Below, one piece after another: positions 1 through 64,000 of a DNA stretch of 64,000 bases. Position 1 is the first letter of the stretch. Every line of letters starts with the position of its first letter. The translations under genes and the position numbers were made by a program. The notes beneath the pieces were generated by a model. It made no database searches. It was not told where the DNA came from and saw only the letters and a list, made by a program, of their open reading frames with translations. This stretch comes from Prolixibacteraceae bacterium. GTDB taxonomy: Bacteria > Bacteroidota > Bacteroidia > Bacteroidales > Prolixibacteraceae. The stretch covers positions 1 through 64,000 of the forward strand of contig JABGRN010000008.1 of NCBI GenBank assembly GCA_018648265.1, in the 5' to 3' direction.

Positions 1-3
1 TAT

Positions 4-46
4 CCCCTTTCAGGGGTTATCTCAAAGCCACGTCCTTTGGGCGTGG
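4..46. repeat. Pair of short hairpins at window edge
   Basis: Two compact dyads lie close together: CCCCT-TTC-AGGGG at 4-16 and a GC-rich CCACGTCC-TTT-GGGCGTGG at 28-46. Adjacent short hairpins of this type are common at the ends of IS200/IS605-like elements and around REP-associated transposases, but no transposase is visible here because the window begins at the hairpin. What is seen is the folding potential; the mobile origin is inference. Confidence 0.4.
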
Positions 47-429
47 TTGTTTACTATTCTGTGGTATGTTCAGTTTATTTGTCATCTTTCAATTTAAAGC
101 CAATCTTTTTTCGGGGTTGAGGATTTTCTTGTTTTTACATTAGTTTCCTTGCTAGTGCGCGATTGTATCGCGTTTTTTCACAATTATTGATATTAAACAA
201 CCACACTATGCAATCGTGCTGGAGCGAGTCTGGTTTGAAGTGGAGATTCTGGTACGAAACCAGAGCTGGTTTACTATTAGGTAGGTCGAAAAAGTTTAAC
301 CATTCAGTATATACACAAATTTTTATAATGTTCACATAGCCACAAAACAAGGGGACAAGCATAGAAAGGACAAGAATACTTGAATAGTATTTTTGAGCTC
401 GATCCTTCATTAAAAAAAAGTTGCATTTA
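47..429. other. Non-coding, hairpin-rich edge region
   Basis: I see no convincing gene in this stretch; the open frame crossing it on the minus strand overlaps the end of the next gene and has no recognisable domain. It holds a perfect CGCGAT-TGT-ATCGCG hairpin followed by six T (158-178), which could terminate a plus-strand transcript entering from outside the window. It also has an inverted repeat TCTGGTTT/AAACCAGA (229-236 and 257-264). Several weaker dyads lie between them. Confidence 0.4.
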
Positions 430-2433
430 TTACTTGAATTTAAGATCCAATTGTGAGGCTTTGTACAAATACTCCTTCGATTTTTCGGCGTTCCCGAGAT
501 TTTTATAATTAATCCCAATATTGCTATAAATCTGGACATCTTGCGGTAATGCTGTCAAAGCCCTCATTAACACTTCATTTGATTTTTCATAATTGTTGTT
601 TAACCCATAAGCTACACCAAGATTTTTTAAAGCCAAACCACTATTTGGATTAATTAATACTGCTTTTCCGAGGTATTCAATTGATTTGGATATGTTATTC
701 AAATCCTTTCCGTATATGACCCCAACGTTATAATGAATTTCATAAAGGTTCGGGGTAATTTTATTCAATTCAAAAAAGTAGTCTAGTTTTTTCGCCGGTT
801 CTTTTACTTCATTAAATACATAGCTGATAAATTCAAAAATTTTAGGATTTTCTTTGTTAATCTTGTAGGCTTGGGTAAAATATTTAAGTGTTGTTGGCAA
901 GTTCTTGTTGTATAAATAATGTACTAATCCCAGGTCCAGGTAAACACTATAATATTCCGGATGAATTTCAATTGCTTTTGTAAAATGCTTGATTGCTTTT
1001 TCGTAATATGTTTTTTTATTTGCTTTAAGTTTTTCATTATCAGCCATTGTGCGGTAGATTGTTGCAACTGTCGCATTTCCTTTGGCACTTTCAGACGAGG
1101 TTTCAACATCAGACGTAAATAAGGTTGTATCATTTTTCCATGCAGGAATCCTGGAAATGGACTTCAATGAGTAAGCAGATAGCAGTAATCCGACAATAAC
1201 CAGCATAACTGAATTATATTTTTTGATGGGTGAGATTAACTTTGGCAATTGCTCCGACAAGAACCATGCTATAAGCAAAACAAAAGCAATGGACGAAATG
1301 AAAATAAATCTTTCGTTCATAAATGTACCTATCGGAAAAACCAAGTTAGATACTATAGAAAGGCTGGCGATAAAAAACAAAATACTAAACGAAATAATAC
1401 TATTTTTCTTAAATTTTAGTATGGCAATTACTCCCATTACTATGTAAATCAGCAATGAACCCCAGGCGCGAATATCCGACCATCCAATAATAGGGATTTG
1501 CTTCGGATAATAATCATAAGTAAGCGGGTGTGGGAAAATAAGCAACTTGATATATAGGAGCAAAGTGTAAAAAATAGTTGCGTATTTTTCTCCCTGGGTG
1601 CAATTTAAAAAAGGATTGTTCAATAGTTCTTCAGAAATTGGAGTTGATAATCCACCCAAAATCTTATACCTAATGAATAGGAAAATTAATGTTGCCCCAA
1701 ATAGCGGTGTTAGCGAAATTAAATTGTCTTTGTTTGAATGTTCTGTAAAGAAAAATACGGCTAATGGGATTATGGCAAGGAAAACAATAGCATTTTCTTT
1801 TGAAAGAAATGCTAAAAAGAAAGCAATGCCACTAAAAATCAAATATTTGTATTTTTTTGTGTTGAGATATTTGAGTGTGTAATTCAAGGCCAAAAGCGCA
1901 CCCATTAATGTCATAATTTCATCGCGCCCTTTAATATTTGCAACAACTTCGGTATGCACCGGATGAGCCAAAAACAAAATAGTTGTGAGAAATGGAATAG
2001 AGAAATACCATTTTGCGGCTTTAAACTTTACCAATAATTGGCTCATCACCTTGAAAAGAAGGATTGCTGTAATTGCATAGAGCAGTATATTGATAAAATG
2101 ACTTAATGCTGGTCTGAGACCAAACATCTCATGTTCAATGGCAAATGTTACCACCGATAGTGGCCTGTAACGCCCTCCCGCAACAAGGTTTTTATCCTCT
2201 CCAAAAACTCCACGGAAAGTGTCATTAGTAAAAATATCCCAAATTCCAGATACACCTTGTTTTGTGAATTCATTTTTTGTTATTACAATGGCATCATCAA
2301 GGGCATATTCAAAATACAAAGTTTGTCCATATAATATGAACGCAAAGACAATAAAAATCCCGAAAATAAATTGGTTTCGGGGAATAATTTGGCTATTGTT
2401 CTTTTTACCCATTTTGTAATGGTTTCTTTCCAT
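430..2433 (-). CDS. TMTC-like multi-pass membrane protein with C-terminal TPR repeats
   Basis: Integral membrane protein of 667 residues with about ten hydrophobic segments in the first 400 residues, followed by a soluble tail (about 440-667) of tetratricopeptide repeats. An Asp-Asp pair at about residues 46-47, just after the first membrane helix, and a conserved HTEVVANIKGRDE block near residue 160 match the GT-C fold of TMTC/DUF1736-type putative O-mannosyltransferases. By family, it would transfer a lipid-linked sugar onto proteins or glycans on the outer face of the membrane; the acceptor cannot be told. The start chosen is the ATG at 2433; a TTG directly before it and an ATG at 2412 are alternatives. 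It is monocistronic here, with no glycan genes beside it. Confidence 0.75.
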   Translation of the reverse strand: MERNHYKMGKKNNSQIIPRNQFIFGIFIVFAFILYGQTLYFEYALDDAIVITKNEFTKQGVSGIWDIFTNDTFRGVFGEDKNLVAGGRYRPLSVVTFAIEHEMFGLRPALSHFINILLYAITAILLFKVMSQLLVKFKAAKWYFSIPFLTTILFLAHPVHTEVVANIKGRDEIMTLMGALLALNYTLKYLNTKKYKYLIFSGIAFFLAFLSKENAIVFLAIIPLAVFFFTEHSNKDNLISLTPLFGATLIFLFIRYKILGGLSTPISEELLNNPFLNCTQGEKYATIFYTLLLYIKLLIFPHPLTYDYYPKQIPIIGWSDIRAWGSLLIYIVMGVIAILKFKKNSIISFSILFFIASLSIVSNLVFPIGTFMNERFIFISSIAFVLLIAWFLSEQLPKLISPIKKYNSVMLVIVGLLLSAYSLKSISRIPAWKNDTTLFTSDVETSSESAKGNATVATIYRTMADNEKLKANKKTYYEKAIKHFTKAIEIHPEYYSVYLDLGLVHYLYNKNLPTTLKYFTQAYKINKENPKIFEFISYVFNEVKEPAKKLDYFFELNKITPNLYEIHYNVGVIYGKDLNNISKSIEYLGKAVLINPNSGLALKNLGVAYGLNNNYEKSNEVLMRALTALPQDVQIYSNIGINYKNLGNAEKSKEYLYKASQLDLKFK

Positions 2434-2530
2434 CAATATTTTGCAAAGGAGATAAAATAAGTTTTTATAACCAAGTAATTTATAACCACAATTAAAATTA
2501 TATTATTTTACTGAAAATTACAAAAAATCT

Positions 2531-4069
2531 TCATCCTCCCCAATTTTCCCGATCTAAACTTCGGTAATGAATCGCTTCTGAAAGGTGATCTGCCAGTACA
2601 TTTTCATTTCCTTCAAGGTCGGCAATCGTTCTGGAAACCTTTAATATTCGGTCGTAAGCACGGGCTGAAAGGCCCAACCTGTCCATCGCATTTTTTATCA
2701 ATTCATGGCTTGTTTCATCTAATACGACATATTTGCGGATAAGTCTTGAACTCATTTGTGCATTCGAGTAAATTCCTTTATTGCCTACAAATCGTTGATC
2801 TTGAATTTTTCTTGCGATTAAAACTCTTTCGCGAACTGTTTCGCTATTTTCAGAAGATTCCATTTCGGTTAGTTTTTTGAAGGGTACCGGAACTACTTCT
2901 AAATGAATGTCTATCCGGTCTAACAGTGGGCCGGAGATTTTGTTCAGATATTTCTGCACTACTCCCGGGCCACAAACGCAATCTTTTGATGGATGATTAT
3001 AATATCCGCACGGACATGGGTTCATCGAAGCTATCAACATAAAACTTGACGGATATTCCACCGAGAATTTTGCCCGCGAGATAGTAATATTTCTATCTTC
3101 CAGCGGCTGGCGCATTACTTCCAGTACCGTTCGTTTAAATTCGGGAAGTTCGTCAAGAAAAAGCACTCCATTGTGAGCCAGTGATATTTCGCCTGGTTGA
3201 GGATAGTTCCCGCCACCAACCAAAGCGACATCGCTGATAGTGTGATGTGGAGACCGGAATGGCCGTTGCGTCATTAACGAGGTTTCTTTATTTATCTTAC
3301 CCGCAACCGAGTGAATTTTAGTGGTTTCCAAGGCTTCTTTTAAAGTGAATGGTGGAAGTATCGTCGGAATTCGTTTGGCTAACATTGTTTTTCCAGATCC
3401 GGGTGGGCCGACTAAAATAATATTATGACCGCCGGCAGCAGCAATCTCCAAAGCGCGTTTTACATTTTCCTGTCCTTTTACATCCGAAAAATCGAGAGCG
3501 TTATTATTTGCTGTGGCATAAAATTCGGCACGGGTATCAACAATTGTAGGTTCCAAATCGGATTCATCATTCAAAAAATCAATAACGTCTTTAATATTTT
3601 CTGCTCCGTAAACTTTTAGGCGATCAACCACTGCCGCTTCTCGGGCGTTTTGTTTAGGGAGGATAAGCCCTTCGAATTCTTCTTTTCTGGCATTAATTGC
3701 TATTGGCAAAACACCTTTTAAGGGTTGCAAAGTCCCGTCTAATGAAAGCTCTCCCATGAGTACGTATTTCTTCAGTTTATTTGCATCAATTTGTTTTGAT
3801 GCAGCCAATACCCCGGCTGCCAGTGGTAAATCGTAGGCTGATCCTTCCTTGCGGATATCGGCAGGTGCCATGTTGATTATGATTTTATATTTGGGCCATT
3901 TAAAACCATTTAAACGAAGTGCGGATTCTATTCGTTGCTGACTTTCTTTAACGGCACTGTCGGGCAAGCCAACCAGCATAAATTTAATTCCTTTGGTAAC
4001 ATCAACTTCAATGGTTATTGTTGTTGCATCAATTCCAAAAACTGCGCTTCCGAAGGTTTTAACTAACAT
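2531..4069 (-). CDS. comM: YifB/ComM-family Mg-chelatase-like AAA+ ATPase
   Basis: A 512-residue protein with the full YifB/ComM architecture: an N-terminal ChlI/Lon-protease-like fold (about 1-170), a Walker A loop GPPGSGKT at residues 221-228, a Walker B with FLDELPEF, and a C-terminal Mg-chelatase lid domain. A Cys-rich CPCGYY/CVCGPG segment between Walker B and the sensor region is typical of the family. ComM proteins are hexameric helicases that promote branch migration during integration of transformed DNA; whether this organism is competent is unknown. Length is normal. The gene stands alone, with a 313-bp gap to the divergent sensor kinase. Confidence 0.9.
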   Translation of the reverse strand: MLVKTFGSAVFGIDATTITIEVDVTKGIKFMLVGLPDSAVKESQQRIESALRLNGFKWPKYKIIINMAPADIRKEGSAYDLPLAAGVLAASKQIDANKLKKYVLMGELSLDGTLQPLKGVLPIAINARKEEFEGLILPKQNAREAAVVDRLKVYGAENIKDVIDFLNDESDLEPTIVDTRAEFYATANNNALDFSDVKGQENVKRALEIAAAGGHNIILVGPPGSGKTMLAKRIPTILPPFTLKEALETTKIHSVAGKINKETSLMTQRPFRSPHHTISDVALVGGGNYPQPGEISLAHNGVLFLDELPEFKRTVLEVMRQPLEDRNITISRAKFSVEYPSSFMLIASMNPCPCGYYNHPSKDCVCGPGVVQKYLNKISGPLLDRIDIHLEVVPVPFKKLTEMESSENSETVRERVLIARKIQDQRFVGNKGIYSNAQMSSRLIRKYVVLDETSHELIKNAMDRLGLSARAYDRILKVSRTIADLEGNENVLADHLSEAIHYRSLDRENWGG

Positions 4070-4382
4070 AAGCAGGGATTTAATTGCTAAAATCTAAATT
4101 TAAGTAATTTACATGAAAATAAAAAGATGACACCTAATTGGTTAACAATTATGCTGCTTTAAATCTTGTCATGCCAGGGAATAAACAAAATTTATAAGTT
4201 ACAATAGATACATTGAAGTTTCTTTAAAAATTTATTTGCGAATTTAGGTTTCGAACTCAAAGTTAAATGGTGAAATTGATCTCTTACCTTATTTTTTGTA
4301 CTTTCGGGTAATTATTCGCACGATCAAAACTTCTATTCCAGACACCTCAATTTATGGCGTTTGGAATTAATTAAGTCTAATT
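4070..4382. other. Divergent intergenic region between comM and sensor kinase
   Basis: An AT-rich gap of 313 bases. The kinase-proximal part holds a reasonable Bacteroidota promoter (annotated separately). I see no RNA gene, repeat or open frame in the rest. Confidence 0.4.
4276..4306 (+). promoter_or_regulatory. Candidate Bacteroidota sigma promoter for the sensor kinase
   Basis: TTG at 4276-4278 and TACTTTCG at 4299-4306 are separated by 20 bases. This fits the Bacteroidota -33/-7 consensus (TTTG and TAnnTTTG) with one mismatch in the -7 box. It would give a leader of roughly 70 bases before the ATG at 4383. Confidence 0.4.
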
Positions 4383-7300
4383 ATGTTATCAAAGAATAAA
4401 ACAGTTAAAAATTTAATAATCATAATTTTTTTATTGTCCTTAAATATTTTTTCAGCTGGGCAACGAATCCAATTTAATAATTTAACTACCAATGATGGTC
4501 TTTCCTCATCAAACATACTTTGTATTCAGCAAGATAAAGATGGCTTTATTTGGATAGGAACTTACGATGGGCTGAACAGATACGACAGTAAGGAATTCAA
4601 AATTTACAAGCACGAAACGAACAATCTGAATAGTTTACCCGATAATTTAATACGCTCTCTGTATATTGATGCTGAAAATAATATGTATGTGGGTACAAAT
4701 ACTGGAATTAGCAAATACGATATAAATAATGATGAATTCATTAACTATTGTGGAGATACAGCTTCTTGCCTTTTCAATTTATCTTTTCAGGTAAACGAAG
4801 TTGAAGTTGATATGGATGGAAAATTGTGGATTGCAACTAATATTGGATTAGTATTATTCGACGTGGAAAATAATGAGTATGAATTATTTAAACATATTAA
4901 TGAAAATAATGGAAGTTTAAGCAATTCGAACTGTACAAGCGTTCACGCAGATAAGCAAGGGCAAATTTGGGTTAGTACACAATCTGGTCTTCATGTTTTT
5001 GACAATAAGAATAAAACATTTCGACTAATTGGCAATGGAATAAACGGGGAGGATTTTTCTGCGTATTTGTTTTTAAAAATTGTTGAAGATAAATATGGGA
5101 CAATTTGGATAAATAGTGAAGATGGTTTGTTCCGAATTAATTCGTTCGACAACATAGAAAAGTTGGAGTACTTTTCAAATGATCCGGATAATCCAAAATC
5201 AATCTCAAAAAATATGCTTGCCAGTAATTTTATAGATACGGAAAACAGGCTTTGGATTGGCGCAGAAAATAATGGATTATTTAGATATGATTCTGAAAAT
5301 CACAACTTTTCACACATTCGATCTGGAAGCTCTAATATAAAATTAACAGATTTATCGATTAATGCAATTTTAGAGGATAATGCTAAAAACATGTGGCTGG
5401 GAACCTACGGACACGGTGTACTTATTGTTCCGAAAAATAGTTATGCAATATCTCTTTTCGAAAGTTTTAATGTTGAGGGAATAAATTATAACAACAATTT
5501 GGTAAATACATTTCTTGAAGATAAAAAGGAACAGATTTGGATTGGAACAGATGGAAAGGGCATTTTTTTGTTGGATAAAAAAACTGAACAATTCAAAAAC
5601 TACAACTCACACAATTCCGGATTAAGTAATGATTATATTCTTTCATTAATTGAAGACGAAAATCAGATAATCTGGATGGCTACATGGGACGGAGGATTAA
5701 TTAAATATAATCCCAGAGATAAAACTTTCGCCTCTTTTACAACTCAAAATAGTAATATTCCTGATGACAAAATTTATTCGTTGGCCTTAGGAAAAGATAA
5801 CGAATTGTGGCTGGGAAGTCATTATGGTGGGTTGATTCATTTTAATCAAAACTCAAATAATTTTACTTCAATAAATGAATTGAATGTTAATATTGGAGAT
5901 AATACTGTTAATGTGATTAAAAAGGATGATATAGGAAATCTGTTTATTGGTACAACCCGGGGATTAGTAAAATACGATACTAATACTAAGCTGGTGAAAG
6001 AAATTGTAAATAACAATAAGAACGATAACAGTATTCTGGATGCTGAAATAAACGACATTGTTATTGAAAACGACACCGTTGTATGGTTTGGAACCTTATT
6101 AGGATTAGGACATTTAAATCTGGAATCTGGAAAATTGATCAGATATACAACAGAAGATGGACTTCCGGGTAATACTATAAATGGTTTGGTAAAAGATAAT
6201 ACAGGAAAATTATGGGTATCTACAACAAGTGGAATTTGCCAATTTGATTCTACTAATGAATCATTCAGGGTATTTACAAAAGACGATGGGCTGCAAGGGA
6301 ATGAGTTTCGTCCCAGAAGTATAAACATTGACAAAACAGGAAAACTCTATTTTGGAGGTGTTAATGGGTTTAATATTATCGATCCTGAAAAAATTACTAC
6401 AAATAAGATTTTGCCAGAAGTGCGAATTACAGGTATGGATATTTTCCATATTCCGGTAACGCACACTTCACCTGACTCACCTCTTAAAAAAAATATTACT
6501 GAAACTGAAAAGATAGAGTTAAAATATAATCAATCGGTTTTAACGTTTCATTTTGCGGTTTTGGATTTTACAAGCCTAAATAAAAATCAATATGCATATA
6601 AAATTGATGAAATTGATAATGACTGGGTTTATTGCGGAAATAGCTGTGAAGCTACTTACACTAATTTGGATCCGGGTGAATACGTATTTCACGTTAAGGG
6701 AGCCAATAACGATGGTGTTTGGAACGAATTGGGGGCTTCAATAATTATTAGTGTTACACCGCCCTGGCATAAAACATGGTGGTTTAAAAGTCTTCTGATT
6801 TTTACCTTTGGCTTAATTGTTTTGGCAATTTTTTATATTCGAATTTCAGTATTAAAAAGACAAAAATTAATTCTTGAAGCCAAAGTAGAACGCAGAACAA
6901 AGGAACTTGCCAAAATAATTGCAACAAAAGATAAACTGTTTTCAATAATTGCACACGATCTAAGAAACCCATTCAATGCGATATTAGGATTTACAGATCT
7001 GTTACTCGAAAATTATAAAGACTTTGATGAAAATACATTAAATAAAATTTTAATCAATCTTAAAGAGTCGGGAGAGAATGCTTTTACACTTTTAAAAAAT
7101 TTGCTCGACTGGACTGGTATTCAAAGAGGAACAATCGATTTCCTACCAATAGAAACAACTGCTTCTGAAGTAATTCTAAAAAGTATTATTGAAATTAATT
7201 CCCAATCTAAAAAAAAGGGAATAACAATAATAGATGAAACTGAAGGAAAATATATTCCACTATTTGTTGATATAAATATGTTGTTGCTGGTTTTAAGGAA

Positions 7301-7652
7301 TTTACTAACAAATGCAATAAAATTTAGCAATTCAGGAACGAGTGTATTAATTGACATTACGCAAGACGAGGGTGAATTTGTTACATTTAGGGTAGAAGAT
7401 CAAGGAGTTGGAATCGATTCTGAAAAGGCAAAAACCCTTTTTTCATTTGATGAAAGTAATCCTTCTGTAGGAACAAAAGGTGAAAAAGGAACCGGTTTGG
7501 GTCTAATACTTTGCAAGGAATTTGTAAAAAGACATGGCGGAAATATTTGGGTAGAAAGTGTACCCGGCAAAGGGTCAGTTTTTTGCTTTACTGTTCCAAA
7601 ATCAAAACAATCCACTAATATTAAATCTTTTTTAGAATCTAATGCCAGGTAG
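4383..7652 (+). CDS. Reg_prop/Y_Y_Y sensor histidine kinase without output domain
   Basis: A 1089-residue membrane sensor. An N-terminal signal segment (about 1-24) precedes many two-component-regulator propeller repeats (recurrent WIGT.. and W.GT..GL motifs, about 30-690), which fold into two seven-bladed periplasmic propellers in this family. A Y_Y_Y domain (about 700-775) and one transmembrane helix (about 800-822) follow. The cytoplasmic part has HisKA with HDLRNPF (phospho-acceptor His858) and HATPase_c with the N-box NLLTNAIKFS, DQGVGI and GTGLGL. Unlike typical hybrid two-component systems of Bacteroidota it ends after the ATPase domain, with no receiver and no AraC domain. No response regulator gene is adjacent, so its partner must be encoded elsewhere. 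The ligand is unknown. Confidence 0.9.
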   Translation: MLSKNKTVKNLIIIIFLLSLNIFSAGQRIQFNNLTTNDGLSSSNILCIQQDKDGFIWIGTYDGLNRYDSKEFKIYKHETNNLNSLPDNLIRSLYIDAENNMYVGTNTGISKYDINNDEFINYCGDTASCLFNLSFQVNEVEVDMDGKLWIATNIGLVLFDVENNEYELFKHINENNGSLSNSNCTSVHADKQGQIWVSTQSGLHVFDNKNKTFRLIGNGINGEDFSAYLFLKIVEDKYGTIWINSEDGLFRINSFDNIEKLEYFSNDPDNPKSISKNMLASNFIDTENRLWIGAENNGLFRYDSENHNFSHIRSGSSNIKLTDLSINAILEDNAKNMWLGTYGHGVLIVPKNSYAISLFESFNVEGINYNNNLVNTFLEDKKEQIWIGTDGKGIFLLDKKTEQFKNYNSHNSGLSNDYILSLIEDENQIIWMATWDGGLIKYNPRDKTFASFTTQNSNIPDDKIYSLALGKDNELWLGSHYGGLIHFNQNSNNFTSINELNVNIGDNTVNVIKKDDIGNLFIGTTRGLVKYDTNTKLVKEIVNNNKNDNSILDAEINDIVIENDTVVWFGTLLGLGHLNLESGKLIRYTTEDGLPGNTINGLVKDNTGKLWVSTTSGICQFDSTNESFRVFTKDDGLQGNEFRPRSINIDKTGKLYFGGVNGFNIIDPEKITTNKILPEVRITGMDIFHIPVTHTSPDSPLKKNITETEKIELKYNQSVLTFHFAVLDFTSLNKNQYAYKIDEIDNDWVYCGNSCEATYTNLDPGEYVFHVKGANNDGVWNELGASIIISVTPPWHKTWWFKSLLIFTFGLIVLAIFYIRISVLKRQKLILEAKVERRTKELAKIIATKDKLFSIIAHDLRNPFNAILGFTDLLLENYKDFDENTLNKILINLKESGENAFTLLKNLLDWTGIQRGTIDFLPIETTASEVILKSIIEINSQSKKKGITIIDETEGKYIPLFVDINMLLLVLRNLLTNAIKFSNSGTSVLIDITQDEGEFVTFRVEDQGVGIDSEKAKTLFSFDESNPSVGTKGEKGTGLGLILCKEFVKRHGGNIWVESVPGKGSVFCFTVPKSKQSTNIKSFLESNAR

Positions 7653-7705
7653 CGGATTCCAATAAAAATTTGAATTGAGGCTCACCAAAATTTGGATAAT
7701 AACTT

Positions 7706-8635
7706 CTAATACAACTTTTTCCTTTTTACCAAATATGAAAGTAATACCTGATTAAAATCCTGGTTGATATCAGCTTCGGCCAGATCAATTTGGTACTGGC
7801 CACATTTTACTTTTAATTCATCAAAATATGAATTTACCGTGGAAACGTAGTGCTTTTTTACTTCCCAGGGATTAAATTTCACAACCTGCCCGTTTTCCAA
7901 ATCAACAAATTTATGGGGGCGGTTACTGAAATTAAATTCGCGCTCTTGTTTATGATCGGTTACATGAAACAGGATTACCTCGTGTTTGTTGTACCTAAGA
8001 TGTTGTAAAGCTGAAAAAAGTTCGTCGGTTTTTTGATTATCGAGCATATCGCTAAAAATAATAATTAGCGACCGTTTGTGAATGTTTTCAGCAATTTGGT
8101 GAAGAACTTCGGTTGTATTTGTGTTTTTACGAAGATGCGCATTTTCGGGTTTTATAAGTTCCGATAGTTTTCCGTACATCAGTTCTGCATTTACCGATGA
8201 AATGCGGGGACTTGTGTGAAATTCAATTTCGTTGGAGAAAAGTGTCAATCCCACAGCATCGCGCTGTTTCCGAAGTAGATAAATTAATGCGGCTGCAGTA
8301 TAAACCGAAAAAGCCAGTTTGTTTTGCAAATGTTTTTTTCCTTTTGTGTATGGGAAAAGCATTGAAGAAGATGTATCTATTACCAACTGGCAACGGAGGT
8401 TTGTTTCTTCTTCGTACTGTTTAATAAAAAATTTGTCGGTGCGGGCAAACAGTTTCCAGTCGATGTGTTTTGTCGATTCTCCCTGGTTGTACAAACGGTG
8501 TTCGGCAAATTCAACCGAGAAGCCATGAAAGGGGCTACGATGCAAACCTGTAATAAATCCCTCTACAACTTCGCGGGCAATTAATCCCAGGTTGTCGAAC
8601 TGGTGAAACTGTTCTATGTCGAAAATACTTTTCAA
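7706..8635 (-). CDS. DUF58 domain protein (VWA-like)
   Basis: A 309-residue soluble protein of the DUF58 family. It has the conserved signature around SVEFAEHRLYNQGES and DWKLFARTDK near residues 40-70, then a von Willebrand A-like fold with a DTSSSM metal-ion site (about residue 88). In Bacteroidota these proteins normally sit in moxR/batA-type operons. Here the MoxR ATPase and Bat genes are absent and the neighbour is thioredoxin, so it looks like an orphan copy. Function is known only at family level: it probably works with a MoxR AAA+ ATPase in protein maturation or stress tolerance. Confidence 0.8.
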   Translation of the reverse strand: MKSIFDIEQFHQFDNLGLIAREVVEGFITGLHRSPFHGFSVEFAEHRLYNQGESTKHIDWKLFARTDKFFIKQYEEETNLRCQLVIDTSSSMLFPYTKGKKHLQNKLAFSVYTAAALIYLLRKQRDAVGLTLFSNEIEFHTSPRISSVNAELMYGKLSELIKPENAHLRKNTNTTEVLHQIAENIHKRSLIIIFSDMLDNQKTDELFSALQHLRYNKHEVILFHVTDHKQEREFNFSNRPHKFVDLENGQVVKFNPWEVKKHYVSTVNSYFDELKVKCGQYQIDLAEADINQDFNQVLLSYLVKRKKLY

Positions 8636-8646
8636 AATTATTATAC

Positions 8647-8680
8647 AAAAAAAAGCACCGGGAGATCAAACCACCCAGTG
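8647..8680 (-). terminator. Intrinsic terminator of trxA
   Basis: Read on the minus strand, CACTGGG pairs with CCCGGTG (one G-T pair) over an 11-base loop, and a run of eight T follows (8654 to 8647). It lies 25 bases past the thioredoxin stop and ends just before the DUF58 start, so those two genes are probably separate transcripts. Confidence 0.7.
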
Positions 8681-8704
8681 TTGTTTTTATTGATTTCAGA
8701 TTTA

Positions 8705-9022
8705 TTAAAGCAATGCGTCTAATTTGGCAACAAATGCTTGTTTTGGGGCAGCACCAACTTGCTTATCAGCCACTTCACCATTTTTCACAAAAAGTACGGT
8801 TGGAATATTCCTTATCCCGTATTTCATTGCTACCTTGGGATTTGAATCAACATCCACTTTGCCAATAATTGCCCTGCCTTCATATTCTTCCGACATTTCA
8901 GCAACAATTGGTGCAATCATCCTGCATGGGCCACACCAAACTGCCCAAAAGTCAATCATTACTGGTTTTTCTGCTTTTACGACCAACTCCTCGAAATTGG
9001 CATCGGTAATTTCTATAGCCAT
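8705..9022 (-). CDS. trxA: Thioredoxin
   Basis: A 105-residue single-domain thioredoxin with the WCGPC redox site at about residues 29-33 and the cis-proline segment RNIPTVLFVKNGEV. It lacks a signal peptide, so it is a cytoplasmic disulfide reductant for proteins such as ribonucleotide reductase, recharged by thioredoxin reductase (encoded elsewhere). The ATG at 9022 is preferred over a TTG two codons upstream. It follows dnaE by 48 bases on the same strand and is closed by a clear terminator. Confidence 0.95.
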   Translation of the reverse strand: MAIEITDANFEELVVKAEKPVMIDFWAVWCGPCRMIAPIVAEMSEEYEGRAIIGKVDVDSNPKVAMKYGIRNIPTVLFVKNGEVADKQVGAAPKQAFVAKLDALL

Positions 9023-9070
9023 AATCAAATTATTTTAATATTACTCTTTATTATTTTTTTGCAAAATTAA

Positions 9071-12000
9071 CTAATTAATTCTATATGTGATATCTAATTG
9101 TTCTTCAAATAAATTTAATAAACTATCGGTAAGATTGATTTTTGAATTCCTCGAAAACATTTTTAATTGCCTGTTATTCTCCCAATCGTAAATATTAAAT
9201 TTCAACAAAGTGTTCCCTTTATTGTTTAAGGTTAATTTTTCAAATTCTCCAATAATTTTCTCGTTTACTTTATTTAGGGGGAGGTTTATAGTTATACTTT
9301 TAATATAATTTTTCCTTACTTCGGAAAGCAATTCAATTTGTGAAATTTTAAATTCATAATACTCGCTGTTGTACCTTTGCCTCACCGATCCTTTTACCAT
9401 TACAAATAATCCTGATTTGCAGTATTTGTGGAAGTTTACATAGTCTTGCCCAAAAAAGAAAAACTCGTTAGAATCAGAATAATCCGAGAGGGTTAATGTA
9501 CTGAATGGGTTTCCGTTTTTTGAAGTAGCTTCCCTGACTGCCGTAACCATTCCACCAAATGTGAATTCTTTGTTTTTGTATTTTTCGATATCGTTGTTCA
9601 GGTCTTTTAACGAAATGTCCCTGGAACAGAAATTTTCAATCTCCAGTTTATAGTCGTCAAGTGGATGCGAGGTAAGATAAATCCCGATTAGGTTTTTTTC
9701 TTTTTCAAGAAAAATTAGTTTTGGCCACTCATCAACTTGTGGGATATCAGGTTTTTTAATTACCGCATCGCTTTCGAAGCTGCCAAACAGGCTTTGTTGC
9801 ATGCTTTGGCTTTCATTTTGAATTTTGTTCCCGTACCGTAATAATTTTTCAATAAAAGTTGTTTTATCGTTTTCATCGTTGCCGACAAAAAAACTGCTCC
9901 GTTTAATCTTGTTTAAATTGTCGAACCCACCTGCCATTGCCATTGCTTCAAGGTTCTTTTTATTTACGGTTTGCAGGTTGACATTTTCTACAAAATCGTA
10001 AATGGTTTTGAATTCACCATTTTTATCGCGGGCAGTAATAATATCTTGTGCAGCATTGGCACCAACCCCTTTTATGGCACCCATCCCAAACCGGATATCG
10101 CTCTTTTTGTTGGCCGTAAATTTAATAAAACTCTCGTTAACATCGGGTCCTAAAACATTAAGTTTCATTCTTTTACATTCGGTCATCAATTTTGTAATGT
10201 CGGTAATATTATTTAGGTTGCGGCTGAGGTTGGCGGCCATAAATTCAGCAGGGAAATTTGCTTTCAGATAACCTGTTTGGTAGGCAATGTACGCGTAACA
10301 AACAGAATGCGATTTGTTAAAAGCATATTCTGCAAATGCTTCCCAATCTTTCCAAATTTTTTCAATTACGACTTCAGGTTTTTTCCCGGTGAGGGTGCAT
10401 TCGTCGATAAATTGAAAATTTGCTTTGCACCCGTCAACAAATTTGACTTTCAATTTATCCATTACCGAAATTATCTTTTTCCCCATTGCTTTTCTTAAAG
10501 TGTCAGAATCGCCGCGTGTAAAATTGGCCAGCAACCTCGAAAGCAACATTACCTGTTCCTGGAAAACGGTAATACCATAAGTTTCATTTAAGTATTTTTC
10601 CATCATTGGGAGATCGTAATCCACTTTTTGACGGCCATGTTTCCGGGCAATATAATCGGGGATATATTTCATTGGTCCGGGGCGATAAAGTGCATTCATT
10701 GCAACAAGATCCTCAAAACGGTTTGGTTTCAGATCTCGCAGGTGTTTTTTCATCCCTTCCGATTCAAATTGGAAAATTGCGGTACTCTCACCATGGCTAA
10801 ACAGCCCGTAGGTTTTTTCGTCTTCCCATGGAATATTGTCGATATCGAGATTAATTCCTTTCGAAAGTTTTATATTTTCCAGGGTTTCTTTAATAATCGA
10901 GAGGGTTTTTAATCCGAGGAAATCCATTTTTAGCAAACCAATATTTTCTACGTACCGGCCATCGTATTGCGTTACCAAAAGATTACCCCCATCTTTTGTT
11001 GGCATTAACGGAATGTGGTTGGTTAAGGGGTCGCGGCTAATCAGTATACCACAGGCATGTACCCCGGAATGCCGAATTGAACCTTCGAGTGTTTCGGCAA
11101 GTTTTAGGGTTTTTACTATAAGTGGATTTCCCGATTTTTTTTCTTTTTTTAAATCAGCACTTTCTTTAAATGCCTTTTCGAATGTCATTTTTGGTGTTTC
11201 GGGCACCAGCTTTGCCAATCGGTCGGCTTCGGGTAGAGGTAGTTTAAGGACTCTTGCAACATCACGAATGGCCATTTTTGTTGCCAATGTCCCAAATGTG
11301 CAAATATGGGCTACTTTTTCTTTCCCGTACTTTTTGGTTACATAATCGAGAACTAACTGTCGGCCATCGTCGTCAAAATCAATATCGACATCTGGTAACG
11401 AAATACGGTCGGGATTTAGGAACCGTTCAAAAAGGAGATTGTATTTAATAGGATCGATATTGGTTATCCCTGTGGAATATGAAACTGCTGCACCAGCTGC
11501 GGATCCACGTCCCGGGCCAACTAAAACTCCCATTTTCCGGGCTTCGTTAATAAAATCCTGTGTAATTAGGAAGTACCCGGGATATCCCATCTGTTTAATT
11601 GTATCGAGTTCAAAATCCAAAAGTTTGGTAACATCCTCCGGCAACGGTTTTCCATATCTCTTTTCGGCACCTAAAAAAGTTAAATGTCTTAGGTAAGCGG
11701 CTTCCAGTTTTATTCTCAGTACTTTGTGATAACCTCCCAACCTTTCAAACGATTCGATCCCAAATTCGTCGATTAATTTTTCTTTTGGAAATTTTAGTTC
11801 AAAATCTTTTTCTGCCCCAAATTCTTCGGGAATGGGAAAGACCGGCATTACAGGAGCTTCGTCCAATTCATAATTCTCAACTTTTTCAGCAATTTCGTTA
11901 GTATTTGCCAATGCTTCAGGAACATCTTTAAATAACTCGTTCATCTCGCTGTGGGTTTTAAACCACTCTTGTTTGGTATATCGCATCCGGTTCGGATCGT

Positions 12001-12718
12001 CTAAATCTTTTCCGGTGTTCAAACAAATTAAAAGATCGTGGGCATCGGCATCCTCAGCATTGGTAAAATGAACATCGTTGCTGGCAATTACTTTAACGCT
12101 GTATTTTTTTGCCAATTGCAGGATGAGTTTGTTTACTTTTACTTGCTGGTCGTACACTTCAATGCGTTGTTGGGCAAATTCAGAAGGATGCCGTTGAAGT
12201 TCGAGATAATAGTCGTCGCCAAAAATACTCTTATACCATTGAATTGATTCTTCGGCTCTGTTAAGTTGATTGTTCATGAGTAAATTTGGTACCTCGCCCC
12301 CAAGGCAGGCTGAAGTAGCAATTAATCCTTCGCTGTGTTTTATAAGCAAATCTTTGTCGATTCGGGGTTTGTAATAAAAACCTTCGCTGCTTGCAATTGA
12401 AATCAGCTTAATCAGGTTTTTATATCCGGTTTTGTTTTTTGCAAGTAAAATGAGGTGATATCCCGAACGGTCAATTTTATCTTTTTTGTCATAAATTGTC
12501 CGTGAAGCCACATAAGTTTCGCAACCAAGAATTGGTTTTATCCCTGACTTTTTACATTTAGCATGAAATTCTTTAATCCCAAACATACTTCCATGATCGG
12601 TAAGGGCCAGGGCTTTCATGCCATCCTTTTTTGCCTTGATAACAAGGGCTTCAACACTGGCAGCACCATCTAATATTGAGTATTGTGAGTGTACGTGTAA
12701 ATGGGTAAATGGAATCAT
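9071..12718 (-). CDS. dnaE: DNA polymerase III alpha subunit
   Basis: A 1215-residue replicative polymerase of the DnaE1 type. The N-terminal PHP domain begins with FTHLHVHSQYS, where metal-site histidines are retained. The polymerase core carries the GPGRGSAAG motif and the PDVDIDFDD catalytic aspartate cluster (about residues 435-445). A helix-hairpin-helix region (GMGAIKGVGANAA) and a C-terminal OB-fold region (about 1000-1110) follow. The length is usual for Bacteroidota. It is the chain-elongating catalytic subunit of the holoenzyme at the replication fork. It lies upstream of trxA on the same strand, an arrangement also seen in relatives. Confidence 0.97.
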   Translation of the reverse strand: MIPFTHLHVHSQYSILDGAASVEALVIKAKKDGMKALALTDHGSMFGIKEFHAKCKKSGIKPILGCETYVASRTIYDKKDKIDRSGYHLILLAKNKTGYKNLIKLISIASSEGFYYKPRIDKDLLIKHSEGLIATSACLGGEVPNLLMNNQLNRAEESIQWYKSIFGDDYYLELQRHPSEFAQQRIEVYDQQVKVNKLILQLAKKYSVKVIASNDVHFTNAEDADAHDLLICLNTGKDLDDPNRMRYTKQEWFKTHSEMNELFKDVPEALANTNEIAEKVENYELDEAPVMPVFPIPEEFGAEKDFELKFPKEKLIDEFGIESFERLGGYHKVLRIKLEAAYLRHLTFLGAEKRYGKPLPEDVTKLLDFELDTIKQMGYPGYFLITQDFINEARKMGVLVGPGRGSAAGAAVSYSTGITNIDPIKYNLLFERFLNPDRISLPDVDIDFDDDGRQLVLDYVTKKYGKEKVAHICTFGTLATKMAIRDVARVLKLPLPEADRLAKLVPETPKMTFEKAFKESADLKKEKKSGNPLIVKTLKLAETLEGSIRHSGVHACGILISRDPLTNHIPLMPTKDGGNLLVTQYDGRYVENIGLLKMDFLGLKTLSIIKETLENIKLSKGINLDIDNIPWEDEKTYGLFSHGESTAIFQFESEGMKKHLRDLKPNRFEDLVAMNALYRPGPMKYIPDYIARKHGRQKVDYDLPMMEKYLNETYGITVFQEQVMLLSRLLANFTRGDSDTLRKAMGKKIISVMDKLKVKFVDGCKANFQFIDECTLTGKKPEVVIEKIWKDWEAFAEYAFNKSHSVCYAYIAYQTGYLKANFPAEFMAANLSRNLNNITDITKLMTECKRMKLNVLGPDVNESFIKFTANKKSDIRFGMGAIKGVGANAAQDIITARDKNGEFKTIYDFVENVNLQTVNKKNLEAMAMAGGFDNLNKIKRSSFFVGNDENDKTTFIEKLLRYGNKIQNESQSMQQSLFGSFESDAVIKKPDIPQVDEWPKLIFLEKEKNLIGIYLTSHPLDDYKLEIENFCSRDISLKDLNNDIEKYKNKEFTFGGMVTAVREATSKNGNPFSTLTLSDYSDSNEFFFFGQDYVNFHKYCKSGLFVMVKGSVRQRYNSEYYEFKISQIELLSEVRKNYIKSITINLPLNKVNEKIIGEFEKLTLNNKGNTLLKFNIYDWENNRQLKMFSRNSKINLTDSLLNLFEEQLDITYRIN

Positions 12719-12856
12719 TTTTCAACAGCTTTTCGTTAATCCTTCAACACCTAAACAATTGCGTAAAGGTACTTATTTTGAAAAGTTGAAAATGCTTTGT
12801 TGATAAAAAGTGAATTAAAAAACAGGAGTTAAAAAAGCAAGATCAGCACAGCTTCA

Positions 12857-13252
12857 TTATTCGATATTGTTTGAAATGAGTTCGCTAATCTTTTTAAATT
12901 CTTCTGGGGTGAACTTTATTTTTTTTGAGAAATTGAGCAAATCTGCTTCGTTTTGCATGGGCACCAAATGAATGTGAGCGTGAGGAACATCAAGCCCCAA
13001 AACTAAAACCCCAACTTTTTCGCATGGGAAGGCTTTTTTTAACCCGACAGCTATTTTTTTTGCAAATAACTGCAATCCTGTGTAAAGTTCATCATCCAGA
13101 TCGAAAAGGTAATCAACTTCCTTTTTGGGAATAACCAATGTGTGTCCCTTTGCTACCGGGAAAATATCAAGGAAAGCCAGGTAATCTTCATCTTCAGCTA
13201 CTTTGTATGCGGGAATTTCGCCATTTACTATTTTGCTAAAAATGCCTGCCAT
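12857..13252 (-). CDS. HIT-family nucleotide hydrolase
   Basis: A 131-residue protein with the histidine-triad motif HAHIHLVP (His91, His93, His95) near the middle of the domain and the N-terminal FSKIVNGEIPA signature of Hint-type proteins. Family members hydrolyse purine nucleoside phosphoramidates or AMP-lysine adducts in the cytoplasm. The true substrate cannot be read from sequence. Three bases separate it from the greA stop codon, so the two are surely co-transcribed. Confidence 0.9.
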   Translation of the reverse strand: MAGIFSKIVNGEIPAYKVAEDEDYLAFLDIFPVAKGHTLVIPKKEVDYLFDLDDELYTGLQLFAKKIAVGLKKAFPCEKVGVLVLGLDVPHAHIHLVPMQNEADLLNFSKKIKFTPEEFKKISELISNNIE

Positions 13253-13255
13253 TTT

Positions 13256-13729
13256 TTAGATTGAAATTTCAATAATTTCCAATGAAATAACTCCCGAAGG
13301 AATTTTAATTTCGACTACGTCGCCCACCTTTTTACCCATTAATCCCTTTGCAATTGGCGTGTCAACCGAAATTTTCCCCTGTTTTAGGTTTGCTTCACTT
13401 TCGGGAACCAATGTATATTGCATGTTTGTATTGGTTTTTTTATTCTTAATAGTTATTTTATTAAGAATCTGAACTTTTGATGTATTAATTTTCGATTCAT
13501 CTAAAATTCGTGCATTTGCAATTTTAGATTGAATCACAGCTATTTTTGCTTCCAACATTCCTTGCGCATCTTTTGCTGCATCGTACTCTGCATTTTCAGA
13601 AATATCGCCTTTTTCTATGGCTTCGCCAATTTGTTTTGAAATAGCCGGACGTTCAACATTCATTAATTGCTCAAGCTTTTTTTTAAGCTTTGTAAGTCCT
13701 TCTTGTGTTAAATATGTTACCTGGGACAT
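13256..13729 (-). CDS. greA: Transcription elongation factor GreA
   Basis: A 157-residue GreA: an N-terminal coiled coil (about 1-75) with the acidic ENAEYDAAKDAQ tip, followed by the FKBP-like C-terminal domain. It stimulates cleavage of backtracked RNA in stalled RNA polymerase through the acidic residues at the coiled-coil tip, which are present. The start is backed by an unusually good Shine-Dalgarno, AAGGAGG, six bases before the ATG. It is the first gene of a greA-HIT pair. Confidence 0.96.
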   Translation of the reverse strand: MSQVTYLTQEGLTKLKKKLEQLMNVERPAISKQIGEAIEKGDISENAEYDAAKDAQGMLEAKIAVIQSKIANARILDESKINTSKVQILNKITIKNKKTNTNMQYTLVPESEANLKQGKISVDTPIAKGLMGKKVGDVVEIKIPSGVISLEIIEISI

Positions 13730-13736
13730 TTTTAAT

Positions 13737-13743
13737 CCTCCTT
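13737..13743 (-). promoter_or_regulatory. Strong Shine-Dalgarno of greA
   Basis: AAGGAGG is a perfect anti-16S complement just upstream of the greA ATG. It is noted because most genes in this window, as in Bacteroidota generally, lack a clear Shine-Dalgarno. Confidence 0.7.
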
Positions 13744-13761
13744 GTTATCTGTTACCGTATA

Positions 13762-13801
13762 AAAAAAACAGAAAGAATTCCAGAACAGCGGAACTCTTTC
13801 T
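13762..13801 (-). terminator. Intrinsic terminator upstream of greA
   Basis: On the minus strand AGAAAGAGTTCC pairs with GGAATTCTTTCT (12 bp, one mismatch) over an 8-base loop, with GTTTTTTTT directly after. It would end transcripts of the small membrane protein gene at 13880-14263 before greA. An attenuator in the greA leader is the alternative. Confidence 0.65.
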
Positions 13802-13879
13802 TCTGCAAAATTATATAATTTCTTGATATTTAAAATATTCTTGCTTAAAAAATATTCAGAATGAACGTTTTAAGCGTTG

Positions 13880-14263
13880 CTAAGTATATTTTCGATTTAA
13901 TATTTCACTGTATATTACAGCTTTTCGTAATGAAAATTTTTCTTTTGTTTTTATTTCTTTTATTTCTTCTTTTTTTCTTTTGTTTTTCTCACTGCCAAAA
14001 ACTGATTTTGGTTCATTATTTACTGTAAGCTGATAATCCGGGTTTTCTCCTTGAAAACCGGGTTCTGTTGCTAATTCTTCATTTGGTGTATATCCGGGTT
14101 CTTGCTCTTGATAATCGGCTTCTTCTTTAAGTAAATCCCAAAAACCTGGGGGCTTTTTTTGTTGATCGGGATTTTGTGGCAATGGTTTTTTCTTTTTAAT
14201 TTGCCCAAGAGTACCCACCACTACAAAAATTAAGGTTATAATTATGACTACAAGATCATCCAT
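13880..14263 (-). CDS. Small membrane-anchored protein, function unknown
   Basis: A 127-residue protein with one N-terminal transmembrane helix (about 4-20), a KKKK stop-transfer stretch, a long polar and acidic middle rich in Pro, Glu and Gln, and a conserved-looking C-terminus (LRKAVIYSEILNRKY). I recognise this ending from uncharacterised Bacteroidota proteins of similar size, but no function is known. It is a single-gene unit with its own terminator. Confidence 0.6.
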   Translation of the reverse strand: MDDLVVIIITLIFVVVGTLGQIKKKKPLPQNPDQQKKPPGFWDLLKEEADYQEQEPGYTPNEELATEPGFQGENPDYQLTVNNEPKSVFGSEKNKRKKEEIKEIKTKEKFSLRKAVIYSEILNRKYT

Positions 14264-14328
14264 AATTTCTTTTCGATTAAATTCGCAATAAATATAGTGT
14301 TTTTAAAGTTTTAGTAAAAATAGGAAAA

Positions 14329-14877
14329 ATGAATCAGTTGGTTTTGAAAAATGGGAAGAATTTCAATTCATTTTCAATAAAATTTTTAAGTTTATTTTCT
14401 GGCTTGTCCCGATCAAACGGGAGAACTTGTTTTGGCAGTCATTTTTTCGGATTGAAGAAAGCTAAAATAGTTCGTTTCATATTATTTTTTTCGATATTTC
14501 TTTTCTCTGTTTCGTGTGATGATAACCTTAATTCGGTTATCCCAAATGTCCCGGTTTCGTTTACTGTTAATTTGAATATTGTGAACGATTTGGGCATTCC
14601 TGGAAATTCTGTGTTTTTCCCCAATGTTGGTTTTGGGGGAGTTATTGTTTATTGCGAATTACCTGGTTCATATTACGCCTTCGATGCCACCTGTACCTAC
14701 GAAATAAGTACTTCGTGCCGAATTGTAAACGAAGGGGTTTTGGGAACTTGCCCATGTTGCGAATCGCAGTTTATTCTAATTAGCGGTGCTTATCCCTCAA
14801 GAGGTCCGGCGGTATTACCATTAAAACAGTACAATGTATCGGTAATAAACGAATTTACTTTACGTGTGTACAATTAA
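14329..14877 (+). CDS. Rieske-like lipoprotein with substituted cluster ligands
   Basis: A 182-residue product whose segment 43-63 is a lipoprotein signal (hydrophobic stretch ending SVSC, lipidated Cys63). A TTG at 14452 just before this signal may be the real start. The mature part resembles a small Rieske fold: a C-T-Y box at 122-124, a CPCC box at 141-144 followed by ES-F, then a GP.VLPL..Y.V strand. Canonical Rieske proteins have C-x-H and C-x-x-H; here the histidines are replaced by Tyr and Cys, and an extra Cys130 lies between the boxes. It could bind a four-Cys [2Fe-2S] cluster or zinc, or hold disulfides. It probably sits in the periplasm or inner leaflet of the outer membrane. Confidence 0.6.
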   Translation: MNQLVLKNGKNFNSFSIKFLSLFSGLSRSNGRTCFGSHFFGLKKAKIVRFILFFSIFLFSVSCDDNLNSVIPNVPVSFTVNLNIVNDLGIPGNSVFFPNVGFGGVIVYCELPGSYYAFDATCTYEISTSCRIVNEGVLGTCPCCESQFILISGAYPSRGPAVLPLKQYNVSVINEFTLRVYN

Positions 14878-14910
14878 AAAAATGGGCTTCGTTTGCTTCG
14901 AACCCCATTT
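14873..14910 (-). terminator. Terminator of ahcY (possibly bidirectional)
   Basis: A 12-bp stem (AAATGGGCTTCG with CGAACCCCATTT, one mismatch) lies between the converging lipoprotein and ahcY genes. On the minus strand it is followed by a seven-T run. The plus-strand side has only a short T stretch, so it acts mainly for ahcY. Confidence 0.7.
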
Positions 14911-14941
14911 CCTATATATAATGTTTAAACAGTGTCTTACA

Positions 14942-16360
14942 TTAATATCTGTAATGCTCTGGTTTAAACGGACCTTCTTTTGAAACTCCAAGATAACTGG
15001 CTTGCTCATCGGAAAGTGTTGTTAATTTAACTCCCAATTGAGCTAAATGTAAACGAGCTACTTCTTCATCCAATTTCTTGGACAATGTAAAAACACCAAT
15101 TTCATAATTGTTTTCCCACAAATCGATTTGTGCAAGCGATTGGTTTGTAAACGAGTTGCTCATTACAAATGACGGATGGCCAGTTGCACAACCTAAATTT
15201 ACCAAACGGCCCTCGGCAAGCAAGAATATGCAATGCCCATCTTTATAAATATATTTATCAACCTGAGGTTTAATATTTAGTTTTTCAATACCAGCCCATT
15301 TTTCCAATTGTGCAACCTGGATTTCATTGTCGAAATGGCCAATGTTACAAACAATTGCCTGATCTTTCATTTTCGACATGTGTTCTGCTGTAATTACATC
15401 TTTGTTCCCGGTTGTTGTTACGAAAATATTTCCTTCGTTTAATGCTTCTTCCATGGTTTTTACTTCAAATCCTTCCATGGCTGCCTGCAAAGCACAAATT
15501 GGGTCAATTTCAGTAACGATTACACGAGAACCATAACTGCGCATCGAGCTTGCACAACCTTTTCCAACATCACCGTAACCTGCAACTACAACAACTTTTC
15601 CTGCAATCATAACGTCGGTTGCCCTTTTAATACCATCGGCTAATGATTCCCGACAACCATACAAATTATCGAATTTCGATTTTGTTACCGAATCGTTTAC
15701 ATTAATTGCCGGGAAAAGCAATTTGCCTTCATCTTTCATTTGGTACAGACGATGAACACCGGTTGTGGTTTCTTCTGAAACCCCTTTTAAATTGGCAGCA
15801 ACTTTTTGCCAGCGCGAAGGAGTTTCGCCCCAAATTTCTTTTAATATTTTATTGAGTTCAATTTCGTCTTCTCCTTCTGACTCAACATCTAAAATTGAAG
15901 GATCTTTTTCAGCATCGTAACCACGGTGGACCATTAATGTTGCATCGCCCCCATCGTCAACAATCAGGTTTGGTCCAAGGCCATTTCCAAAATTAAGGGC
16001 CTGGTCGGTACACCACCAGTATTCTTTTAAAGTTTCGCCTTTCCATGCAAATACCGGAATCCCTGTTTTTGCGATTGCGGCAGCAGCGTGGTCTTGTGTA
16101 GAAAAAATATTGCAACTTGCCCAGCGCACATCTGCGCCCAGCTCGACCAGAGTTTCAATTAAAACGGCAGTTTGAATGGTCATGTGCAGGCTCCCCATTA
16201 CACGTGCGCCTTTTAGGGGTTTTTGAGGGCCAAATTTTTTGCGGATCGACATTAATCCAGGCATCTCTTTTTCGGCGATATCAATTTCTTTCCTTCCGAA
16301 TTCAGCTAAATTTATATCAGCTACTTTGTAACTTAACTTTTGTTTTACGGCTATGGTCAT
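14942..16360 (-). CDS. ahcY: Adenosylhomocysteinase
   Basis: A 472-residue S-adenosylhomocysteine hydrolase that splits SAH into adenosine and homocysteine, removing the inhibitory product of methyltransferases. The long N-terminal catalytic domain carries the [15 protein letters not shown] segment. The NAD-binding Rossmann domain has [11 protein letters not shown] (about 260-270), and the C-terminus ends in KPEHYRY, with the conserved Lys and Tyr that reach the NAD of the neighbouring subunit. The length fits the family. It is followed by a strong terminator; recQ lies 100 bases upstream on the same strand. Confidence 0.97.
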
Positions 16361-16460
16361 TTCGTATTTACGATTTATTGTACGTTATAAAAAATTTTCG
16401 CAAAATTAATAAATTCTACATTAATAATTGGCAGTAATGCTTGAAAAGGATAGAGTAAAA

Positions 16461-18647
16461 TTAATTGCCCATATCGGATAAAAATTTTATTCTCATTAGG
16501 CGGATATCTTCCCCGGAATATTCATCTTCGCCGAGTTCTTCCAGTGCATGATCAATTGAATCGATTTCTGCTTCCCGGAAATAGTCAAAAATCTCTTCCT
16601 GGTGATCTTCGTCCAGGACATCATCGATATAATAATCGATATTTAGGCGGGTTCCTGAATTTACAATTGCTTCTACTTCTGTAATAATATCTTTAACTTC
16701 AACCCCTTTTGAGTCTGCAATGTCTTCAAACGAAATTTTACGGTCGATACTTTGAATGATAAAGACTTTCATTTTTGATTTGTTGGCTACAGTGCGGACA
16801 ACTAAATCTTCCGGTCTTTCAATTTCATTTTCCTCTACATATTTTTTAATCAAGGTAATAAATTCTTTTCCATACCTGCGCGCTTTCCCTTGGCCAACTC
16901 CCTGGATATTGTTAAGTTCTTCCAGTGAAATGGGGTACTGAATTGACATGTCGGCCAGCGATGGATCCTGAAAGATTACAAAAGGAGGTAGATTGTGTTT
17001 TTTGGCTATTTTTTTGCGAAGGTCTTTTAAAATTGCAAATAACTGGGGATCGCCACTGCTGGCTCCTGAAGGTGCGCCACCTGAACCTCCGGAATCGTCA
17101 TCCTCTTCATATTCATGGTTTTTCACCAGCATAAAACGAGTAGGGTTCTTTAAATAATCATGCCCTTTTTGTGTAATTTTAAGAAGTCCGTAATTTTCTA
17201 TGTCTTTTGTTAGCAATCCCGCTATCATCGATTGCCTGAAAACTGCATTCCAAAACCGTTCATCGTGGTCTTTCCCGGTGCCAAATGATATTACGGTGTC
17301 ATGTTTAAATGATTTTATGGCTGCCGTTTTATTCCCAATAAGGATATTGGCCACATGATCGGCTTTGTATTGTTCATTTACTTCCAAAATGGCTTTTAAC
17401 GCCCTGACAACTTCATCTTCGGCTTCTATCTGTTCTTTGGGGTTCAGGCAGTTGTCGCAATTTCCACAATTTTCGTGTCCATATCTTTCCCCAAAATAAT
17501 AAAGTAAAATTATACGTCGGCAAACGGCCGATTCGGCATAAGAAACTGTGTCGAGCAATAATTGTTTCCCAATTTCCTGTTCGGCCACGGGTTTACCGTG
17601 CATAAATTTTTCCAGTTTTTGGATATCCTTATAACTGTAAAATGTAATGCACTGTCCTTCACCGCCATCGCGACCTGAACGCCCCGTTTCCTGATAATAT
17701 CCTTCCAGGCTTTTGGGAATATCGTAGTGAATTACAAAACGAACATCGGGTTTGTCGATTCCCATACCAAATGCAATTGTTGCAATCATTACATCCACAT
17801 CTTCCATCAGGAATTTATCCTGGTTCCCCGATCGGGTAGCAGCATCCATTCCAGCGTGATATGGTAAAGCTTTTATTCCGTTAACCTGAAGTGCTTCGGC
17901 CAGTTCTTCTACTTTTTTTCGGCTCAGGCAATAAATAATCCCCGATTTACCTTCATTTTGTTTGATAAATTTAATGATCTGGGTTTCGGGTTTTATTTTT
18001 GGCCGTATTTCGTAATACAGGTTGGCGCGGTTAAATGATGCTTTAAAAACTTCAGCATCTAAAATCCCCAAATTTTTTTGAATATCGTGTTGAACTTTTG
18101 CTGTTGCAGTTGCCGTTAAGGCAATAATAGGAGACTTCCCTATTTCTTCTACAAGGGGTTTTATCCGGCGGTATTCCGGTCTGAAATCGTGCCCCCATTC
18201 GGAGATACAATGTGCTTCATCGATAGCATAGAAAGAGATCTTTACTTTTTTGAAAAATTCAATATTTTCCTCTTTTGTAAGCGATTCAGGAGCAACATAA
18301 AGCAGTTTTGTCTTTCCCAATAATACATCGTTTTTAACTTCCTGAATAGCTGTTTTCGATAATGATGAGTTTAAAAAATGTGCGACATTGTCTTCCTGGT
18401 GCATTCCACGAATAGAATCTACCTGGTTTTTCATTAATGCAATTAAGGGTGAAATAATAATTGCAGTGCCATCAAGAATAAGAGCGGGTAACTGATAAAT
18501 TAACGATTTACCGCCACCGGTTGGCATTAATACAAAAGTATTTTTTCCACTCAGCACATTCTTGACAGCTTCTTCCTGCTGGCCTTTAAAACGGTCGAAC
18601 CCAAAAAAGTTCTGTAAATGTTCTGTTAGTGTATATTTGTTATTCAT
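16461..18647 (-). CDS. recQ: ATP-dependent DNA helicase RecQ
   Basis: A 728-residue RecQ with motif 0 near FGFDRFKGQQEEA, Walker A MPTGGGKS (about 40-47), the DEAH box in DEAHCISEWGHDFRPEY, an RQC zinc-binding domain (C-x16-18-C-x2-C-x2-C, with CGNCDNC) and an HRDC domain (about 530-610). A low-complexity DDDSGGSGGAPSG linker separates the winged helix from HRDC, and an extra acidic C-terminal domain (about 630-728) is typical of Bacteroidota RecQ. It unwinds 3'-5' during recombinational repair. Confidence 0.96.
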   Translation of the reverse strand: MNNKYTLTEHLQNFFGFDRFKGQQEEAVKNVLSGKNTFVLMPTGGGKSLIYQLPALILDGTAIIISPLIALMKNQVDSIRGMHQEDNVAHFLNSSLSKTAIQEVKNDVLLGKTKLLYVAPESLTKEENIEFFKKVKISFYAIDEAHCISEWGHDFRPEYRRIKPLVEEIGKSPIIALTATATAKVQHDIQKNLGILDAEVFKASFNRANLYYEIRPKIKPETQIIKFIKQNEGKSGIIYCLSRKKVEELAEALQVNGIKALPYHAGMDAATRSGNQDKFLMEDVDVMIATIAFGMGIDKPDVRFVIHYDIPKSLEGYYQETGRSGRDGGEGQCITFYSYKDIQKLEKFMHGKPVAEQEIGKQLLLDTVSYAESAVCRRIILLYYFGERYGHENCGNCDNCLNPKEQIEAEDEVVRALKAILEVNEQYKADHVANILIGNKTAAIKSFKHDTVISFGTGKDHDERFWNAVFRQSMIAGLLTKDIENYGLLKITQKGHDYLKNPTRFMLVKNHEYEEDDDSGGSGGAPSGASSGDPQLFAILKDLRKKIAKKHNLPPFVIFQDPSLADMSIQYPISLEELNNIQGVGQGKARRYGKEFITLIKKYVEENEIERPEDLVVRTVANKSKMKVFIIQSIDRKISFEDIADSKGVEVKDIITEVEAIVNSGTRLNIDYYIDDVLDEDHQEEIFDYFREAEIDSIDHALEELGEDEYSGEDIRLMRIKFLSDMGN

Positions 18648-18836
18648 AAATATTCTGTTCCCAAACTTAATTTACCAATAATATAAATTCTAAATTATTA
18701 AAAGTACACAAATTGTCAAAGCAATTAATAATTTTTATGAATAAATAATTGTTTGGTTTAATAAATATGTTGCTCAGGAAACACTAACTATTAAGAAGTG
18801 TTTATATTTGTGGAGTTTTTTGAAAAATAAATTTTT

Positions 18837-19700
18837 ATGAGCGAAGATACAAATCGAGAGGAACAGACGACCAAAAAGAAAACAAAAAAAACAAAACAAG
18901 GCGAGATGTCTTTTTTAGAACATCTCGAAGAATTTCGTTGGCATATTGTACGTTCGGCAATGGCTATTTTTGCTTTTGCCATAGTTGCGTTTATTATGAA
19001 GGATTTTATTTTTGATACTGTAATTTTAAATCCACGAACGCCTGATTTTTGGACCAACCGTATGTTTGCCAAACTGGGTGATTTAGTTGGGAGTGAAGCC
19101 TTGAAAATAAACCAGGAACCTCTTGAACTGATTAGTATTAAAATTGCAGGGCAATTTTCAATGCACATTTGGACATCAATTATTGCCGGGTTTTTATTGG
19201 CCTCCCCGGTTGTATTTTACGAATTTTGGCGGTTTGTAAAACCTGCACTTTACGATAAAGAAAAAAAACATGCCAGCGGAGCCGTATTTTATACTTCCGC
19301 ATTATTTATGATGGGCGTTTTGTTTGGTTATTATTTAATTGTGCCGTTATCTGTCCACTTTTTGGGTACTTACAATGTTAGCAGCGATGTTGCCAATCAG
19401 ATTAACCTTAAATCTTATATCGGTTCGGTTACTTCAATTTCAATGGCGGCGGGGGTAGTTTTCTTATTGCCCATTTTTTCATATTTCCTGAGCAAGGTGG
19501 GTATATTAACACCACAGTTTATGAAAACATACAGGAAACATGCATATGTAGTAATGTTGTTACTTTCGGCAGTAATTACCCCACCTGATATTTTTAGTCA
19601 GGTAATGGTATGTTTCCCGCTTGTGTTTTTATATGAAATAGGAATAATGATTTCGCGTCGTGTAGTTAAAAAACGTGAAAAAGAATTGGAAGAAAATTAA
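18837..19700 (+). CDS. tatC: Twin-arginine translocase subunit TatC
   Basis: A 287-residue inner-membrane protein with six predicted helices. The cytoplasmic N-terminus contains the MSFLEHLEEFRW motif diagnostic for TatC, and FYEFWRFVKPALY marks the first cytoplasmic loop that recognises twin-arginine signals. A Lys-rich N-terminal stretch of about 20 residues precedes the motif. It exports folded cofactor-containing proteins together with TatA, a homologue of which lies at 31551-31820. It is followed at 30 bases by lptB. Confidence 0.96.
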   Translation: MSEDTNREEQTTKKKTKKTKQGEMSFLEHLEEFRWHIVRSAMAIFAFAIVAFIMKDFIFDTVILNPRTPDFWTNRMFAKLGDLVGSEALKINQEPLELISIKIAGQFSMHIWTSIIAGFLLASPVVFYEFWRFVKPALYDKEKKHASGAVFYTSALFMMGVLFGYYLIVPLSVHFLGTYNVSSDVANQINLKSYIGSVTSISMAAGVVFLLPIFSYFLSKVGILTPQFMKTYRKHAYVVMLLLSAVITPPDIFSQVMVCFPLVFLYEIGIMISRRVVKKREKELEEN

Positions 19701-19730
19701 TTCTGGACGAAATTAACGTTATTTGCCTCA

Positions 19731-20453
19731 ATGATTCTTAGAGCCGAAAATATTGTCAAGAAATATAGAAAAAGAACTGTTGTTAAAGCAGTTAGTTTTA
19801 ACGTAAAACGGGGCGAAATTGTTGGTTTGCTTGGGCCAAACGGTGCCGGGAAAACTACTTCGTTTTATATGATTGTTGGTTTAGTCCAACCCTTTTCAGG
19901 AAAAATTTATATGGACGACGAGGATATTACCAAACTACCCGTTTATAAAAGGGCTAAAAAAGGGATTGGTTATCTGGCCCAGGAATCGTCGGTTTTCAGG
20001 AAATTGAGCATTGAAGACAACCTGAAAGCTGTTTTGGAAATGACAAACTATACAAAAGAATATCAAAAAGATAAGCTAGAGACACTGATTGAAGAGTTTG
20101 GCTTGCAGCACATTAGGAAAAGTAAGGGAGATCAACTTTCGGGAGGGGAGCGCCGCCGAACTGAAATTGCCCGTGCCTTGGCAATCGATCCAAAATTTAT
20201 TCTGCTCGACGAGCCATTTGCAGGTGTTGACCCTATTGCAGTGGAAGATATTCAACAAATTGTTATTAAACTGAAAGAAAAAAATATCGGCGTTTTAATT
20301 ACCGATCACAACGTTCACGAAACCCTTTCGATTACCGATCGCTCGTACCTTCTTTTTGAAGGTTCAATTTTAAAAGCAGGTTCTGCCGAAGATTTAGCCA
20401 ACGACGAAGATGTACGCAGGGTTTACCTCGGCCAGAATTTTGAGTTACGATAA
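19731..20453 (+). CDS. lptB: LPS export ABC transporter ATPase LptB
   Basis: A 240-residue ABC ATPase with Walker A GPNGAGKT (35-42), the signature LSGGERRR, Walker [13 protein letters not shown] and the switch histidine in TDHNVHETL. The sequence around [13 protein letters not shown] is specific for LptB rather than generic transporters. It powers extraction of lipopolysaccharide from the inner membrane with LptF/LptG, which are not in this window. It is probably co-transcribed with tatC. Confidence 0.95.
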
Positions 20454-20595
20454 TCTTAAATTCTTTCAAATACATTTTATTTTTCCCTTTTTAGATTTGC
20501 AGATTCGAAAAACTTAATTTTCTTTGCTTCGCCAAAATGAAAAACGCTTTTTAATTGATAAAAAGACAAAGTTTGGCATAAAAATTCTTTTAAAA

Positions 20596-20626
20596 TTTGG
20601 TGAATTACAAAAATGCAGTATTTTTG
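20596..20626 (+). promoter_or_regulatory. Consensus Bacteroidota promoter for tRNA-Glu and rpsT
   Basis: TTTG at 20596-20599 and a perfect TAnnTTTG box (TATTTTTG, 20619-20626) are separated by 19 bases, the ideal spacing for the Bacteroidota primary sigma factor. The tRNA begins 30 bases downstream, so it and probably rpsT are transcribed from here. Confidence 0.75.
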
Positions 20627-20655
20627 CAGTCCCAAAATTAAAGGGAAATAAGGAA

Positions 20656-20727
20656 GGCCCGTTCGTCTAGGGGTTAGGACGCCAGGTTTTCATCCTGGTA
20701 GCAGGGGTTCGAATCCCCTACGGGCTA
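20656..20727 (+). tRNA. tRNA-Glu (anticodon UUC)
   Basis: A 72-base cloverleaf. The acceptor stem GGCCCGT pairs with ACGGGCT (terminal G-U pair) and the anticodon stem CCAGG/CCTGG encloses TTTTCAT, with anticodon TTC. The T arm is CAGGGGTTCGAATCCCCT-like with the standard TTCGAAT loop. CCA is not encoded. It sits directly between a consensus promoter and rpsT. Confidence 0.96.
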
Positions 20728-20751
20728 CTTAAATTAAAGAAATTTGAAAAT

Positions 20752-21003
20752 ATGGCACATCACAAATCAGCCTTAAAAAGAATTAGGCAAAGCGAAAAGA
20801 AAAGGGTACACAATAAATACTACGCCAAAACTACACGTAATGCAATAAAAACCTTACGTGATGCTACTGATAAAGAAGAGGCAGTAAAGTTGTACCCTGA
20901 AGTGGTTTCTATGATTGATAGTCTTGCTAAACGCAATATCATCCATAAAAACAAAGCTTCAAACCTGAAATCAAAATTAACGGTTCAGGTGAATCAATTG
21001 TAA
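20752..21003 (+). CDS. rpsT: 30S ribosomal protein S20
   Basis: An 83-residue, very basic protein starting [16 protein letters not shown], the signature of S20. It binds 16S rRNA in the small subunit body. It begins 24 bases after tRNA-Glu and is closed by a strong terminator, suggesting a joint tRNA-mRNA transcript processed at the tRNA 3' end. Confidence 0.97.
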
Positions 21004-21021
21004 CAGGTATTTTAAGATATT

Positions 21022-21057
21022 AAAAAAACCTTTCGTCAACAAGCGGAAGGTTTTTTT
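21022..21057 (+). terminator. Intrinsic terminator of rpsT
   Basis: AAAAAAACCTTTCG pairs with CGGAAGGTTTTTTT over an 8-base loop (14 bp with one G-T pair), ending in seven T. The A-rich left arm makes it potentially bidirectional. Confidence 0.85.
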
Positions 21058-21131
21058 ATGCCCGGAATTTTTCGCTTCCCTCTTTTAAATTCGGTTTAAA
21101 ATCATTATTTTTAAACTAAACTCCGGGCAAC

Positions 21132-21827
21132 ATGAATGAATATAAAAAACTTAACATCAAAGACTGGGCTGTTGAAGACCGTCCACGCGAAAAGTTATTA
21201 TCAAATGGTTCACGTACTTTAACTGATGCCGAACTTATTGCTATTTTAATCGGTTCAGGAAATGTTGATGAGACAGCAGTAGAACTTTCGCGACGGATAT
21301 TAACAGCGACTGATAATAATTTAAATAATTTAGGAAGGAAAGGCATCCATTTCCTTAAATCATTTAACGGAATTGGAGAAGCAAAAGCAGTATCAATTGT
21401 AGCTGCGCTCGAATTAGGAAAACGTAGAAAAGAAGCGGATGTTTTCACCAAAAACAAAATTAACGGAAGCAAAAATGCAGCCGATTATTTTCAACCGCTT
21501 TTGGGTGATTTAAACCACGAAGAGTTTTGGGTAATGTTGCTAGATCGTGGGAATAAAATCCTCGATAGTTTTATGGTAAGCCAAGGCGGAATTTCGGGTA
21601 CAATTATCGACGTGCGACTAATTTTAAAAACGGCACTTGAAAAACTGTCAAGTGGAATAATTCTTTGTCACAACCATCCTTCGGGAACAATGGAAGCGTC
21701 GGACGCTGATTTAAAAATTACCAAAAAAATTATTGATGCTGCTAAAATTATGGACATTTCAGTACTGGATCATATAATAATTGGACAAAACAGTTATCTT
21801 AGTTTGGCCGACGAAGGAATGTTGTAA
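21132..21827 (+). CDS. radC: RadC-family JAB-domain protein
   Basis: A 231-residue RadC-like protein. An N-terminal UPF0758/HhH part (IKDWAVEDRPREKLL, then NGIGEAKA) precedes the JAB/MPN metalloprotease-like domain with the zinc motif HNHPSGTMEASDAD. Despite its name, the family's role is unsettled; RadC homologues are suspected of DNA-related or ubiquitin-peptidase-like activity. Length is normal. It begins 74 bases after the rpsT terminator and may be the first gene of the following envelope cluster, with 20 bases to the next start. Confidence 0.92.
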   Translation: MNEYKKLNIKDWAVEDRPREKLLSNGSRTLTDAELIAILIGSGNVDETAVELSRRILTATDNNLNNLGRKGIHFLKSFNGIGEAKAVSIVAALELGKRRKEADVFTKNKINGSKNAADYFQPLLGDLNHEEFWVMLLDRGNKILDSFMVSQGGISGTIIDVRLILKTALEKLSSGIILCHNHPSGTMEASDADLKITKKIIDAAKIMDISVLDHIIIGQNSYLSLADEGML

Positions 21828-21847
21828 TAAAAAATGCCGCTGTTAAA

Positions 21848-23170
21848 ATGATTTTAATTTATTCAGAAGAAATTACACCTCGTTTAGAGTACATCGCAAA
21901 ACTAATTTTCACACATATATTGAAAGTTGAAATTAGTTTTACTACCAATTCTTCCGAATTCATAAAGTCAGATTCACCAAAATTAAATTACTCTGACAAA
22001 AAACTAAACAACGAATTCTATATAAAACCACATCCGTTACTATTTAGTAAAGAGCTAATTAATCAAGATATTGACCTGGGTTTATTTGGGGGAGAAGAAT
22101 ATTTTTTTGAAAGTTCAAAAAACTCGATGTTAACTTTTGATCCTTTTGCAGCCTCATTTTATGTAGTTACCCGCTACGAAGAATATCTTGAAACTGACAG
22201 GGATAAATTTAATCGCTACCCTGTAGAAAAGAGTATTTTATTTAAAAACAACCTGCAGAAAAAACCGGTTGTAAATATTTGGGCCAATTTATTAGCCGAA
22301 AAATTACATGAAAAATATCCGCAACTGGTTTTCCGCGAGCGCAAATTTGATTTTCTTTCTACTATTGATATCGACAATTCCTGGGCGTATTTACACAAAG
22401 GGTTTTTGCGAAGTTCAGGAGCACTTTTTAAAGTACTTACAAAAGGTAATTTTACGGAAGTAAAAAATAGAATTAATGTGTTGTTGGGTTCAACAAAAGA
22501 TCCATACGATACTTACGATTTTCTAAATTCAGTTTTTAAAGGGAATGAAAAGAACGTTTATTTCTTTTTTCTTTTGGGCGATTATTCGCGTTTCGACAAA
22601 AATGTTTCTTATAAAAACAGGCATTTCCGAAAATTAATTCAAAAAATTAAAGAAAAATATGCTGTTGGCATTCATCCATCTTTTTTATCTGATAAGAAAA
22701 AAGAGTCTAAAAATTTGAAATTTGAGATTCAGCGGCTTAAAGAAATTACGGGAAGTAAAGTCAAAAAAAGCAGGCAACATTTTCTTCAATTAAGTTTTCC
22801 TGAAACTTACAGGCGATTAATAAAAGCCGGAATTGACGAAGATTTTACCATGGGTTATCCATCGCAAACCGGTTTTCGTGCAGGTATTTGCACCCCATTT
22901 TATTTTTACGATTTGGAGAAAGAAACAACAACAAATCTGAAAATAGTCCCGTTTCAGGTTATGGATGTTACTTTGCGCGATTATATGAAATTAACACCCG
23001 AACAAGCAACAAACGAAATTGAACGGCTTATGACAGAAGTAAAAAATGTGGGAGGTACGTTTGTGAGCATCTGGCACAACGAAACGGTAAGCAATTTGGG
23101 AAGTTGGAAAGGATTTCGCGAAGTTTTTGAAAAGATGAATAAAAGGGGTTTCGAGTTAGCAAATGAATAA
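21848..23170 (+). CDS. Polysaccharide deacetylase-like protein (DUF7033-type)
   Basis: A 440-residue protein of the type found in Bacteroidota glycan loci: an N-terminal DUF7033-like domain (about 1-150, with FFESSKNSMLTFDPFAASFYVVTRYEEY) followed by a NodB-like deacetylase fold (DIDNSW near 178, GIHPSF near 278, and C-terminal SIWHNE). The Asp and His residues expected for the metal site are present, but the usual TFDDG is replaced by IDIDN. It has no signal peptide, so it is probably cytoplasmic. Its last eight bases overlap the next gene, so the cluster is translationally coupled. The substrate is unknown. Confidence 0.7.
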   Translation: MILIYSEEITPRLEYIAKLIFTHILKVEISFTTNSSEFIKSDSPKLNYSDKKLNNEFYIKPHPLLFSKELINQDIDLGLFGGEEYFFESSKNSMLTFDPFAASFYVVTRYEEYLETDRDKFNRYPVEKSILFKNNLQKKPVVNIWANLLAEKLHEKYPQLVFRERKFDFLSTIDIDNSWAYLHKGFLRSSGALFKVLTKGNFTEVKNRINVLLGSTKDPYDTYDFLNSVFKGNEKNVYFFFLLGDYSRFDKNVSYKNRHFRKLIQKIKEKYAVGIHPSFLSDKKKESKNLKFEIQRLKEITGSKVKKSRQHFLQLSFPETYRRLIKAGIDEDFTMGYPSQTGFRAGICTPFYFYDLEKETTTNLKIVPFQVMDVTLRDYMKLTPEQATNEIERLMTEVKNVGGTFVSIWHNETVSNLGSWKGFREVFEKMNKRGFELANE

Positions 23171-24086
23171 TAATCAGAAAATAAAATATATAAAACACGA
23201 AGACATTGATTCCGAAAAATGGAACCGATGTATTGAGAATGCACCCAACAGTAGGTTTTATGCTAACGACTGGCATCTCGATCGGACTGCCGTAGTTTGG
23301 GATGCACTTATTTGGGGCGATTACGAATTTGTGATGCCACTTACTTTTCGCAGGAAACTGGGTATTTCGTATTTATACCAACCACTTTTTTGCCAGCAAT
23401 TGGGAATATTTCCTTCTCCTCCAAACAAAATAGCCGCATATTTTTATAGTTCATTGGTGAAAAAATTCAGGTACTCCGACATTCAACTTAATTCTCAAAA
23501 TCAATCGGTGAATGTTGAAGCGGAGGTTGATTTATTATCCCGGGAAAATTATCTGCTTCCGCTGAATAATGATTATAAAACAATTTCTAACGGTTTTTCA
23601 AAAAATACAAAAAGGAACCTGAAAAAAGCTAACAGTAATAATTTGAAACTTATTGCCGGAATCAGGTTGGAAGATTATCTCGCATTTAAATCGATAAATT
23701 TGCAGATAAACCTGGGAAAAAAGGAACTTGGAAAACTGAAAAGTATAATTGCATTTGGACAGTATAAAGGATTTGGCGAAATTCATGGGGTTTACACCGC
23801 TGAAAACGAGTTGTGTGCGGCCGTATATTTTTGCAGATGGGAAAACCGGGTTATTTATATGAATGCCGCTTCAAATTCCCAGGGAAAAGAATTACGGGGA
23901 ATGTATTTTTTGGTCGATAATTTTATTCAGGCGAATGCAGAAAAAAATCTGATTCTCGATTTTGAAGGTTCGATGATTCCAGGTGTTGCTCGGTTTTACG
24001 GTGGATTTGGTGCTTCTCCTGAAACATATTTTCAACTTAAATTTAATCGTTTACCTTTGCCATTAAAGTGGTTAAAACGAAAGTAG
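23163..24086 (+). CDS. FemAB/GNAT-like acyltransferase
   Basis: A 307-residue protein resembling the FemAB-like (BioF2-type) GNAT fold: two tandem acetyltransferase-like halves, a central basic SKNTKRNLKKANSNN stretch typical of these enzymes, and a C-terminal DFEGSMIPGVARFYGGFGA motif. Related proteins add amino acids or acyl groups to cell-wall or exopolysaccharide precursors. It lies between two deacetylase-like genes, overlapping the first and three bases from the second, so it most likely modifies the same glycan. Confidence 0.7.
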   Translation: MNNNQKIKYIKHEDIDSEKWNRCIENAPNSRFYANDWHLDRTAVVWDALIWGDYEFVMPLTFRRKLGISYLYQPLFCQQLGIFPSPPNKIAAYFYSSLVKKFRYSDIQLNSQNQSVNVEAEVDLLSRENYLLPLNNDYKTISNGFSKNTKRNLKKANSNNLKLIAGIRLEDYLAFKSINLQINLGKKELGKLKSIIAFGQYKGFGEIHGVYTAENELCAAVYFCRWENRVIYMNAASNSQGKELRGMYFLVDNFIQANAEKNLILDFEGSMIPGVARFYGGFGASPETYFQLKFNRLPLPLKWLKRK

Positions 24087-24089
24087 AAA

Positions 24090-25064
24090 ATGAGAAATTT
24101 CCCTCGTTTTATTAGTAAACAGATTGGCAGGATGATACCTGCGAATTCACTTTTTAAAATATCCGTTCCTGTTTTTTTGCCGTTTTACCACGTGGTCAGC
24201 AACGAGAAATTGCCACATATTCTTAATTATCCTTATCGAAATGCAATTCAGTTTGAAAAAGAATTAGATTTCTATTTGAAATATTTTAAACCGGTTTCCC
24301 TCGATTATTTAATTTCAAAAACTAATTCCAAAGAAAAGATTTTTCACTTGAGTTTCGACGATGGTTTAAAAGAATGCGGGGAAATAATAGCCCCTGTTTT
24401 ATTGAAAAAAGGAATTCCAGCTAGCTTTTTTATAAATCCTGGTTTTGTAGATAACCGGGCACTTTTTCACAAATATAAAGCAAGTCTTATTTTAGGTGAA
24501 ATGTTGAATAACCAGAATATTGAGGCAGAAAAATTATTGAAGAAGAATAACTTGCAAGGTAAAAATGTTTTAAAAGCCGAAATTTCTCAAGTTCAGATTT
24601 TGGACAAAACGGCTGAAATATTGGGGATTAATTTTTATGAATTTCTTAAAAAGCAAAAACCATATTTAACAACAGAACAAATCCTCTGGTTAAAATCTCA
24701 TGGATTTTCAATTGGGGCACACAGTTTTAACCATCCCGAATTTTGGCAGATTTCGGAAGAAGATCAGATTAAGGAAGTTAAAAAAAGTATGGAGTGGTTA
24801 AATGAAAATATACACCCTGAAATTAAAGCATTTTCATTTCCATTTACCGATTCAGGAATTTCTTCCAGAGTATTAAAAGCTTTATCAAATGAAAATATTT
24901 GTGACATTACCTTTGGAACTGCAGGTGTAAAATACGATGAATTTGAGAATCATTTCCAACGCTATCCGGTCGAACAACCGGGAAGTTTTATTACGAATAT
25001 AAAATCGGAATGGGTATATTTTAAACTCAGAAAAATTATCAGAAAAGCAACAGTAAAACATTGA
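24090..25064 (+). CDS. Polysaccharide deacetylase
   Basis: A 324-residue NodB-domain protein. LSFDDGLKEC (about 88-97) is the catalytic TFDDG-like motif, HSFNHPEF (about 211-218) supplies the metal-binding H-x3-H, and SFPFTDSG is the later substrate-side motif. It would remove N- or O-acetyl groups from an envelope polysaccharide or its lipid-linked precursor. No clear signal peptide is visible. Its stop overlaps the TTG start of the next gene by four bases. Confidence 0.82.
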   Translation: MRNFPRFISKQIGRMIPANSLFKISVPVFLPFYHVVSNEKLPHILNYPYRNAIQFEKELDFYLKYFKPVSLDYLISKTNSKEKIFHLSFDDGLKECGEIIAPVLLKKGIPASFFINPGFVDNRALFHKYKASLILGEMLNNQNIEAEKLLKKNNLQGKNVLKAEISQVQILDKTAEILGINFYEFLKKQKPYLTTEQILWLKSHGFSIGAHSFNHPEFWQISEEDQIKEVKKSMEWLNENIHPEIKAFSFPFTDSGISSRVLKALSNENICDITFGTAGVKYDEFENHFQRYPVEQPGSFITNIKSEWVYFKLRKIIRKATVKH

Positions 25065-26149
25065 AATTAGAGATTAAGAAAATACGTTTAAATGAATTGG
25101 ATAGTTTTGTGCAAAGCGAAACTTATAATCGTTTTTTGAATGTTCCGATAACTCCAGAAAGGGCAAAATCGTTTATTCATAATCCGCATGCCAAACCCGA
25201 CGATGTTGTACTTTTTCTTGGTTTTGTTGAAGGGAAGTTGGTTGCATTCCGCAGTTTGTTTGCCGGAATTGTGACTACAAAAAATGAACAAATCCGGTTT
25301 GGCTGGTGCAGCGGAAATTGGGTTCATCCCGATTTTCGGAGGAACGGATTTTCGGAACAGCTTTTAAAAGAGGCACATTCCGACTGGAACGGAAAACTGA
25401 TGTTTACAAATTACGCCCCGTCTTCGGAAAATTTGTATTTAAAAACAGGCTGGTTTCAAAGTATTTACGAATTTGCGGGAGTTCGTGGATATTTATTTCC
25501 TAAAACCCGGAAATTATTACCGGCAGCGAATAAAAACATGGGTTTAAAATTGTTGTTTTCGGTGATCGATTTTTTTATTGCTGTTGTTTCAACAATCAGG
25601 TTGTGGTTTTTTGATTCTGAAAACAATCCGGATTATCGATTAGAAACTATCCAATTTCCCGACGAACAATGTTTTGAATCCATTCAAAAAAACAATTCAA
25701 CTTTCGTTTTTAATCGGAATGCGAACGAATTGAAGTGGATTTTTCAGTACCCCTGGATTTCAAAAATCGAATCTACGATTTCAAAAAAATATCCGTTTTC
25801 TTCTTATTCAAGTTCTTTTATATATCAAACAGTTAAGATTTTTAATAAAAATAATTTTGCCGGATTTTTTATTTTTTCTGTAAAAGAGGGGCATTTAAAG
25901 ACCTTATATTTTAATGTTCCATCCGGAATTGAAAATAAAGTGGCGAATTACTTAAAACAATTCTGTATAAAACACAAAATTGAGTTAGTAACTGTTTATA
26001 AAACTGAAATCGCGCTGCAATTTTTTGCCCAAAAATTCCCATTTTTACACACGAAAAAATACGGGCAGAAAATATACAGTTCATTTGAAATTAACGTTGA
26101 GAAAAAATATCAATTTCAGGACGGTGACGGAGATGTAATTTTTACTTAA
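25061..26149 (+). CDS. GNAT-family N-acetyltransferase-like protein
   Basis: A 362-residue protein whose N-terminal part (about 1-150) has the GNAT acetyl-CoA fold, with the A motif RFGWCSGNWVHPDFRRNGFSE containing the expected R-x-x-G-type loop. The remaining 200 residues look like a second, degenerate GNAT half. It begins with TTG overlapping the previous stop (TTGA), so it is the last gene of the four-gene cluster and translationally coupled. Target unknown; an amino sugar of the same polysaccharide is the natural guess. Confidence 0.65.
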   Translation: MKLEIKKIRLNELDSFVQSETYNRFLNVPITPERAKSFIHNPHAKPDDVVLFLGFVEGKLVAFRSLFAGIVTTKNEQIRFGWCSGNWVHPDFRRNGFSEQLLKEAHSDWNGKLMFTNYAPSSENLYLKTGWFQSIYEFAGVRGYLFPKTRKLLPAANKNMGLKLLFSVIDFFIAVVSTIRLWFFDSENNPDYRLETIQFPDEQCFESIQKNNSTFVFNRNANELKWIFQYPWISKIESTISKKYPFSSYSSSFIYQTVKIFNKNNFAGFFIFSVKEGHLKTLYFNVPSGIENKVANYLKQFCIKHKIELVTVYKTEIALQFFAQKFPFLHTKKYGQKIYSSFEINVEKKYQFQDGDGDVIFT

Positions 26150-26158
26150 TCATACAAA

Positions 26159-26821
26159 ATGGAAATAAATATTTTAGGGAATAACCATTCAATTTTAGAT
26201 CAATACCTGGCTGAAATCAGGGACGAATCCATTCAAAAGGACCCGCTTCGGTTTCGCGAAAATTTGTACCGCATTGGTGAGTTATTTGCCTATGAAATTA
26301 GTAAAGAGCTGGAATTTACAGTCAACGATATTATTACACCGCTGGGTATAGCCAAAGTTCCGGTATTAAAAAATCAACCGGTTCTGGCTACTATTTTACG
26401 GGCCGGATTACCAATGCACAACGGATTGCTGAAGATTTTCGACCGGGCTGAAAATTGTTTTATTTCTGCCTATCGAAAGTACACTAAAAAAGGAGGATTT
26501 GAAATTGAATTTGAATACATGGCTTCACCTTCGTTGGAGAATAAAGTAGTAATTTTATCTGACCCAATGCTGGCTTCAGGCAAATCGATGGAAATAGGTT
26601 ACCGTGCGTTATTTAGCAAAGGGAAACCGTCACATGTTCATTTGGCTTCAATTATTTCGAGTCAACAGGGCGTGGATTATGTTGTTGAAAATATTAATGA
26701 CAAAAATGTTACGCTTTGGCTCGGAGCTGTCGATGCAGGAATGACCTCAAAGTCGTATATCGTTCCTGGTCTTGGTGATGCAGGTGATCTTGCTTACGGG
26801 GAGAAGATTGATTCAAAATAA
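26159..26821 (+). CDS. upp: Uracil phosphoribosyltransferase
   Basis: A 220-residue UPRTase that makes UMP from uracil and PRPP. The 5-phosphoribose loop is LSDPMLASGKSM (about 140-151) and the C-terminal uracil site GLGDAGDLAYG is intact. Bacteroidota versions are slightly longer and more divergent than the enterobacterial enzyme, as here. It follows the envelope cluster by nine bases but is functionally unrelated to it. Confidence 0.92.
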   Translation: MEINILGNNHSILDQYLAEIRDESIQKDPLRFRENLYRIGELFAYEISKELEFTVNDIITPLGIAKVPVLKNQPVLATILRAGLPMHNGLLKIFDRAENCFISAYRKYTKKGGFEIEFEYMASPSLENKVVILSDPMLASGKSMEIGYRALFSKGKPSHVHLASIISSQQGVDYVVENINDKNVTLWLGAVDAGMTSKSYIVPGLGDAGDLAYGEKIDSK

Positions 26822-26841
26822 ATATACCGGATTAAACTATC

Positions 26842-26861
26842 ATTCCCTCGAAAGAGGGAAT
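26842..26861. repeat. Perfect GAAA-loop hairpin between converging genes
   Basis: ATTCCCTC and GAGGGAAT form an 8-bp perfect stem around a GAAA tetraloop between the ends of upp and the convergent reductase gene. There is no T-run on either side, so it is a weak terminator candidate or a 3'-end stabilising hairpin. A similar CCCTGAAAGAGGG lies at 37681-37693. Confidence 0.5.
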
Positions 26862-26924
26862 CTCAGAAACAACTGGTAAATTACTGCACTTACAGGATAA
26901 CAATACTTTTTAATTGTTATTCGA

Positions 26925-27605
26925 CTAAAAATAAACCTCAACATTTACATCTTCCCTGTCGAACCCTTTTTCTTTGAGTATTTCCATTGAATCGAAAATC
27001 ATATCGCTGTTTCCGCAAAGATAAAAGCATGTATTTTTTTCGAAATTGGTTTGTTTCAGATATTCAGTTAACCGGCCTTTAAAATCCGATCGGTTATCGC
27101 GCGATGTACACAAAGCATACCGATTATTTTCGTATTCTGCTTTTTCGTAACCTTCACTGGCATACCGAACGCCATGAATTAGTTGATAATCAATATTCGG
27201 GTAACTTTTTATCATGCTATGGAACGGGGCAATTCCTGTTCCGCTGGCAATAAAAACGTGTTTGTGTGTGTGCTGCTTTTTTGTGTCCAAATTAAATTTT
27301 CCAAACGGGCCGTGAACTTCAACCAAATCACCTGGTTTAAGGTGTTTTAATTTGGGTGAAAAATATCCACCTTCTACTTCTTTAACCAAAATTTCAAGGT
27401 TCTTATTTTCTTCTGAACTATAAATTGAATATTCGCGGTTTTGATAATCACCCATTATCGAAAGCGAAATATGCTGACCTGCAACATATTTGAACCTGCT
27501 TTTTGGCAGCGATAAAATGAATGTGTTTTCTGTTAAATTCCTAATATTAACGATTTTATAGAAATGCACATCAATTTGCAGATCAGTATTTGTATTAATA
27601 GCCAT
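26925..27605 (-). CDS. Ferredoxin-NADP reductase-like flavoprotein
   Basis: A 226-residue single-module reductase: an FAD-binding beta barrel with RREYSIYS-equivalent NREYSIYS (about 67-74) and an NAD(P)-binding domain with ASGTGIAPFHSM (about 117-128), ending in an acidic-aromatic VEVYF. It lacks a fused ferredoxin domain, so it must use a separate electron partner (ferredoxin or flavodoxin) to exchange electrons with NAD(P)H in the cytoplasm. A flavodoxin-fold gene is divergently transcribed next to it, but a link is only suggestive. Confidence 0.85.
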   Translation of the reverse strand: MAINTNTDLQIDVHFYKIVNIRNLTENTFILSLPKSRFKYVAGQHISLSIMGDYQNREYSIYSSEENKNLEILVKEVEGGYFSPKLKHLKPGDLVEVHGPFGKFNLDTKKQHTHKHVFIASGTGIAPFHSMIKSYPNIDYQLIHGVRYASEGYEKAEYENNRYALCTSRDNRSDFKGRLTEYLKQTNFEKNTCFYLCGNSDMIFDSMEILKEKGFDREDVNVEVYF

Positions 27606-27798
27606 GTTGTATTTAATATAAAATTTGCCAAAAATAAAATAGATTAATTAAATAAAGACGTTTAAGTATCTTTTTTAATCGATTATTTTAGAGAGTTAAC
27701 CGATTTTTAACACAAAAGTTTGTTTTGCAAAATGTAATTTAGTTGGAATTCAAAATGTAATAATTTAATCCCAAAAATTTAATAAAATATTTAAACGC

Positions 27799-28302
27799 AT
27801 GAAAACACTGATTGCCTTTTCTACCACACACGGCTGTACCGAAAAAACTTCGCAGGAATTGAAAGAGTATTTTGATGGAGAAGTGGAATTAATAAATTTA
27901 AAATCAGATCGTAATCCTAAGCTTGAGAAATTTAATCGGGTGATAATTGGAGGTTCTATTCACGCAGGACAGGTCCAGAAACGCGTAAAAGAGTTTTGTT
28001 CGAAAAACATTAACGAATTGAAATTAAAAGAATTAGGACTTTTTATTTGTTGCATGGAACCGGGTGAAACTGGTCAGAAACAGCTTTTAGATGCATATCC
28101 GGAAGAATTGCACCAGGTTGCAAAATCAGTTGCTGTTTTTGGTGGGGAGTTTGATTTTGAAAAAATGAATTTTCTTGAAAAAATTGTTGTAAAAAAGGTG
28201 GCAAAAGTGAAAAAGACCACATCGAAAGTTGACCACGAAGCCATTAGGATATTTTCGAAAAGGATGGATAAAGTTTTTAACCCTTTTCTTTTTTTAGTTT
28301 AA
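27799..28302 (+). CDS. Flavodoxin-fold protein, HemG-like
   Basis: A 167-residue flavodoxin-like protein with the FMN phosphate loop STTHGCTEKTS at residues 8-18, and IIGGSIHAGQVQKRVKEF, which is characteristic of the protoporphyrinogen oxidase HemG group. If it is HemG, it oxidises protoporphyrinogen IX using menaquinone. A generic flavodoxin-domain redox protein is the alternative. It overlaps the end of the convergent trmN6-like gene by four bases. Confidence 0.7.
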   Translation: MKTLIAFSTTHGCTEKTSQELKEYFDGEVELINLKSDRNPKLEKFNRVIIGGSIHAGQVQKRVKEFCSKNINELKLKELGLFICCMEPGETGQKQLLDAYPEELHQVAKSVAVFGGEFDFEKMNFLEKIVVKKVAKVKKTTSKVDHEAIRIFSKRMDKVFNPFLFLV

Positions 28303-29015
28303 AAATTGAGGTAAAAATCGCAAGTTAGTATTTTGTACGTCCTTGAATAGTCATTACCACTTTCATTATAAATAGTCAGGCAATCTTCTTTTAAAGCTGA
28401 TAGTTTTTTGCTGAATTCCATCAAATAACGATGGGCATTTTTTTGCTGGTTCGATTTTACTTCAGTTAATCTAACAAGATGTAATCCTTGATTTTTGGCT
28501 ATTTTGATAAATTTTTCTGCTTCATTAACCGGAAGAATAAGTGCCAGTTTCCCATTTTCTTCTAACAATTTTACATTGCCATTTACCAAGTCCATCAAAG
28601 GAAGCAAATCGTTATGACGAGCAATTGTACGGCTGGGGTTCGGGGTTTTCGTATTGTTTATAAAAAAGGGTGGATTAGAAATTATTAAATCGAAAGTATT
28701 TTGGGTAGTTTCTGCCAATTCCTGAAAAGGTAAGTTTTTAATAGAAATCCTTTTACTAAAGGGTGAGTTTTGTGAATTAAAATCTGCTTCTTCGGCAGCG
28801 TTTTTTTCGATTTCAATTCCCATTATTTGGGCGGTTGAACGTTGCGCCAGCATAATTGCAATTACGCCAGTTCCGGTTCCCACATCCAAAACCGATTTTA
28901 CACCGTTAACACTGGCCCAGGCACCCAATAAAACCCCGTCTGTGCCAACTTTCATTGCCGCTTCTTCCTGAATGATTTTGAATTGTTTAAATTGGAAATA
29001 GTTGTTTCTGCCCAT
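28299..29015 (-). CDS. tRNA1(Val) adenine(37)-N6-methyltransferase-like
   Basis: A 238-residue Rossmann methyltransferase of the TrmN6/YfiC group: SAM loop VLDVGTGTGVIA (about 40-51) and the N6-adenine motif NPPFF (about 114-118). The N-terminus FQFKQFKIIQEEAAMKVGTDGVLLGAW is diagnostic for this family. It methylates A37 of a valine tRNA in enterobacteria. It is three bases from the TIGR02757 gene and co-directional. Confidence 0.88.
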   Translation of the reverse strand: MGRNNYFQFKQFKIIQEEAAMKVGTDGVLLGAWASVNGVKSVLDVGTGTGVIAIMLAQRSTAQIMGIEIEKNAAEEADFNSQNSPFSKRISIKNLPFQELAETTQNTFDLIISNPPFFINNTKTPNPSRTIARHNDLLPLMDLVNGNVKLLEENGKLALILPVNEAEKFIKIAKNQGLHLVRLTEVKSNQQKNAHRYLMEFSKKLSALKEDCLTIYNESGNDYSRTYKILTCDFYLNF

Positions 29016-29018
29016 TTT

Positions 29019-29783
29019 TTAGAATTTCTCGAATACCCCCAAACCGAAAAGCGCAAAATCGTATTTAACAGGGTCTGTCGGGTCAAATTTACAAAGTGTT
29101 TTTGTTACTTCCTCAACCGCTTTCCAATCGTTCGATTTACGGTTTAAGATACCCAGTTTTCGTGAAACATTTCCTGTGTGAACATCCAATGGAAGCATTA
29201 ATGCAGAGGCAGGAATTCCTTTCCAGATTCCAAAGTCAACGCCCCCTTTATCATTTCTTACCATCCAACGAAGGAACATATTTAAACGTTTGGCCGAAGC
29301 ACCTTTTGTTACATTCGAAATATGTTTGCGGGTCCGTTCTCCTTCCATTTCAAAAAAAACAGAAAAGAGATGAATTAGGGCAGATTTGATTGTGCCTTCT
29401 TTTTGATAGCCGTTTTCGAAAACTGTTTGAAGGCCGCCGTGATTTTGGTATAAGTTTTTTAGTGAATGAGCAAAGTAAATACAATCATCGCCGTTAAAAG
29501 TGCGATGCACAAAATTGCCCAGTTTTTTTATCTCAGAGCGGGAAGAATTTAAAATGAAATCGTGGGGTTGGTAATCCATCAACGACATTAATTTTAGTGC
29601 GTTTTTAATGATGGCATTCCGGTTTCCCCATGAAATGGTAGCTGTTAAAAATCCGGCAATTTCGATGTCCCCCTTTTGTGAGAATTTTTTTGGTATCTGA
29701 ATTGGATCGGTTTCAATAAAAGAAGGTCGGTTGTATTTTAAATTTTTTTCGTCAAGAAAAACCTTAATCTCATTGAATTCCAT
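29019..29783 (-). CDS. TIGR02757 family protein (DUF2400)
   Basis: A 254-residue all-alpha protein of the TIGR02757/DUF2400 family, recognised from FLTATISWGNR, FLRWMVRNDKGGVDFGIW and LPLDVHTGNVSRKLG. The family is weakly related to HhH-GPD DNA glycosylases, but its biochemical role is not established. It is common in Bacteroidota and is commonly found beside housekeeping genes, as here. Length is normal. Confidence 0.9.
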   Translation of the reverse strand: MEFNEIKVFLDEKNLKYNRPSFIETDPIQIPKKFSQKGDIEIAGFLTATISWGNRNAIIKNALKLMSLMDYQPHDFILNSSRSEIKKLGNFVHRTFNGDDCIYFAHSLKNLYQNHGGLQTVFENGYQKEGTIKSALIHLFSVFFEMEGERTRKHISNVTKGASAKRLNMFLRWMVRNDKGGVDFGIWKGIPASALMLPLDVHTGNVSRKLGILNRKSNDWKAVEEVTKTLCKFDPTDPVKYDFALFGLGVFEKF

Positions 29784-29814
29784 AATTTAGTCCTTCTATA
29801 ATTCAGTCCTTCAG

Positions 29815-30465
29815 TTATTCAATAACTCCATCTTTAATATGAACAATTTTGTCTGAACGGTCGGCAAAATTATCGTCGTGGGTAACAATAATAAAAGTTT
29901 GCCCCATTTCGTCACGCAATTTAAAAAGCAGGTCGTGCAATTCGTTGCGGTTTGCCGAGTCGAGGTTTCCCGAAGGTTCGTCGGCTAAAATTACCGAAGG
30001 TTTGTTTACTAACGCCCGGGCAACTGCAACACGCTGTTTTTCGCCTCCCGAAAGTTCAGAAGGTTTGTGTTCCATGCGGTCCGTCAATCCAAGATAATCG
30101 ATAAGTTCTTTTGCCTTTTTTTCAGCTTTTTGTTTCGATAGTTTTGCTATATAAGCCGGGATACAAACATTTTCGAGGGCTGTAAATTCAGGTAATAAAT
30201 GGTGGAATTGAAATACAAACCCTATTTCCTTATTCCGGAATGTAGCAAGCTCTTTTTCTGAAAGTGAAGATATTTTTTTGTCATGATAATAAACTTCACC
30301 GCTGTCGTAATTAGTCAATGTTCCTAAAATTTGCAGCAATGTTGTTTTTCCGGCGCCGCTGGCCCCAACAATTGAATAGATTTTTCCCTGTGGAATTTCA
30401 AGGTTTATTCCTTTCAAAACCTGAAGGTTACCAAACGATTTTTTTATATTTTGTGCTTTTATCAA
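29815..30465 (-). CDS. LolD-like lipoprotein-release ABC ATPase
   Basis: A 216-residue ABC ATPase with Walker [10 protein letters not shown] (about 34-42), Q-loop [17 protein letters not shown], the signature LSGGEKQR and Walker [13 protein letters not shown]. The [10 protein letters not shown] stretch and the size match LolD/MacB-type ATPases that drive release of outer-membrane lipoproteins. The membrane subunit (LolC/E) is not adjacent, as often in Bacteroidota. Confidence 0.85.
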
Positions 30466-30495
30466 TGCAGCCGTTTTTTAAATAGAACTTTTAAA

Positions 30496-31524
30496 TTAAA
30501 GGATTATTATTTCCCAAATCACATAAAAAAGATAAATTGCAATTAATAGGAACCCGGTAAACTTACCTATTTTCCATTTGTTTATTAAAAGCATTACAAA
30601 TAGTAGAATTACCGAAGCAAACAGGATTATCGATGACCTGTTTAAATCTCCTCCCGTACCAATGGATCCACCGGAAATGAGTAATACAATCAAAAAAGGT
30701 AAACCAAGGCCAACCAAAATATCGAAAATATTGGAGCCAATTGCGTTACTCACAGCCATTTCGCCGCGTCCTTGTTTGGCAACTATTAACGATGAAAAAA
30801 GATCGGGGATGGATGTTCCAACAGCTAAAACAGTTAAAGCAATTATTGCTTCCGGAATGTTAAGGGAAACCGAAATAATAACAGCCAATTCAACCAGAAC
30901 CCAACTTAATCCGGCAATTATTAATATTGAAAAAAAGAAAACCAGATAATACCTTTCCTGTTTGGGAAATACAAAACATAGCAATCTGTCGAAAGTGCCA
31001 ACGACACCTTTTTTATTACATTCTTTATCTGCCTGCTCTTTAAAAATACGATCTGAATAAGGCAATATTTTGCGCCAGTAAATTACGGCAACTACGTAAA
31101 CAATGTAAACTCCAAGGAAAATTATGGTTTCGTTTAAAGTAATTGAACCATCGGAAATAAAGTAAATCAATAATCCAACTGAGGCAGTGTAAAAAAATAG
31201 ATCGCGAACAATTGGTTGCCAGGTTAGTTTTGCCTGTTTTACCCAAGCCGCAACACCAACAATAACAAGTAAGTTAAAAATGGCACTTCCTACAATACTT
31301 CCGATTCCTATTACCTGGTGTTCGCCGGGTTTTAAAACAGCGAAAAGAGCAACAAATAATTCGGGTGCACTCGACCCAACTGCCATTAATGTGGCCCCGG
31401 CAGCGTCGCTCGAAAGTCGAAGGTCTTTGGAAATTTTATCAAGGGAAGCAATAAAAAACAGATCGACAATGCGGGCAAGTAAAACAAAACAAACCAGCAA
31501 TGCCAAAAAATAAACAACAATCAT
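30496..31524 (-). CDS. Calcium/sodium antiporter (CaCA family)
   Basis: A 342-residue transporter with about ten helices in two inverted halves, each carrying the CaCA alpha-repeat: SSAPELFVALFA (about 52-63, with GIGSIVGSAIFN) and GTSIPDLFSSLIVAKQGRGE with NAIGSNIFDI near 250. The conserved acidic residue of the second repeat is Asp instead of Glu. It exchanges Ca2+ for Na+ (or H+) across the inner membrane. The TatA-like gene lies 26 bases upstream. Confidence 0.88.
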   Translation of the reverse strand: MIVVYFLALLVCFVLLARIVDLFFIASLDKISKDLRLSSDAAGATLMAVGSSAPELFVALFAVLKPGEHQVIGIGSIVGSAIFNLLVIVGVAAWVKQAKLTWQPIVRDLFFYTASVGLLIYFISDGSITLNETIIFLGVYIVYVVAVIYWRKILPYSDRIFKEQADKECNKKGVVGTFDRLLCFVFPKQERYYLVFFFSILIIAGLSWVLVELAVIISVSLNIPEAIIALTVLAVGTSIPDLFSSLIVAKQGRGEMAVSNAIGSNIFDILVGLGLPFLIVLLISGGSIGTGGDLNRSSIILFASVILLFVMLLINKWKIGKFTGFLLIAIYLFYVIWEIIIL

Positions 31525-31550
31525 AACAAAATCTGATTAATGATTTAGTG

Positions 31551-31820
31551 CTAATCTTCAAAATGATCAGTTATCCCTTTTTTGATGTCGTTGGTTTCTT
31601 TAGTAACCGAAGAAGATACATCATTAATATCTTTTTTAATGTCTGATGTATGGTCGTTAATTTCGCGTTTTATTTCGTTGGTAGCTTTTTTAAATTCGCG
31701 CAATCCTTTTCCCATAGTTTTGGCAATGTCAGGGATAGCTTTCGATCCGAAAAACAATAGAGCTAAAAGCATTACCAATACAACCTCTCCGCCGCTAATA
31801 AATAAAATATAATTAGTCAT
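31551..31820 (-). CDS. Twin-arginine translocase TatA/TatE-like subunit
   Basis: An 89-residue protein when started at the internal ATG (a longer open frame adds ten residues). One N-terminal helix is followed by the FGSKAIPDIAKTMGKGLREFKKATNEIK amphipathic region typical of TatA/TatB, then a heptad-like polar tail in which DI and EI alternate (coiled coil). With TatC at 18837 it makes a minimal Tat pathway. The tail is more TatB-like than usual; TatB cannot be excluded. Confidence 0.85.
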   Translation of the reverse strand: MTNYILFISGGEVVLVMLLALLFFGSKAIPDIAKTMGKGLREFKKATNEIKREINDHTSDIKKDINDVSSSVTKETNDIKKGITDHFED

Positions 31821-31879
31821 TATTATAATTTTAATCACACAAATATACAAATTGGAAGCTCAAAAAATACTGTGTTGAA

Positions 31880-31916
31880 ATAAAAAAGTAGTAGCCCTGC
31901 AAAAAGCAAGGCTACT
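31880..31916 (-). terminator. Intrinsic terminator of secDF
   Basis: On the minus strand AGTAGCCTTGC pairs with GCAGGGCTACT (11 bp, one G-T pair) over a five-T loop, and ACTTTTTTATTT follows. It lies 26 bases past the secDF stop. Confidence 0.75.
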
Positions 31917-31941
31917 TATTTAAAACAAACTGAGATTTCCT

Positions 31942-34900
31942 TTATTTTTTTCTTTTGGAGACAATTTTTACCAATCGTTTTTGAGTATCGAAAGCAATCG
32001 GCGTTGCAATGAAAAGTGAAGAGTATGTACCAACAATAACTCCTATTAATAATGCAAATGTGAAGCCCCGAATAGTTTCTCCACCGAACAAAAAGATTGC
32101 AAACAATACAACAAATGTTGAAAGCGAAGTACTAAATGTACGGCGCAGTGTACTATTTAACGCATGGTCAACATTATCATCTCTTTCGCGTTTTGGGTAC
32201 AAATGCAGATATTCCCGGATGCGGTCGAAAACAACAACCGTATCGTTAATAGAATACCCCACTACTGTAAGAATGGCTGCAATAAATGCCTGGTCGATTT
32301 CTAAAGAGAAGGGTAATACTCCGTAAAACAACGAGAAAATACCAAGTACAATTAGTGAATCGTGCGTTAAAGCAGCAACAGCTCCCAAACCGTACTGCCA
32401 GTTTCGGAAGCGGATTAGAATATATATGAAAATAATAATTAATGCGAATCCAATGGCAAAAGCTGAATCTCTACGAATATCATTAGAAATGGTTGGCCCT
32501 ACTTTTTGCGAGCTCATTTGATACTCTTCGGTAAATTGTTCGAGAGTAACATCACTGCTAATCATGTTGGCGTTTTGAAGGCCATTCATTAGCATCTCTT
32601 CAACTTCGTTATCAACGTTTTCACCGGTGTCATCAATCTTATATTCAGTTGTAATTCTCACCTGATTGTTAGCACCATAAGTTTTTACTTCAGGGGCTTC
32701 ACCATAAACTCCGGCAAGTGCCTCCTGAACATCGGCAACTAAAACATCCTGATCAAAGCGAACCACATAAGTACGCCCGCCTTTAAAATCGATGCCGTAA
32801 TTTAACCCACGAACCACAAATGAACCAATTGAGAGAACTATAAAAGCAGCAGAAATAACATAGAAAATTTTTCTTTTCTCCAGGAATTTAACTTTAGTTT
32901 CGCGAAGCCAGTTTTCTGTGGCTGACGAAGCAAATTGAATCTTTTTACTTGCACTCAGTTGCCATTCAAATACTATTCGGGTCAAGAAAATAGCTGAGAA
33001 AAGTGATGTGAGGATACCAATTATTAAAGTGGTTGCGAAACCTTTAATTGGTCCCGAACCAAACATATAAAGTACGATACCTGTTAAAAGGGTAGTTACC
33101 TGGCCGTCGATAATGGCTGAATACGCATTTTTATAACCATCGGAAATTGCAAGTTTAATCCCTTTTCCGGCCCTGAGTTCTTCCTGGACCCTTTCGAAAA
33201 TCAGCACATTCGCATCAACCGACATACCAATAGTAAGTACAATACCTGCGATACCAGGTAAAGTTAAAACAGCACCCAACGAAGCTAAAATACCAATTAT
33301 AAAAAACATGTTGACAATTAACGCAATGTTGGCAACCAAACCTGCATTTTTACTGTAGAAGAAAAACATATAAAGCAGGACTAAAGAAAATGCAATCAGG
33401 AATGAATACATCCCGCTGCTAATAGCTTCTTTCCCAAGCGAGGGGCCAACAATTTCTTCCTGCATAATTCTTGCAGGTGCTGGCATTTTACCCGATTTCA
33501 AAATGTTTGCAAGGTCTTTTGCCTCTTCGATACTTTCTAAACCGGTGATACTTGACTGGCCACCTTTAATTTCTCCCTGAACTGTTGGGAACGAACGAAC
33601 ATATCCGTCGAGAACAATTGCAATCGATTTCCCAACATTATCCTTGGTCATTCTCGACCAGGTTTTATCACCTTCGCTGTTCATACTAAAGGCAACCTCC
33701 GGATTTGAACCAAATTGGTCGAAATCCTGGCGGGCATCAGTAATCACATCACCATCGAGTGGCGCACGGCCATCTCGTGTTGTAACTTTTAATGCAATTA
33801 AGCGGTAATAATTTTCTGCTTCATCAGCAGGTTTTGCAGTCCAGCGGAAAACCATATTCCGTGGAAATATACTACTTACCTGTTCAAGTTTTAAATAATC
33901 ATTTATCTGCGAAGTATCTTTAAAATGAGCCATCCCAACAACCGGTCCCGGGAATAGTTGTCCGGTTTGGTCGGTGCTTGGATTTAAAATGGCAAATAAA
34001 GGATACTCTTTTTTGAAATTTTCCAGGTTGTCGATTCCTGCCGCAGTTGAGTCGTTTTCCGCCCCGGCTTCCAGTTCTGACAAAAGAGAACTTTCGGCTT
34101 CGGTTGAGTCTGTTTCTGCAACAGCTTCAACTTCTTCAACAATTGTTTCTTCTTCCTCAATTCCGGAAGTTTGCATCTCTTTAATCCTCTCGTTTACCTG
34201 AAGTAAATAAGAGTAAACTTCCTGGTTTTCATAGGTTTCCCAGAACTCGAGCATTGCTGTTCCTTGTAGCAGGTTACGCACCCTGTTTTGATCTTTTACA
34301 CCTGGTAATTCAACCAAAATACGCCCTTTGGTTTGTAGCTTCTGAATATTTGGTTGTGCGACACCAAAACGGTCGATACGTGTACGGAGAATATTAAATG
34401 AGTTGTCGATTGCTGCTGTTGTTTCTGCATTAATAACATCGAGAACTTCGGCATTTGTAGTGTTGAAATTAATTCGGTCGCGCAATTCGAGTGTGTTAAA
34501 AACAGAAGCCAGTTTTGCATTTGGATCAATTTCTTCGAACGAGCGGCCAAACAAAGCTACAAAGTCTTCCTGACTGTTTTTCTGTAGCATGGTCGCTTGT
34601 GAAAGTGCAGCATTAAAAGTAGAATCGGTACTGTAATTCGACATCGCTTTAATCAAGTCTATTACTTCAACCTCCAAAGTAACATTCATCCCTCCTTTGA
34701 GGTCAAGTCCGAGGTTCATTTCAAGCTCTTTGACATCTTTGTAAGTAAATTGTTTTAACCCTAAAAAGTTATAAACTTCTTCCCCTGAAATAGAATCAAG
34801 GTAGAAAAATTCTTTGTCGGGGTCACCCTGGGCATATTCTACTGCATCTTTTTCGATTTGTTTTGCTTTCCAGGTAAAAGTTAACTGGTAAAGACAAACG

Positions 34901-34947
34901 GCTGCAAGCAGAATGGCAAATGATAAAATAGCACCTTTGTTTTGCAT
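31942..34947 (-). CDS. secDF: Fused protein translocase SecDF
   Basis: A 1001-residue fusion of SecD and SecF, the usual Bacteroidota form. It uses the proton gradient to pull secreted proteins through SecYEG. The SecD half has the first periplasmic domain with DLGLDLKGGMNV and RIDRFGVAQPNIQ, six helices and GIAGIVLTIGMSVDANVLIFER. The SecF half begins near residue 690 with GLNYGIDFKGGR and contains VVGYSINDTVVVFDRIRE. A Glu/Ser-rich acidic insertion (about residues 258-300) interrupts the first periplasmic domain. It is not part of a yajC operon here and has its own terminator. Confidence 0.96.
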   Translation of the reverse strand: MQNKGAILSFAILLAAVCLYQLTFTWKAKQIEKDAVEYAQGDPDKEFFYLDSISGEEVYNFLGLKQFTYKDVKELEMNLGLDLKGGMNVTLEVEVIDLIKAMSNYSTDSTFNAALSQATMLQKNSQEDFVALFGRSFEEIDPNAKLASVFNTLELRDRINFNTTNAEVLDVINAETTAAIDNSFNILRTRIDRFGVAQPNIQKLQTKGRILVELPGVKDQNRVRNLLQGTAMLEFWETYENQEVYSYLLQVNERIKEMQTSGIEEEETIVEEVEAVAETDSTEAESSLLSELEAGAENDSTAAGIDNLENFKKEYPLFAILNPSTDQTGQLFPGPVVGMAHFKDTSQINDYLKLEQVSSIFPRNMVFRWTAKPADEAENYYRLIALKVTTRDGRAPLDGDVITDARQDFDQFGSNPEVAFSMNSEGDKTWSRMTKDNVGKSIAIVLDGYVRSFPTVQGEIKGGQSSITGLESIEEAKDLANILKSGKMPAPARIMQEEIVGPSLGKEAISSGMYSFLIAFSLVLLYMFFFYSKNAGLVANIALIVNMFFIIGILASLGAVLTLPGIAGIVLTIGMSVDANVLIFERVQEELRAGKGIKLAISDGYKNAYSAIIDGQVTTLLTGIVLYMFGSGPIKGFATTLIIGILTSLFSAIFLTRIVFEWQLSASKKIQFASSATENWLRETKVKFLEKRKIFYVISAAFIVLSIGSFVVRGLNYGIDFKGGRTYVVRFDQDVLVADVQEALAGVYGEAPEVKTYGANNQVRITTEYKIDDTGENVDNEVEEMLMNGLQNANMISSDVTLEQFTEEYQMSSQKVGPTISNDIRRDSAFAIGFALIIIFIYILIRFRNWQYGLGAVAALTHDSLIVLGIFSLFYGVLPFSLEIDQAFIAAILTVVGYSINDTVVVFDRIREYLHLYPKRERDDNVDHALNSTLRRTFSTSLSTFVVLFAIFLFGGETIRGFTFALLIGVIVGTYSSLFIATPIAFDTQKRLVKIVSKRKK

Positions 34948-35076
34948 TTTATTTAATTTTTATGTTTAAAATATTAATATGTATTTTTTTGAAATTAATT
35001 CGAATTTGTATTCAAAATGAATAATCAGAGAATTGAAAAATCCCTGCCCCTATAAATTAAAATAGAAATAGAGAAT

Positions 35077-35490
35077 TTATGAAATTATCGGTTCATCGTC
35101 TGGAACAGTAAAGAAGTAATTTTTGAAAACCAGATAATGATAGGACAAAATAAGAGGGGACGTTTGTGTTTGCACCTCGGCTTTTAATACCTGGAAATTT
35201 CTTAACTGATGATGTTTTTGCAGATATTTATCGTGTGAATGGACGAAGATTTTACGACCTGAAGTTTTTTGAAAAGATGTTTTTGCATTGAATGTATTTG
35301 CCTGGTTAAAAAGGTAAATCGTACCATGTTCATGGGCAGGTTGTTTTGAATCCGTCTGTATTTCATCCAAATCATTCCGATTGCTTTCAAAATAAATATC
35401 AAATATGGTGGCTAAGCCAATTACAACTGCGAAAAGCGCAATGCGAAGAACAAGTTTTTTTGATATTTTAATTTTGATATTCAATGCCAT
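35077..35490 (-). CDS. Hypothetical single-pass membrane protein
   Basis: A 137-residue protein with a basic N-terminus and one transmembrane helix (about 14-34: LVLRIALFAVVIGLATIFDIYF), followed by an extracytoplasmic polar domain with several His residues (HEHG, HSHDKYLQKHHQL). I do not recognise a family. It lies 129 bases upstream of secDF on the same strand. The start at 35490 is chosen because the hydrophobic segment is then at the usual distance; an upstream ATG adds six residues. Confidence 0.5.
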   Translation of the reverse strand: MALNIKIKISKKLVLRIALFAVVIGLATIFDIYFESNRNDLDEIQTDSKQPAHEHGTIYLFNQANTFNAKTSFQKTSGRKIFVHSHDKYLQKHHQLRNFQVLKAEVQTQTSPLILSYHYLVFKNYFFTVPDDEPIIS

Positions 35491-35508
35491 GTTTTTTAAG
35501 CGGAGCAA

Positions 35509-35686
35509 ATATACTTAAACATTTCAGGTATGCAAAAAACGAAGGTTTAGAAATTGGGGCTAAAAATATATTTTACAGGAAGATGCAAAACTCATTGTAT
35601 TCAGCATTTTATGTTTTTCTGAAATTTTTAAAGACCTTTTTGCTGAAACACGAAACTTCAAAGAAAATGAATTAGTCTTTCCTTAG
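35509..35686. other. Intergenic region left of MITE-like element
   Basis: AT-rich gap with no convincing gene. The short open frame on the plus strand (35484-35675) has no recognisable domain and overlaps the start of the hypothetical membrane protein gene. Confidence 0.4.
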
Positions 35687-35860
35687 CCTGAATTATTCAT
35701 GAGTTTTTCGTTATGAGAATTCAAAATGCACAGAATAAAGGGAAGCACAGAGTTGAGCCTCGCAGAAATAGCCTCAGCTATTTTGAGAATCGAGAATCGA
35801 GCATTCTCTTTATTCAAAGCAGTTTGATTTCGGAATAGATAAATTTATGAATAGTTCAGG
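35687..35860. mobile_element. MITE-like element with 20-bp inverted ends and TTAG duplication
   Basis: A 174-bp non-coding element. The left end CCTGAATTATTCATGAGTTT (35687-35706) matches the reverse complement of the right end at 35841-35860 in 17 of 20 positions. Both ends are directly flanked by TTAG (35683-35686 and 35861-35864), a 4-bp direct repeat that reads as a target-site duplication. The interior has a further inverted pair (GAATAAAG and CTTTATTC). CCT-starting ends with 4-bp duplications fit the IS1380 family; that assignment is inference. No transposase is inside, so it could only be mobilised in trans. Confidence 0.65.
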
Positions 35861-36323
35861 TTAGAAGTAAAATCTTTTTTTTATAATTAATCACAGCCTT
35901 GTATTTCATAAGAAAATCGCCCCCAATCAATCCACATATTTTTAAGTTTGTAACTTTTGAATACAATTCATTTATATGTGATAAATCGAGAATTGCCACT
36001 TTTATGTTTTCTATTTTTAACTTTCCAAATTGAACCGATTTTAAAAGGGCTATTGAAACTTCCAGGGGCTTTTCTCCAATTCCGGCAGTGTGAATTTTAT
36101 CCGATTCATCTTTTAAAACATTGTATTTTGCAACTAATGTTTTATCGAAAACTGTTTTTGATGCTCCTGTATCAATTACCCAATTCCCTTTTGTTCCATC
36201 CGAAAAATCAGAAGAGATAATCAAATGGAAATTGTCTTCTTCCAGTTCTACAATTTGCATTGGTATTTTTATTCTCATTTCGTAAAATAAATCTATAATT
36301 ATTGAATAAGAAAGTTTTAACAA
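35856..36323 (-). CDS. Retropepsin-like aspartyl protease family protein
   Basis: A 155-residue protein with the aspartyl-protease half-site WVIDTGASKTVFDKTL (about 54-69; catalytic Asp in DTG) and a later GLIGGDFLMKYKAVINYKKK, as in single-domain retroviral-type proteases that dimerise. A periplasmic or cytoplasmic location cannot be decided; no clear signal peptide. Its stop codon (35856-35858) lies inside the end of the MITE-like element, so the native C-terminus was probably a few residues different. The domain itself appears complete. Confidence 0.75.
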   Translation of the reverse strand: MLKLSYSIIIDLFYEMRIKIPMQIVELEEDNFHLIISSDFSDGTKGNWVIDTGASKTVFDKTLVAKYNVLKDESDKIHTAGIGEKPLEVSIALLKSVQFGKLKIENIKVAILDLSHINELYSKVTNLKICGLIGGDFLMKYKAVINYKKKILLLT

Positions 36324-36526
36324 TAAAAATCACACCTGCCATGAAGATGACTTTGCTTTCCCTGAAAAAGGCTAATAAGGTTCGGTGTTACCTAAATTAA
36401 AATTCCTTCTAAGGTTAAAAACCTAAAAATAAGGTTTTAAGAATTCTAATTTGAAATTAACTTTCTTTTCCGCAGAAATCGAATTCGACCTTCAAATGAG
36501 CCAAGTATTTTTTAATGGGAAATAAA

Positions 36527-36556
36527 AAACGGCTAATTCCGAAGAACTAACCGTTT
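36527..36556 (-). terminator. UUCG-tetraloop terminator of mdh
   Basis: On the minus strand a 13-bp stem (AAACGGTTAGTTC with GAATTAGCCGTTT, two wobble pairs) is closed by the very stable C(TTCG)G tetraloop and followed by TTTTTATT. It lies about 50 bases past the mdh stop. Confidence 0.8.
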
Positions 36557-36572
36557 AAAATATTTTTTCTAA

Positions 36573-36601
36573 TTCCTCCCCTTTGGAGAGGTTAAGAGAG
36601 G
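36573..36601. repeat. Interspersed CCTCCCC hairpin repeat
   Basis: A CCTCCCCTTTGGAGAGG dyad is followed by TTAAGAGAGG. The design (hairpin of C and G runs plus one extra half-site after TTAAG or TTTAG) is the same as the repeats flanking the DUF559 gene at 50731-50761 and 51191-51223, so these look like members of one dispersed family. Confidence 0.5.
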
Positions 36602-36609
36602 CTCTATTT

Positions 36610-37545
36610 TTATAAAATATTCATTCCGTCTAAAATATCCATAACACCTTTAACCGAATTTGCAGAATTGTGCAACAGTTGTTTTTCATCTTTGTTAAGG
36701 GCAACTTCAATAATTTTTTCAACGCCGTTTTTACCCAATACAACCGGGGCTCCAACAAACATATCGTTTAACCCGTATTCACCTTCGAGTTTTACACAAC
36801 ATGGGAAAACACGTTTTTGGTCCATAACAATTGCTTCAACCATTTGCGCTGCTGCCGCTCCAGGTGCGTACCATGCGGAAGTCCCCATTAAATTAACAAG
36901 CTCGCCACCACCTTTTTTGGTTCGATCAACAATTGCATTTAGTTTTTCTTCATCAATCATTTCTGTAACAGGAATACCTGCAACAGTGGTATAACGTGGA
37001 AGTGGAACCATTGTGTCGCCGTGGCCACCCATTAAAAGTGCCTGAATATCGCGTGGTGAAACATCCAAAGCTTCAGCTAGAAAAGCACGATAACGGGCTG
37101 TGTCAAGAATACCTGCCATTCCCATTAAAAGGTTTTTCGGTTTTTTAGCTGTTTTAAAAGCTGCGTAAGTCATCACGTCCAACGGATTGGAAACGATAAT
37201 AATTTTTGCATTAGGCGAGTGCTTCACAACGTTTTCGGTAACGCTTTTTACAATGCCAGCGTTAATAGAAATTAAATCGTCGCGGCTCATTCCCGGTTTA
37301 CGTGGAACACCCGAAGTAATTACAACAACTTCCGAATCGGCTGTTTTTGAGTAATCGTTTGTTGAACCAACCACACGAGAATCGTAATAATTAACTGGTG
37401 CAGTTTGCCACAAATCCAAGGCTTTTCCTTCAGCAATACCTTCTTTAATATCTAAAAGGACAACTTCCTGAACAATATTTTTTTCTGCAACAATTTGTGC
37501 ACATGTTGCACCAACATTTCCAGCTCCGACTACTGTAACTTTCAT
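36610..37545 (-). CDS. mdh: Malate dehydrogenase
   Basis: A 311-residue NAD-dependent malate dehydrogenase of the LDH-like (type 3) group. The nucleotide site is VVGAGNVGATCA (4-15), NAD specificity is indicated by the Asp ending VVLLDIKEG (about 34), and the active-site loop is GGHGDTMVPLPRY with catalytic His. It interconverts malate and oxaloacetate in the TCA cycle. It is monocistronic, with a possible TAACTTTG -7 box at 37624-37631 (minus strand) and a strong terminator. Confidence 0.96.
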   Translation of the reverse strand: MKVTVVGAGNVGATCAQIVAEKNIVQEVVLLDIKEGIAEGKALDLWQTAPVNYYDSRVVGSTNDYSKTADSEVVVITSGVPRKPGMSRDDLISINAGIVKSVTENVVKHSPNAKIIIVSNPLDVMTYAAFKTAKKPKNLLMGMAGILDTARYRAFLAEALDVSPRDIQALLMGGHGDTMVPLPRYTTVAGIPVTEMIDEEKLNAIVDRTKKGGGELVNLMGTSAWYAPGAAAAQMVEAIVMDQKRVFPCCVKLEGEYGLNDMFVGAPVVLGKNGVEKIIEVALNKDEKQLLHNSANSVKGVMDILDGMNIL

Positions 37546-37717
37546 ATTATTATTGAATTTTTATGTTTACGTATTTAAATATCTAAATATAAATAAAATA
37601 ATATTCTTTCAAAAAAAGAAGCGCAAAGTTAATTGAATTTTTGATTTTGGGAAAATTTATTTTAAAGTTCAAATAATTTGCCCTGAAAGAGGGATCCATC
37701 CATCGCCTGAAATACCC

Positions 37718-39889
37718 TTAATTTAACCAATATGTCATTTTAAGCACTAAGGCACGGTTTCGTGAATTCCAATTTCCCGGAATATAATTGTCGGTATAAA
37801 CTACAAAAATATCGGATACCGGTTGATAACGCCATTGCAAACGCATATTAATATTTACGTTATCAATTTGCTCATTGTATTGAACAAATGTTGACCAGAA
37901 CAGTTTGTCGGTGAAAGTTACGTCCAGTTTTGGTCCAACCAACCATAATTTTGTATGTTCAAATGGTTGTGGCAGGTTCATGTCGGTATAATTAAAATTC
38001 ATCGAGAGATTGATAAACGGCTGGTAACGGTATCCAAACTCGGCCTGAACATATTGGATTTCCCCGCTGTAAAAAGGACCTTTTGCTGCCTGTGCACTCC
38101 AGTTAAACATTGTTTTTCTTGTTGATGAATAAAACAAAAATGGGCCTCCAAATTTGTAAGTTGATCCGGCAGGCAGATAGGTCTCACTAATATGAGTTGG
38201 GTCAAAATCGTCCTGTAATTCAACAAAAAAATCTTTGTAACCAAACATTAAAGTTGATCTGTCCTGAAACTGGAATTGGTAGCTATATAGATTTTCGTGT
38301 TCAATTTTATGATACTCGGGATTGAAATAATACCTAAAATCGAACATTGGACCATGACTCACAATTCGTTTGTTGGGTACAAAAAGGTATGAAAATTCAG
38401 GGCTAATAAAATTATATCCTTTCCGTTGGATGTAACCAACTTCGGCGTCATAATTTTCCCCCACAGAAATTTGAATAAGTTCGAGTTGAAGATTTTTTGT
38501 GTTGTAGGCAAGTGTTGCCCCTTGCGAAAATTGTTTGTCGGGATTACTGGATTGGAACGAACGGTGATAATAAAACTTCCCGCTCCAGAAATTGTTTTTA
38601 CTTGCCAAATTGTAGTCGAATCCGGCAACACGGTTAAATAAATTGCTGTTTTCAGGCTGGTCCAGATATTCTTTGTTTACCAGTATGAACCCGAAATTCG
38701 AGCGGGCAAAAACTTTTTTCTGAACCGAGGCAACTGTAAAATTTCGTGCCAGGTGTTCGCTGGTTTCTTGCGTGGTCATGTTCATAAATCCAATCCGCCA
38801 GTCGTTGCCAATTTTCCCACTTAATCGTGCGCCTGCTAAAACCGGTGCATCTAAACCAATCCGGCGCGAGAAAAATGGTGTCGCGGTATTATGTCCGAAA
38901 CCGGAAAACAAGTCACTGTTTTCTAAAAAAAATTGGCGTTTTTCAGGAAAAAACAATTCGAAACGATCGATATTAGTAACTTGTTGATCGACTTCAACCT
39001 GTGCAAAATCAGGGTTGTAAGTCAGGTCAAGGTTCATCGACGATGAGATTCCAATTTTTGCATCGAAGCCAAAATCTTTTTTGTATTCGGCTCCCGTACC
39101 TGCTTCAAAATCGTTGGCAAAACTTCCAAAAATATATGGAATAAGAGAAAATTGTGTTTTTGATTTTGGAAGCGGCTCTTCAAATTTCATTACACCTGTG
39201 TATGCCAGCGAAGCCGTTGGAAATTGTCTTGGAACCGGTGCCCAAGCCGATTTTTCGTTCGACTTTAAATCCAGCCGGCTAAAATTTGTATTCCAAATTT
39301 GACTGCCAGCCGGGTATCGAACCGATTTAAAAGGGATTCGCATTTCCGTCACCCATTTATCATCGTATTGTTTTGTTTTCGATTCCCACTTGCAATCCCA
39401 ATCCAGCGAAATGCTGCTCCCATCAGACATTGTTCCATCCCATTTTGCTCCCGACGCAGAAACTCCAAACGAAAATCCGTTAGTTTGATCTAGGAAGGTG
39501 TCGAAGAAAACCAAAAGGTTGTCGTTACTACCAAAACTAAAATCGCGCCGAAACGATTCCATAATTCGTTTGCCGGGAATGGTATCGTAAAAAATTTGTG
39601 CTAAATAAAGTGCTTTGTCATCGTAGGTCATTAAGATCTCCGATTGTTGATTGGCAAACCCAGTATCAACGGGCAGTACGCTATAAAAATTGTCGGCTTT
39701 TTGGGCGTTCATCCAATCAGATTCTTCAATAACTCCATCGATTTTTATCGCTGATTTTGCTTTTTTTACATTGTAAACAAAGTCTTTATTGAAGGTATTT
39801 ATAGTGGTATCGATTTTCGATTTTGTAAAAGAATTGGCAAGTGTCGCAACATTTGCAAATACTAAAAGTAGTAATATTGAATACTTCAT
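37718..39889 (-). CDS. DUF5916 outer-membrane-associated protein with CBM9-like domain
   Basis: A 723-residue secreted protein: signal peptide (about 1-18), a carbohydrate-binding CBM9-like beta domain (about 45-215, beginning IKIDGVIEESDW), then the DUF5916 region (about 235-723) made of alternating aromatic beta strands, which looks like an outer-membrane beta barrel ending in a terminal aromatic strand (MTYWLN). FFPEKRQFFLENSDLF is the family signature. The substrate is unknown; the family is confined mostly to Bacteroidota and relatives. It has its own promoter. Confidence 0.85.
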   Translation of the reverse strand: MKYSILLLLVFANVATLANSFTKSKIDTTINTFNKDFVYNVKKAKSAIKIDGVIEESDWMNAQKADNFYSVLPVDTGFANQQSEILMTYDDKALYLAQIFYDTIPGKRIMESFRRDFSFGSNDNLLVFFDTFLDQTNGFSFGVSASGAKWDGTMSDGSSISLDWDCKWESKTKQYDDKWVTEMRIPFKSVRYPAGSQIWNTNFSRLDLKSNEKSAWAPVPRQFPTASLAYTGVMKFEEPLPKSKTQFSLIPYIFGSFANDFEAGTGAEYKKDFGFDAKIGISSSMNLDLTYNPDFAQVEVDQQVTNIDRFELFFPEKRQFFLENSDLFSGFGHNTATPFFSRRIGLDAPVLAGARLSGKIGNDWRIGFMNMTTQETSEHLARNFTVASVQKKVFARSNFGFILVNKEYLDQPENSNLFNRVAGFDYNLASKNNFWSGKFYYHRSFQSSNPDKQFSQGATLAYNTKNLQLELIQISVGENYDAEVGYIQRKGYNFISPEFSYLFVPNKRIVSHGPMFDFRYYFNPEYHKIEHENLYSYQFQFQDRSTLMFGYKDFFVELQDDFDPTHISETYLPAGSTYKFGGPFLFYSSTRKTMFNWSAQAAKGPFYSGEIQYVQAEFGYRYQPFINLSMNFNYTDMNLPQPFEHTKLWLVGPKLDVTFTDKLFWSTFVQYNEQIDNVNINMRLQWRYQPVSDIFVVYTDNYIPGNWNSRNRALVLKMTYWLN

Positions 39890-39926
39890 TTTTGAATTTT
39901 AATTAATTGATTTAGGAAATCAGCCG

Positions 39927-39956
39927 CAAAGATATTCAATTTGTAAATAATACAAA
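39927..39956 (-). promoter_or_regulatory. Consensus promoter of the DUF5916 gene
   Basis: On the minus strand TTTG (39956-39953), an 18-base spacer and TATCTTTG (39934-39927) match the Bacteroidota consensus exactly. The start codon lies 37 bases downstream of the -7 box. Confidence 0.65.
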
Positions 39957-40156
39957 GAAGGTTTGGATATGTTTGGAGAAGAGAATTGTTAAAGTCTATC
40001 CAACAAGTCGGCAAATTTTTGAAATGAAACACCAAATAATAAATATGTTACATAAATCTGTCATTAGCACCGAAGTGAAGCAATTTCAACAAGCATATTT
40101 ACAGCGACATAGGGCTGCTTTGAGCCTGGCAATTATAAAATTTGGAAAAATTGTGA

Positions 40157-40630
40157 TTATACCGACTCGTGCCGTATTGAAGTAATTAATTCCTCACCTA
40201 ACTGAATGTAGGAATTTGCGCAGCCAATTCTATTGCAAACTCCTATAAATGAATCGAATGCTGCTTTCTTGTTAAGGAAAAGGGCAATGATTTTCCCGCC
40301 GCAATGACAATTTGAAAATGCTGGTAAAGCTTCATTGCACTTCGGACAATATAAATCATATGTATCGTTTTCCTTTATTTTCATCCCAACCACAACACGA
40401 GTTTTGCAACCATAAACCGGACTTAACGCAACAACACCCTCTTGTTCGCCTTTTTTTGCATTTAAAAATATTCCGTTAAATTCATCAAATTTAGCTTTAT
40501 CCGAAATCAGGTTGTGTCCATTCTGACAATAACATTCGGTAAAAAGCACAACATTTTCATCGTCACATATTTTTCTCTTTTTAAGCGGATTGGGGAAAAC
40601 CAGCATTCCATTTTTATTAAATATACCCAC
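40157..40630 (-). CDS. Cys-rich protein of unknown function in the hydrogenase operon
   Basis: A 157-residue soluble protein, starting at a GTG two bases after the maturation-protease gene and closing the hydrogenase operon. It has four Cys-containing clusters (CYC, CPKCNEALP, CHCGG, CNRIGC); the CPKC and CHC pair looks like a zinc ribbon. The N-terminal part (about 25-95) is beta-rich with one CYCQNGH motif. I recognise no family. Position and co-translation argue for a hydrogenase-linked job such as chaperone, metal or sulfur handling, or an accessory electron carrier, but nothing in the sequence proves it. Confidence 0.6.
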   Translation of the reverse strand: MGIFNKNGMLVFPNPLKKRKICDDENVVLFTECYCQNGHNLISDKAKFDEFNGIFLNAKKGEQEGVVALSPVYGCKTRVVVGMKIKENDTYDLYCPKCNEALPAFSNCHCGGKIIALFLNKKAAFDSFIGVCNRIGCANSYIQLGEELITSIRHESV

Positions 40631-40632
40631 TT

Positions 40633-41139
40633 TTATAATTTTTCTGCTATTAAAAATTCATTTGGGATTAGTTCGTTTAAAATGTTTAAAACCTTCATTT
40701 TTATATCTTGATATCGCGAAGCTAATTCCTCTGTAAAATACTCAGAAAACACCATGTCTTCTTTAATTTCTACCGCCAATATAAACATATTTTCCGGTAT
40801 GTCAAATCCTACCGTATTACCCAATTCGAGTGCTGTAATAAAATTCGTATCATGCAAATTTGAAAGATGTAAAGTTTCTTTAAAATCGTTTGGTGTAAAA
40901 AGATAAACATCGCCAATATTACCGCCGGATGTTTTAATGGCATCGATAAAAATCACAGTTTTGTAGCCCTGTATAAATTCCAGGATTTCGAGACCGCCAA
41001 CATTTAATTTCTCAAATATTAACTCAGTCCCTTCATATTTATTTTTTAGGAAATCACATAATTTTGGACCAATTCCATCATCCGTCAAAATGTCGTTACC
41101 AACTCCCAAAACCAATACATTTTTATCACTTTTGTTCAT
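40633..41139 (-). CDS. Hydrogenase maturation protease
   Basis: A 168-residue HycI/HybD-type endopeptidase. The N-terminal VLGVGNDILTDDGIGPKL (about 10-27) holds the nickel-sensing Asp or Glu position, FIDAIKTSGGNIGD follows the second conserved Asp, and SNLHDTNF supplies the conserved His. It clips the C-terminal tail from the large subunit once nickel is inserted. The large-subunit gene ends 22 bases upstream and does have a tail after the DPCFSCATH motif, so the pair matches. Confidence 0.92.
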   Translation of the reverse strand: MNKSDKNVLVLGVGNDILTDDGIGPKLCDFLKNKYEGTELIFEKLNVGGLEILEFIQGYKTVIFIDAIKTSGGNIGDVYLFTPNDFKETLHLSNLHDTNFITALELGNTVGFDIPENMFILAVEIKEDMVFSEYFTEELASRYQDIKMKVLNILNELIPNEFLIAEKL

Positions 41140-41161
41140 ATTGTTTTCTACGGAAATGAAC

Positions 41162-42625
41162 TTATTTTCGTTTCACAGTTCGAATTAAAGTTCCATCCAT
41201 TTCACGAATATTAACAATCATGGGCATTTCACCTGGTAAACTGTGAGTAGCACACGAAAAACAGGGATCGTAAGCACGAAATGCCATTTCGATCATATTA
41301 AGAATTCCATCGGTAACTTCCACCCCTTTCTTAATTAAACCTTGTGCTGCTTTTTTAAGCGACATACAAATGGCAGCGTTGTTGTTGGTTGTGCCTACAA
41401 TCAGGTTGGCTTTTAACACCAAGCCTTTGTCGTCGGTAATATAATGGTGGGTTAAAGTACCCCGTTGTGCTTCAACAATACCAATACCTTCGTTTGGTAT
41501 GTTTGGCAATGGCGATCTTAAATCTTTACCGATAATATCGGGATCGGTAGCCAGTTCAAGAGAACGTTCAGCAGAATAAAGTAATTCAATTAACCTTGCC
41601 CAGTGCATCGCCAAAGTTGCATGAACCGGTTTGCCTCCTAAAATCCCGAACATTTTTTCGTATTCCGATTGTGCAAAAGGGGTTGCCATTCCATCGGCTG
41701 CATTCAACCTCGAAAGTGGTGTTGCCTGGTAAACTCCTGAATCCTGGCCTTCAACAAATCCTTTCCAACCTATTTTTTTGAGGTATGGAAATTTAAGGTA
41801 ACTCCAGGGTTCAACCCGTTCGGCCACAAAATCCTGATAATCGTTAGGAGAGTATTTACAGTGTTCTTCGCCTTCGGTATCAACTACACGCACTTTTCCA
41901 TCGTAAAAATTTACTTTGTTATTTTCATCAACCAGGCCCATCGAGTGTAGTTTTAGTGAATAAGGCCCATTCAAAATCAGATCCACGTATTCTTTATTTT
42001 CAAGAACTACATCGCCAAAAAGATTAAGCGAAAATTTGGCGAAATCGATAAAACCTTTTGCTTTTTTTTCGATATCGGCGCGTTGTTCTTCTGTCAATCC
42101 TTTTCTAACCCCGCCCGGGATATTCATTACAACATGTGTTTGATGTCCGCCAATCAGAGCCTGAATTTCCTGGGCAATCCGTCGCTGTTTTATTACTTCG
42201 GTTCCAATATTGACACCAACTTTATTTATTACACCGAGGATATTCCGCTCTGCTTTTGCCGCAGTAGGACCAACTACAAAATCGGGTGCAGCCAGTGCAT
42301 AAAAATGTGCAATGTGGCTATGTACAAAATGAGCCATGTAAAATAACTCGCGCAGTTTTTTAGCAGTTGGTGGAGGTTCGACCCCGTAAACCGCATCAAC
42401 AGCTTTCCCGGATGCCATGTGGTGGCAACCCGGGCAAACCCCACAAATTTTGGTTACAATTTGAGGCAACTCCTCAACCGGGCGGCCTTCACAAAATTTT
42501 TCAAAACCACGTAATTCCGGGACCTGAAAGTAAACATTATCAACATCTCCCTCATCGTTTAGGAAAATTTCAATTTTGCCGTGGCCTTCGAGGCGGGTAA
42601 TTGGATCTATTGTTATTCGTTTCAT
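41162..42625 (-). CDS. mvhA: NiFe hydrogenase large subunit, MvhA-type (group 3c-like)
   Basis: A 487-residue catalytic subunit. The N-terminal RLEGHGKI motif, the L1 box KICGVCPGCH (Cys61, Cys64) and the L2 box DPCFSCATH (Cys455, Cys458, His461) provide the four Cys that bind the NiFe(CN)2CO centre. The 26 residues after His461 are the extension removed at maturation. The closest family resemblance is to cytoplasmic methyl viologen-reducing/Mvh (3c) enzymes, and the neighbouring MvhG, MvhD and HdrA genes agree. No Tat signal is present in either subunit, so the enzyme works in the cytoplasm. The 71-bp gap before it carries an ACTG-rich repeat. Confidence 0.95.
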   Translation of the reverse strand: MKRITIDPITRLEGHGKIEIFLNDEGDVDNVYFQVPELRGFEKFCEGRPVEELPQIVTKICGVCPGCHHMASGKAVDAVYGVEPPPTAKKLRELFYMAHFVHSHIAHFYALAAPDFVVGPTAAKAERNILGVINKVGVNIGTEVIKQRRIAQEIQALIGGHQTHVVMNIPGGVRKGLTEEQRADIEKKAKGFIDFAKFSLNLFGDVVLENKEYVDLILNGPYSLKLHSMGLVDENNKVNFYDGKVRVVDTEGEEHCKYSPNDYQDFVAERVEPWSYLKFPYLKKIGWKGFVEGQDSGVYQATPLSRLNAADGMATPFAQSEYEKMFGILGGKPVHATLAMHWARLIELLYSAERSLELATDPDIIGKDLRSPLPNIPNEGIGIVEAQRGTLTHHYITDDKGLVLKANLIVGTTNNNAAICMSLKKAAQGLIKKGVEVTDGILNMIEMAFRAYDPCFSCATHSLPGEMPMIVNIREMDGTLIRTVKRK

Positions 42626-42696
42626 AATTATCAGTTAAAGTTCTGAGTTTAAAGTTTAAGTGTTTGTTTTTCACTGAAAACTGCTACTGTGACTAC
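42626..42696. repeat. ACTG-rich intergenic repeat inside the operon
   Basis: A 71-bp gap between mvhG and mvhA contains closely spaced ACTG words (ACTGAAAACTGC, CTACTGTGACTAC, TCACTGC). The same word composition makes up the tandem array at 53688-53825 in the opposite orientation, so it is likely the same repeat family. It has no coding potential. Confidence 0.4.
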
Positions 42697-43689
42697 TCAC
42701 TGCAAACTTTCTTTCACTTTTCTCCTTAATATTGAACCGGGCAAACTAAAGCGGTAAAATGTACCTGCTGGATCTACAATCTGATTTGTTATTCTTTCAA
42801 TTTCCTCTGGTTCGTTGGCGTCAATCATAGTTGCTACTGCCGACATCATTTTAGCTCCCGGATCGCTTACATCGGGAGGCGGGCCGTAACAACCGCGACA
42901 AGGTGCATTTCCTTCTATGCAACGATGACCACATCCTCCGCGGGTTGCCGGACCAAGGCAAATTACACCCTGTTCTAAGAAACAGGTTTCACCGTCGTCT
43001 TCAATTTCAAACGGACGTTTAAACTCTTTTATATGTTTGTTGTCGGTTTTTTTACGTGTACATTCGTCACACTGACCTTTATCGTAAGCGCCAATAACTG
43101 AACCTTTTGGCGGCAACTCGTTTCCTGAAACAATGGCCATAAATACTTCCAAAAGCCGTTCGGTTTGAGGTGGGCACCCCGGCATGTAATAATCTACAAC
43201 AACGGTTTGATCGAGTGTTCGAACATCGTTATAAAATTTTGGTAAAGTCAGTGTCCCTTCTTCAACTTCGTAACTTACATTTGGTAGTGTAGCATCTTCA
43301 TTTTCTGTTGTAATGTTTTTAAGATAAACCTGCTTTAGGATTTCTTCTTTAGTCGAAAAATTAGCCAGCCCGGGTATTCCACCCATGTGGGCACACGAGC
43401 CGTAAGCAACCAATAGTTTTGATTTTTGTCGCAAGACTTTTGCCATGTGTTCGTTTTCGCTGTTGCGTACTGCGCCGTTAAAAAGGGTGATATCAATAAA
43501 TTTATCTTCCATTGCTTCAACGTCGGCATATTTTATGTCTAACGCAATTGGCCAGAAAACAAGATCTGCGTTGGCAACCACATCAAACAATTTCTCGTGG
43601 ACATCGAGTACCGAAACACAGCACCCTCCGCAGGCCGCGCCCCAATAAACAGCCATTTTTAGTTTTGGTTTATTTTTTTGTTCTGTCAT
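42697..43689 (-). CDS. mvhG: Hydrogenase small subunit, MvhG-type
   Basis: A 330-residue iron-sulfur subunit that passes electrons from the NiFe site. The proximal cluster ligands are in GAACGGCC (Cys20, Cys23), GSCAHMGG and MPGCPP. Additional Cys groups in CDECTRKK, CFLEQGVIC, GGCGHRC and NAPCRGCYGPPP (about 205-275) bind the medial and distal [4Fe-4S] clusters. Absence of a Tat leader fits the MvhG group. The ATG at 43689 is chosen over one seven codons upstream because a GGGAGGT Shine-Dalgarno sits just before it. Confidence 0.93.
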   Translation of the reverse strand: MTEQKNKPKLKMAVYWGAACGGCCVSVLDVHEKLFDVVANADLVFWPIALDIKYADVEAMEDKFIDITLFNGAVRNSENEHMAKVLRQKSKLLVAYGSCAHMGGIPGLANFSTKEEILKQVYLKNITTENEDATLPNVSYEVEEGTLTLPKFYNDVRTLDQTVVVDYYMPGCPPQTERLLEVFMAIVSGNELPPKGSVIGAYDKGQCDECTRKKTDNKHIKEFKRPFEIEDDGETCFLEQGVICLGPATRGGCGHRCIEGNAPCRGCYGPPPDVSDPGAKMMSAVATMIDANEPEEIERITNQIVDPAGTFYRFSLPGSILRRKVKESLQ

Positions 43690-43702
43690 TTTAATACCTC
43701 CC

Positions 43703-44128
43703 TTAAGCAAAGTTTTCTATAATCTCTTTTACATGGCATGGGCCTAATCCCCGAACTGTTTCAGTAAACGAATCGGCTAATTCAGCAAATTGTTTTCCTT
43801 CACTTGCACTAATCCATTCTAAATGCAACCTTCCCGGATCAATTCCCATTTGGGCAATATATTTTTTTAGCAAATGATATCTTCGAAGGCATTTATAATT
43901 TCCCTCATGATAATGACAATCTCCAGGATGGCAGCCACAAATCAGCACACCATCGGCACCATCTTTAAACGACTCCAGTACAAAAATTGGATCAATCCTT
44001 CCAGAGCACATTACACGTATAATCCGAATGTTGTGAGCATACTTCATTCGCGAAGTTCCGGCAAGGTCGGCTCCGGTGTAGGAGCACCAGTTACATAAAA
44101 ACGAAACAATTGTTGGTTCAAAATCCAT
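43703..44128 (-). CDS. mvhD: Hydrogenase iron-sulfur (electron transfer) subunit MvhD
   Basis: A 141-residue MvhD-domain protein with the CNWCSYTGADLAG start (Cys12, Cys15), RVMCSGRI and CGCHPGDCHYHEGNYKC; these Cys bind the [2Fe-2S] cluster seen in MvhD of heterodisulfide-linked hydrogenases. It is the electrical connector between the hydrogenase and an HdrA-type flavoprotein. It sits exactly between their genes, two bases after the HdrA gene, and is preceded by a GGAGGG Shine-Dalgarno. In sulfate reducers this domain is fused to QmoB; here it is separate. Confidence 0.93.
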   Translation of the reverse strand: MDFEPTIVSFLCNWCSYTGADLAGTSRMKYAHNIRIIRVMCSGRIDPIFVLESFKDGADGVLICGCHPGDCHYHEGNYKCLRRYHLLKKYIAQMGIDPGRLHLEWISASEGKQFAELADSFTETVRGLGPCHVKEIIENFA

Positions 44129-44130
44129 AA

Positions 44131-45870
44131 TTAACCCTCCTGTAATTCAAATGATTTATCAAGTAATCCTTTTATCTGAGAAAGTATTTGCCGGTCGGTA
44201 AAGTGTTGTGATCTGATAGCACCGGTTGGACAGGCTGATCCACAGGTTCCACAACCTTTGCAAAGAACCTCGTTAACAACCGACACCTGTTTTTCTTCGT
44301 CGAAACTAATAGCGGTGTAAGGACATACGCTAATACAGGTCTGACAGCCACAGCAAGTATCTTCGTTTACTTTGGCCGTGGTAACCTCAACTTCGACACT
44401 TCCTTTATTTATAGTTCCAAGAATTCTTGCAGCCGCGGCCCTTGCCTGAGCGACTGAATCGGGAATATCTTTTGGTGCCTGACAGCTTCCAACAACATAA
44501 ATTCCATCGGTAGTAGTTGCAACGGGGTCGAGTTTCGGATGGCGTTCAATAAAAAACTGGTTGCCGCACATGCTTATCCCAACAGTTTGTGCAAGTTTTT
44601 TTGCCTCTTTATGTGCTTCTTTTGCTACCATCAGTATTACCAAATCGGCAGGCACCTCAATTCTTTCGCCCGAAAGTTTTTCGTCGAATTCGATTAACAT
44701 TTTACAATTATCTTTTGATGAGGCTTCCCTTACTTCAGGCAATCCGTTTTTTTGATCAAACATCAGGAACATAACATTCTTTAGCGAGGTTGCAGAATAC
44801 AACTCTTCACATCCATTTCCCATAGCCCGCATATCGGCGTAAATCTCAAAAATATTAGCATCGGGAATTGCGGAGCGGACAAGATTTGAATATTTTAAAG
44901 CATTCTTACAACAAAGTCGAGAACAATATTCGTGATAGTTTGAATTTCGGCTTCCAACACAATGAATTATTGCAATATTTTGTGGGACATTTCCATCATT
45001 TGTTAGAATTTTACCGGATTTTAATACCTGTTCAAGTTCCAACGAGGTCACTACATCCGGAATAATTCCATATTTATAATTTTGAATTTTTGAGGGATTG
45101 AATGTGCTTAAACCAATAGCCAAAATTATATTTCCAAATTTTAATTCTATTGACTGGTTTTCACTGTTGGTAATTTTAGTTTCAAAATTTCCAATGTAAC
45201 CGCTGATTTCTTCAATTTGGGTATTCAGGAAAACTTTAATGTTCGGATGTATATAAACATGTTCAATTTTGGGATTAATTAATTGGGCTGCGTTGTACAT
45301 AAACGGAGAGATGAGATCTATTTGTGCTGCATAACCGCCCAACTGACTTGTTTTTTCGACAAGATAAACCTGTTTCCCTGAATCTGCTATTTCTAATGCT
45401 GCTGAAATTCCTGAAATGCCCCCACCAACAATAAGGGTTGCAGGGTCTATTTCTACTGAACGTTTATTGAGCGCTTCGTGCCATTGGATCCGATTAATTG
45501 CAGCCGCTACCAGAGATTTTGCTTTTTTTGTTGCATTCTCCCTACTTCTATGAACCCACGAAACATGTTCGCGAATATTGGCCATTTGAAACATGTATGG
45601 ATTTAAACCTGCATTCTCAAGTGCTTTTCTAAATGTTAATTCATGAATTCGGGGAGAACAGGCCGCAACAACCACCCGGTTTAGTTTATGCTTTTTTACA
45701 TCGCTGATTATTAAATCTTGCCCGGGGTCGGAACACATATATTTGTAATCGCGCGATATAACAACATTTGGTAAAGTTTCCATTTCCCTGGACACATCTT
45801 CAACATCAACCATTTTGGCAATGTTGTTTCCGCACCAGCAAACATAAACACCAATTCTAACTTCTTCCAT
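44131..45870 (-). CDS. HdrA-like/QmoB-like flavoprotein with C-terminal ferredoxin domain
   Basis: A 579-residue HdrA homologue. The N-terminal domain keeps the CWCG/Cys46/ACSP iron-sulfur ligands (Cys11, Cys13, Cys46, Cys71), a Rossmann FAD site GGGISG lies at 149-154, and the C-terminus has two complete [4Fe-4S] motifs (Cys506-509-512-516 and 537-540-543-547). The usual HdrA loop with D-C-x-x-C and the inserted ferredoxin next to FAD are missing: at the equivalent place the sequence is MYNAAQLINPK. It pairs with MvhD, whose gene follows, and probably receives electrons from it. The nearest model is QmoB without its fused MvhD. Confidence 0.85.
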   Translation of the reverse strand: MEEVRIGVYVCWCGNNIAKMVDVEDVSREMETLPNVVISRDYKYMCSDPGQDLIISDVKKHKLNRVVVAACSPRIHELTFRKALENAGLNPYMFQMANIREHVSWVHRSRENATKKAKSLVAAAINRIQWHEALNKRSVEIDPATLIVGGGISGISAALEIADSGKQVYLVEKTSQLGGYAAQIDLISPFMYNAAQLINPKIEHVYIHPNIKVFLNTQIEEISGYIGNFETKITNSENQSIELKFGNIILAIGLSTFNPSKIQNYKYGIIPDVVTSLELEQVLKSGKILTNDGNVPQNIAIIHCVGSRNSNYHEYCSRLCCKNALKYSNLVRSAIPDANIFEIYADMRAMGNGCEELYSATSLKNVMFLMFDQKNGLPEVREASSKDNCKMLIEFDEKLSGERIEVPADLVILMVAKEAHKEAKKLAQTVGISMCGNQFFIERHPKLDPVATTTDGIYVVGSCQAPKDIPDSVAQARAAAARILGTINKGSVEVEVTTAKVNEDTCCGCQTCISVCPYTAISFDEEKQVSVVNEVLCKGCGTCGSACPTGAIRSQHFTDRQILSQIKGLLDKSFELQEG

Positions 45871-45885
45871 TTTTTAAAAGTTTTA

Positions 45886-47037
45886 TTAAACAGCTACCGA
45901 AAGTTTTGATTTCAATTGTAATGCACTGGCTTTCTTTTTCATATTAGTAAAATAAATAGCTAAAGGACGATAGGCCAGGTGAGACCATTTTGAAAAAGCA
46001 ACAAATGTTACAACCATTGGGACTTCGAAGGCCAGATGAATTATATAAGAATAATAAGTTGCGAAGGGTAAGCCATTTACCCTAAAAATATGGATCAGAA
46101 TTCCGGTTAAAGCAACCATAAAAAGTAAAACGACAAATATCCAGTCGCTGTGGTGTGAGTATTTAAAAATCTCTTTCTTTTTTCGGACTCTGCCAATCAT
46201 AAAATAGACAGTACCAAAAAGGAATCCAGCAGTAATTATATATCCGATTAAACGTTGTGGGTGATACCATGCGTGGATATCTTCGGTTTGAAACCAGGTA
46301 AGAAAGAAAATAATGAAAATAAACATTGTTACATAACCAATCATTAAAAACCAATGCCCAAACCAGTACATCCTGCTTTTATTGCATTTCGAAAACCTAA
46401 GTTGTGTTGCAAAATGAACTACGGCTTCACCGATTTCAGAAATGTAAATCCAAATGGGAATTTTTACTGATTTGTCTTTAACAATTACCTTGTAATACAT
46501 ATTTAAAATATTTGTTATCAGGAATAACGATAACGACAACAACAAAATATGATCGATTGTGGCTATCATTTCGGGATGTGCAAATGTGTTTAATTGAACT
46601 CCTCCTGCGGGAGTTAATTCACTTAACATCAGCCCTCCAAAGAGCAGGAAAGAAATAATTACAGCGAAAAATAGAAACAACATAACAAAGAGGTGAGCTG
46701 TAAATGATTTGTAGAGAAATCCTGAAAAACCGGTCCAGTCGTAAATTGAAGTTAAATATCGGCGCAAGGCCATCATAATTTCACCTGGGTTTGCGTCGCG
46801 CGGGCAGGTCTCTGAACATTCGCCACAGTAATAACATAACCATGGATCGCCGTTACTTGCAAGTTTATCTTTTAAACCCATTTGCGCTTGCCGGATTGTT
46901 TTTCTGGGAAACAGGATATCTTTTTCAGTAAGTTGACAAATTGCAGTACAGTTGCCACAATGGAAGCAGTCCTTCCAGTTTTTCACCCCGAATTTTTCAA
47001 GGTCGTGCATAAAATTTGGATCCACTCGTGTTGCCAT
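45886..47037 (-). CDS. HdrC-HdrE/QmoC-like membrane-bound iron-sulfur subunit
   Basis: A 383-residue fusion. The N-terminal HdrC-like ferredoxin part has CFHCGNCTAIC (Cys24-27-30-34) and CYYCGECSETCPRDANP (Cys68-71-74-78). The rest (about 105-370) has six hydrophobic helices of the NarI/HdrE type, with several His inside or at helix edges (for example in TIDHILLL, VVHFATQL, FGHWFLM, IIHLAFEV) that could ligate b hemes and form a quinone site. This is the architecture of QmoC. It anchors the complex to the inner membrane and most likely transfers electrons to or from menaquinone. Fifteen and two bases separate it from the flanking HdrA genes. Confidence 0.88.
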   Translation of the reverse strand: MATRVDPNFMHDLEKFGVKNWKDCFHCGNCTAICQLTEKDILFPRKTIRQAQMGLKDKLASNGDPWLCYYCGECSETCPRDANPGEIMMALRRYLTSIYDWTGFSGFLYKSFTAHLFVMLFLFFAVIISFLLFGGLMLSELTPAGGVQLNTFAHPEMIATIDHILLLSLSLFLITNILNMYYKVIVKDKSVKIPIWIYISEIGEAVVHFATQLRFSKCNKSRMYWFGHWFLMIGYVTMFIFIIFFLTWFQTEDIHAWYHPQRLIGYIITAGFLFGTVYFMIGRVRKKKEIFKYSHHSDWIFVVLLFMVALTGILIHIFRVNGLPFATYYSYIIHLAFEVPMVVTFVAFSKWSHLAYRPLAIYFTNMKKKASALQLKSKLSVAV

Positions 47038-47039
47038 AA

Positions 47040-48851
47040 TTAATAGTCATTTATGGTGGTAAGTTTTTTTGCCCTTTTTTCAATATCAAGAAACGACAAA
47101 CTGCTACGTCCGTTTGAGATCTTCCCGTTTAAAATGCTTTGTAAAACTCGCAATGCTGCTGCCGATGCCTGGGCAACTGTGTCGGGAATATCTTTGGGCC
47201 CCTGGCACAAACCGGCAATTGCAACTCCGCCTTTACACGTATTTACAGGGTTACTTATTTTATGTATTTCATTCATCCAGCCATATTTGTCAACAGGAAT
47301 TTTTAGCATCGCAGCCAATTCTTTCGCATCGTTATTAGGTTCAAGTCCCACGGCCAGGATTACCATTTCTACTTTCTGTTCCAGCAAACGACCGTTTTCA
47401 ACATCTTCGCTTCGAACAATCAATTCACCATTGGTTGATTCAACTGATGCTGTCCTTCCTCGAATTATATTTATTCCTTCATTTTTTATTCGTTCGTAAA
47501 ATTCTTCATAACCTTTTCCAAAAGCGCGCATATCTATATAATGCTCATAAACGTCAGCGTCGGGTAGTTTTTCTTTTACCAGGTGTGCCAATTTTAATGA
47601 ATACATGCAACAGACTTTCGAACAATATGCATTATAATTTTCGTCGCGGCTGCCAATGCAATGAATAATTGCGACACTGTCGGGGACATCGGCTCCGATT
47701 GTAAAAATCCAATTGCCTTTTTTGTCTTTGGTCCGGTAAGTAATGTTCCCATCTGTTGGTCCCGCTGCATTTATCAACCTTTCAAATTCAAGCGATGTAA
47801 TAACATTCGGGTGTTTCCCATAACCAAATTGTTCAGCCCGTTTTGCGTCAAATACTTTAAATCCGGTGGCTACAATTATGTTTCCAACGGTAATTTCAAC
47901 TACTTCATCTTTTGCATCTAAATCAATACAATCGGGCACCGGACAAAATTTAACACAGACACTACACTTTTTCCCCTGAACATACCTGCAACTTTCTGCA
48001 TCAATTAAATATTTATTTGGTACTGCCTGTGGAAATGGGATGTAAATAGCTTTTCGTAAAGTTGTCCCTGAATCAAATTCGCTATAGGTTTTGCTGGGGC
48101 ATTTTTCAGAGCATGTACCACATCCTATGCAAGTTGCAATATCGACCCTGCGGGCTTTTTTCAATATTTTTACTTTGTAATTTCCAGCAGTTCCTTCAAC
48201 ACTTTTAATCTCGCTGTAAGTCAACAAGTTGATGTTTTCGTGTTGCCCCACATCAACCATTTTTGGGGTTAAAATACAGGCCGCACAATCGAGTGTCGGA
48301 AAAGTTTTGTCGAACATTGCCATGTGCCCGCCAATAGTCCCTGTTTTTTCAACCAGATAAACTTTTTGGTTGGCGTTGGCAATTTCCAACGATGCCTGAA
48401 TTCCCGCAATCCCACCACCTATAACTAATGTATCGGGGCAAACTTCCGAATCACCTGGTTTTGCGGCATCTAAAAAAGGAACATTGAGAATCGCACAAGC
48501 AACAATGGCTTTTGCCAGTTCGGTATCATTGCTTTCAAGTGCGCCATGTTCTTTAAAATCGGCCAATAAAATATTTTCAACAGGAAGTTTTGAATTTGAG
48601 AATACCGAGGAAAAAAAAGGCTTAATTAGTCCTGTATCGTAACCGGCTATGATTAATCGTTTCAATTTGAACTTCTGAATTTGTGATTCAAGGAATGATT
48701 TATCCCACAAAGGAAAAGTTTCTGAATCCCAAATCACTACAACATGTTTAAAGCTTTCTGAATACTTTATTATTTCATCGAAGTTCAGGCTGCTCACATG
48801 TCCGTTTCCGGGATGGTAAAATAAGATACCGGTTAAATTTTTTTCACTCAT
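47040..48851 (-). CDS. HdrA-like/QmoA-like flavoprotein
   Basis: A 603-residue HdrA homologue and first gene of the operon. The N-terminal domain (1-130) has lost all Fe-S cysteines. The FAD fold (GGGIAG, 145-150) carries the canonical loop TLDCAACILTPKMVDVG (Cys189, Cys192) and the inserted two-cluster ferredoxin (Cys241-244-247-251 and 288-296-299-303). There is no C-terminal ferredoxin domain. This is the reverse of the neighbouring HdrA gene, so the pair together contain one complete set of HdrA cofactors. By family it is a cytoplasmic FAD protein and the possible site of electron bifurcation. In QmoA the same layout occurs. Confidence 0.88.
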   Translation of the reverse strand: MSEKNLTGILFYHPGNGHVSSLNFDEIIKYSESFKHVVVIWDSETFPLWDKSFLESQIQKFKLKRLIIAGYDTGLIKPFFSSVFSNSKLPVENILLADFKEHGALESNDTELAKAIVACAILNVPFLDAAKPGDSEVCPDTLVIGGGIAGIQASLEIANANQKVYLVEKTGTIGGHMAMFDKTFPTLDCAACILTPKMVDVGQHENINLLTYSEIKSVEGTAGNYKVKILKKARRVDIATCIGCGTCSEKCPSKTYSEFDSGTTLRKAIYIPFPQAVPNKYLIDAESCRYVQGKKCSVCVKFCPVPDCIDLDAKDEVVEITVGNIIVATGFKVFDAKRAEQFGYGKHPNVITSLEFERLINAAGPTDGNITYRTKDKKGNWIFTIGADVPDSVAIIHCIGSRDENYNAYCSKVCCMYSLKLAHLVKEKLPDADVYEHYIDMRAFGKGYEEFYERIKNEGINIIRGRTASVESTNGELIVRSEDVENGRLLEQKVEMVILAVGLEPNNDAKELAAMLKIPVDKYGWMNEIHKISNPVNTCKGGVAIAGLCQGPKDIPDTVAQASAAALRVLQSILNGKISNGRSSLSFLDIEKRAKKLTTINDY

Positions 48852-48986
48852 AATTTAATAAGTGTTATTATTAAAAAATTGAAGTAACAGAATCACTCTG
48901 GTTCATTTTTTAAATTAGAGTTTCAACTTTCATACAAGGTATTGAAAATGAATCTTTTTATGAATGATGATGGTCAGACTATAAAA

Positions 48987-48998
48987 TGACCTGGGTCA
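48987..48998. promoter_or_regulatory. Candidate Crp/Fnr-type operator upstream of the hydrogenase operon
   Basis: TGACCTGGGTCA is a perfect 12-bp palindrome with the TGA-N6-TCA core common to Crp and Fnr sites. It lies 14 bases past the stop of a Crp/Fnr gene and about 135 bases before the first operon gene. A third half-site (GGTCA, 48972-48976) overlaps it as GGTCA-N10-TGACC. A possible -7 box (TACCTTG, 48941 to 48935, minus strand) would put the palindrome near -60, the classical activator position, but the start site is a guess. Confidence 0.5.
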
Positions 48999-49012
48999 GT
49001 TTTTAGAGATAA

Positions 49013-49798
49013 TTATTCAAAATTTTTTGCGGTTTGCTTCAATCCCTTAATGTCGGTTAGGGTTATCGATCGGCCATCGATTGAAATAAGATTTTCATCT
49101 TTAAAGTCATGTAAGAGGCGGATTACTGTTTCAGTGGCCGTTCCAACAATATTGGCAAGGTCTTCGCGTGGCAACGAAATATTATGTTTAATTACTGTTT
49201 TTCCATTTGGTTTAAAAACACGGTTTAAAATTAGCAAAGACTCTGCCAGGCGCTCACGGACAGGTTTTTGGGCAATCGATATAATTTTGTCTTCAGCTTC
49301 TTTCAGCATTTTGCATAGATACCCAACAATTTCGGTGTTCATTTTTGGGTATTTTTCAGTTAGATGAAAGAAGAATGATTTATTTACGAAACAAATAACC
49401 GAGTCCTCCAGTGTTGCGGCAGAAGCTGTATATCGTTCTCCATTTAAAAGTGACCGGATTCCCAACAAACTACCTTGAGTTGATAAACGTACAATTTGCT
49501 CTTTACCATCCATTCCAACCCGGTAGATTTTAACCCTTCCTTGTTCTAAACAGTAAATGCCGGTTGGGATTCGGCCTTCATAAAAAACAATGTGACCTTT
49601 TTTATAAAAATTGCATGTTTTATTGTTACTGAGGCTAATTAAATCGAACTCATCCATTTCGCTAAAAAACGAAAGTGCCTTGGTTAAACACGATGGACAG
49701 GATGGACGTTCAACTTTCATTATGAATTCAATTAAAGGTTGATCTTTAAATTCTACGGAGAATTCTATTTCAGGTTTTGAATGTTTGTCATTATTCAT
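49013..49798 (-). CDS. Crp/Fnr-family transcriptional regulator
   Basis: A 261-residue regulator. The N-terminal cyclic-nucleotide-binding-type beta roll (about 45-160) and C-terminal winged helix with PREDLANIVGTATETVIRLLHDFKDENLI (recognition helix ATETVIRLL) are complete. A CPSC pair at 34-37, Cys62 and a Cys (VICFVNK) equivalent in place to Fnr Cys122 suggest a redox- or iron-sulfur-based sensor, though the Fnr Cys29 position is Ser. The ATG at 49798 is chosen; the open frame runs 113 codons further upstream without domain sense. It is co-directional with the hydrogenase operon and 161 bases before it, so it is the natural regulator of that operon. Confidence 0.9.
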   Translation of the reverse strand: MNNDKHSKPEIEFSVEFKDQPLIEFIMKVERPSCPSCLTKALSFFSEMDEFDLISLSNNKTCNFYKKGHIVFYEGRIPTGIYCLEQGRVKIYRVGMDGKEQIVRLSTQGSLLGIRSLLNGERYTASAATLEDSVICFVNKSFFFHLTEKYPKMNTEIVGYLCKMLKEAEDKIISIAQKPVRERLAESLLILNRVFKPNGKTVIKHNISLPREDLANIVGTATETVIRLLHDFKDENLISIDGRSITLTDIKGLKQTAKNFE

Positions 49799-49985
49799 AC
49801 TTAAAGTGATAAAAATCAGGATAACGTACTTTAGATTATTAAAAAGAAACCTTCGTAAAGTTGCTTCGTTGAAATAGGCATGAGAAACCCTTATTTTATG
49901 AAGAATATTTACGATGCAAATTTCATTTGATGCCATAAAAAACAGACACTGCAAACTAAATGAAAAGCATAATAATAGCTGCCAA

Positions 49986-50720
49986 ATGAAAAGGGTTATT
50001 TTAAGTGTTAAATCTTCCTGGGTGCCCCTATTCCTGATTATTCTTTTTATTACCGTAACAACATTGTTTGCCCAGAATAAATACTTTGCCGATTTAAGGT
50101 TGAGAATGGTAAAAACCCAAATCGAAGCGAGGGGCATTAAAAATGAAAATGTACTTCAGGCATTTCTTAATGTTGAAAGGCACCGGTTTGTTTTACCTGC
50201 TTATATTTCGGTTGCTTACAAAGATTCTCCTCTTCCAATTACGGAAGGTCAAACAATTTCTCAACCCTACATAGTAGCTTTTATGACTGAAGCTTTGGAA
50301 TTAAAACCAACCGACAAAGTCCTTGAAATCGGAACCGGCTCAGGATACCAGGCTGCAATTCTGGCTGAAATTTGCGATTCGGTTTTTACCATCGAAATAT
50401 TTGAGTCGCTTGGGAAAAAGGTAAAATTGCTTTATGCAGAATTAGGCTATAAAAATATTTTCTGCAAAGTTGGCGATGGATACAAAGGCTGGACCGAACA
50501 TGCACCTTTTGATGCAATTATTGTTACCTGCTCGCCAACTCATATTCCTGAACCATTAAAAAACCAGCTTGCTGAAGGTGGCAGAATGATAATTCCTGTT
50601 GGCAAAGATCCCATTCAATATTTGGTTTTACTTGAAAAGAAGCGCGGAAAAATTCGGGAAGAAACAATTTTGCCGGTGCGGTTTGTGCCAATGTTGGATG
50701 AGGAAGGGAAGAAGTATTAG
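49986..50720 (+). CDS. pcm: Exported protein-L-isoaspartate O-methyltransferase
   Basis: A 244-residue PIMT. After a hydrophobic N-terminal signal (about 9-31, ending LFAQ) comes the classical fold: EARGIKNENVLQAFLNVERHRFV, ISQPYIVAFMTEALEL and the SAM loop VLEIGTGSGYQA. It methylates L-isoaspartyl residues so they can be repaired. The signal segment suggests the periplasm, as in some Bacteroidota. The ATG at 49986 is used because the upstream 24 codons are not signal-like. It is divergent from the Crp/Fnr gene. Confidence 0.9.
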   Translation: MKRVILSVKSSWVPLFLIILFITVTTLFAQNKYFADLRLRMVKTQIEARGIKNENVLQAFLNVERHRFVLPAYISVAYKDSPLPITEGQTISQPYIVAFMTEALELKPTDKVLEIGTGSGYQAAILAEICDSVFTIEIFESLGKKVKLLYAELGYKNIFCKVGDGYKGWTEHAPFDAIIVTCSPTHIPEPLKNQLAEGGRMIIPVGKDPIQYLVLLEKKRGKIREETILPVRFVPMLDEEGKKY

Positions 50721-50730
50721 TTATTTTTAG

Positions 50731-50761
50731 TCCCCCTTGGTAAAGGGGGATTTAGGGGGAT
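50731..50761. repeat. Left inverted hairpin repeat flanking the DUF559 gene
   Basis: TCCCCCTT and AAGGGGGA form an 8-bp hairpin with a GGTA loop (50731-50750), followed by the extra half-site TTTAGGGGGAT. It lies just before the DUF559 gene and is mirrored by an inverted copy after it. Confidence 0.7.
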
Positions 50762-50801
50762 CGATCAAAATGTCTTAATTTTAAAGGAAATCAGTACATC
50801 A

Positions 50802-51179
50802 ATGAACTCCTCATACAATAAAAAATTAAAACCGTTGGCAAGAAAACTGAGGAAGCAAGGCACCAAAGGCGAAGCTATTCTTTGGCGTGATGTTTTAAAA
50901 GCCCGTCAAATTAAGGGTTATCAATTTAACCGCCAGTTTCCTATTGATAATTATATTGTAGATTTTGTTTCCAGAAAATTAAAACTAATCATTGAAATAG
51001 ATGGAAATTCTCATATTGCAAAATCGGAAGAAGACTTTGAAAGGCAAAATTTCCTTGAAAGTTTGGGTTTTCAGATATTAAAATTCTCTGAAGTTTTTGT
51101 AATTTATCGTATTGATGAGGTTGTGACTGAAATTGATTATGCCATTGAGTGCATTGAGGAACAGGGGATTAATAGTTAA
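50802..51179 (+). CDS. DUF559 (Vsr/PD-(D/E)XK-like) endonuclease-domain protein
   Basis: A 125-residue protein of the DUF559 family, related to very-short-patch-repair endonucleases. The N-terminus has LARKLRKQGTKGEAILWRDVLKARQIKGYQFNRQFPIDNYIVDF; the putative active site is Asp in YIVDF followed by IIEIDGNSH (E-x-D with His). Family members are presumed nucleases, but their role is unproven. The gene stands between two mirrored hairpin repeats, in a region otherwise devoted to hydrogenase genes, which suggests a mobile origin. Confidence 0.85.
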   Translation: MNSSYNKKLKPLARKLRKQGTKGEAILWRDVLKARQIKGYQFNRQFPIDNYIVDFVSRKLKLIIEIDGNSHIAKSEEDFERQNFLESLGFQILKFSEVFVIYRIDEVVTEIDYAIECIEEQGINS

Positions 51180-51190
51180 CTAATTATCAA

Positions 51191-51223
51191 TCCCCCTTTT
51201 GATTTCCCCTTTCCAAAGGGGGA
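51191..51223. repeat. Right inverted hairpin repeat flanking the DUF559 gene
   Basis: TCCCCC-(TTTTGATT)-TCCCC-TTTCCAAAGGGGGA is close to the reverse complement of the left copy at 50731-50761. The left and right repeats thus face each other around the DUF559 gene. A degenerate third dyad (TTCCCC, TTGGCGAT, GGGGGAT) lies at 51356-51376 inside the hypF leader. Confidence 0.7.
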
Positions 51224-51403
51224 CGGAGTCGCAATAAAGATGCAATTTCACTGTAGGAAAGAGTGTTCTTTTTTATTGTTTTGCAGCTGATAGTTTACAA
51301 CGCGAATAAAATACCAAAATATATATTCTATAATAAAAACATGTTTGGGACGAGTTCCCCTTGGCGATGGGGGATTGGTCTAAAAGTGTTATATTTAAAC
51401 GAA

Positions 51404-53686
51404 ATGAATTCTCTTATGAGAACCAGCTCCACAAAAAATATTAATATTAAAATTAAAGGCCTTGTTCAGGGAGTTGGTTTTCGTCCGTTTGTTTATCGCG
51501 CTGCTTTAAAAAACGATGTTTCCGGGTGGGTAAAAAATCGGCAAGATGGAATTCTAATTGAAGCCTCAGGAAAAACAAAAAATGTTGATTCGTTTTTTTC
51601 AAATCTAAAAAATGATTTCCCTGTTGCTGCTCAAATTCAGAATATTCAGGTTTCGAATTCGGGTAAGTTTTATAAAAATGGTTTTCAAATAATTTTAAGT
51701 GATGAAAACTCAGGACAAAATGAAATCACACAAATTGGCCCCGACATTGCAGTTTGCAGTGACTGTTTGGAAGATTTGAAAATACAAGCTCATCGCTCAA
51801 ATTATCCGTTTATTAATTGTACCAATTGTGGCCCCCGTTTTTCCATAATCCGCGATTTACCCTACGACCGCGAAAAAACCACAATGGACGTTTTTAAAAT
51901 GTGCCCGGTTTGTAAAAGTGAATATCAGAATCCCGACGATAGGCGTTTTCACGCTCAACCCGTAGCATGTGTAAATTGTGGCCCAAATTATAAATTTATA
52001 TCAGGGGAAAAAGTAACTGAAAAATTTGATGAGGTTCTAAACCAAACTTCTCAATTTATATACGAAGGGAAAACTGTTGCCATAAAAGGAATCGGCGGAT
52101 TTTTTATTGCTTGCGATGCAACAAATGGAAATGCTGTTAAACGTCTGCGAAAACTAAAAAATCGCGAGGGAAAACCTTTTGCCGTTATGTTTAAGGATAC
52201 GGATATAATTAATCAGTTTTGTTTTTTAAGTGAAAAAGAAAAAGAAACTCTCATATCATGGCAGCGACCTATTTTAATTCTTAAATCAAAAAACAAACTT
52301 CCCGAAAGTGTTAGCAATGGCATAAATACCGTGGGTGCGATGCTTCCTTACATGCCATTTCATTATTTACTTTTTGAAAAATTAAAAACACCGGCAATCG
52401 TTTTTACCAGTGGAAACTTTTCCGACGAACCAATTATTATTTCCAATAAAAAAGCTGAAACTGAATTACCTCAAATTTGTGATGCAGTGGTAACATTTAA
52501 TCGCGAAATCTTCAATAGATCAGACGATTCGCTTTTACAGGTAATAAACAGAAAGCCACGATTAATGCGTCGTTCAAGAGGCTGGGCGCCAAACCCGGTT
52601 TATTTGAATTTTGATGTTGATGGAATTTTGGCAACCGGTGCTGAATTAAAAAATACTTTCTGTCTGGGAAAAGGAAAACAAGCAGTTCTTAGCCAACATA
52701 TTGGTGATTTGAAAGATTTTGAAACCCTCTCGTTTTATGAAAAAAACATTCAGCAGTTTCAAAAAATGTTTTGTGTAAAACCGGCTTTGGTTGTTCATGA
52801 TTTTCATCCTGAATATCTCTCTACAAAATATGCCATGAAATCCGGGTTGCCAACTTTTGCAGTGCAACATCATCATTCTCATATCGCATCTTGCATGGCC
52901 GAGCATGGTTTAGATGAAAAAGTGATTGGTGTATGTTTCGATGGAACCGGCCTTGGAGATGATGGAAATATTTGGGGGTCGGAATTTTTTGTTTGCGATT
53001 TAATGGATTATAAACGAGTGTTACATTTTGAATATATCCCGCTTCCCGGTGGCGATGCAGCAACAAAAGAACCATGGAAAATAACCGTTTCATGGCTTTA
53101 TAATATTTATGGAAATGATTTCCTGAATTTTAATTTGCCATTCCTTAAAAATATCTCCGAAGAAAAAATTAGCTGGATAATAAAAGCCATCGACAAAAAA
53201 ATTAATTGTCCTTTAACTTCGGGATCCGGAAGATTATTCGATTCCGTTTCGGCTTTGCTCGGATTGTGTAATTATTCAACATTTGAAGCCGAAGCACCCA
53301 TGAGACTTGAAAATATTGCTGCTAAAAATGAATCTAGAAATTATTCGTATAAACTGTCACGTATCATAGATTTTTCGAAAATGTTTACCGAAATTATACA
53401 AGATTTGAAACGAGAAGTTGAACCTGAAAAAATTTCAGCAAAATTTCACAATACGATTTCGGAAACCATAATAAATGGTGTAAAAAAGATAAGCAAAAAT
53501 ACAGGATTGAAAAAGGTGATTTTGTCGGGAGGAACTTTTCAGAACAGGTATCTTTCAGAAAGGACAGAAAATAAACTGGTGGATTTTGGGTTTCAGGTTT
53601 TTACCAACAATTTGGTTCCTTGCAACGATGGCGGAATTTCATTGGGACAACTTGCAATTGCAGCGAAGAGAAGAGGAAGAAAGTGA
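51404..53686 (+). CDS. hypF: Carbamoyltransferase HypF
   Basis: About 760 residues. It converts carbamoyl phosphate to a thiocarboxamide on HypE, the source of the CN ligands of NiFe hydrogenase. Domains in order: acylphosphatase (GLVQGVGFRPFVYRAA), two zinc fingers (CSDC..CTNC and CPVC..CVNC, about 110-195), YrdC-like (about 205-385, KNREGKPFAVMFK) and a Kae1-like C-terminal domain with HHHSHIASCMAEHGL and FDGTGLGDDGNIWGSEF. The open frame extends 47 codons further up, but that part crosses a hairpin repeat; the ATG at 51404 gives the normal length. It is followed by a tandem repeat, then hypC. Confidence 0.93.
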   Translation: MNSLMRTSSTKNINIKIKGLVQGVGFRPFVYRAALKNDVSGWVKNRQDGILIEASGKTKNVDSFFSNLKNDFPVAAQIQNIQVSNSGKFYKNGFQIILSDENSGQNEITQIGPDIAVCSDCLEDLKIQAHRSNYPFINCTNCGPRFSIIRDLPYDREKTTMDVFKMCPVCKSEYQNPDDRRFHAQPVACVNCGPNYKFISGEKVTEKFDEVLNQTSQFIYEGKTVAIKGIGGFFIACDATNGNAVKRLRKLKNREGKPFAVMFKDTDIINQFCFLSEKEKETLISWQRPILILKSKNKLPESVSNGINTVGAMLPYMPFHYLLFEKLKTPAIVFTSGNFSDEPIIISNKKAETELPQICDAVVTFNREIFNRSDDSLLQVINRKPRLMRRSRGWAPNPVYLNFDVDGILATGAELKNTFCLGKGKQAVLSQHIGDLKDFETLSFYEKNIQQFQKMFCVKPALVVHDFHPEYLSTKYAMKSGLPTFAVQHHHSHIASCMAEHGLDEKVIGVCFDGTGLGDDGNIWGSEFFVCDLMDYKRVLHFEYIPLPGGDAATKEPWKITVSWLYNIYGNDFLNFNLPFLKNISEEKISWIIKAIDKKINCPLTSGSGRLFDSVSALLGLCNYSTFEAEAPMRLENIAAKNESRNYSYKLSRIIDFSKMFTEIIQDLKREVEPEKISAKFHNTISETIINGVKKISKNTGLKKVILSGGTFQNRYLSERTENKLVDFGFQVFTNNLVPCNDGGISLGQLAIAAKRRGRK

Positions 53687-53687
53687 G

Positions 53688-53825
53688 CAGTCGCAGTCGC
53701 AGTGAACAGTAAAAAGTGGGAGAAAGTTGTCAGTCACAGTCACAGTGAACAGTAAAAAGTGAGAGAAAGTTGTCAGTCGCAGTCGCAGTGAACAGTAAAA
53801 AATGGGAGAAAGTTTACAGTCGCAG
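53688..53825. repeat. 43-bp tandem repeat, 3.2 copies
   Basis: Three consecutive 43-base units (53688-53730, 53731-53773, 53774-53816) and a partial fourth follow hypF directly. Each starts with CAGTCGCAGTCGCAGTGAAC (or CAGTCACAGTCACAGTGAAC) and ends in GAGAAAGTT plus two or three bases. Units differ by a few transitions. No coding role. Its ACTG/CAGT words recur in the mvhG-mvhA gap. Confidence 0.9.
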
Positions 53826-53870
53826 TTTTCAGACAATAATAATTAATCACTAATAAATAATCAATTTAAA

Positions 53871-54101
53871 ATGTGTCTAAGTATTCCGGCAAAAATAGTA
53901 TCGATTAATGGCGAAAAAGCCCGGGTTTCCTTGGGTGGCGCAGAATACAATGCTGCACTTAATTTAGTGGAACATGCGAAAATCGGCGATTATGTTTTAT
54001 TGCATTCTGGTTTTGCAATTCAAATAATTGATGAAAAAGAAGCTATGGAAACCATGCAATTATTAAATGAGGTTATTAAGAAAGAAAAAGAAAACGAGTG
54101 A
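53871..54101 (+). CDS. hypC: Hydrogenase assembly chaperone HypC
   Basis: A 76-residue HypC/HupF protein with the essential N-terminal MCLSIP (Cys2). It carries the Fe(CN)2CO precursor with HypD and delivers it to the large subunit. The last four bases overlap the hypD start (GTGA), so the two are translationally coupled. The first 70 residues are typical; the C-terminus ends in a Lys/Glu-rich tail. Confidence 0.95.
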   Translation: MCLSIPAKIVSINGEKARVSLGGAEYNAALNLVEHAKIGDYVLLHSGFAIQIIDEKEAMETMQLLNEVIKKEKENE

Positions 54102-55177
54102 AGCACATTGACGAATATAGGGATAAAAAACTGGTTGACCTGCTCCTGAAACAGATCTGGGAAACCAGCAAAACTCCTGTCCGGTTAATGGAAGTTTGTG
54201 GCGGGCACACTGTTGCCATTCGCAAATTTGGAATTCCAGAATTACTGCCATCAACCATTAAATTGTTAAGTGGTCCCGGTTGCCCGGTTTGTGTTACCGG
54301 AAAATCGTTTATCGATAAAGCAATTAAATTATCTAAAATTCCTGAGACAATAATCACAACATACGGCGATTTAATGCGGGTTCCTGGTTCAAGTTCAACA
54401 TTAGAAAATGAGAGGGCGAATGGAGCAGAAATCCGAATGGTTTATTCGCCATTGGATTCTATTGAAATAGCAAAAGAGTATCCATCAAAAAAAATATTTT
54501 TTCCGGGTATTGGTTTTGAAACTACTTCACCGGCTACTGCTGTGACTGTTCTTCAAGCGAAAAAAGAAAAATTGGATAACTTTTTTTTGTTGAGTGCCCA
54601 CAAAATTATGCCGCCTGCAATGGAAATGCTCATCGACGATGAGGTGCAAATTGATGGCTACATTTGTCCGGGGCATGTGAGTACAATCACCGGTTCGGGA
54701 ATTTATAATGGAATAGTTGAAAATTTTGGATTGGGCTGTGTAATTACCGGTTTCGAACCTGTTGATTTATTACAGGGAATTTTAATGTTAGTTAAACAGT
54801 TTGAATCTGGAAATCCTAAAGTTGAAATTCAATATAAACGGGCTGTAAAAGCGGTAGGGAATATAAAAGCATTAAAACTTTTGGATGAAGTCTTTGAACT
54901 TAAAGATGATTGGTGGCGGGGATTGGGGAATGTTCCTAAAAGTGGGTTAAAACTAAAAACTGAATTTAAAAAATTTGATGCAGAATTAAATTTTCAATTG
55001 AATTTACCAGAGCCAAAAGAGGAAAAAGGGTGCATTTGTGGAGAGATTTTGAAGGGATTGAAACTGCCAAGCGATTGCAAAATGTTTGGCAAAATTTGCA
55101 CGCCCGAAAATCCGGTTGGGGCATGTATGGTTTCAACTGAAGGATCGTGCCAGGCATTTTATAAATATCAATTATGA
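54098..55177 (+). CDS. hypD: Hydrogenase maturation protein HypD
   Basis: A 359-residue HypD starting at GTG. It has the conserved CGGHTVAIRKFGI (about 31-43), GPGCPVCVT, FPGIGFETTSPATA, GYICPGHVS and the C-terminal iron-sulfur ligands CICGEILKG and CKMFGKICTPENPVGACMVS. The [4Fe-4S] cluster and the Cys41-type residue assemble Fe(CN)2CO together with HypC and HypE. Its end overlaps the hypE ATG by four bases (ATGA). Confidence 0.96.
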   Translation: MKHIDEYRDKKLVDLLLKQIWETSKTPVRLMEVCGGHTVAIRKFGIPELLPSTIKLLSGPGCPVCVTGKSFIDKAIKLSKIPETIITTYGDLMRVPGSSSTLENERANGAEIRMVYSPLDSIEIAKEYPSKKIFFPGIGFETTSPATAVTVLQAKKEKLDNFFLLSAHKIMPPAMEMLIDDEVQIDGYICPGHVSTITGSGIYNGIVENFGLGCVITGFEPVDLLQGILMLVKQFESGNPKVEIQYKRAVKAVGNIKALKLLDEVFELKDDWWRGLGNVPKSGLKLKTEFKKFDAELNFQLNLPEPKEEKGCICGEILKGLKLPSDCKMFGKICTPENPVGACMVSTEGSCQAFYKYQL

Positions 55178-56190
55178 ACAGAGATAAAATTTTGTTAAGT
55201 CACGGTAGTGGTGGAAAAAGGAGTACCGATTTAATTCAGAATTTGTTTTTCAACTATTTTGATAATAAAATTTTAATTTCTGGCGGCGATTCGGCAATTC
55301 TAAATATTCAAACAAACAATCTTGCATTTACTACAGATTCTTTCGTTGTCGATCCCCTGTTTTTCCCTGGCGGCGATATTGGTAAATTGGCAGTTTGTGG
55401 AACGGTAAACGATTTAGCTGTTTCGGGGGCAGTTCCAAAATATTTAAGTGTTGGTTTTATAATTGAAGAGGGATTGGAGTTTGACGTTTTGGAGAAATTA
55501 GTAAAAAGTATTGCTGAAACGGCTAAAACTGCAAATGTTAAAATTGTTACCGGCGACACAAAAGTGGTCAACCGGGGAAAATGTGATAAATTATTTATTA
55601 ATACAAGTGGGATTGGTGAATTGGATTCCAAATTCAAAAAAATAAGTTCTGGAGAAAAAATTCAACCGGGTGATAAAATTTTAATAAACGGTTTTATTGC
55701 CGATCATGGAATTGCAGTGATGAGTGCCCGCAACGAATTAAAAGTTCAGGCTGACGTTCAATCTGATTGTGCGCCCTTAAATGGATTAATCGGGGAAGTT
55801 TTGGCAATTTCGGAAAACGTAAAATTTATGCGCGACGCGACAAGGGGTGGTTTGGCTACAGTTTTAGCTGAAATTGTCAAGAACAGAAATTTTGGAATTC
55901 ATTTAATTGAAGAGAAAATACCTGTTCGCGAAAGTGTTCGGGGAATGTGTGAGTTTTTTGGTTTCGACCCGCTTTATGTTGCCAACGAAGGGAAAGTGGT
56001 GATGATTGTTTCTGATAATGATGCTGAAAAAGTGTTGGAAAAGTTACAGAAAAATGAGTTTGGGAAAGAGGCTCAAATTGTAGGGGAAGTGGTGAATGAA
56101 CATTCTGGCAAAGTGGTTTTGCAAACCCAAATCGGAGGTAAACGGATAATCGACATGTTGTTGGGCGACCAGTTGCCAAGAATTTGTTGA
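55174..56190 (+). CDS. hypE: Hydrogenase maturation protein HypE
   Basis: A 338-residue member of the PurM-like family that dehydrates a C-terminal Cys thiocarboxamide to a thiocyanate with ATP. It begins ILLSHGSGGKRS, has TRGGLATVLAEI, and ends in PRIC, with the terminal Cys essential for cyanide transfer. Translationally coupled to hypD; hypA begins 45 bases after. Confidence 0.96.
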   Translation: MNRDKILLSHGSGGKRSTDLIQNLFFNYFDNKILISGGDSAILNIQTNNLAFTTDSFVVDPLFFPGGDIGKLAVCGTVNDLAVSGAVPKYLSVGFIIEEGLEFDVLEKLVKSIAETAKTANVKIVTGDTKVVNRGKCDKLFINTSGIGELDSKFKKISSGEKIQPGDKILINGFIADHGIAVMSARNELKVQADVQSDCAPLNGLIGEVLAISENVKFMRDATRGGLATVLAEIVKNRNFGIHLIEEKIPVRESVRGMCEFFGFDPLYVANEGKVVMIVSDNDAEKVLEKLQKNEFGKEAQIVGEVVNEHSGKVVLQTQIGGKRIIDMLLGDQLPRIC

Positions 56191-56235
56191 GGAAGTTGGA
56201 AGATTGAAAAACGAAAAAATTGAGTATTAAAAGAT

Positions 56236-56574
56236 ATGCACGAATTGTCAATTGCACAATCGATTGTTGAACTTGCTAATGAAATTGCCGTAAATGAGAA
56301 TGCTGAAACAATTCAAACTATCGATATTGAAATTGGTGCATTGTCGGGTGTGGTTTTCGAAGCTCTCGAATTTGCTTTGGAAATGACAGTAAAAAATACA
56401 AAACTTGAGGGGGCAAAAATTAATTATTTGAAAATAAGCGGACTTGCAAAATGCTCAAATTGTAAATTTCAATTTAAAACTAACGATTTGCTGGCATTTT
56501 GCCCAAAATGTGACCAAGCGAATTTCAAAATAATTAATGGAAAACAATTGAGGATAAAATCGTTAACTGTATAA
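56236..56574 (+). CDS. hypA: Hydrogenase nickel insertion protein HypA
   Basis: A 112-residue HypA with the MHELSIAQ start (His2 is the nickel ligand) and a zinc-ribbon CSNC...CPKC in the second half (about 74-96). Together with HypB it delivers Ni2+ to the large subunit after Fe(CN)2CO is in place. Sixteen bases separate it from hypB. Confidence 0.95.
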   Translation: MHELSIAQSIVELANEIAVNENAETIQTIDIEIGALSGVVFEALEFALEMTVKNTKLEGAKINYLKISGLAKCSNCKFQFKTNDLLAFCPKCDQANFKIINGKQLRIKSLTV

Positions 56575-56590
56575 TTTAATATCTAAAATT

Positions 56591-57406
56591 ATGTGCGACA
56601 CTTGCGGATGCGAAGATTCCGAAAACGTAAAAATTTATGAGCCGGGAAAAATAAAAGAACATCACCATCATCATTCACATGATAAAGCAGTACCGAACCA
56701 CCATCATCATTCACACGATAATGCAGTACCGCATCATCACCATCACGACAAACATTCTCATCGTAAAATTTCGGTTGAACAGGACATTCTATCAAAAAAT
56801 AATTTATTGTCCGAACGCAACCGGGGATATTTTGAAGCACTCGGAATTTTTGCAATAAATATGGTCAGTTCGCCGGGCTCGGGAAAAACATCGGTGATTG
56901 AACGAACGATTGCTGAAATCGGAGGCCAGCTTAAATTTTATGTTATTGAAGGCGACCAGCAAACATCAAACGATGCTGAGCGAATTCAAAAAGCAGGTGC
57001 AAAAGCTGTTCAGGTAAATACCGGGAACGGATGTCATTTGGATGCGAATATGGTAAATAATGCAACTAAACAATTGGAGCCTGAATCTAATTCAGTCCTA
57101 ATTATCGAAAATGTGGGAAACCTGGTTTGCCCGTCGATGTTTGATTTGGGCGAAAAAAAGCGGGTTGCAATTTTCAGCGTAACCGAGGGTGAAGATAAAC
57201 CGGAAAAGTACCCAACTATTTTTCACACATCCGATGTTTGTATTCTCAATAAAACAGATCTTTTACCCTATGTTGATTTTGATATTGAAAAGGCAAAAAA
57301 TCTGGCAAAACAATTAAACCCGGATATGGTATTTTTTGAAGTTTCTGCTAAAACAGGGGAAGGGATGGAAAAATGGTATGAGTGGCTGAATTTGGCAAAT
57401 AGTTGA
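56591..57406 (+). CDS. hypB: Hydrogenase nickel insertion GTPase HypB
   Basis: A 271-residue GTPase with an N-terminal CDTCGC high-affinity nickel motif (residues 2-7), followed by a His-rich segment (about 23-60) made of repeated HHHHSHDNAVP-like units. The G domain has SSPGSGKTS (P-loop, about 92-100), the switch regions near EGDQQTSNDA and NKTD near 218. The His-rich part stores nickel in homologues. Last gene of the hyp set. Confidence 0.95.
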   Translation: MCDTCGCEDSENVKIYEPGKIKEHHHHHSHDKAVPNHHHHSHDNAVPHHHHHDKHSHRKISVEQDILSKNNLLSERNRGYFEALGIFAINMVSSPGSGKTSVIERTIAEIGGQLKFYVIEGDQQTSNDAERIQKAGAKAVQVNTGNGCHLDANMVNNATKQLEPESNSVLIIENVGNLVCPSMFDLGEKKRVAIFSVTEGEDKPEKYPTIFHTSDVCILNKTDLLPYVDFDIEKAKNLAKQLNPDMVFFEVSAKTGEGMEKWYEWLNLANS

Positions 57407-57437
57407 TAGCATTTTGTAAAACACTATTTAGTGCCGT

Positions 57438-57457
57438 TAATCCGAACTTGATTCGGA
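57438..57457. repeat. Short interspersed TCCGAA hairpin
   Basis: TCCGAA-CTTGA-TTCGGA (57441-57457) is followed by ATCTGTTCC. The sequence has the look of the short hairpins (GAACTTGATTC-type) that recur between genes of Bacteroidota. It lies after hypB and may help to end the hyp transcript, with a T run beginning ten bases later. Confidence 0.4.
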
Positions 57458-57559
57458 ATCTGTTCCTTTTTGTGAAATAAATTATTTCGGCTGCTTTAAT
57501 TTTAGATATACAAATAAATAAATTTTCGCTAATTTGCCAGCAAACCAAAAACTAACAAA

Positions 57560-58909
57560 ATGTCTAAGTACACTTTTCTTTTAATTGTATCTATTGTGTT
57601 TTTAACGGTTTGTACAAAAAAAATAGATCCCGACCGACAATGGTTTATGTACCGTGGAAATTACGCAAGTGGGGTTTTAGATCAAGCTAATTTGCCTGAA
57701 ACCTGGGATGCCGTAACTGGCGATAACATTGCCTGGAAAACTGAAATTCCTGGAATGGGTCACTCTTGTCCGGTGGTTTGGGGCGACAATGTTTTTGTAA
57801 CAACAGCAGTTAGTACAGAAGAAAAAGGTGATATTAAAACCGGAATTTATGGTTCGATTGCACCTGTGCCCGACTCTTCAATTCACGATTGGAATTTGTA
57901 TTGTATCGATAAAACTTCCGGCGAAATAAAGTGGGAACAAACTTCACATTCTGGAATTCCTGAACAGAAACGCCACCCGATGTCATCGCATGCAAATTGC
58001 TCCCCGGCAACAAATGGTGAATTTGTGGTTGCTTTTTTTGGTTCCGAAGGTTTGTATTGTTACAATATGAGAGGAGATTTGCAATGGTCGAAAGATTTTG
58101 GAGTACTTAAATCCTCGTTTTTCCTTGTTGAATCTGCCGAATGGGAATTTGCCAGTTCTCCCTTAATACATGAGGATGTTGTAATTATTCAATGCGATGT
58201 AATGGAAAATTCGTTTTTGGCTGCTTACGATATAAAAACAGGTGAAGAGTTGTGGAAACAAAACCGCGATGAATATCCCGGTTGGTGTACACCAAATATT
58301 TATTATGAAGGGGAAAAAGCAAGAATCGCCGTAAACGGATTTAAACATCGTGGTGGATACGATTTTGAAACCGGGGAAGAAATCTGGCGAATGTCGGGTG
58401 GGGGCGATATTCCGGTTCCAACCCCAATTGTCGGAAACGATTTGATTTATTTTAACAGTGCCCATGGAAAAATGTCACCGATTCTTGCAATTCAAAATAA
58501 TGCTTCTGGTGATATTACTTTGGAAGAAAGGGAAACAACAAATGAATTTGTAAAATGGGGAAAACTTCGTGGTGGCTCGTACATGGGAACGATGTTAATT
58601 TATGGCGATTATTTGTACAATGCTGCCTGGAACGGAAAGTTAAGTTGTTTTAATGCATTAACAGGGGAAGAGATGTTTGCAGAGAAAGTTGGATCGGGAA
58701 ACAGTTACACCTCGTCGCCTGTGGCAGCCGATGGAATTATTTACATCACCGATAATAATGGAATGGTTTATTCGGTAAAAGCCGGCCCTGAATTTCAGGT
58801 CCTTCAGGAAAATAATCTCGACGAAACCTGCATGTCAACGCCGGCCATTGCAGAGAATTACTTGTTTTTCAGGACTAATAGAAGTTTAATTGCTGTAAAA
58901 AAACAATAG
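57560..58909 (+). CDS. PQQ-like beta-propeller lipoprotein
   Basis: A 449-residue lipoprotein (signal 1-17, lipobox LTVC with Cys18) that folds as a beta propeller: repeated WSKDFG, W.TEIPG and GEELWKQ-type blades with the tryptophan-docking pattern of PQQ-dehydrogenase and BamB proteins. No PQQ or calcium ligands can be assigned, so it is probably a binding scaffold rather than an enzyme. It has no evident link to the hyp genes, and a promoter lies in the 150-bp gap before it. Confidence 0.85.
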   Translation: MSKYTFLLIVSIVFLTVCTKKIDPDRQWFMYRGNYASGVLDQANLPETWDAVTGDNIAWKTEIPGMGHSCPVVWGDNVFVTTAVSTEEKGDIKTGIYGSIAPVPDSSIHDWNLYCIDKTSGEIKWEQTSHSGIPEQKRHPMSSHANCSPATNGEFVVAFFGSEGLYCYNMRGDLQWSKDFGVLKSSFFLVESAEWEFASSPLIHEDVVIIQCDVMENSFLAAYDIKTGEELWKQNRDEYPGWCTPNIYYEGEKARIAVNGFKHRGGYDFETGEEIWRMSGGGDIPVPTPIVGNDLIYFNSAHGKMSPILAIQNNASGDITLEERETTNEFVKWGKLRGGSYMGTMLIYGDYLYNAAWNGKLSCFNALTGEEMFAEKVGSGNSYTSSPVAADGIIYITDNNGMVYSVKAGPEFQVLQENNLDETCMSTPAIAENYLFFRTNRSLIAVKKQ

Positions 58910-59020
58910 AGTTTAAATCCATTATTTTACATTAAATTCATTGTTGACTCATACTAGCGCCTTCTTTTTATTATCCGAATAAATGTCTTATTTTCGCTAA
59001 ATTGTTTTGAAACAGGACTT

Positions 59021-61414
59021 ATGTGGATTAGGATTTCCGGGATTATTCTTCGGAATAAAATATTACTTCTTATAGTATTAGCATCGATTACCATTTTTTT
59101 GGGATACCATGCCCGGAAAGTGGAAATGTCGTATGAATATGCTCAGTTACTCCCTAAAAAAGATCAGGCATTTAAAGATTACCAGCGTTTTGTTGAGATT
59201 TTTGGAGAAGAGGGGAATTTAATAATTATTGGAATCCAGGATTCGAATTTCTTTCAAATCGATCATTTTAAAAGTTGGAGAAAATTAAGTAACGACCTCG
59301 CTAAAGTGGAGGGGGTAGAAAATTTATTGACGGTATCCAACACTTATAATCTGGTAAAAAATACAAAGGAGAGGCAGTTTGAAATTGAAATGATTTTTCC
59401 CGATTCTGTTTCCAATCAGCAAGAACTGGACAAGTTTGCTGAAAAATTTAAAGGATTGCCATTTTACAAAGAAACCGTTTACAACGACGAAACGGAAACC
59501 TATTTACTGGCCATCACAGTAAACAAAGATAAAATGATGTCGAAAGAACGGGAGCAGATGGTTAAATCTATTCAAAAAATCTGCCTTCAGTATGAAGTAA
59601 AAAACAATGCTCAACTACATTACTCCGGATTGCCATACATAAGAGTGGTGAATGCCATAAAAATCAGGAACGAATTATATTTATTTAGTGCGCTTGCACT
59701 TGCCATTTGTATTATTGTGTTATTCTTTTTCTTTCGCTCTTTTAAGGCTGTATTTTTCCCTGTACTTATTGTGCTTGTGGGCGTGGTTTGGGCCCTGGGA
59801 ATGTTGGCTCTTTTTGGGTACAAAATTACTTTGTTAACGGGGATGATTCCACCACTTTTAATTGTGATAGGAATCCCGAACAGTATTTACATGCTGAATA
59901 AATTTCATCATGAATATGTTACCCACGGAAATAAAATAAAAGCACTTCAAAGAGTTATTATAAAAATTGGTAATGCCACCTTTTTAACTAACCTGACTAC
60001 TGCCTCTGGTTTTGCAACATTTATAATTGTTAAAAGCGATTTATTGAAACAGTTTGGGATAGTAGCTTCGTTAAATATTATGGGATTGTTTTTACTTTCC
60101 TTATTGCTAATCCCGATTATTTTTAGTTTCATCGATCCTCCATCTTCCAAACATGTCAGGCATCTGGAAAATAAATTTGTTTCTGGTATTATCGGGCATT
60201 TAATAAAAATTACCCAAAACTATCGGAAGGTGGTTTACATTACAACAGTTATTATCGTTGGATTGGGCATTTATGGAATAACGCTGATAAAAAGCTCGGG
60301 ATATATGGTTGACGATATTCAGGAAAGCGATCCGATTTATACCGATTTAAAATTTTTTGAAGATAATTTTGATGGATTGATGCCTCTTGAAATTATGGTC
60401 GATACCAAAAAACCAAGCGGGGCAATGCAATTATCTACTTTTAATAAAATCGATCAATTAGAAAAAAGACTGTCAGAATATCCTGAACTTTCCCCTCCGC
60501 TTTCTTTGTTAAATCTTTTAAAATTTTCGAAACAGGCCTTTTATAATGGTAAGGAAAATTATTACAGTTTGCCCAATAACCGCGAAAAGAATTTCATTTT
60601 ACAATATGCAGCCACCGGAGACAAGAATGCCGATTTATTACATTCGTTTTTAGACAGTTCGAAACAAATAACCCGGATTAGTATCAGGATGAAAGATGTC
60701 GGTACAAAACGAATGGAAGAGTTATATTCCGGGTTTAAAGCCGATATTGATTCAATTTTCACGGCAGACAATTACGATGTTACCGTGACCGGCTCAAGCA
60801 TTACTTTTTTTAAAGGAACTAAATATCTGATAAAAAACCTTTTTACCAGCCTTGCTCTGGCAATTCTTTTGATTTCTGCTTTTATGGCAATAATGTTTTC
60901 ATCTTGGAGGATGGTAATTATGTCGTTGACACCCAATGTAATCCCTCTTATTTTTACGGCTGCAATAATGGGATTTGCCGACATTCCGATAAAAGCATCA
61001 ACAATTTTGGTTTTTAGTATTGCCTTTGGGATTTCGGTAGATAACACGATTCATTTTCTGGCAAAATACCGACAGGAACTAAATGCTACCAATTGGGATA
61101 TTCGTAAATCGGTTGTGCTGGCCTTAAAAGAGACCGGGGTTAGTATGTTTTATACATCGGTGGTTTTATTCTTTGGGTTTGGAATATTTACGCTTTCAAG
61201 TTTTGGCGGTACAGTGGCAATGGGAATTTTGGTTTCACTTACACTTCTTGTTGCCGTAACTTCAAATTTAATTTTATTACCATCGCTACTTACCGGTTTA
61301 GAAAGATTAACAACCACTCAGGCTTTTAAAGAACCTCTTCTGCACATTTACGACGAGGAAGAAGATATTGAACTGGAAGATCTTGAGATATTTTACGATA
61401 AAAATAAAAAATAA
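59021..61414 (+). CDS. MMPL/RND-family exporter
   Basis: A 797-residue transporter with the two-fold RND layout: helix 1 (about 11-28), a periplasmic domain, five helices with sterol-sensing-like repeats, then the second half (from about 415) with another periplasmic domain and helices including FSIAFGISVDNTIHFLAKYRQE near 675. It resembles the hydrophobe/amphiphile exporters (HpnN/MMPL) rather than drug pumps. The acidic C-terminal tail ends DEEEDIELEDLEIFYDKNKK. The next gene starts six bases on, so they are co-transcribed; a lipid-linked substrate is a fair guess. Confidence 0.87.
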   Translation: MWIRISGIILRNKILLLIVLASITIFLGYHARKVEMSYEYAQLLPKKDQAFKDYQRFVEIFGEEGNLIIIGIQDSNFFQIDHFKSWRKLSNDLAKVEGVENLLTVSNTYNLVKNTKERQFEIEMIFPDSVSNQQELDKFAEKFKGLPFYKETVYNDETETYLLAITVNKDKMMSKEREQMVKSIQKICLQYEVKNNAQLHYSGLPYIRVVNAIKIRNELYLFSALALAICIIVLFFFFRSFKAVFFPVLIVLVGVVWALGMLALFGYKITLLTGMIPPLLIVIGIPNSIYMLNKFHHEYVTHGNKIKALQRVIIKIGNATFLTNLTTASGFATFIIVKSDLLKQFGIVASLNIMGLFLLSLLLIPIIFSFIDPPSSKHVRHLENKFVSGIIGHLIKITQNYRKVVYITTVIIVGLGIYGITLIKSSGYMVDDIQESDPIYTDLKFFEDNFDGLMPLEIMVDTKKPSGAMQLSTFNKIDQLEKRLSEYPELSPPLSLLNLLKFSKQAFYNGKENYYSLPNNREKNFILQYAATGDKNADLLHSFLDSSKQITRISIRMKDVGTKRMEELYSGFKADIDSIFTADNYDVTVTGSSITFFKGTKYLIKNLFTSLALAILLISAFMAIMFSSWRMVIMSLTPNVIPLIFTAAIMGFADIPIKASTILVFSIAFGISVDNTIHFLAKYRQELNATNWDIRKSVVLALKETGVSMFYTSVVLFFGFGIFTLSSFGGTVAMGILVSLTLLVAVTSNLILLPSLLTGLERLTTTQAFKEPLLHIYDEEEDIELEDLEIFYDKNKK

Positions 61415-61419
61415 TTTTA

Positions 61420-62403
61420 ATGTATTCTGTAGAAGAATTACAGCAAATAATCAATCGCGAAATTGAACTGCGTTCAAAGGAATTAATAGAAAAACCACCA
61501 TTCGAACTTTATATTCCTGTTAAATATGCGCTTGAAATGGGAGGGAAAAGATTACGACCTGTACTCTTACTTCTGAGTTATAATTTGTTTTCCGATGAAA
61601 TTTTAAATGCCTTACCGGCAGCTTTGGCAATTGAAGTGTTTCATAATTTTACCCTTTTGCACGACGATATTATGGACAAGGCAGATGTTAGAAGAAATCA
61701 GTCAACAGTGCATAAAAATTTTGGCGAAAACAATGCAATCCTTTCAGGCGATGCCATGGCTTTTTTGTCGTACCGGTTTTTAATGGAAAGTAAATCGGAA
61801 CGTTTGGTTGATGTTGCCAATTTGTTTACTTTAACAGCTATTGAAGTGTGCGAAGGACAACAATACGACATGGATTTTGAGTCCCTCATGAAAGTGACAG
61901 AGGCTGAGTATCTGGAAATGATCAGGCTTAAAACAGCCGTTTTGTTAGCTTGTAGTTTAAAAACAGGTGCACTTTTGGCAAATGTTAACGAAAATGTTGC
62001 GAGCTTACTTTATAGTTTTGGGATAAATCTGGGTTTGGCTTTTCAATTACAAGATGATTTGTTGGATACTTTTGGAGACAAAAAAATGTTTGGGAAAAAA
62101 ATTGGCGGCGATATTCTGGCAAATAAAAAAACATTTTTGCTGACAAAAGCTTTGGGAATGACTTCCAAAGTACAATTGAATGAACTCACCAAATGGTTAA
62201 ATAAGAAGGAATTTAATCCTGAAGAAAAAATTTTAGCAGTCACAAAAATATATAATGAAATTGGAATTAAGGAATTGACCAAAAGAAAAATTGAATACTA
62301 CTTTAATGAATCTTCACAAACCCTTCAAGAAATACCAATTGATGATTATAAAAAACAACAACTTATTTTAATCGGTAAACAAATGCTTAATCGGAACCAT
62401 TAA
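61420..62403 (+). CDS. Polyprenyl diphosphate synthase
   Basis: A 327-residue trans-prenyl synthase with first aspartate motif DDIMD (about 85-89; ALLHDDIMDKAD) and second QDDLLDTFGD (about 206-215). The GKRLRPVLLLLSY block and IKGD-like spacing fit long-chain synthases that make the menaquinone side chain or undecaprenyl-type lipids. The chain length cannot be predicted reliably. It follows the MMPL gene closely. Confidence 0.88.
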   Translation: MYSVEELQQIINREIELRSKELIEKPPFELYIPVKYALEMGGKRLRPVLLLLSYNLFSDEILNALPAALAIEVFHNFTLLHDDIMDKADVRRNQSTVHKNFGENNAILSGDAMAFLSYRFLMESKSERLVDVANLFTLTAIEVCEGQQYDMDFESLMKVTEAEYLEMIRLKTAVLLACSLKTGALLANVNENVASLLYSFGINLGLAFQLQDDLLDTFGDKKMFGKKIGGDILANKKTFLLTKALGMTSKVQLNELTKWLNKKEFNPEEKILAVTKIYNEIGIKELTKRKIEYYFNESSQTLQEIPIDDYKKQQLILIGKQMLNRNH

Positions 62404-62526
62404 GAAAATTAAATTTACCTCAAAAACCACCATTTTTAATTGCACAAAAGTAAAACAATACTAATTTTGCTGGGCATTAAATTTATTGGCAATTTCTATT
62501 CAATTGGTTTAAAAATCAAAACATAA

Positions 62527-64000
<1,474 letters not shown>

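Follow-up and report, generated by a model that had tools for sequence, protein, structure and literature searches.

Our analysis suggests that an eight-gene operon of a Prolixibacteraceae bacterium encodes a membrane-bound H2:menaquinone oxidoreductase that would also serve ferredoxin by flavin-based bifurcation, a reading of the sequence that we favor with modest confidence. Its observed basis consists of gene content, conservation, cofactor ligands, searches in which HdrB was not found, and markers of the menaquinone route. The operon lies in a stretch of 64,000 nucleotides, hereafter the window.

Organization of the operon

The operon occupies positions 40157-48851 on the minus strand, and the list of open reading frames (ORFs) agrees with an earlier note on this DNA, which had described eight co-directional genes there. 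They are transcribed in the order hdrA1-qmoC-hdrA2-mvhD-mvhG-mvhA-hycI-cys, with intergenic gaps of 2, 15, 2, -8, 71, 22, and 2 bases, the negative value presupposing a TTG start for mvhG. The first gene, hdrA1 (47040-48851), encodes a QmoA-like flavoprotein of 603 aa that has the FAD domain, the inserted 2x[4Fe-4S] domain, and the equivalent of Cys197, and has lost the N-terminal cluster ligands and the C-terminal ferredoxin domain. Its paralogue hdrA2 (44131-45870; 579 aa) is QmoB-like without a fused MvhD; it has the N-terminal cluster ligands, the FAD domain, and the C-terminal ferredoxin domain, and has lost the inserted ferredoxin domain and the Cys197 equivalent. Between them, qmoC (45886-47037; 383 aa) combines an HdrC-like 2x[4Fe-4S] domain with about six membrane helices that bear conserved His. 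The next three genes encode MvhD, or FlpD (43703-44128), the linker from hydrogenase to HdrA; MvhG, the hydrogenase small subunit (42697-43710); and MvhA, the [NiFe] large subunit (41162-42625), with the motifs ICGVCPGCH and AYDPCFSCATH and a C-terminal tail of 26 residues past the latter. A HycI-type maturation protease, assigned by family match (40633-41139), and a 157-aa Cys-rich protein (40157-40630) complete the operon. The gene of this last protein adjoins hycI in several relatives; its product matched no Pfam or NCBIfam family, and its AlphaFold model (pLDDT 82.6) no solved fold, at E ≤ 0.001.

Upstream of the operon, also on the minus strand, is an ORF of 374 aa for a Crp/Fnr-family regulator (49013-50137), which is probably over-extended at the N-terminus, since its relative in genome G007 has 235 aa. 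On the plus strand follow hypF (51263-53686) and hypD (54098-55177), both family matches, a hypC-like ORF of 76 aa (53871-54101) and a hypA-like ORF of 112 aa (56236-56574), both named by eye, hypE with its AIRS domains (55174-56190), and hypB with a CobW/HypB/UreG domain and a His-rich N-terminus (56591-57406). The GC content is 0.39 in the operon and 0.36 in the rest of the window, a weak signal that we never used alone.

The group 3c-type hydrogenase and its Qmo-like module

The analysis supports the earlier proposal that a group 3c-type hydrogenase is joined here to a Qmo-like membrane module. The large-subunit motifs of this group, L1 ICGxCxxxH and L2 AYDPCxxCATH (PMC6085437), are present in 35 of 35 hybrid MvhA, and its partners MvhD and MvhG are both encoded. 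In family-profile searches, MvhD matched FlpD with 181.6 bits, and its six Cys are invariant across 45 sequences. The top match of MvhA was VhuA (381 bits, below the equivalog cut-off of 800), an NCBIfam model whose name refers to the F420-non-reducing Vhu enzyme, and that of MvhG was VhuG (226 bits; cut-off 450). HdrA1 and HdrA2 reached 553 and 578 bits on an HdrA2 family model (cut-off 1100).

The QmoC equivalog model gave 201.3 bits for the operon's QmoC, below its cut-off of 300, compared with 384 bits for the QmoC of an aprBA-qmoABC cluster on contig C12 of the same genome. The eight ligand Cys of QmoC are kept in 55 of 55 sequences, and so are three His, which also occur in all 40 other QmoC. 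Its N-terminus matches HdrC in sequence (E 4e-12) and in fold with a probability of 1.00, though with an E of 0.08 at best. The fold search found no match for the membrane part among solved structures, so that quinone binding is proposed by analogy.

The description of the Qmo-like module as wired to a hydrogenase stands with one correction: in addition to the aprBA-qmoABC cluster, the genome has a third cluster of Qmo-like type, which is headed by a DsrE-like and a TusA-like gene (both named by eye). No aprBA is found in the operon, the genome's aprBA being on C12 with its own qmoABC. The presence of these two clusters indicates that the hydrogenase operon encodes a separate complex.

The operon was said to lack HdrB, and we found none in the window's genome. 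With PF02754 the only hits were a LutA-like protein and a CCG protein whose gene adjoins an Fe-S/membrane gene (ORFs named by eye). A query with HdrB from Bacteroidales gave nothing at E ≤ 0.001; together these searches led us to reject an HdrB hidden elsewhere in that genome. Nor does an hdrB gene accompany the operon in every relative, the case that the earlier note had held against its own claim: of 33 genomes, six encode an HdrB at identities of at least 64%, and these are precisely the six that have hdrCBA for hdrA1-qmoC-hdrA2.

Recurrence and exchange of partners

The gene order recurs in 45 of the 80 named loci of QmoC relatives, 41 of them from Bacteroidota; the complete run from hdrA1 to mvhA is present in 29 of the 80. 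On the strength of this recurrence we reject a chance adjacency. Outside Bacteroidota, the cluster occurs in one Aminicenantes and two Chlorobiota metagenome-assembled genomes (MAGs). In the Aminicenantes cluster both HdrA halves are fused, beside qmoC-mvhD-mvhG-mvhA, and MvhA is more distant (46%). A candidate hybrid from Desulfobulbaceae (L228) was dropped, as it carries a CCG protein.

Among 32 genomes of the window's taxonomic order, 21 have the QmoC type, six have hdrC-hdrB-hdrA, and five are broken by contig ends. In the six, hdrCBA occupies the place of hdrA1-qmoC-hdrA2 and MvhA is 78-80% identical. One hydrogenase is therefore wired, within one order, either to HdrCB or to HdrA1/QmoC, and QmoC stands in the place of HdrB. 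In the trees of MvhA and of joined MvhD, MvhG, and MvhA, the order's hdrCBA sequences nest within the QmoC-type ones, and the starred branches force two changes. The AU test nevertheless retains a single clade of hybrids (p = 0.323 for MvhG, 0.121 for MvhA, and 0.065 for the joined alignment), and in the MvhG tree five of the six hdrCBA sequences stand apart. Taken together, these results show at least one exchange of partners. Some hybrids are intermixed with other sequences in the QmoC tree, built by a quick method, so QmoC itself may have been exchanged too.

More tentatively, we propose that many anaerobic Bacteroidales have a bifurcating hydrogenase linked to quinone, that one cytoplasmic [NiFe] lineage switched, on perhaps more than one occasion, between the soluble disulfide reductase HdrCB and the membrane quinone module QmoC as acceptor, and that the quinone form pairs two complementary, non-interchangeable HdrA halves, each branch having a single functional path.

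Proposed mechanism and alternatives

A ligand audit restricted to HdrA1 and HdrA2 of at least 540 aa revealed a complementary pattern. Cys197 and the eight Cys of the inserted domain are kept, and the C-terminal ferredoxin Cys are absent, in 48 of 48 HdrA1, which retain none (32 sequences) or one (16) of the four N-terminal Cys. The reverse holds for 49 of 49 HdrA2, where all four N-terminal Cys are present. Paired as a heterodimer, the two would provide a single route from MvhD to FAD and a single route to ferredoxin. This split is common to other Qmo-like clusters, and is thus not special to the hydrogenase-linked complex; as this pattern has also been read as HdrA heterodimers in ANME archaea (PMC9012536), we do not claim it as new.

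We infer the assembly of the complex, its electron path, both acceptors, and its direction as follows. H2 would be oxidized by MvhA-MvhG in the cytoplasm, and electrons would pass through MvhD and the C-terminal ferredoxin domain of HdrA2 to FAD, in a HdrA1-HdrA2 heterodimer where a Cys from HdrA1 would complete the N-terminal cluster of HdrA2. The high-potential branch would then lead through the HdrC-like clusters of QmoC and its membrane part to menaquinone, and the low-potential branch through the inserted ferredoxin domain of HdrA1 to soluble ferredoxin. The net reaction would be 2 H2 + MK + 2 Fdox -> MKH2 + 2 Fdred + 2 H+ and could reverse when H2 is low. By calculation, with E0' values of -414, -70, and -420 to -500 mV, it stays exergonic until H2 falls to around 1e-4 bar or below. 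A marker of the menaquinone route was found in 18 of 21 QmoC-type genomes, a menA search agreeing with the six MenD genomes; neither marker was found in G150, G238, and G312 (completeness 87, 93, and 77%). RnfC exceeds its cut-off in only 14 of the 21. These counts, and that of [FeFe]-hydrogenases given below, refer to 21 of the 27 non-hdrCBA genomes, the others being G050, G264, G343, G365, G378, and G406 (completeness 90, 80, 72, 82, 82, and 75%).

It is less likely, yet a serious alternative, that the enzyme is a plain H2:menaquinone oxidoreductase with the same path to QmoC, in which ferredoxin is no physiological partner and the inserted ferredoxin domain is there by inheritance or for assembly. 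The reaction of H2 with menaquinone alone is strongly exergonic, calculated at -66 kJ for 1 bar H2 and at -32 kJ for 1e-6 bar. The Lys and Glu of the FAD site, equivalents of Lys409 and Glu356, whose role is reported from the 2017 structure, are kept in 48 of 48 HdrA1 and 49 of 49 HdrA2, but also in the genome's own apr-linked QmoA and QmoB, and we know of no proof that Qmo bifurcates. Retained FAD and ferredoxin ligands are thus no proof of bifurcation. Against a plain oxidoreductase, the eight inserted-domain Cys are conserved in all 48 HdrA1, whereas some loss might be expected in a non-bifurcating enzyme, just as the 35 QmoB-like proteins of other clusters, counted without the apr-linked one, keep the FAD-site Lys in only one case and the Glu in only four.

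The bifurcating core might also run backwards in vivo, confurcating reduced ferredoxin and menaquinol and evolving H2 as an electron sink, which we consider unlikely. The forward reaction becomes endergonic (+7 kJ, calculated) at 1e-5 bar H2 if ferredoxin stands at -500 mV, and 13 of the 21 QmoC-type genomes have [FeFe]-hydrogenases, fermenting hosts being an assumption. Uptake of H2 is just as plausible a role, however, given that the cell has other hydrogenases, and direction cannot be read from sequence. We find it improbable that the QmoC module acts for a sulfur enzyme (AprAB or the TusA/DsrE-type cluster) that would receive its electrons from the hydrogenase: the genome does have both kinds of sulfur cluster, but each has its own QmoA-, QmoB-, and QmoC-like genes, and the operon has no sulfur gene. 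A disulfide reductase with HdrB or HdrD supplied in trans is very improbable because, although HdrB occurs elsewhere at 38-41% identity in five of the 27 non-hdrCBA genomes, with matches of 23-27% in four more, and a CCG protein is encoded on C14 of the window's genome, the HdrB query found no match at E ≤ 0.001 in 18 of the 27, including the window's and G007, and the operon carries QmoC, not HdrC-HdrB.

Relation to known complexes

The bifurcating reading is close to the reaction that the earlier note had proposed, H2 with menaquinone and possibly ferredoxin as second partner; it remains the best supported, with both reactivities predicted from sequence. The uniqueness suggested there is not supported. 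The Archaeoglobi Ca. Methanoglobus hypatiae and Ca. M. nevadensis have a transcribed Mvh-Qmo-Hdr cluster that, by its published description, shares the gene content: MvhAGD, two HdrA (one QmoB-like), and QmoC with an HdrC part, without HdrB (PMC10945360). Bifurcation of H2 to menaquinone and ferredoxin was proposed there, also as a hypothesis, in hosts described as archaeal methylotrophic methanogens rather than Bacteroidota (PMC10945360), and the Aminicenantes and Chlorobiota MAGs provide further examples. Our literature search found no such complex described in Bacteroidota.

HdrABC-MvhAGD, of methanogens and of six genomes of the window's order, shares MvhA, MvhG, MvhD, and the HdrA fold and ligands, but has HdrB and a single HdrA with all clusters; the window's operon has two complementary paralogues, an HdrC that is reduced to a QmoC domain, and an added membrane part. 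QmoABC of APS-reducing organisms shares the QmoA/QmoB-like pair and QmoC; here a hydrogenase stands where AprAB would be, MvhD is unfused, and HdrA1 retains the N-terminal region minus most of its Cys. In the HdrA heterodimers, tandem or fused, that are described from ANME archaea and Moorella, one HdrA likewise has the N-terminal cluster and the other Cys197, whereas the partners described are HdrBC, HdrD, FdhAB-like, or MetFV proteins, with QmoC not mentioned in the passages describing them (PMC9012536).

Annotation by hydrogenase type alone would imply the disulfide reaction of Mvh/HdrABC, although HdrB was not found in the window's genome. Since nature supplies two wirings of one hydrogenase, comparing them could show what determines the acceptor. 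If our reading is true, anaerobic Bacteroidota would have a single enzyme that links H2 to both menaquinone and ferredoxin, and a bacterium could serve for testing the quinone branch of bifurcation by Hdr-type enzymes.

A probable quinone-linked hydrogenase operon and its distribution

The operon at 40157-48851 most likely encodes a quinone-linked hydrogenase, probably one that bifurcates electrons to ferredoxin. It is a real, conserved and well-delimited unit, and its eight minus-strand ORFs fall where an earlier note on this DNA had placed them, in the same families by Pfam and NCBIfam. Transcription order begins with hdrA1 (47040-48851, minus strand), then qmoC, hdrA2, mvhD, mvhG, mvhA, hycI and cys, with spacings of 2, 15, 2, -8, 71, 22 and 2 bases. 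A Crp/Fnr regulator gene (49013-50137) adjoins the operon, and hypF, hypC, hypD, hypE, hypA and hypB occupy 51263-57406 on the plus strand (hypC and hypA assigned by eye). A search with MvhA gave no match to a second copy in this genome (E<=0.001), and the nearest named QmoC among the matches listed is that of a Mariniphaga MAG (94%), on which ground the host is assigned to Bacteroidales.

Scanning genome contigs with a QmoC alignment gave at least 504 confirmed relatives, the best 80 of which we named as loci. Their gene order is the window's kind in 45 and another kind in 34, with one (L091) undecided. Within these best 80 of 504, the order recurs in relatives: 29 of the 45 window-kind loci hold the complete run hdrA1-qmoC-hdrA2-mvhD-mvhG-mvhA, and an mvh gene is visible in 37. 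Most loci with an incomplete run adjoin a contig end; in L044 and L050 mvhA lies upstream of hdrA1, and in L039, L046 and L049 the ORF filter left mvhD unlabelled. By record title the same 45, again from the best 80 of 504, belong to Bacteroidota (41), Chlorobiota (2; L082, L085), Aminicenantes (1; L027) and SAR324 (1; L031), the last on a contig that stops before mvhD, from a genome whose best MvhA match is 40%. MvhA of at least 70% identity occurs in 32 of 393 genomes of the window's order, with QmoC on the same contig in 21, hdrC-hdrB-hdrA with mvhG-mvhA in six, and a locus cut short in five. Three genomes (G058, G269, G130) carry an additional set ordered mvhD-mvhG-mvhA-hdrA1-qmoC-hdrA2.

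Several neighbouring or related genes were observed at other loci. An Aminicenantes MAG (L080:6661-15041) encodes a 1098-aa protein joining a NuoG/HoxU-like N-terminus to two HdrA halves, followed downstream by qmoC, mvhD, mvhG, mvhA (46% to the window's) and a protease-like ORF. At L142:3984-7298, convergent with the Mvh-Qmo operon, lies a Group A6-type [FeFe]-hydrogenase fused at its N-terminus to an NAD-dependent epimerase/dehydratase domain. In several further loci the operon adjoins an ORF of about 1104 aa, domain content being established for L142 only. A 133-aa relative of the Cys-rich protein occurs near the Crp/Fnr gene at L089:6544-6945 (with weak zinc-ribbon matches), L151:11926-12327 and L161:8019-8420. 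In a Desulfobulbaceae locus (L228), a cluster of HdrA-like (953 aa), MvhG and MvhA genes is accompanied by a CCG protein. The MvhA match of this cluster spans a single in-frame TGA, which possibly encodes selenocysteine.

QmoC in the place of HdrB

An HdrB query from one hdrCBA locus was searched in 33 genomes (the 32 MvhA-positive ones and G007), and matches of at least 64% were confined to the six hdrCBA genomes. Among the remaining 27, five have a 38-41% relative elsewhere, four have 23-27% matches only, and 18 gave no match at E<=0.001, including G007 and the window's genome, both rated 100% complete. PF02754 in the window's genome matches two other proteins. Given this distribution, QmoC occupies the position of HdrB in operons that are alike in other respects.

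QmoC has two b hemes. Eight Cys ligands are kept in 55/55 sequences and three His in the 95/95 compared, along with six hydrophobic stretches. Only its N-terminal part has a counterpart among solved structures: it resembles HdrC in sequence and in fold (for the fold, probability 1.00 but E no better than 0.08).

Complementary cofactor sites

We aligned 48 HdrA1, 49 HdrA2 and six HdrA from hdrCBA loci, numbering residues as in methanogen HdrA. All 48 HdrA1 keep the Cys197 equivalent, all eight Cys in the inserted ferredoxin domain and four Cys near FAD, and all lack the C-terminal ferredoxin Cys; of the four N-terminal Cys, 32 (the window's included) keep none and 16 keep one. All 49 HdrA2 keep the four N-terminal Cys, four Cys near FAD and eight C-terminal Cys, and lack Cys197 and the inserted-domain Cys. 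Between them, HdrA1 and HdrA2 have each predicted site once; only FAD and its cluster occur twice. As described for the methanogen structure in PMC9012536, the N-terminal cluster of one HdrA is ligated by Cys197 of the other, the inserted domain serves ferredoxin and the C-terminal domain is fed by MvhD; the same source interprets an identical complementary loss in ANME archaea as HdrA heterodimer formation. A closely similar division is seen in the QmoA- and QmoB-like proteins of the other clusters, which makes it a Qmo-like trait.

All 48 HdrA1 and 49 HdrA2 keep the equivalents of Lys409 and Glu356, which we take to be FAD contacts. Both are mostly lost from 35 QmoB-like proteins of other clusters (Lys kept in one, Glu in four). 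Since the apr-linked QmoA and QmoB of the window's own genome keep both, these residues are no proof of bifurcation.

This genome has two QmoC relatives besides the window's. One locus (L198, contig C12) reads aprB-aprA-qmoA-qmoB-qmoC, with aprB and aprA over their cut-offs and QmoB fused to MvhD; its QmoC passes the equivalog model at 384 bits (cut-off 300), and the window's scores 201. A 236-aa PAPS-reductase-like gene lies nearby (by eye). The other (L197, contig C81) is a Qmo-like cluster after DsrE-like and TusA-like genes (by eye). Given these two clusters, the window's complex is a third, separate one. DsrE-like and TusA-like genes also lead the cluster at L103 (by eye, L197 and L103 only); clusters of this type have a divergent MvhD, a small ORF preceding qmoC and a QmoB-like protein from which the Lys and Glu of the FAD site are mostly lost, their gene order recurs in many of the 34 other-kind loci (best 80 of 504), and they are possibly sulfur-carrier:quinone complexes.

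Quinone, ferredoxin and energetics

Among 21 QmoC-type genomes, 12 have PF02621 of the futalosine route to menaquinone, six have MenD and menA over cut-off, and three (G150, G238, G312) have neither PF02621 nor MenD over cut-off. The hdrCBA genomes, few and sharing kinship, divide into three with PF02621 and three with neither marker. RnfC is over cut-off in 14/21 and [FeFe]-hydrogenase is found in 13/21 QmoC-type genomes; the window's genome has both. In one genome (G269), some 2.4 kb separates a PF02621 gene (L139:4487-5323) from the operon's hycI. With the E0' values given in PMC5861303 (H2 -414, menaquinone -70, ferredoxin -420 mV), bifurcation at 1 bar is computed to release 65 kJ, or 50 kJ with the alternative ferredoxin value of -500 mV in PMC9012536. 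The computed sign changes between 1e-4 and 1e-6 bar, lower pressure favouring the reverse reaction.

Evolution and precedents

Hydrogenase trees, with hdrCBA-type loci of one Krumholzibacteriota and one Anaerolineae genome as outgroups, show at least one change of partner by the hydrogenase. A second change, with a return to HdrCB, is favoured by the MvhA tree and the joined MvhD+G+A tree; a single change is still allowed by the AU test, and the MvhG tree leans against the second. Within the window's genus, 2/37 genomes have the hydrogenase, at the same place in both. Stretches of about 19 kb from seven genus-mates without it contain no mvh or hyp relatives; the gene at 49914 is present in five of the seven, and in G001 it directly adjoins the gene at 57560. 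The whole island was likely gained or lost.

The earlier note held that such a system in Bacteroidota would be a distinct energy-conserving complex. In archaea the idea is already in print: PMC10945360 describes, for Ca. Methanoglobus hypatiae, a transcribed set of MvhAGD, two HdrA and QmoC fused to HdrC, with no HdrB, cites the same set in Ca. M. nevadensis, and suggests that electrons from H2 are bifurcated to menaquinone and ferredoxin. This Archaeoglobi cluster and the window's have the same subunit set. For A. sulfaticallidus, PMC3949148 speculates on an association between Mvh and a QmoB homologue, and PMC6085437, where it treats bifurcating Mvh, counts it solely with HdrABC. In the open-access literature searched we met no description of this cluster in Bacteroidota, nor any of its bacterial form, of how widely it occurs in that phylum or of an exchange of the acceptor module.
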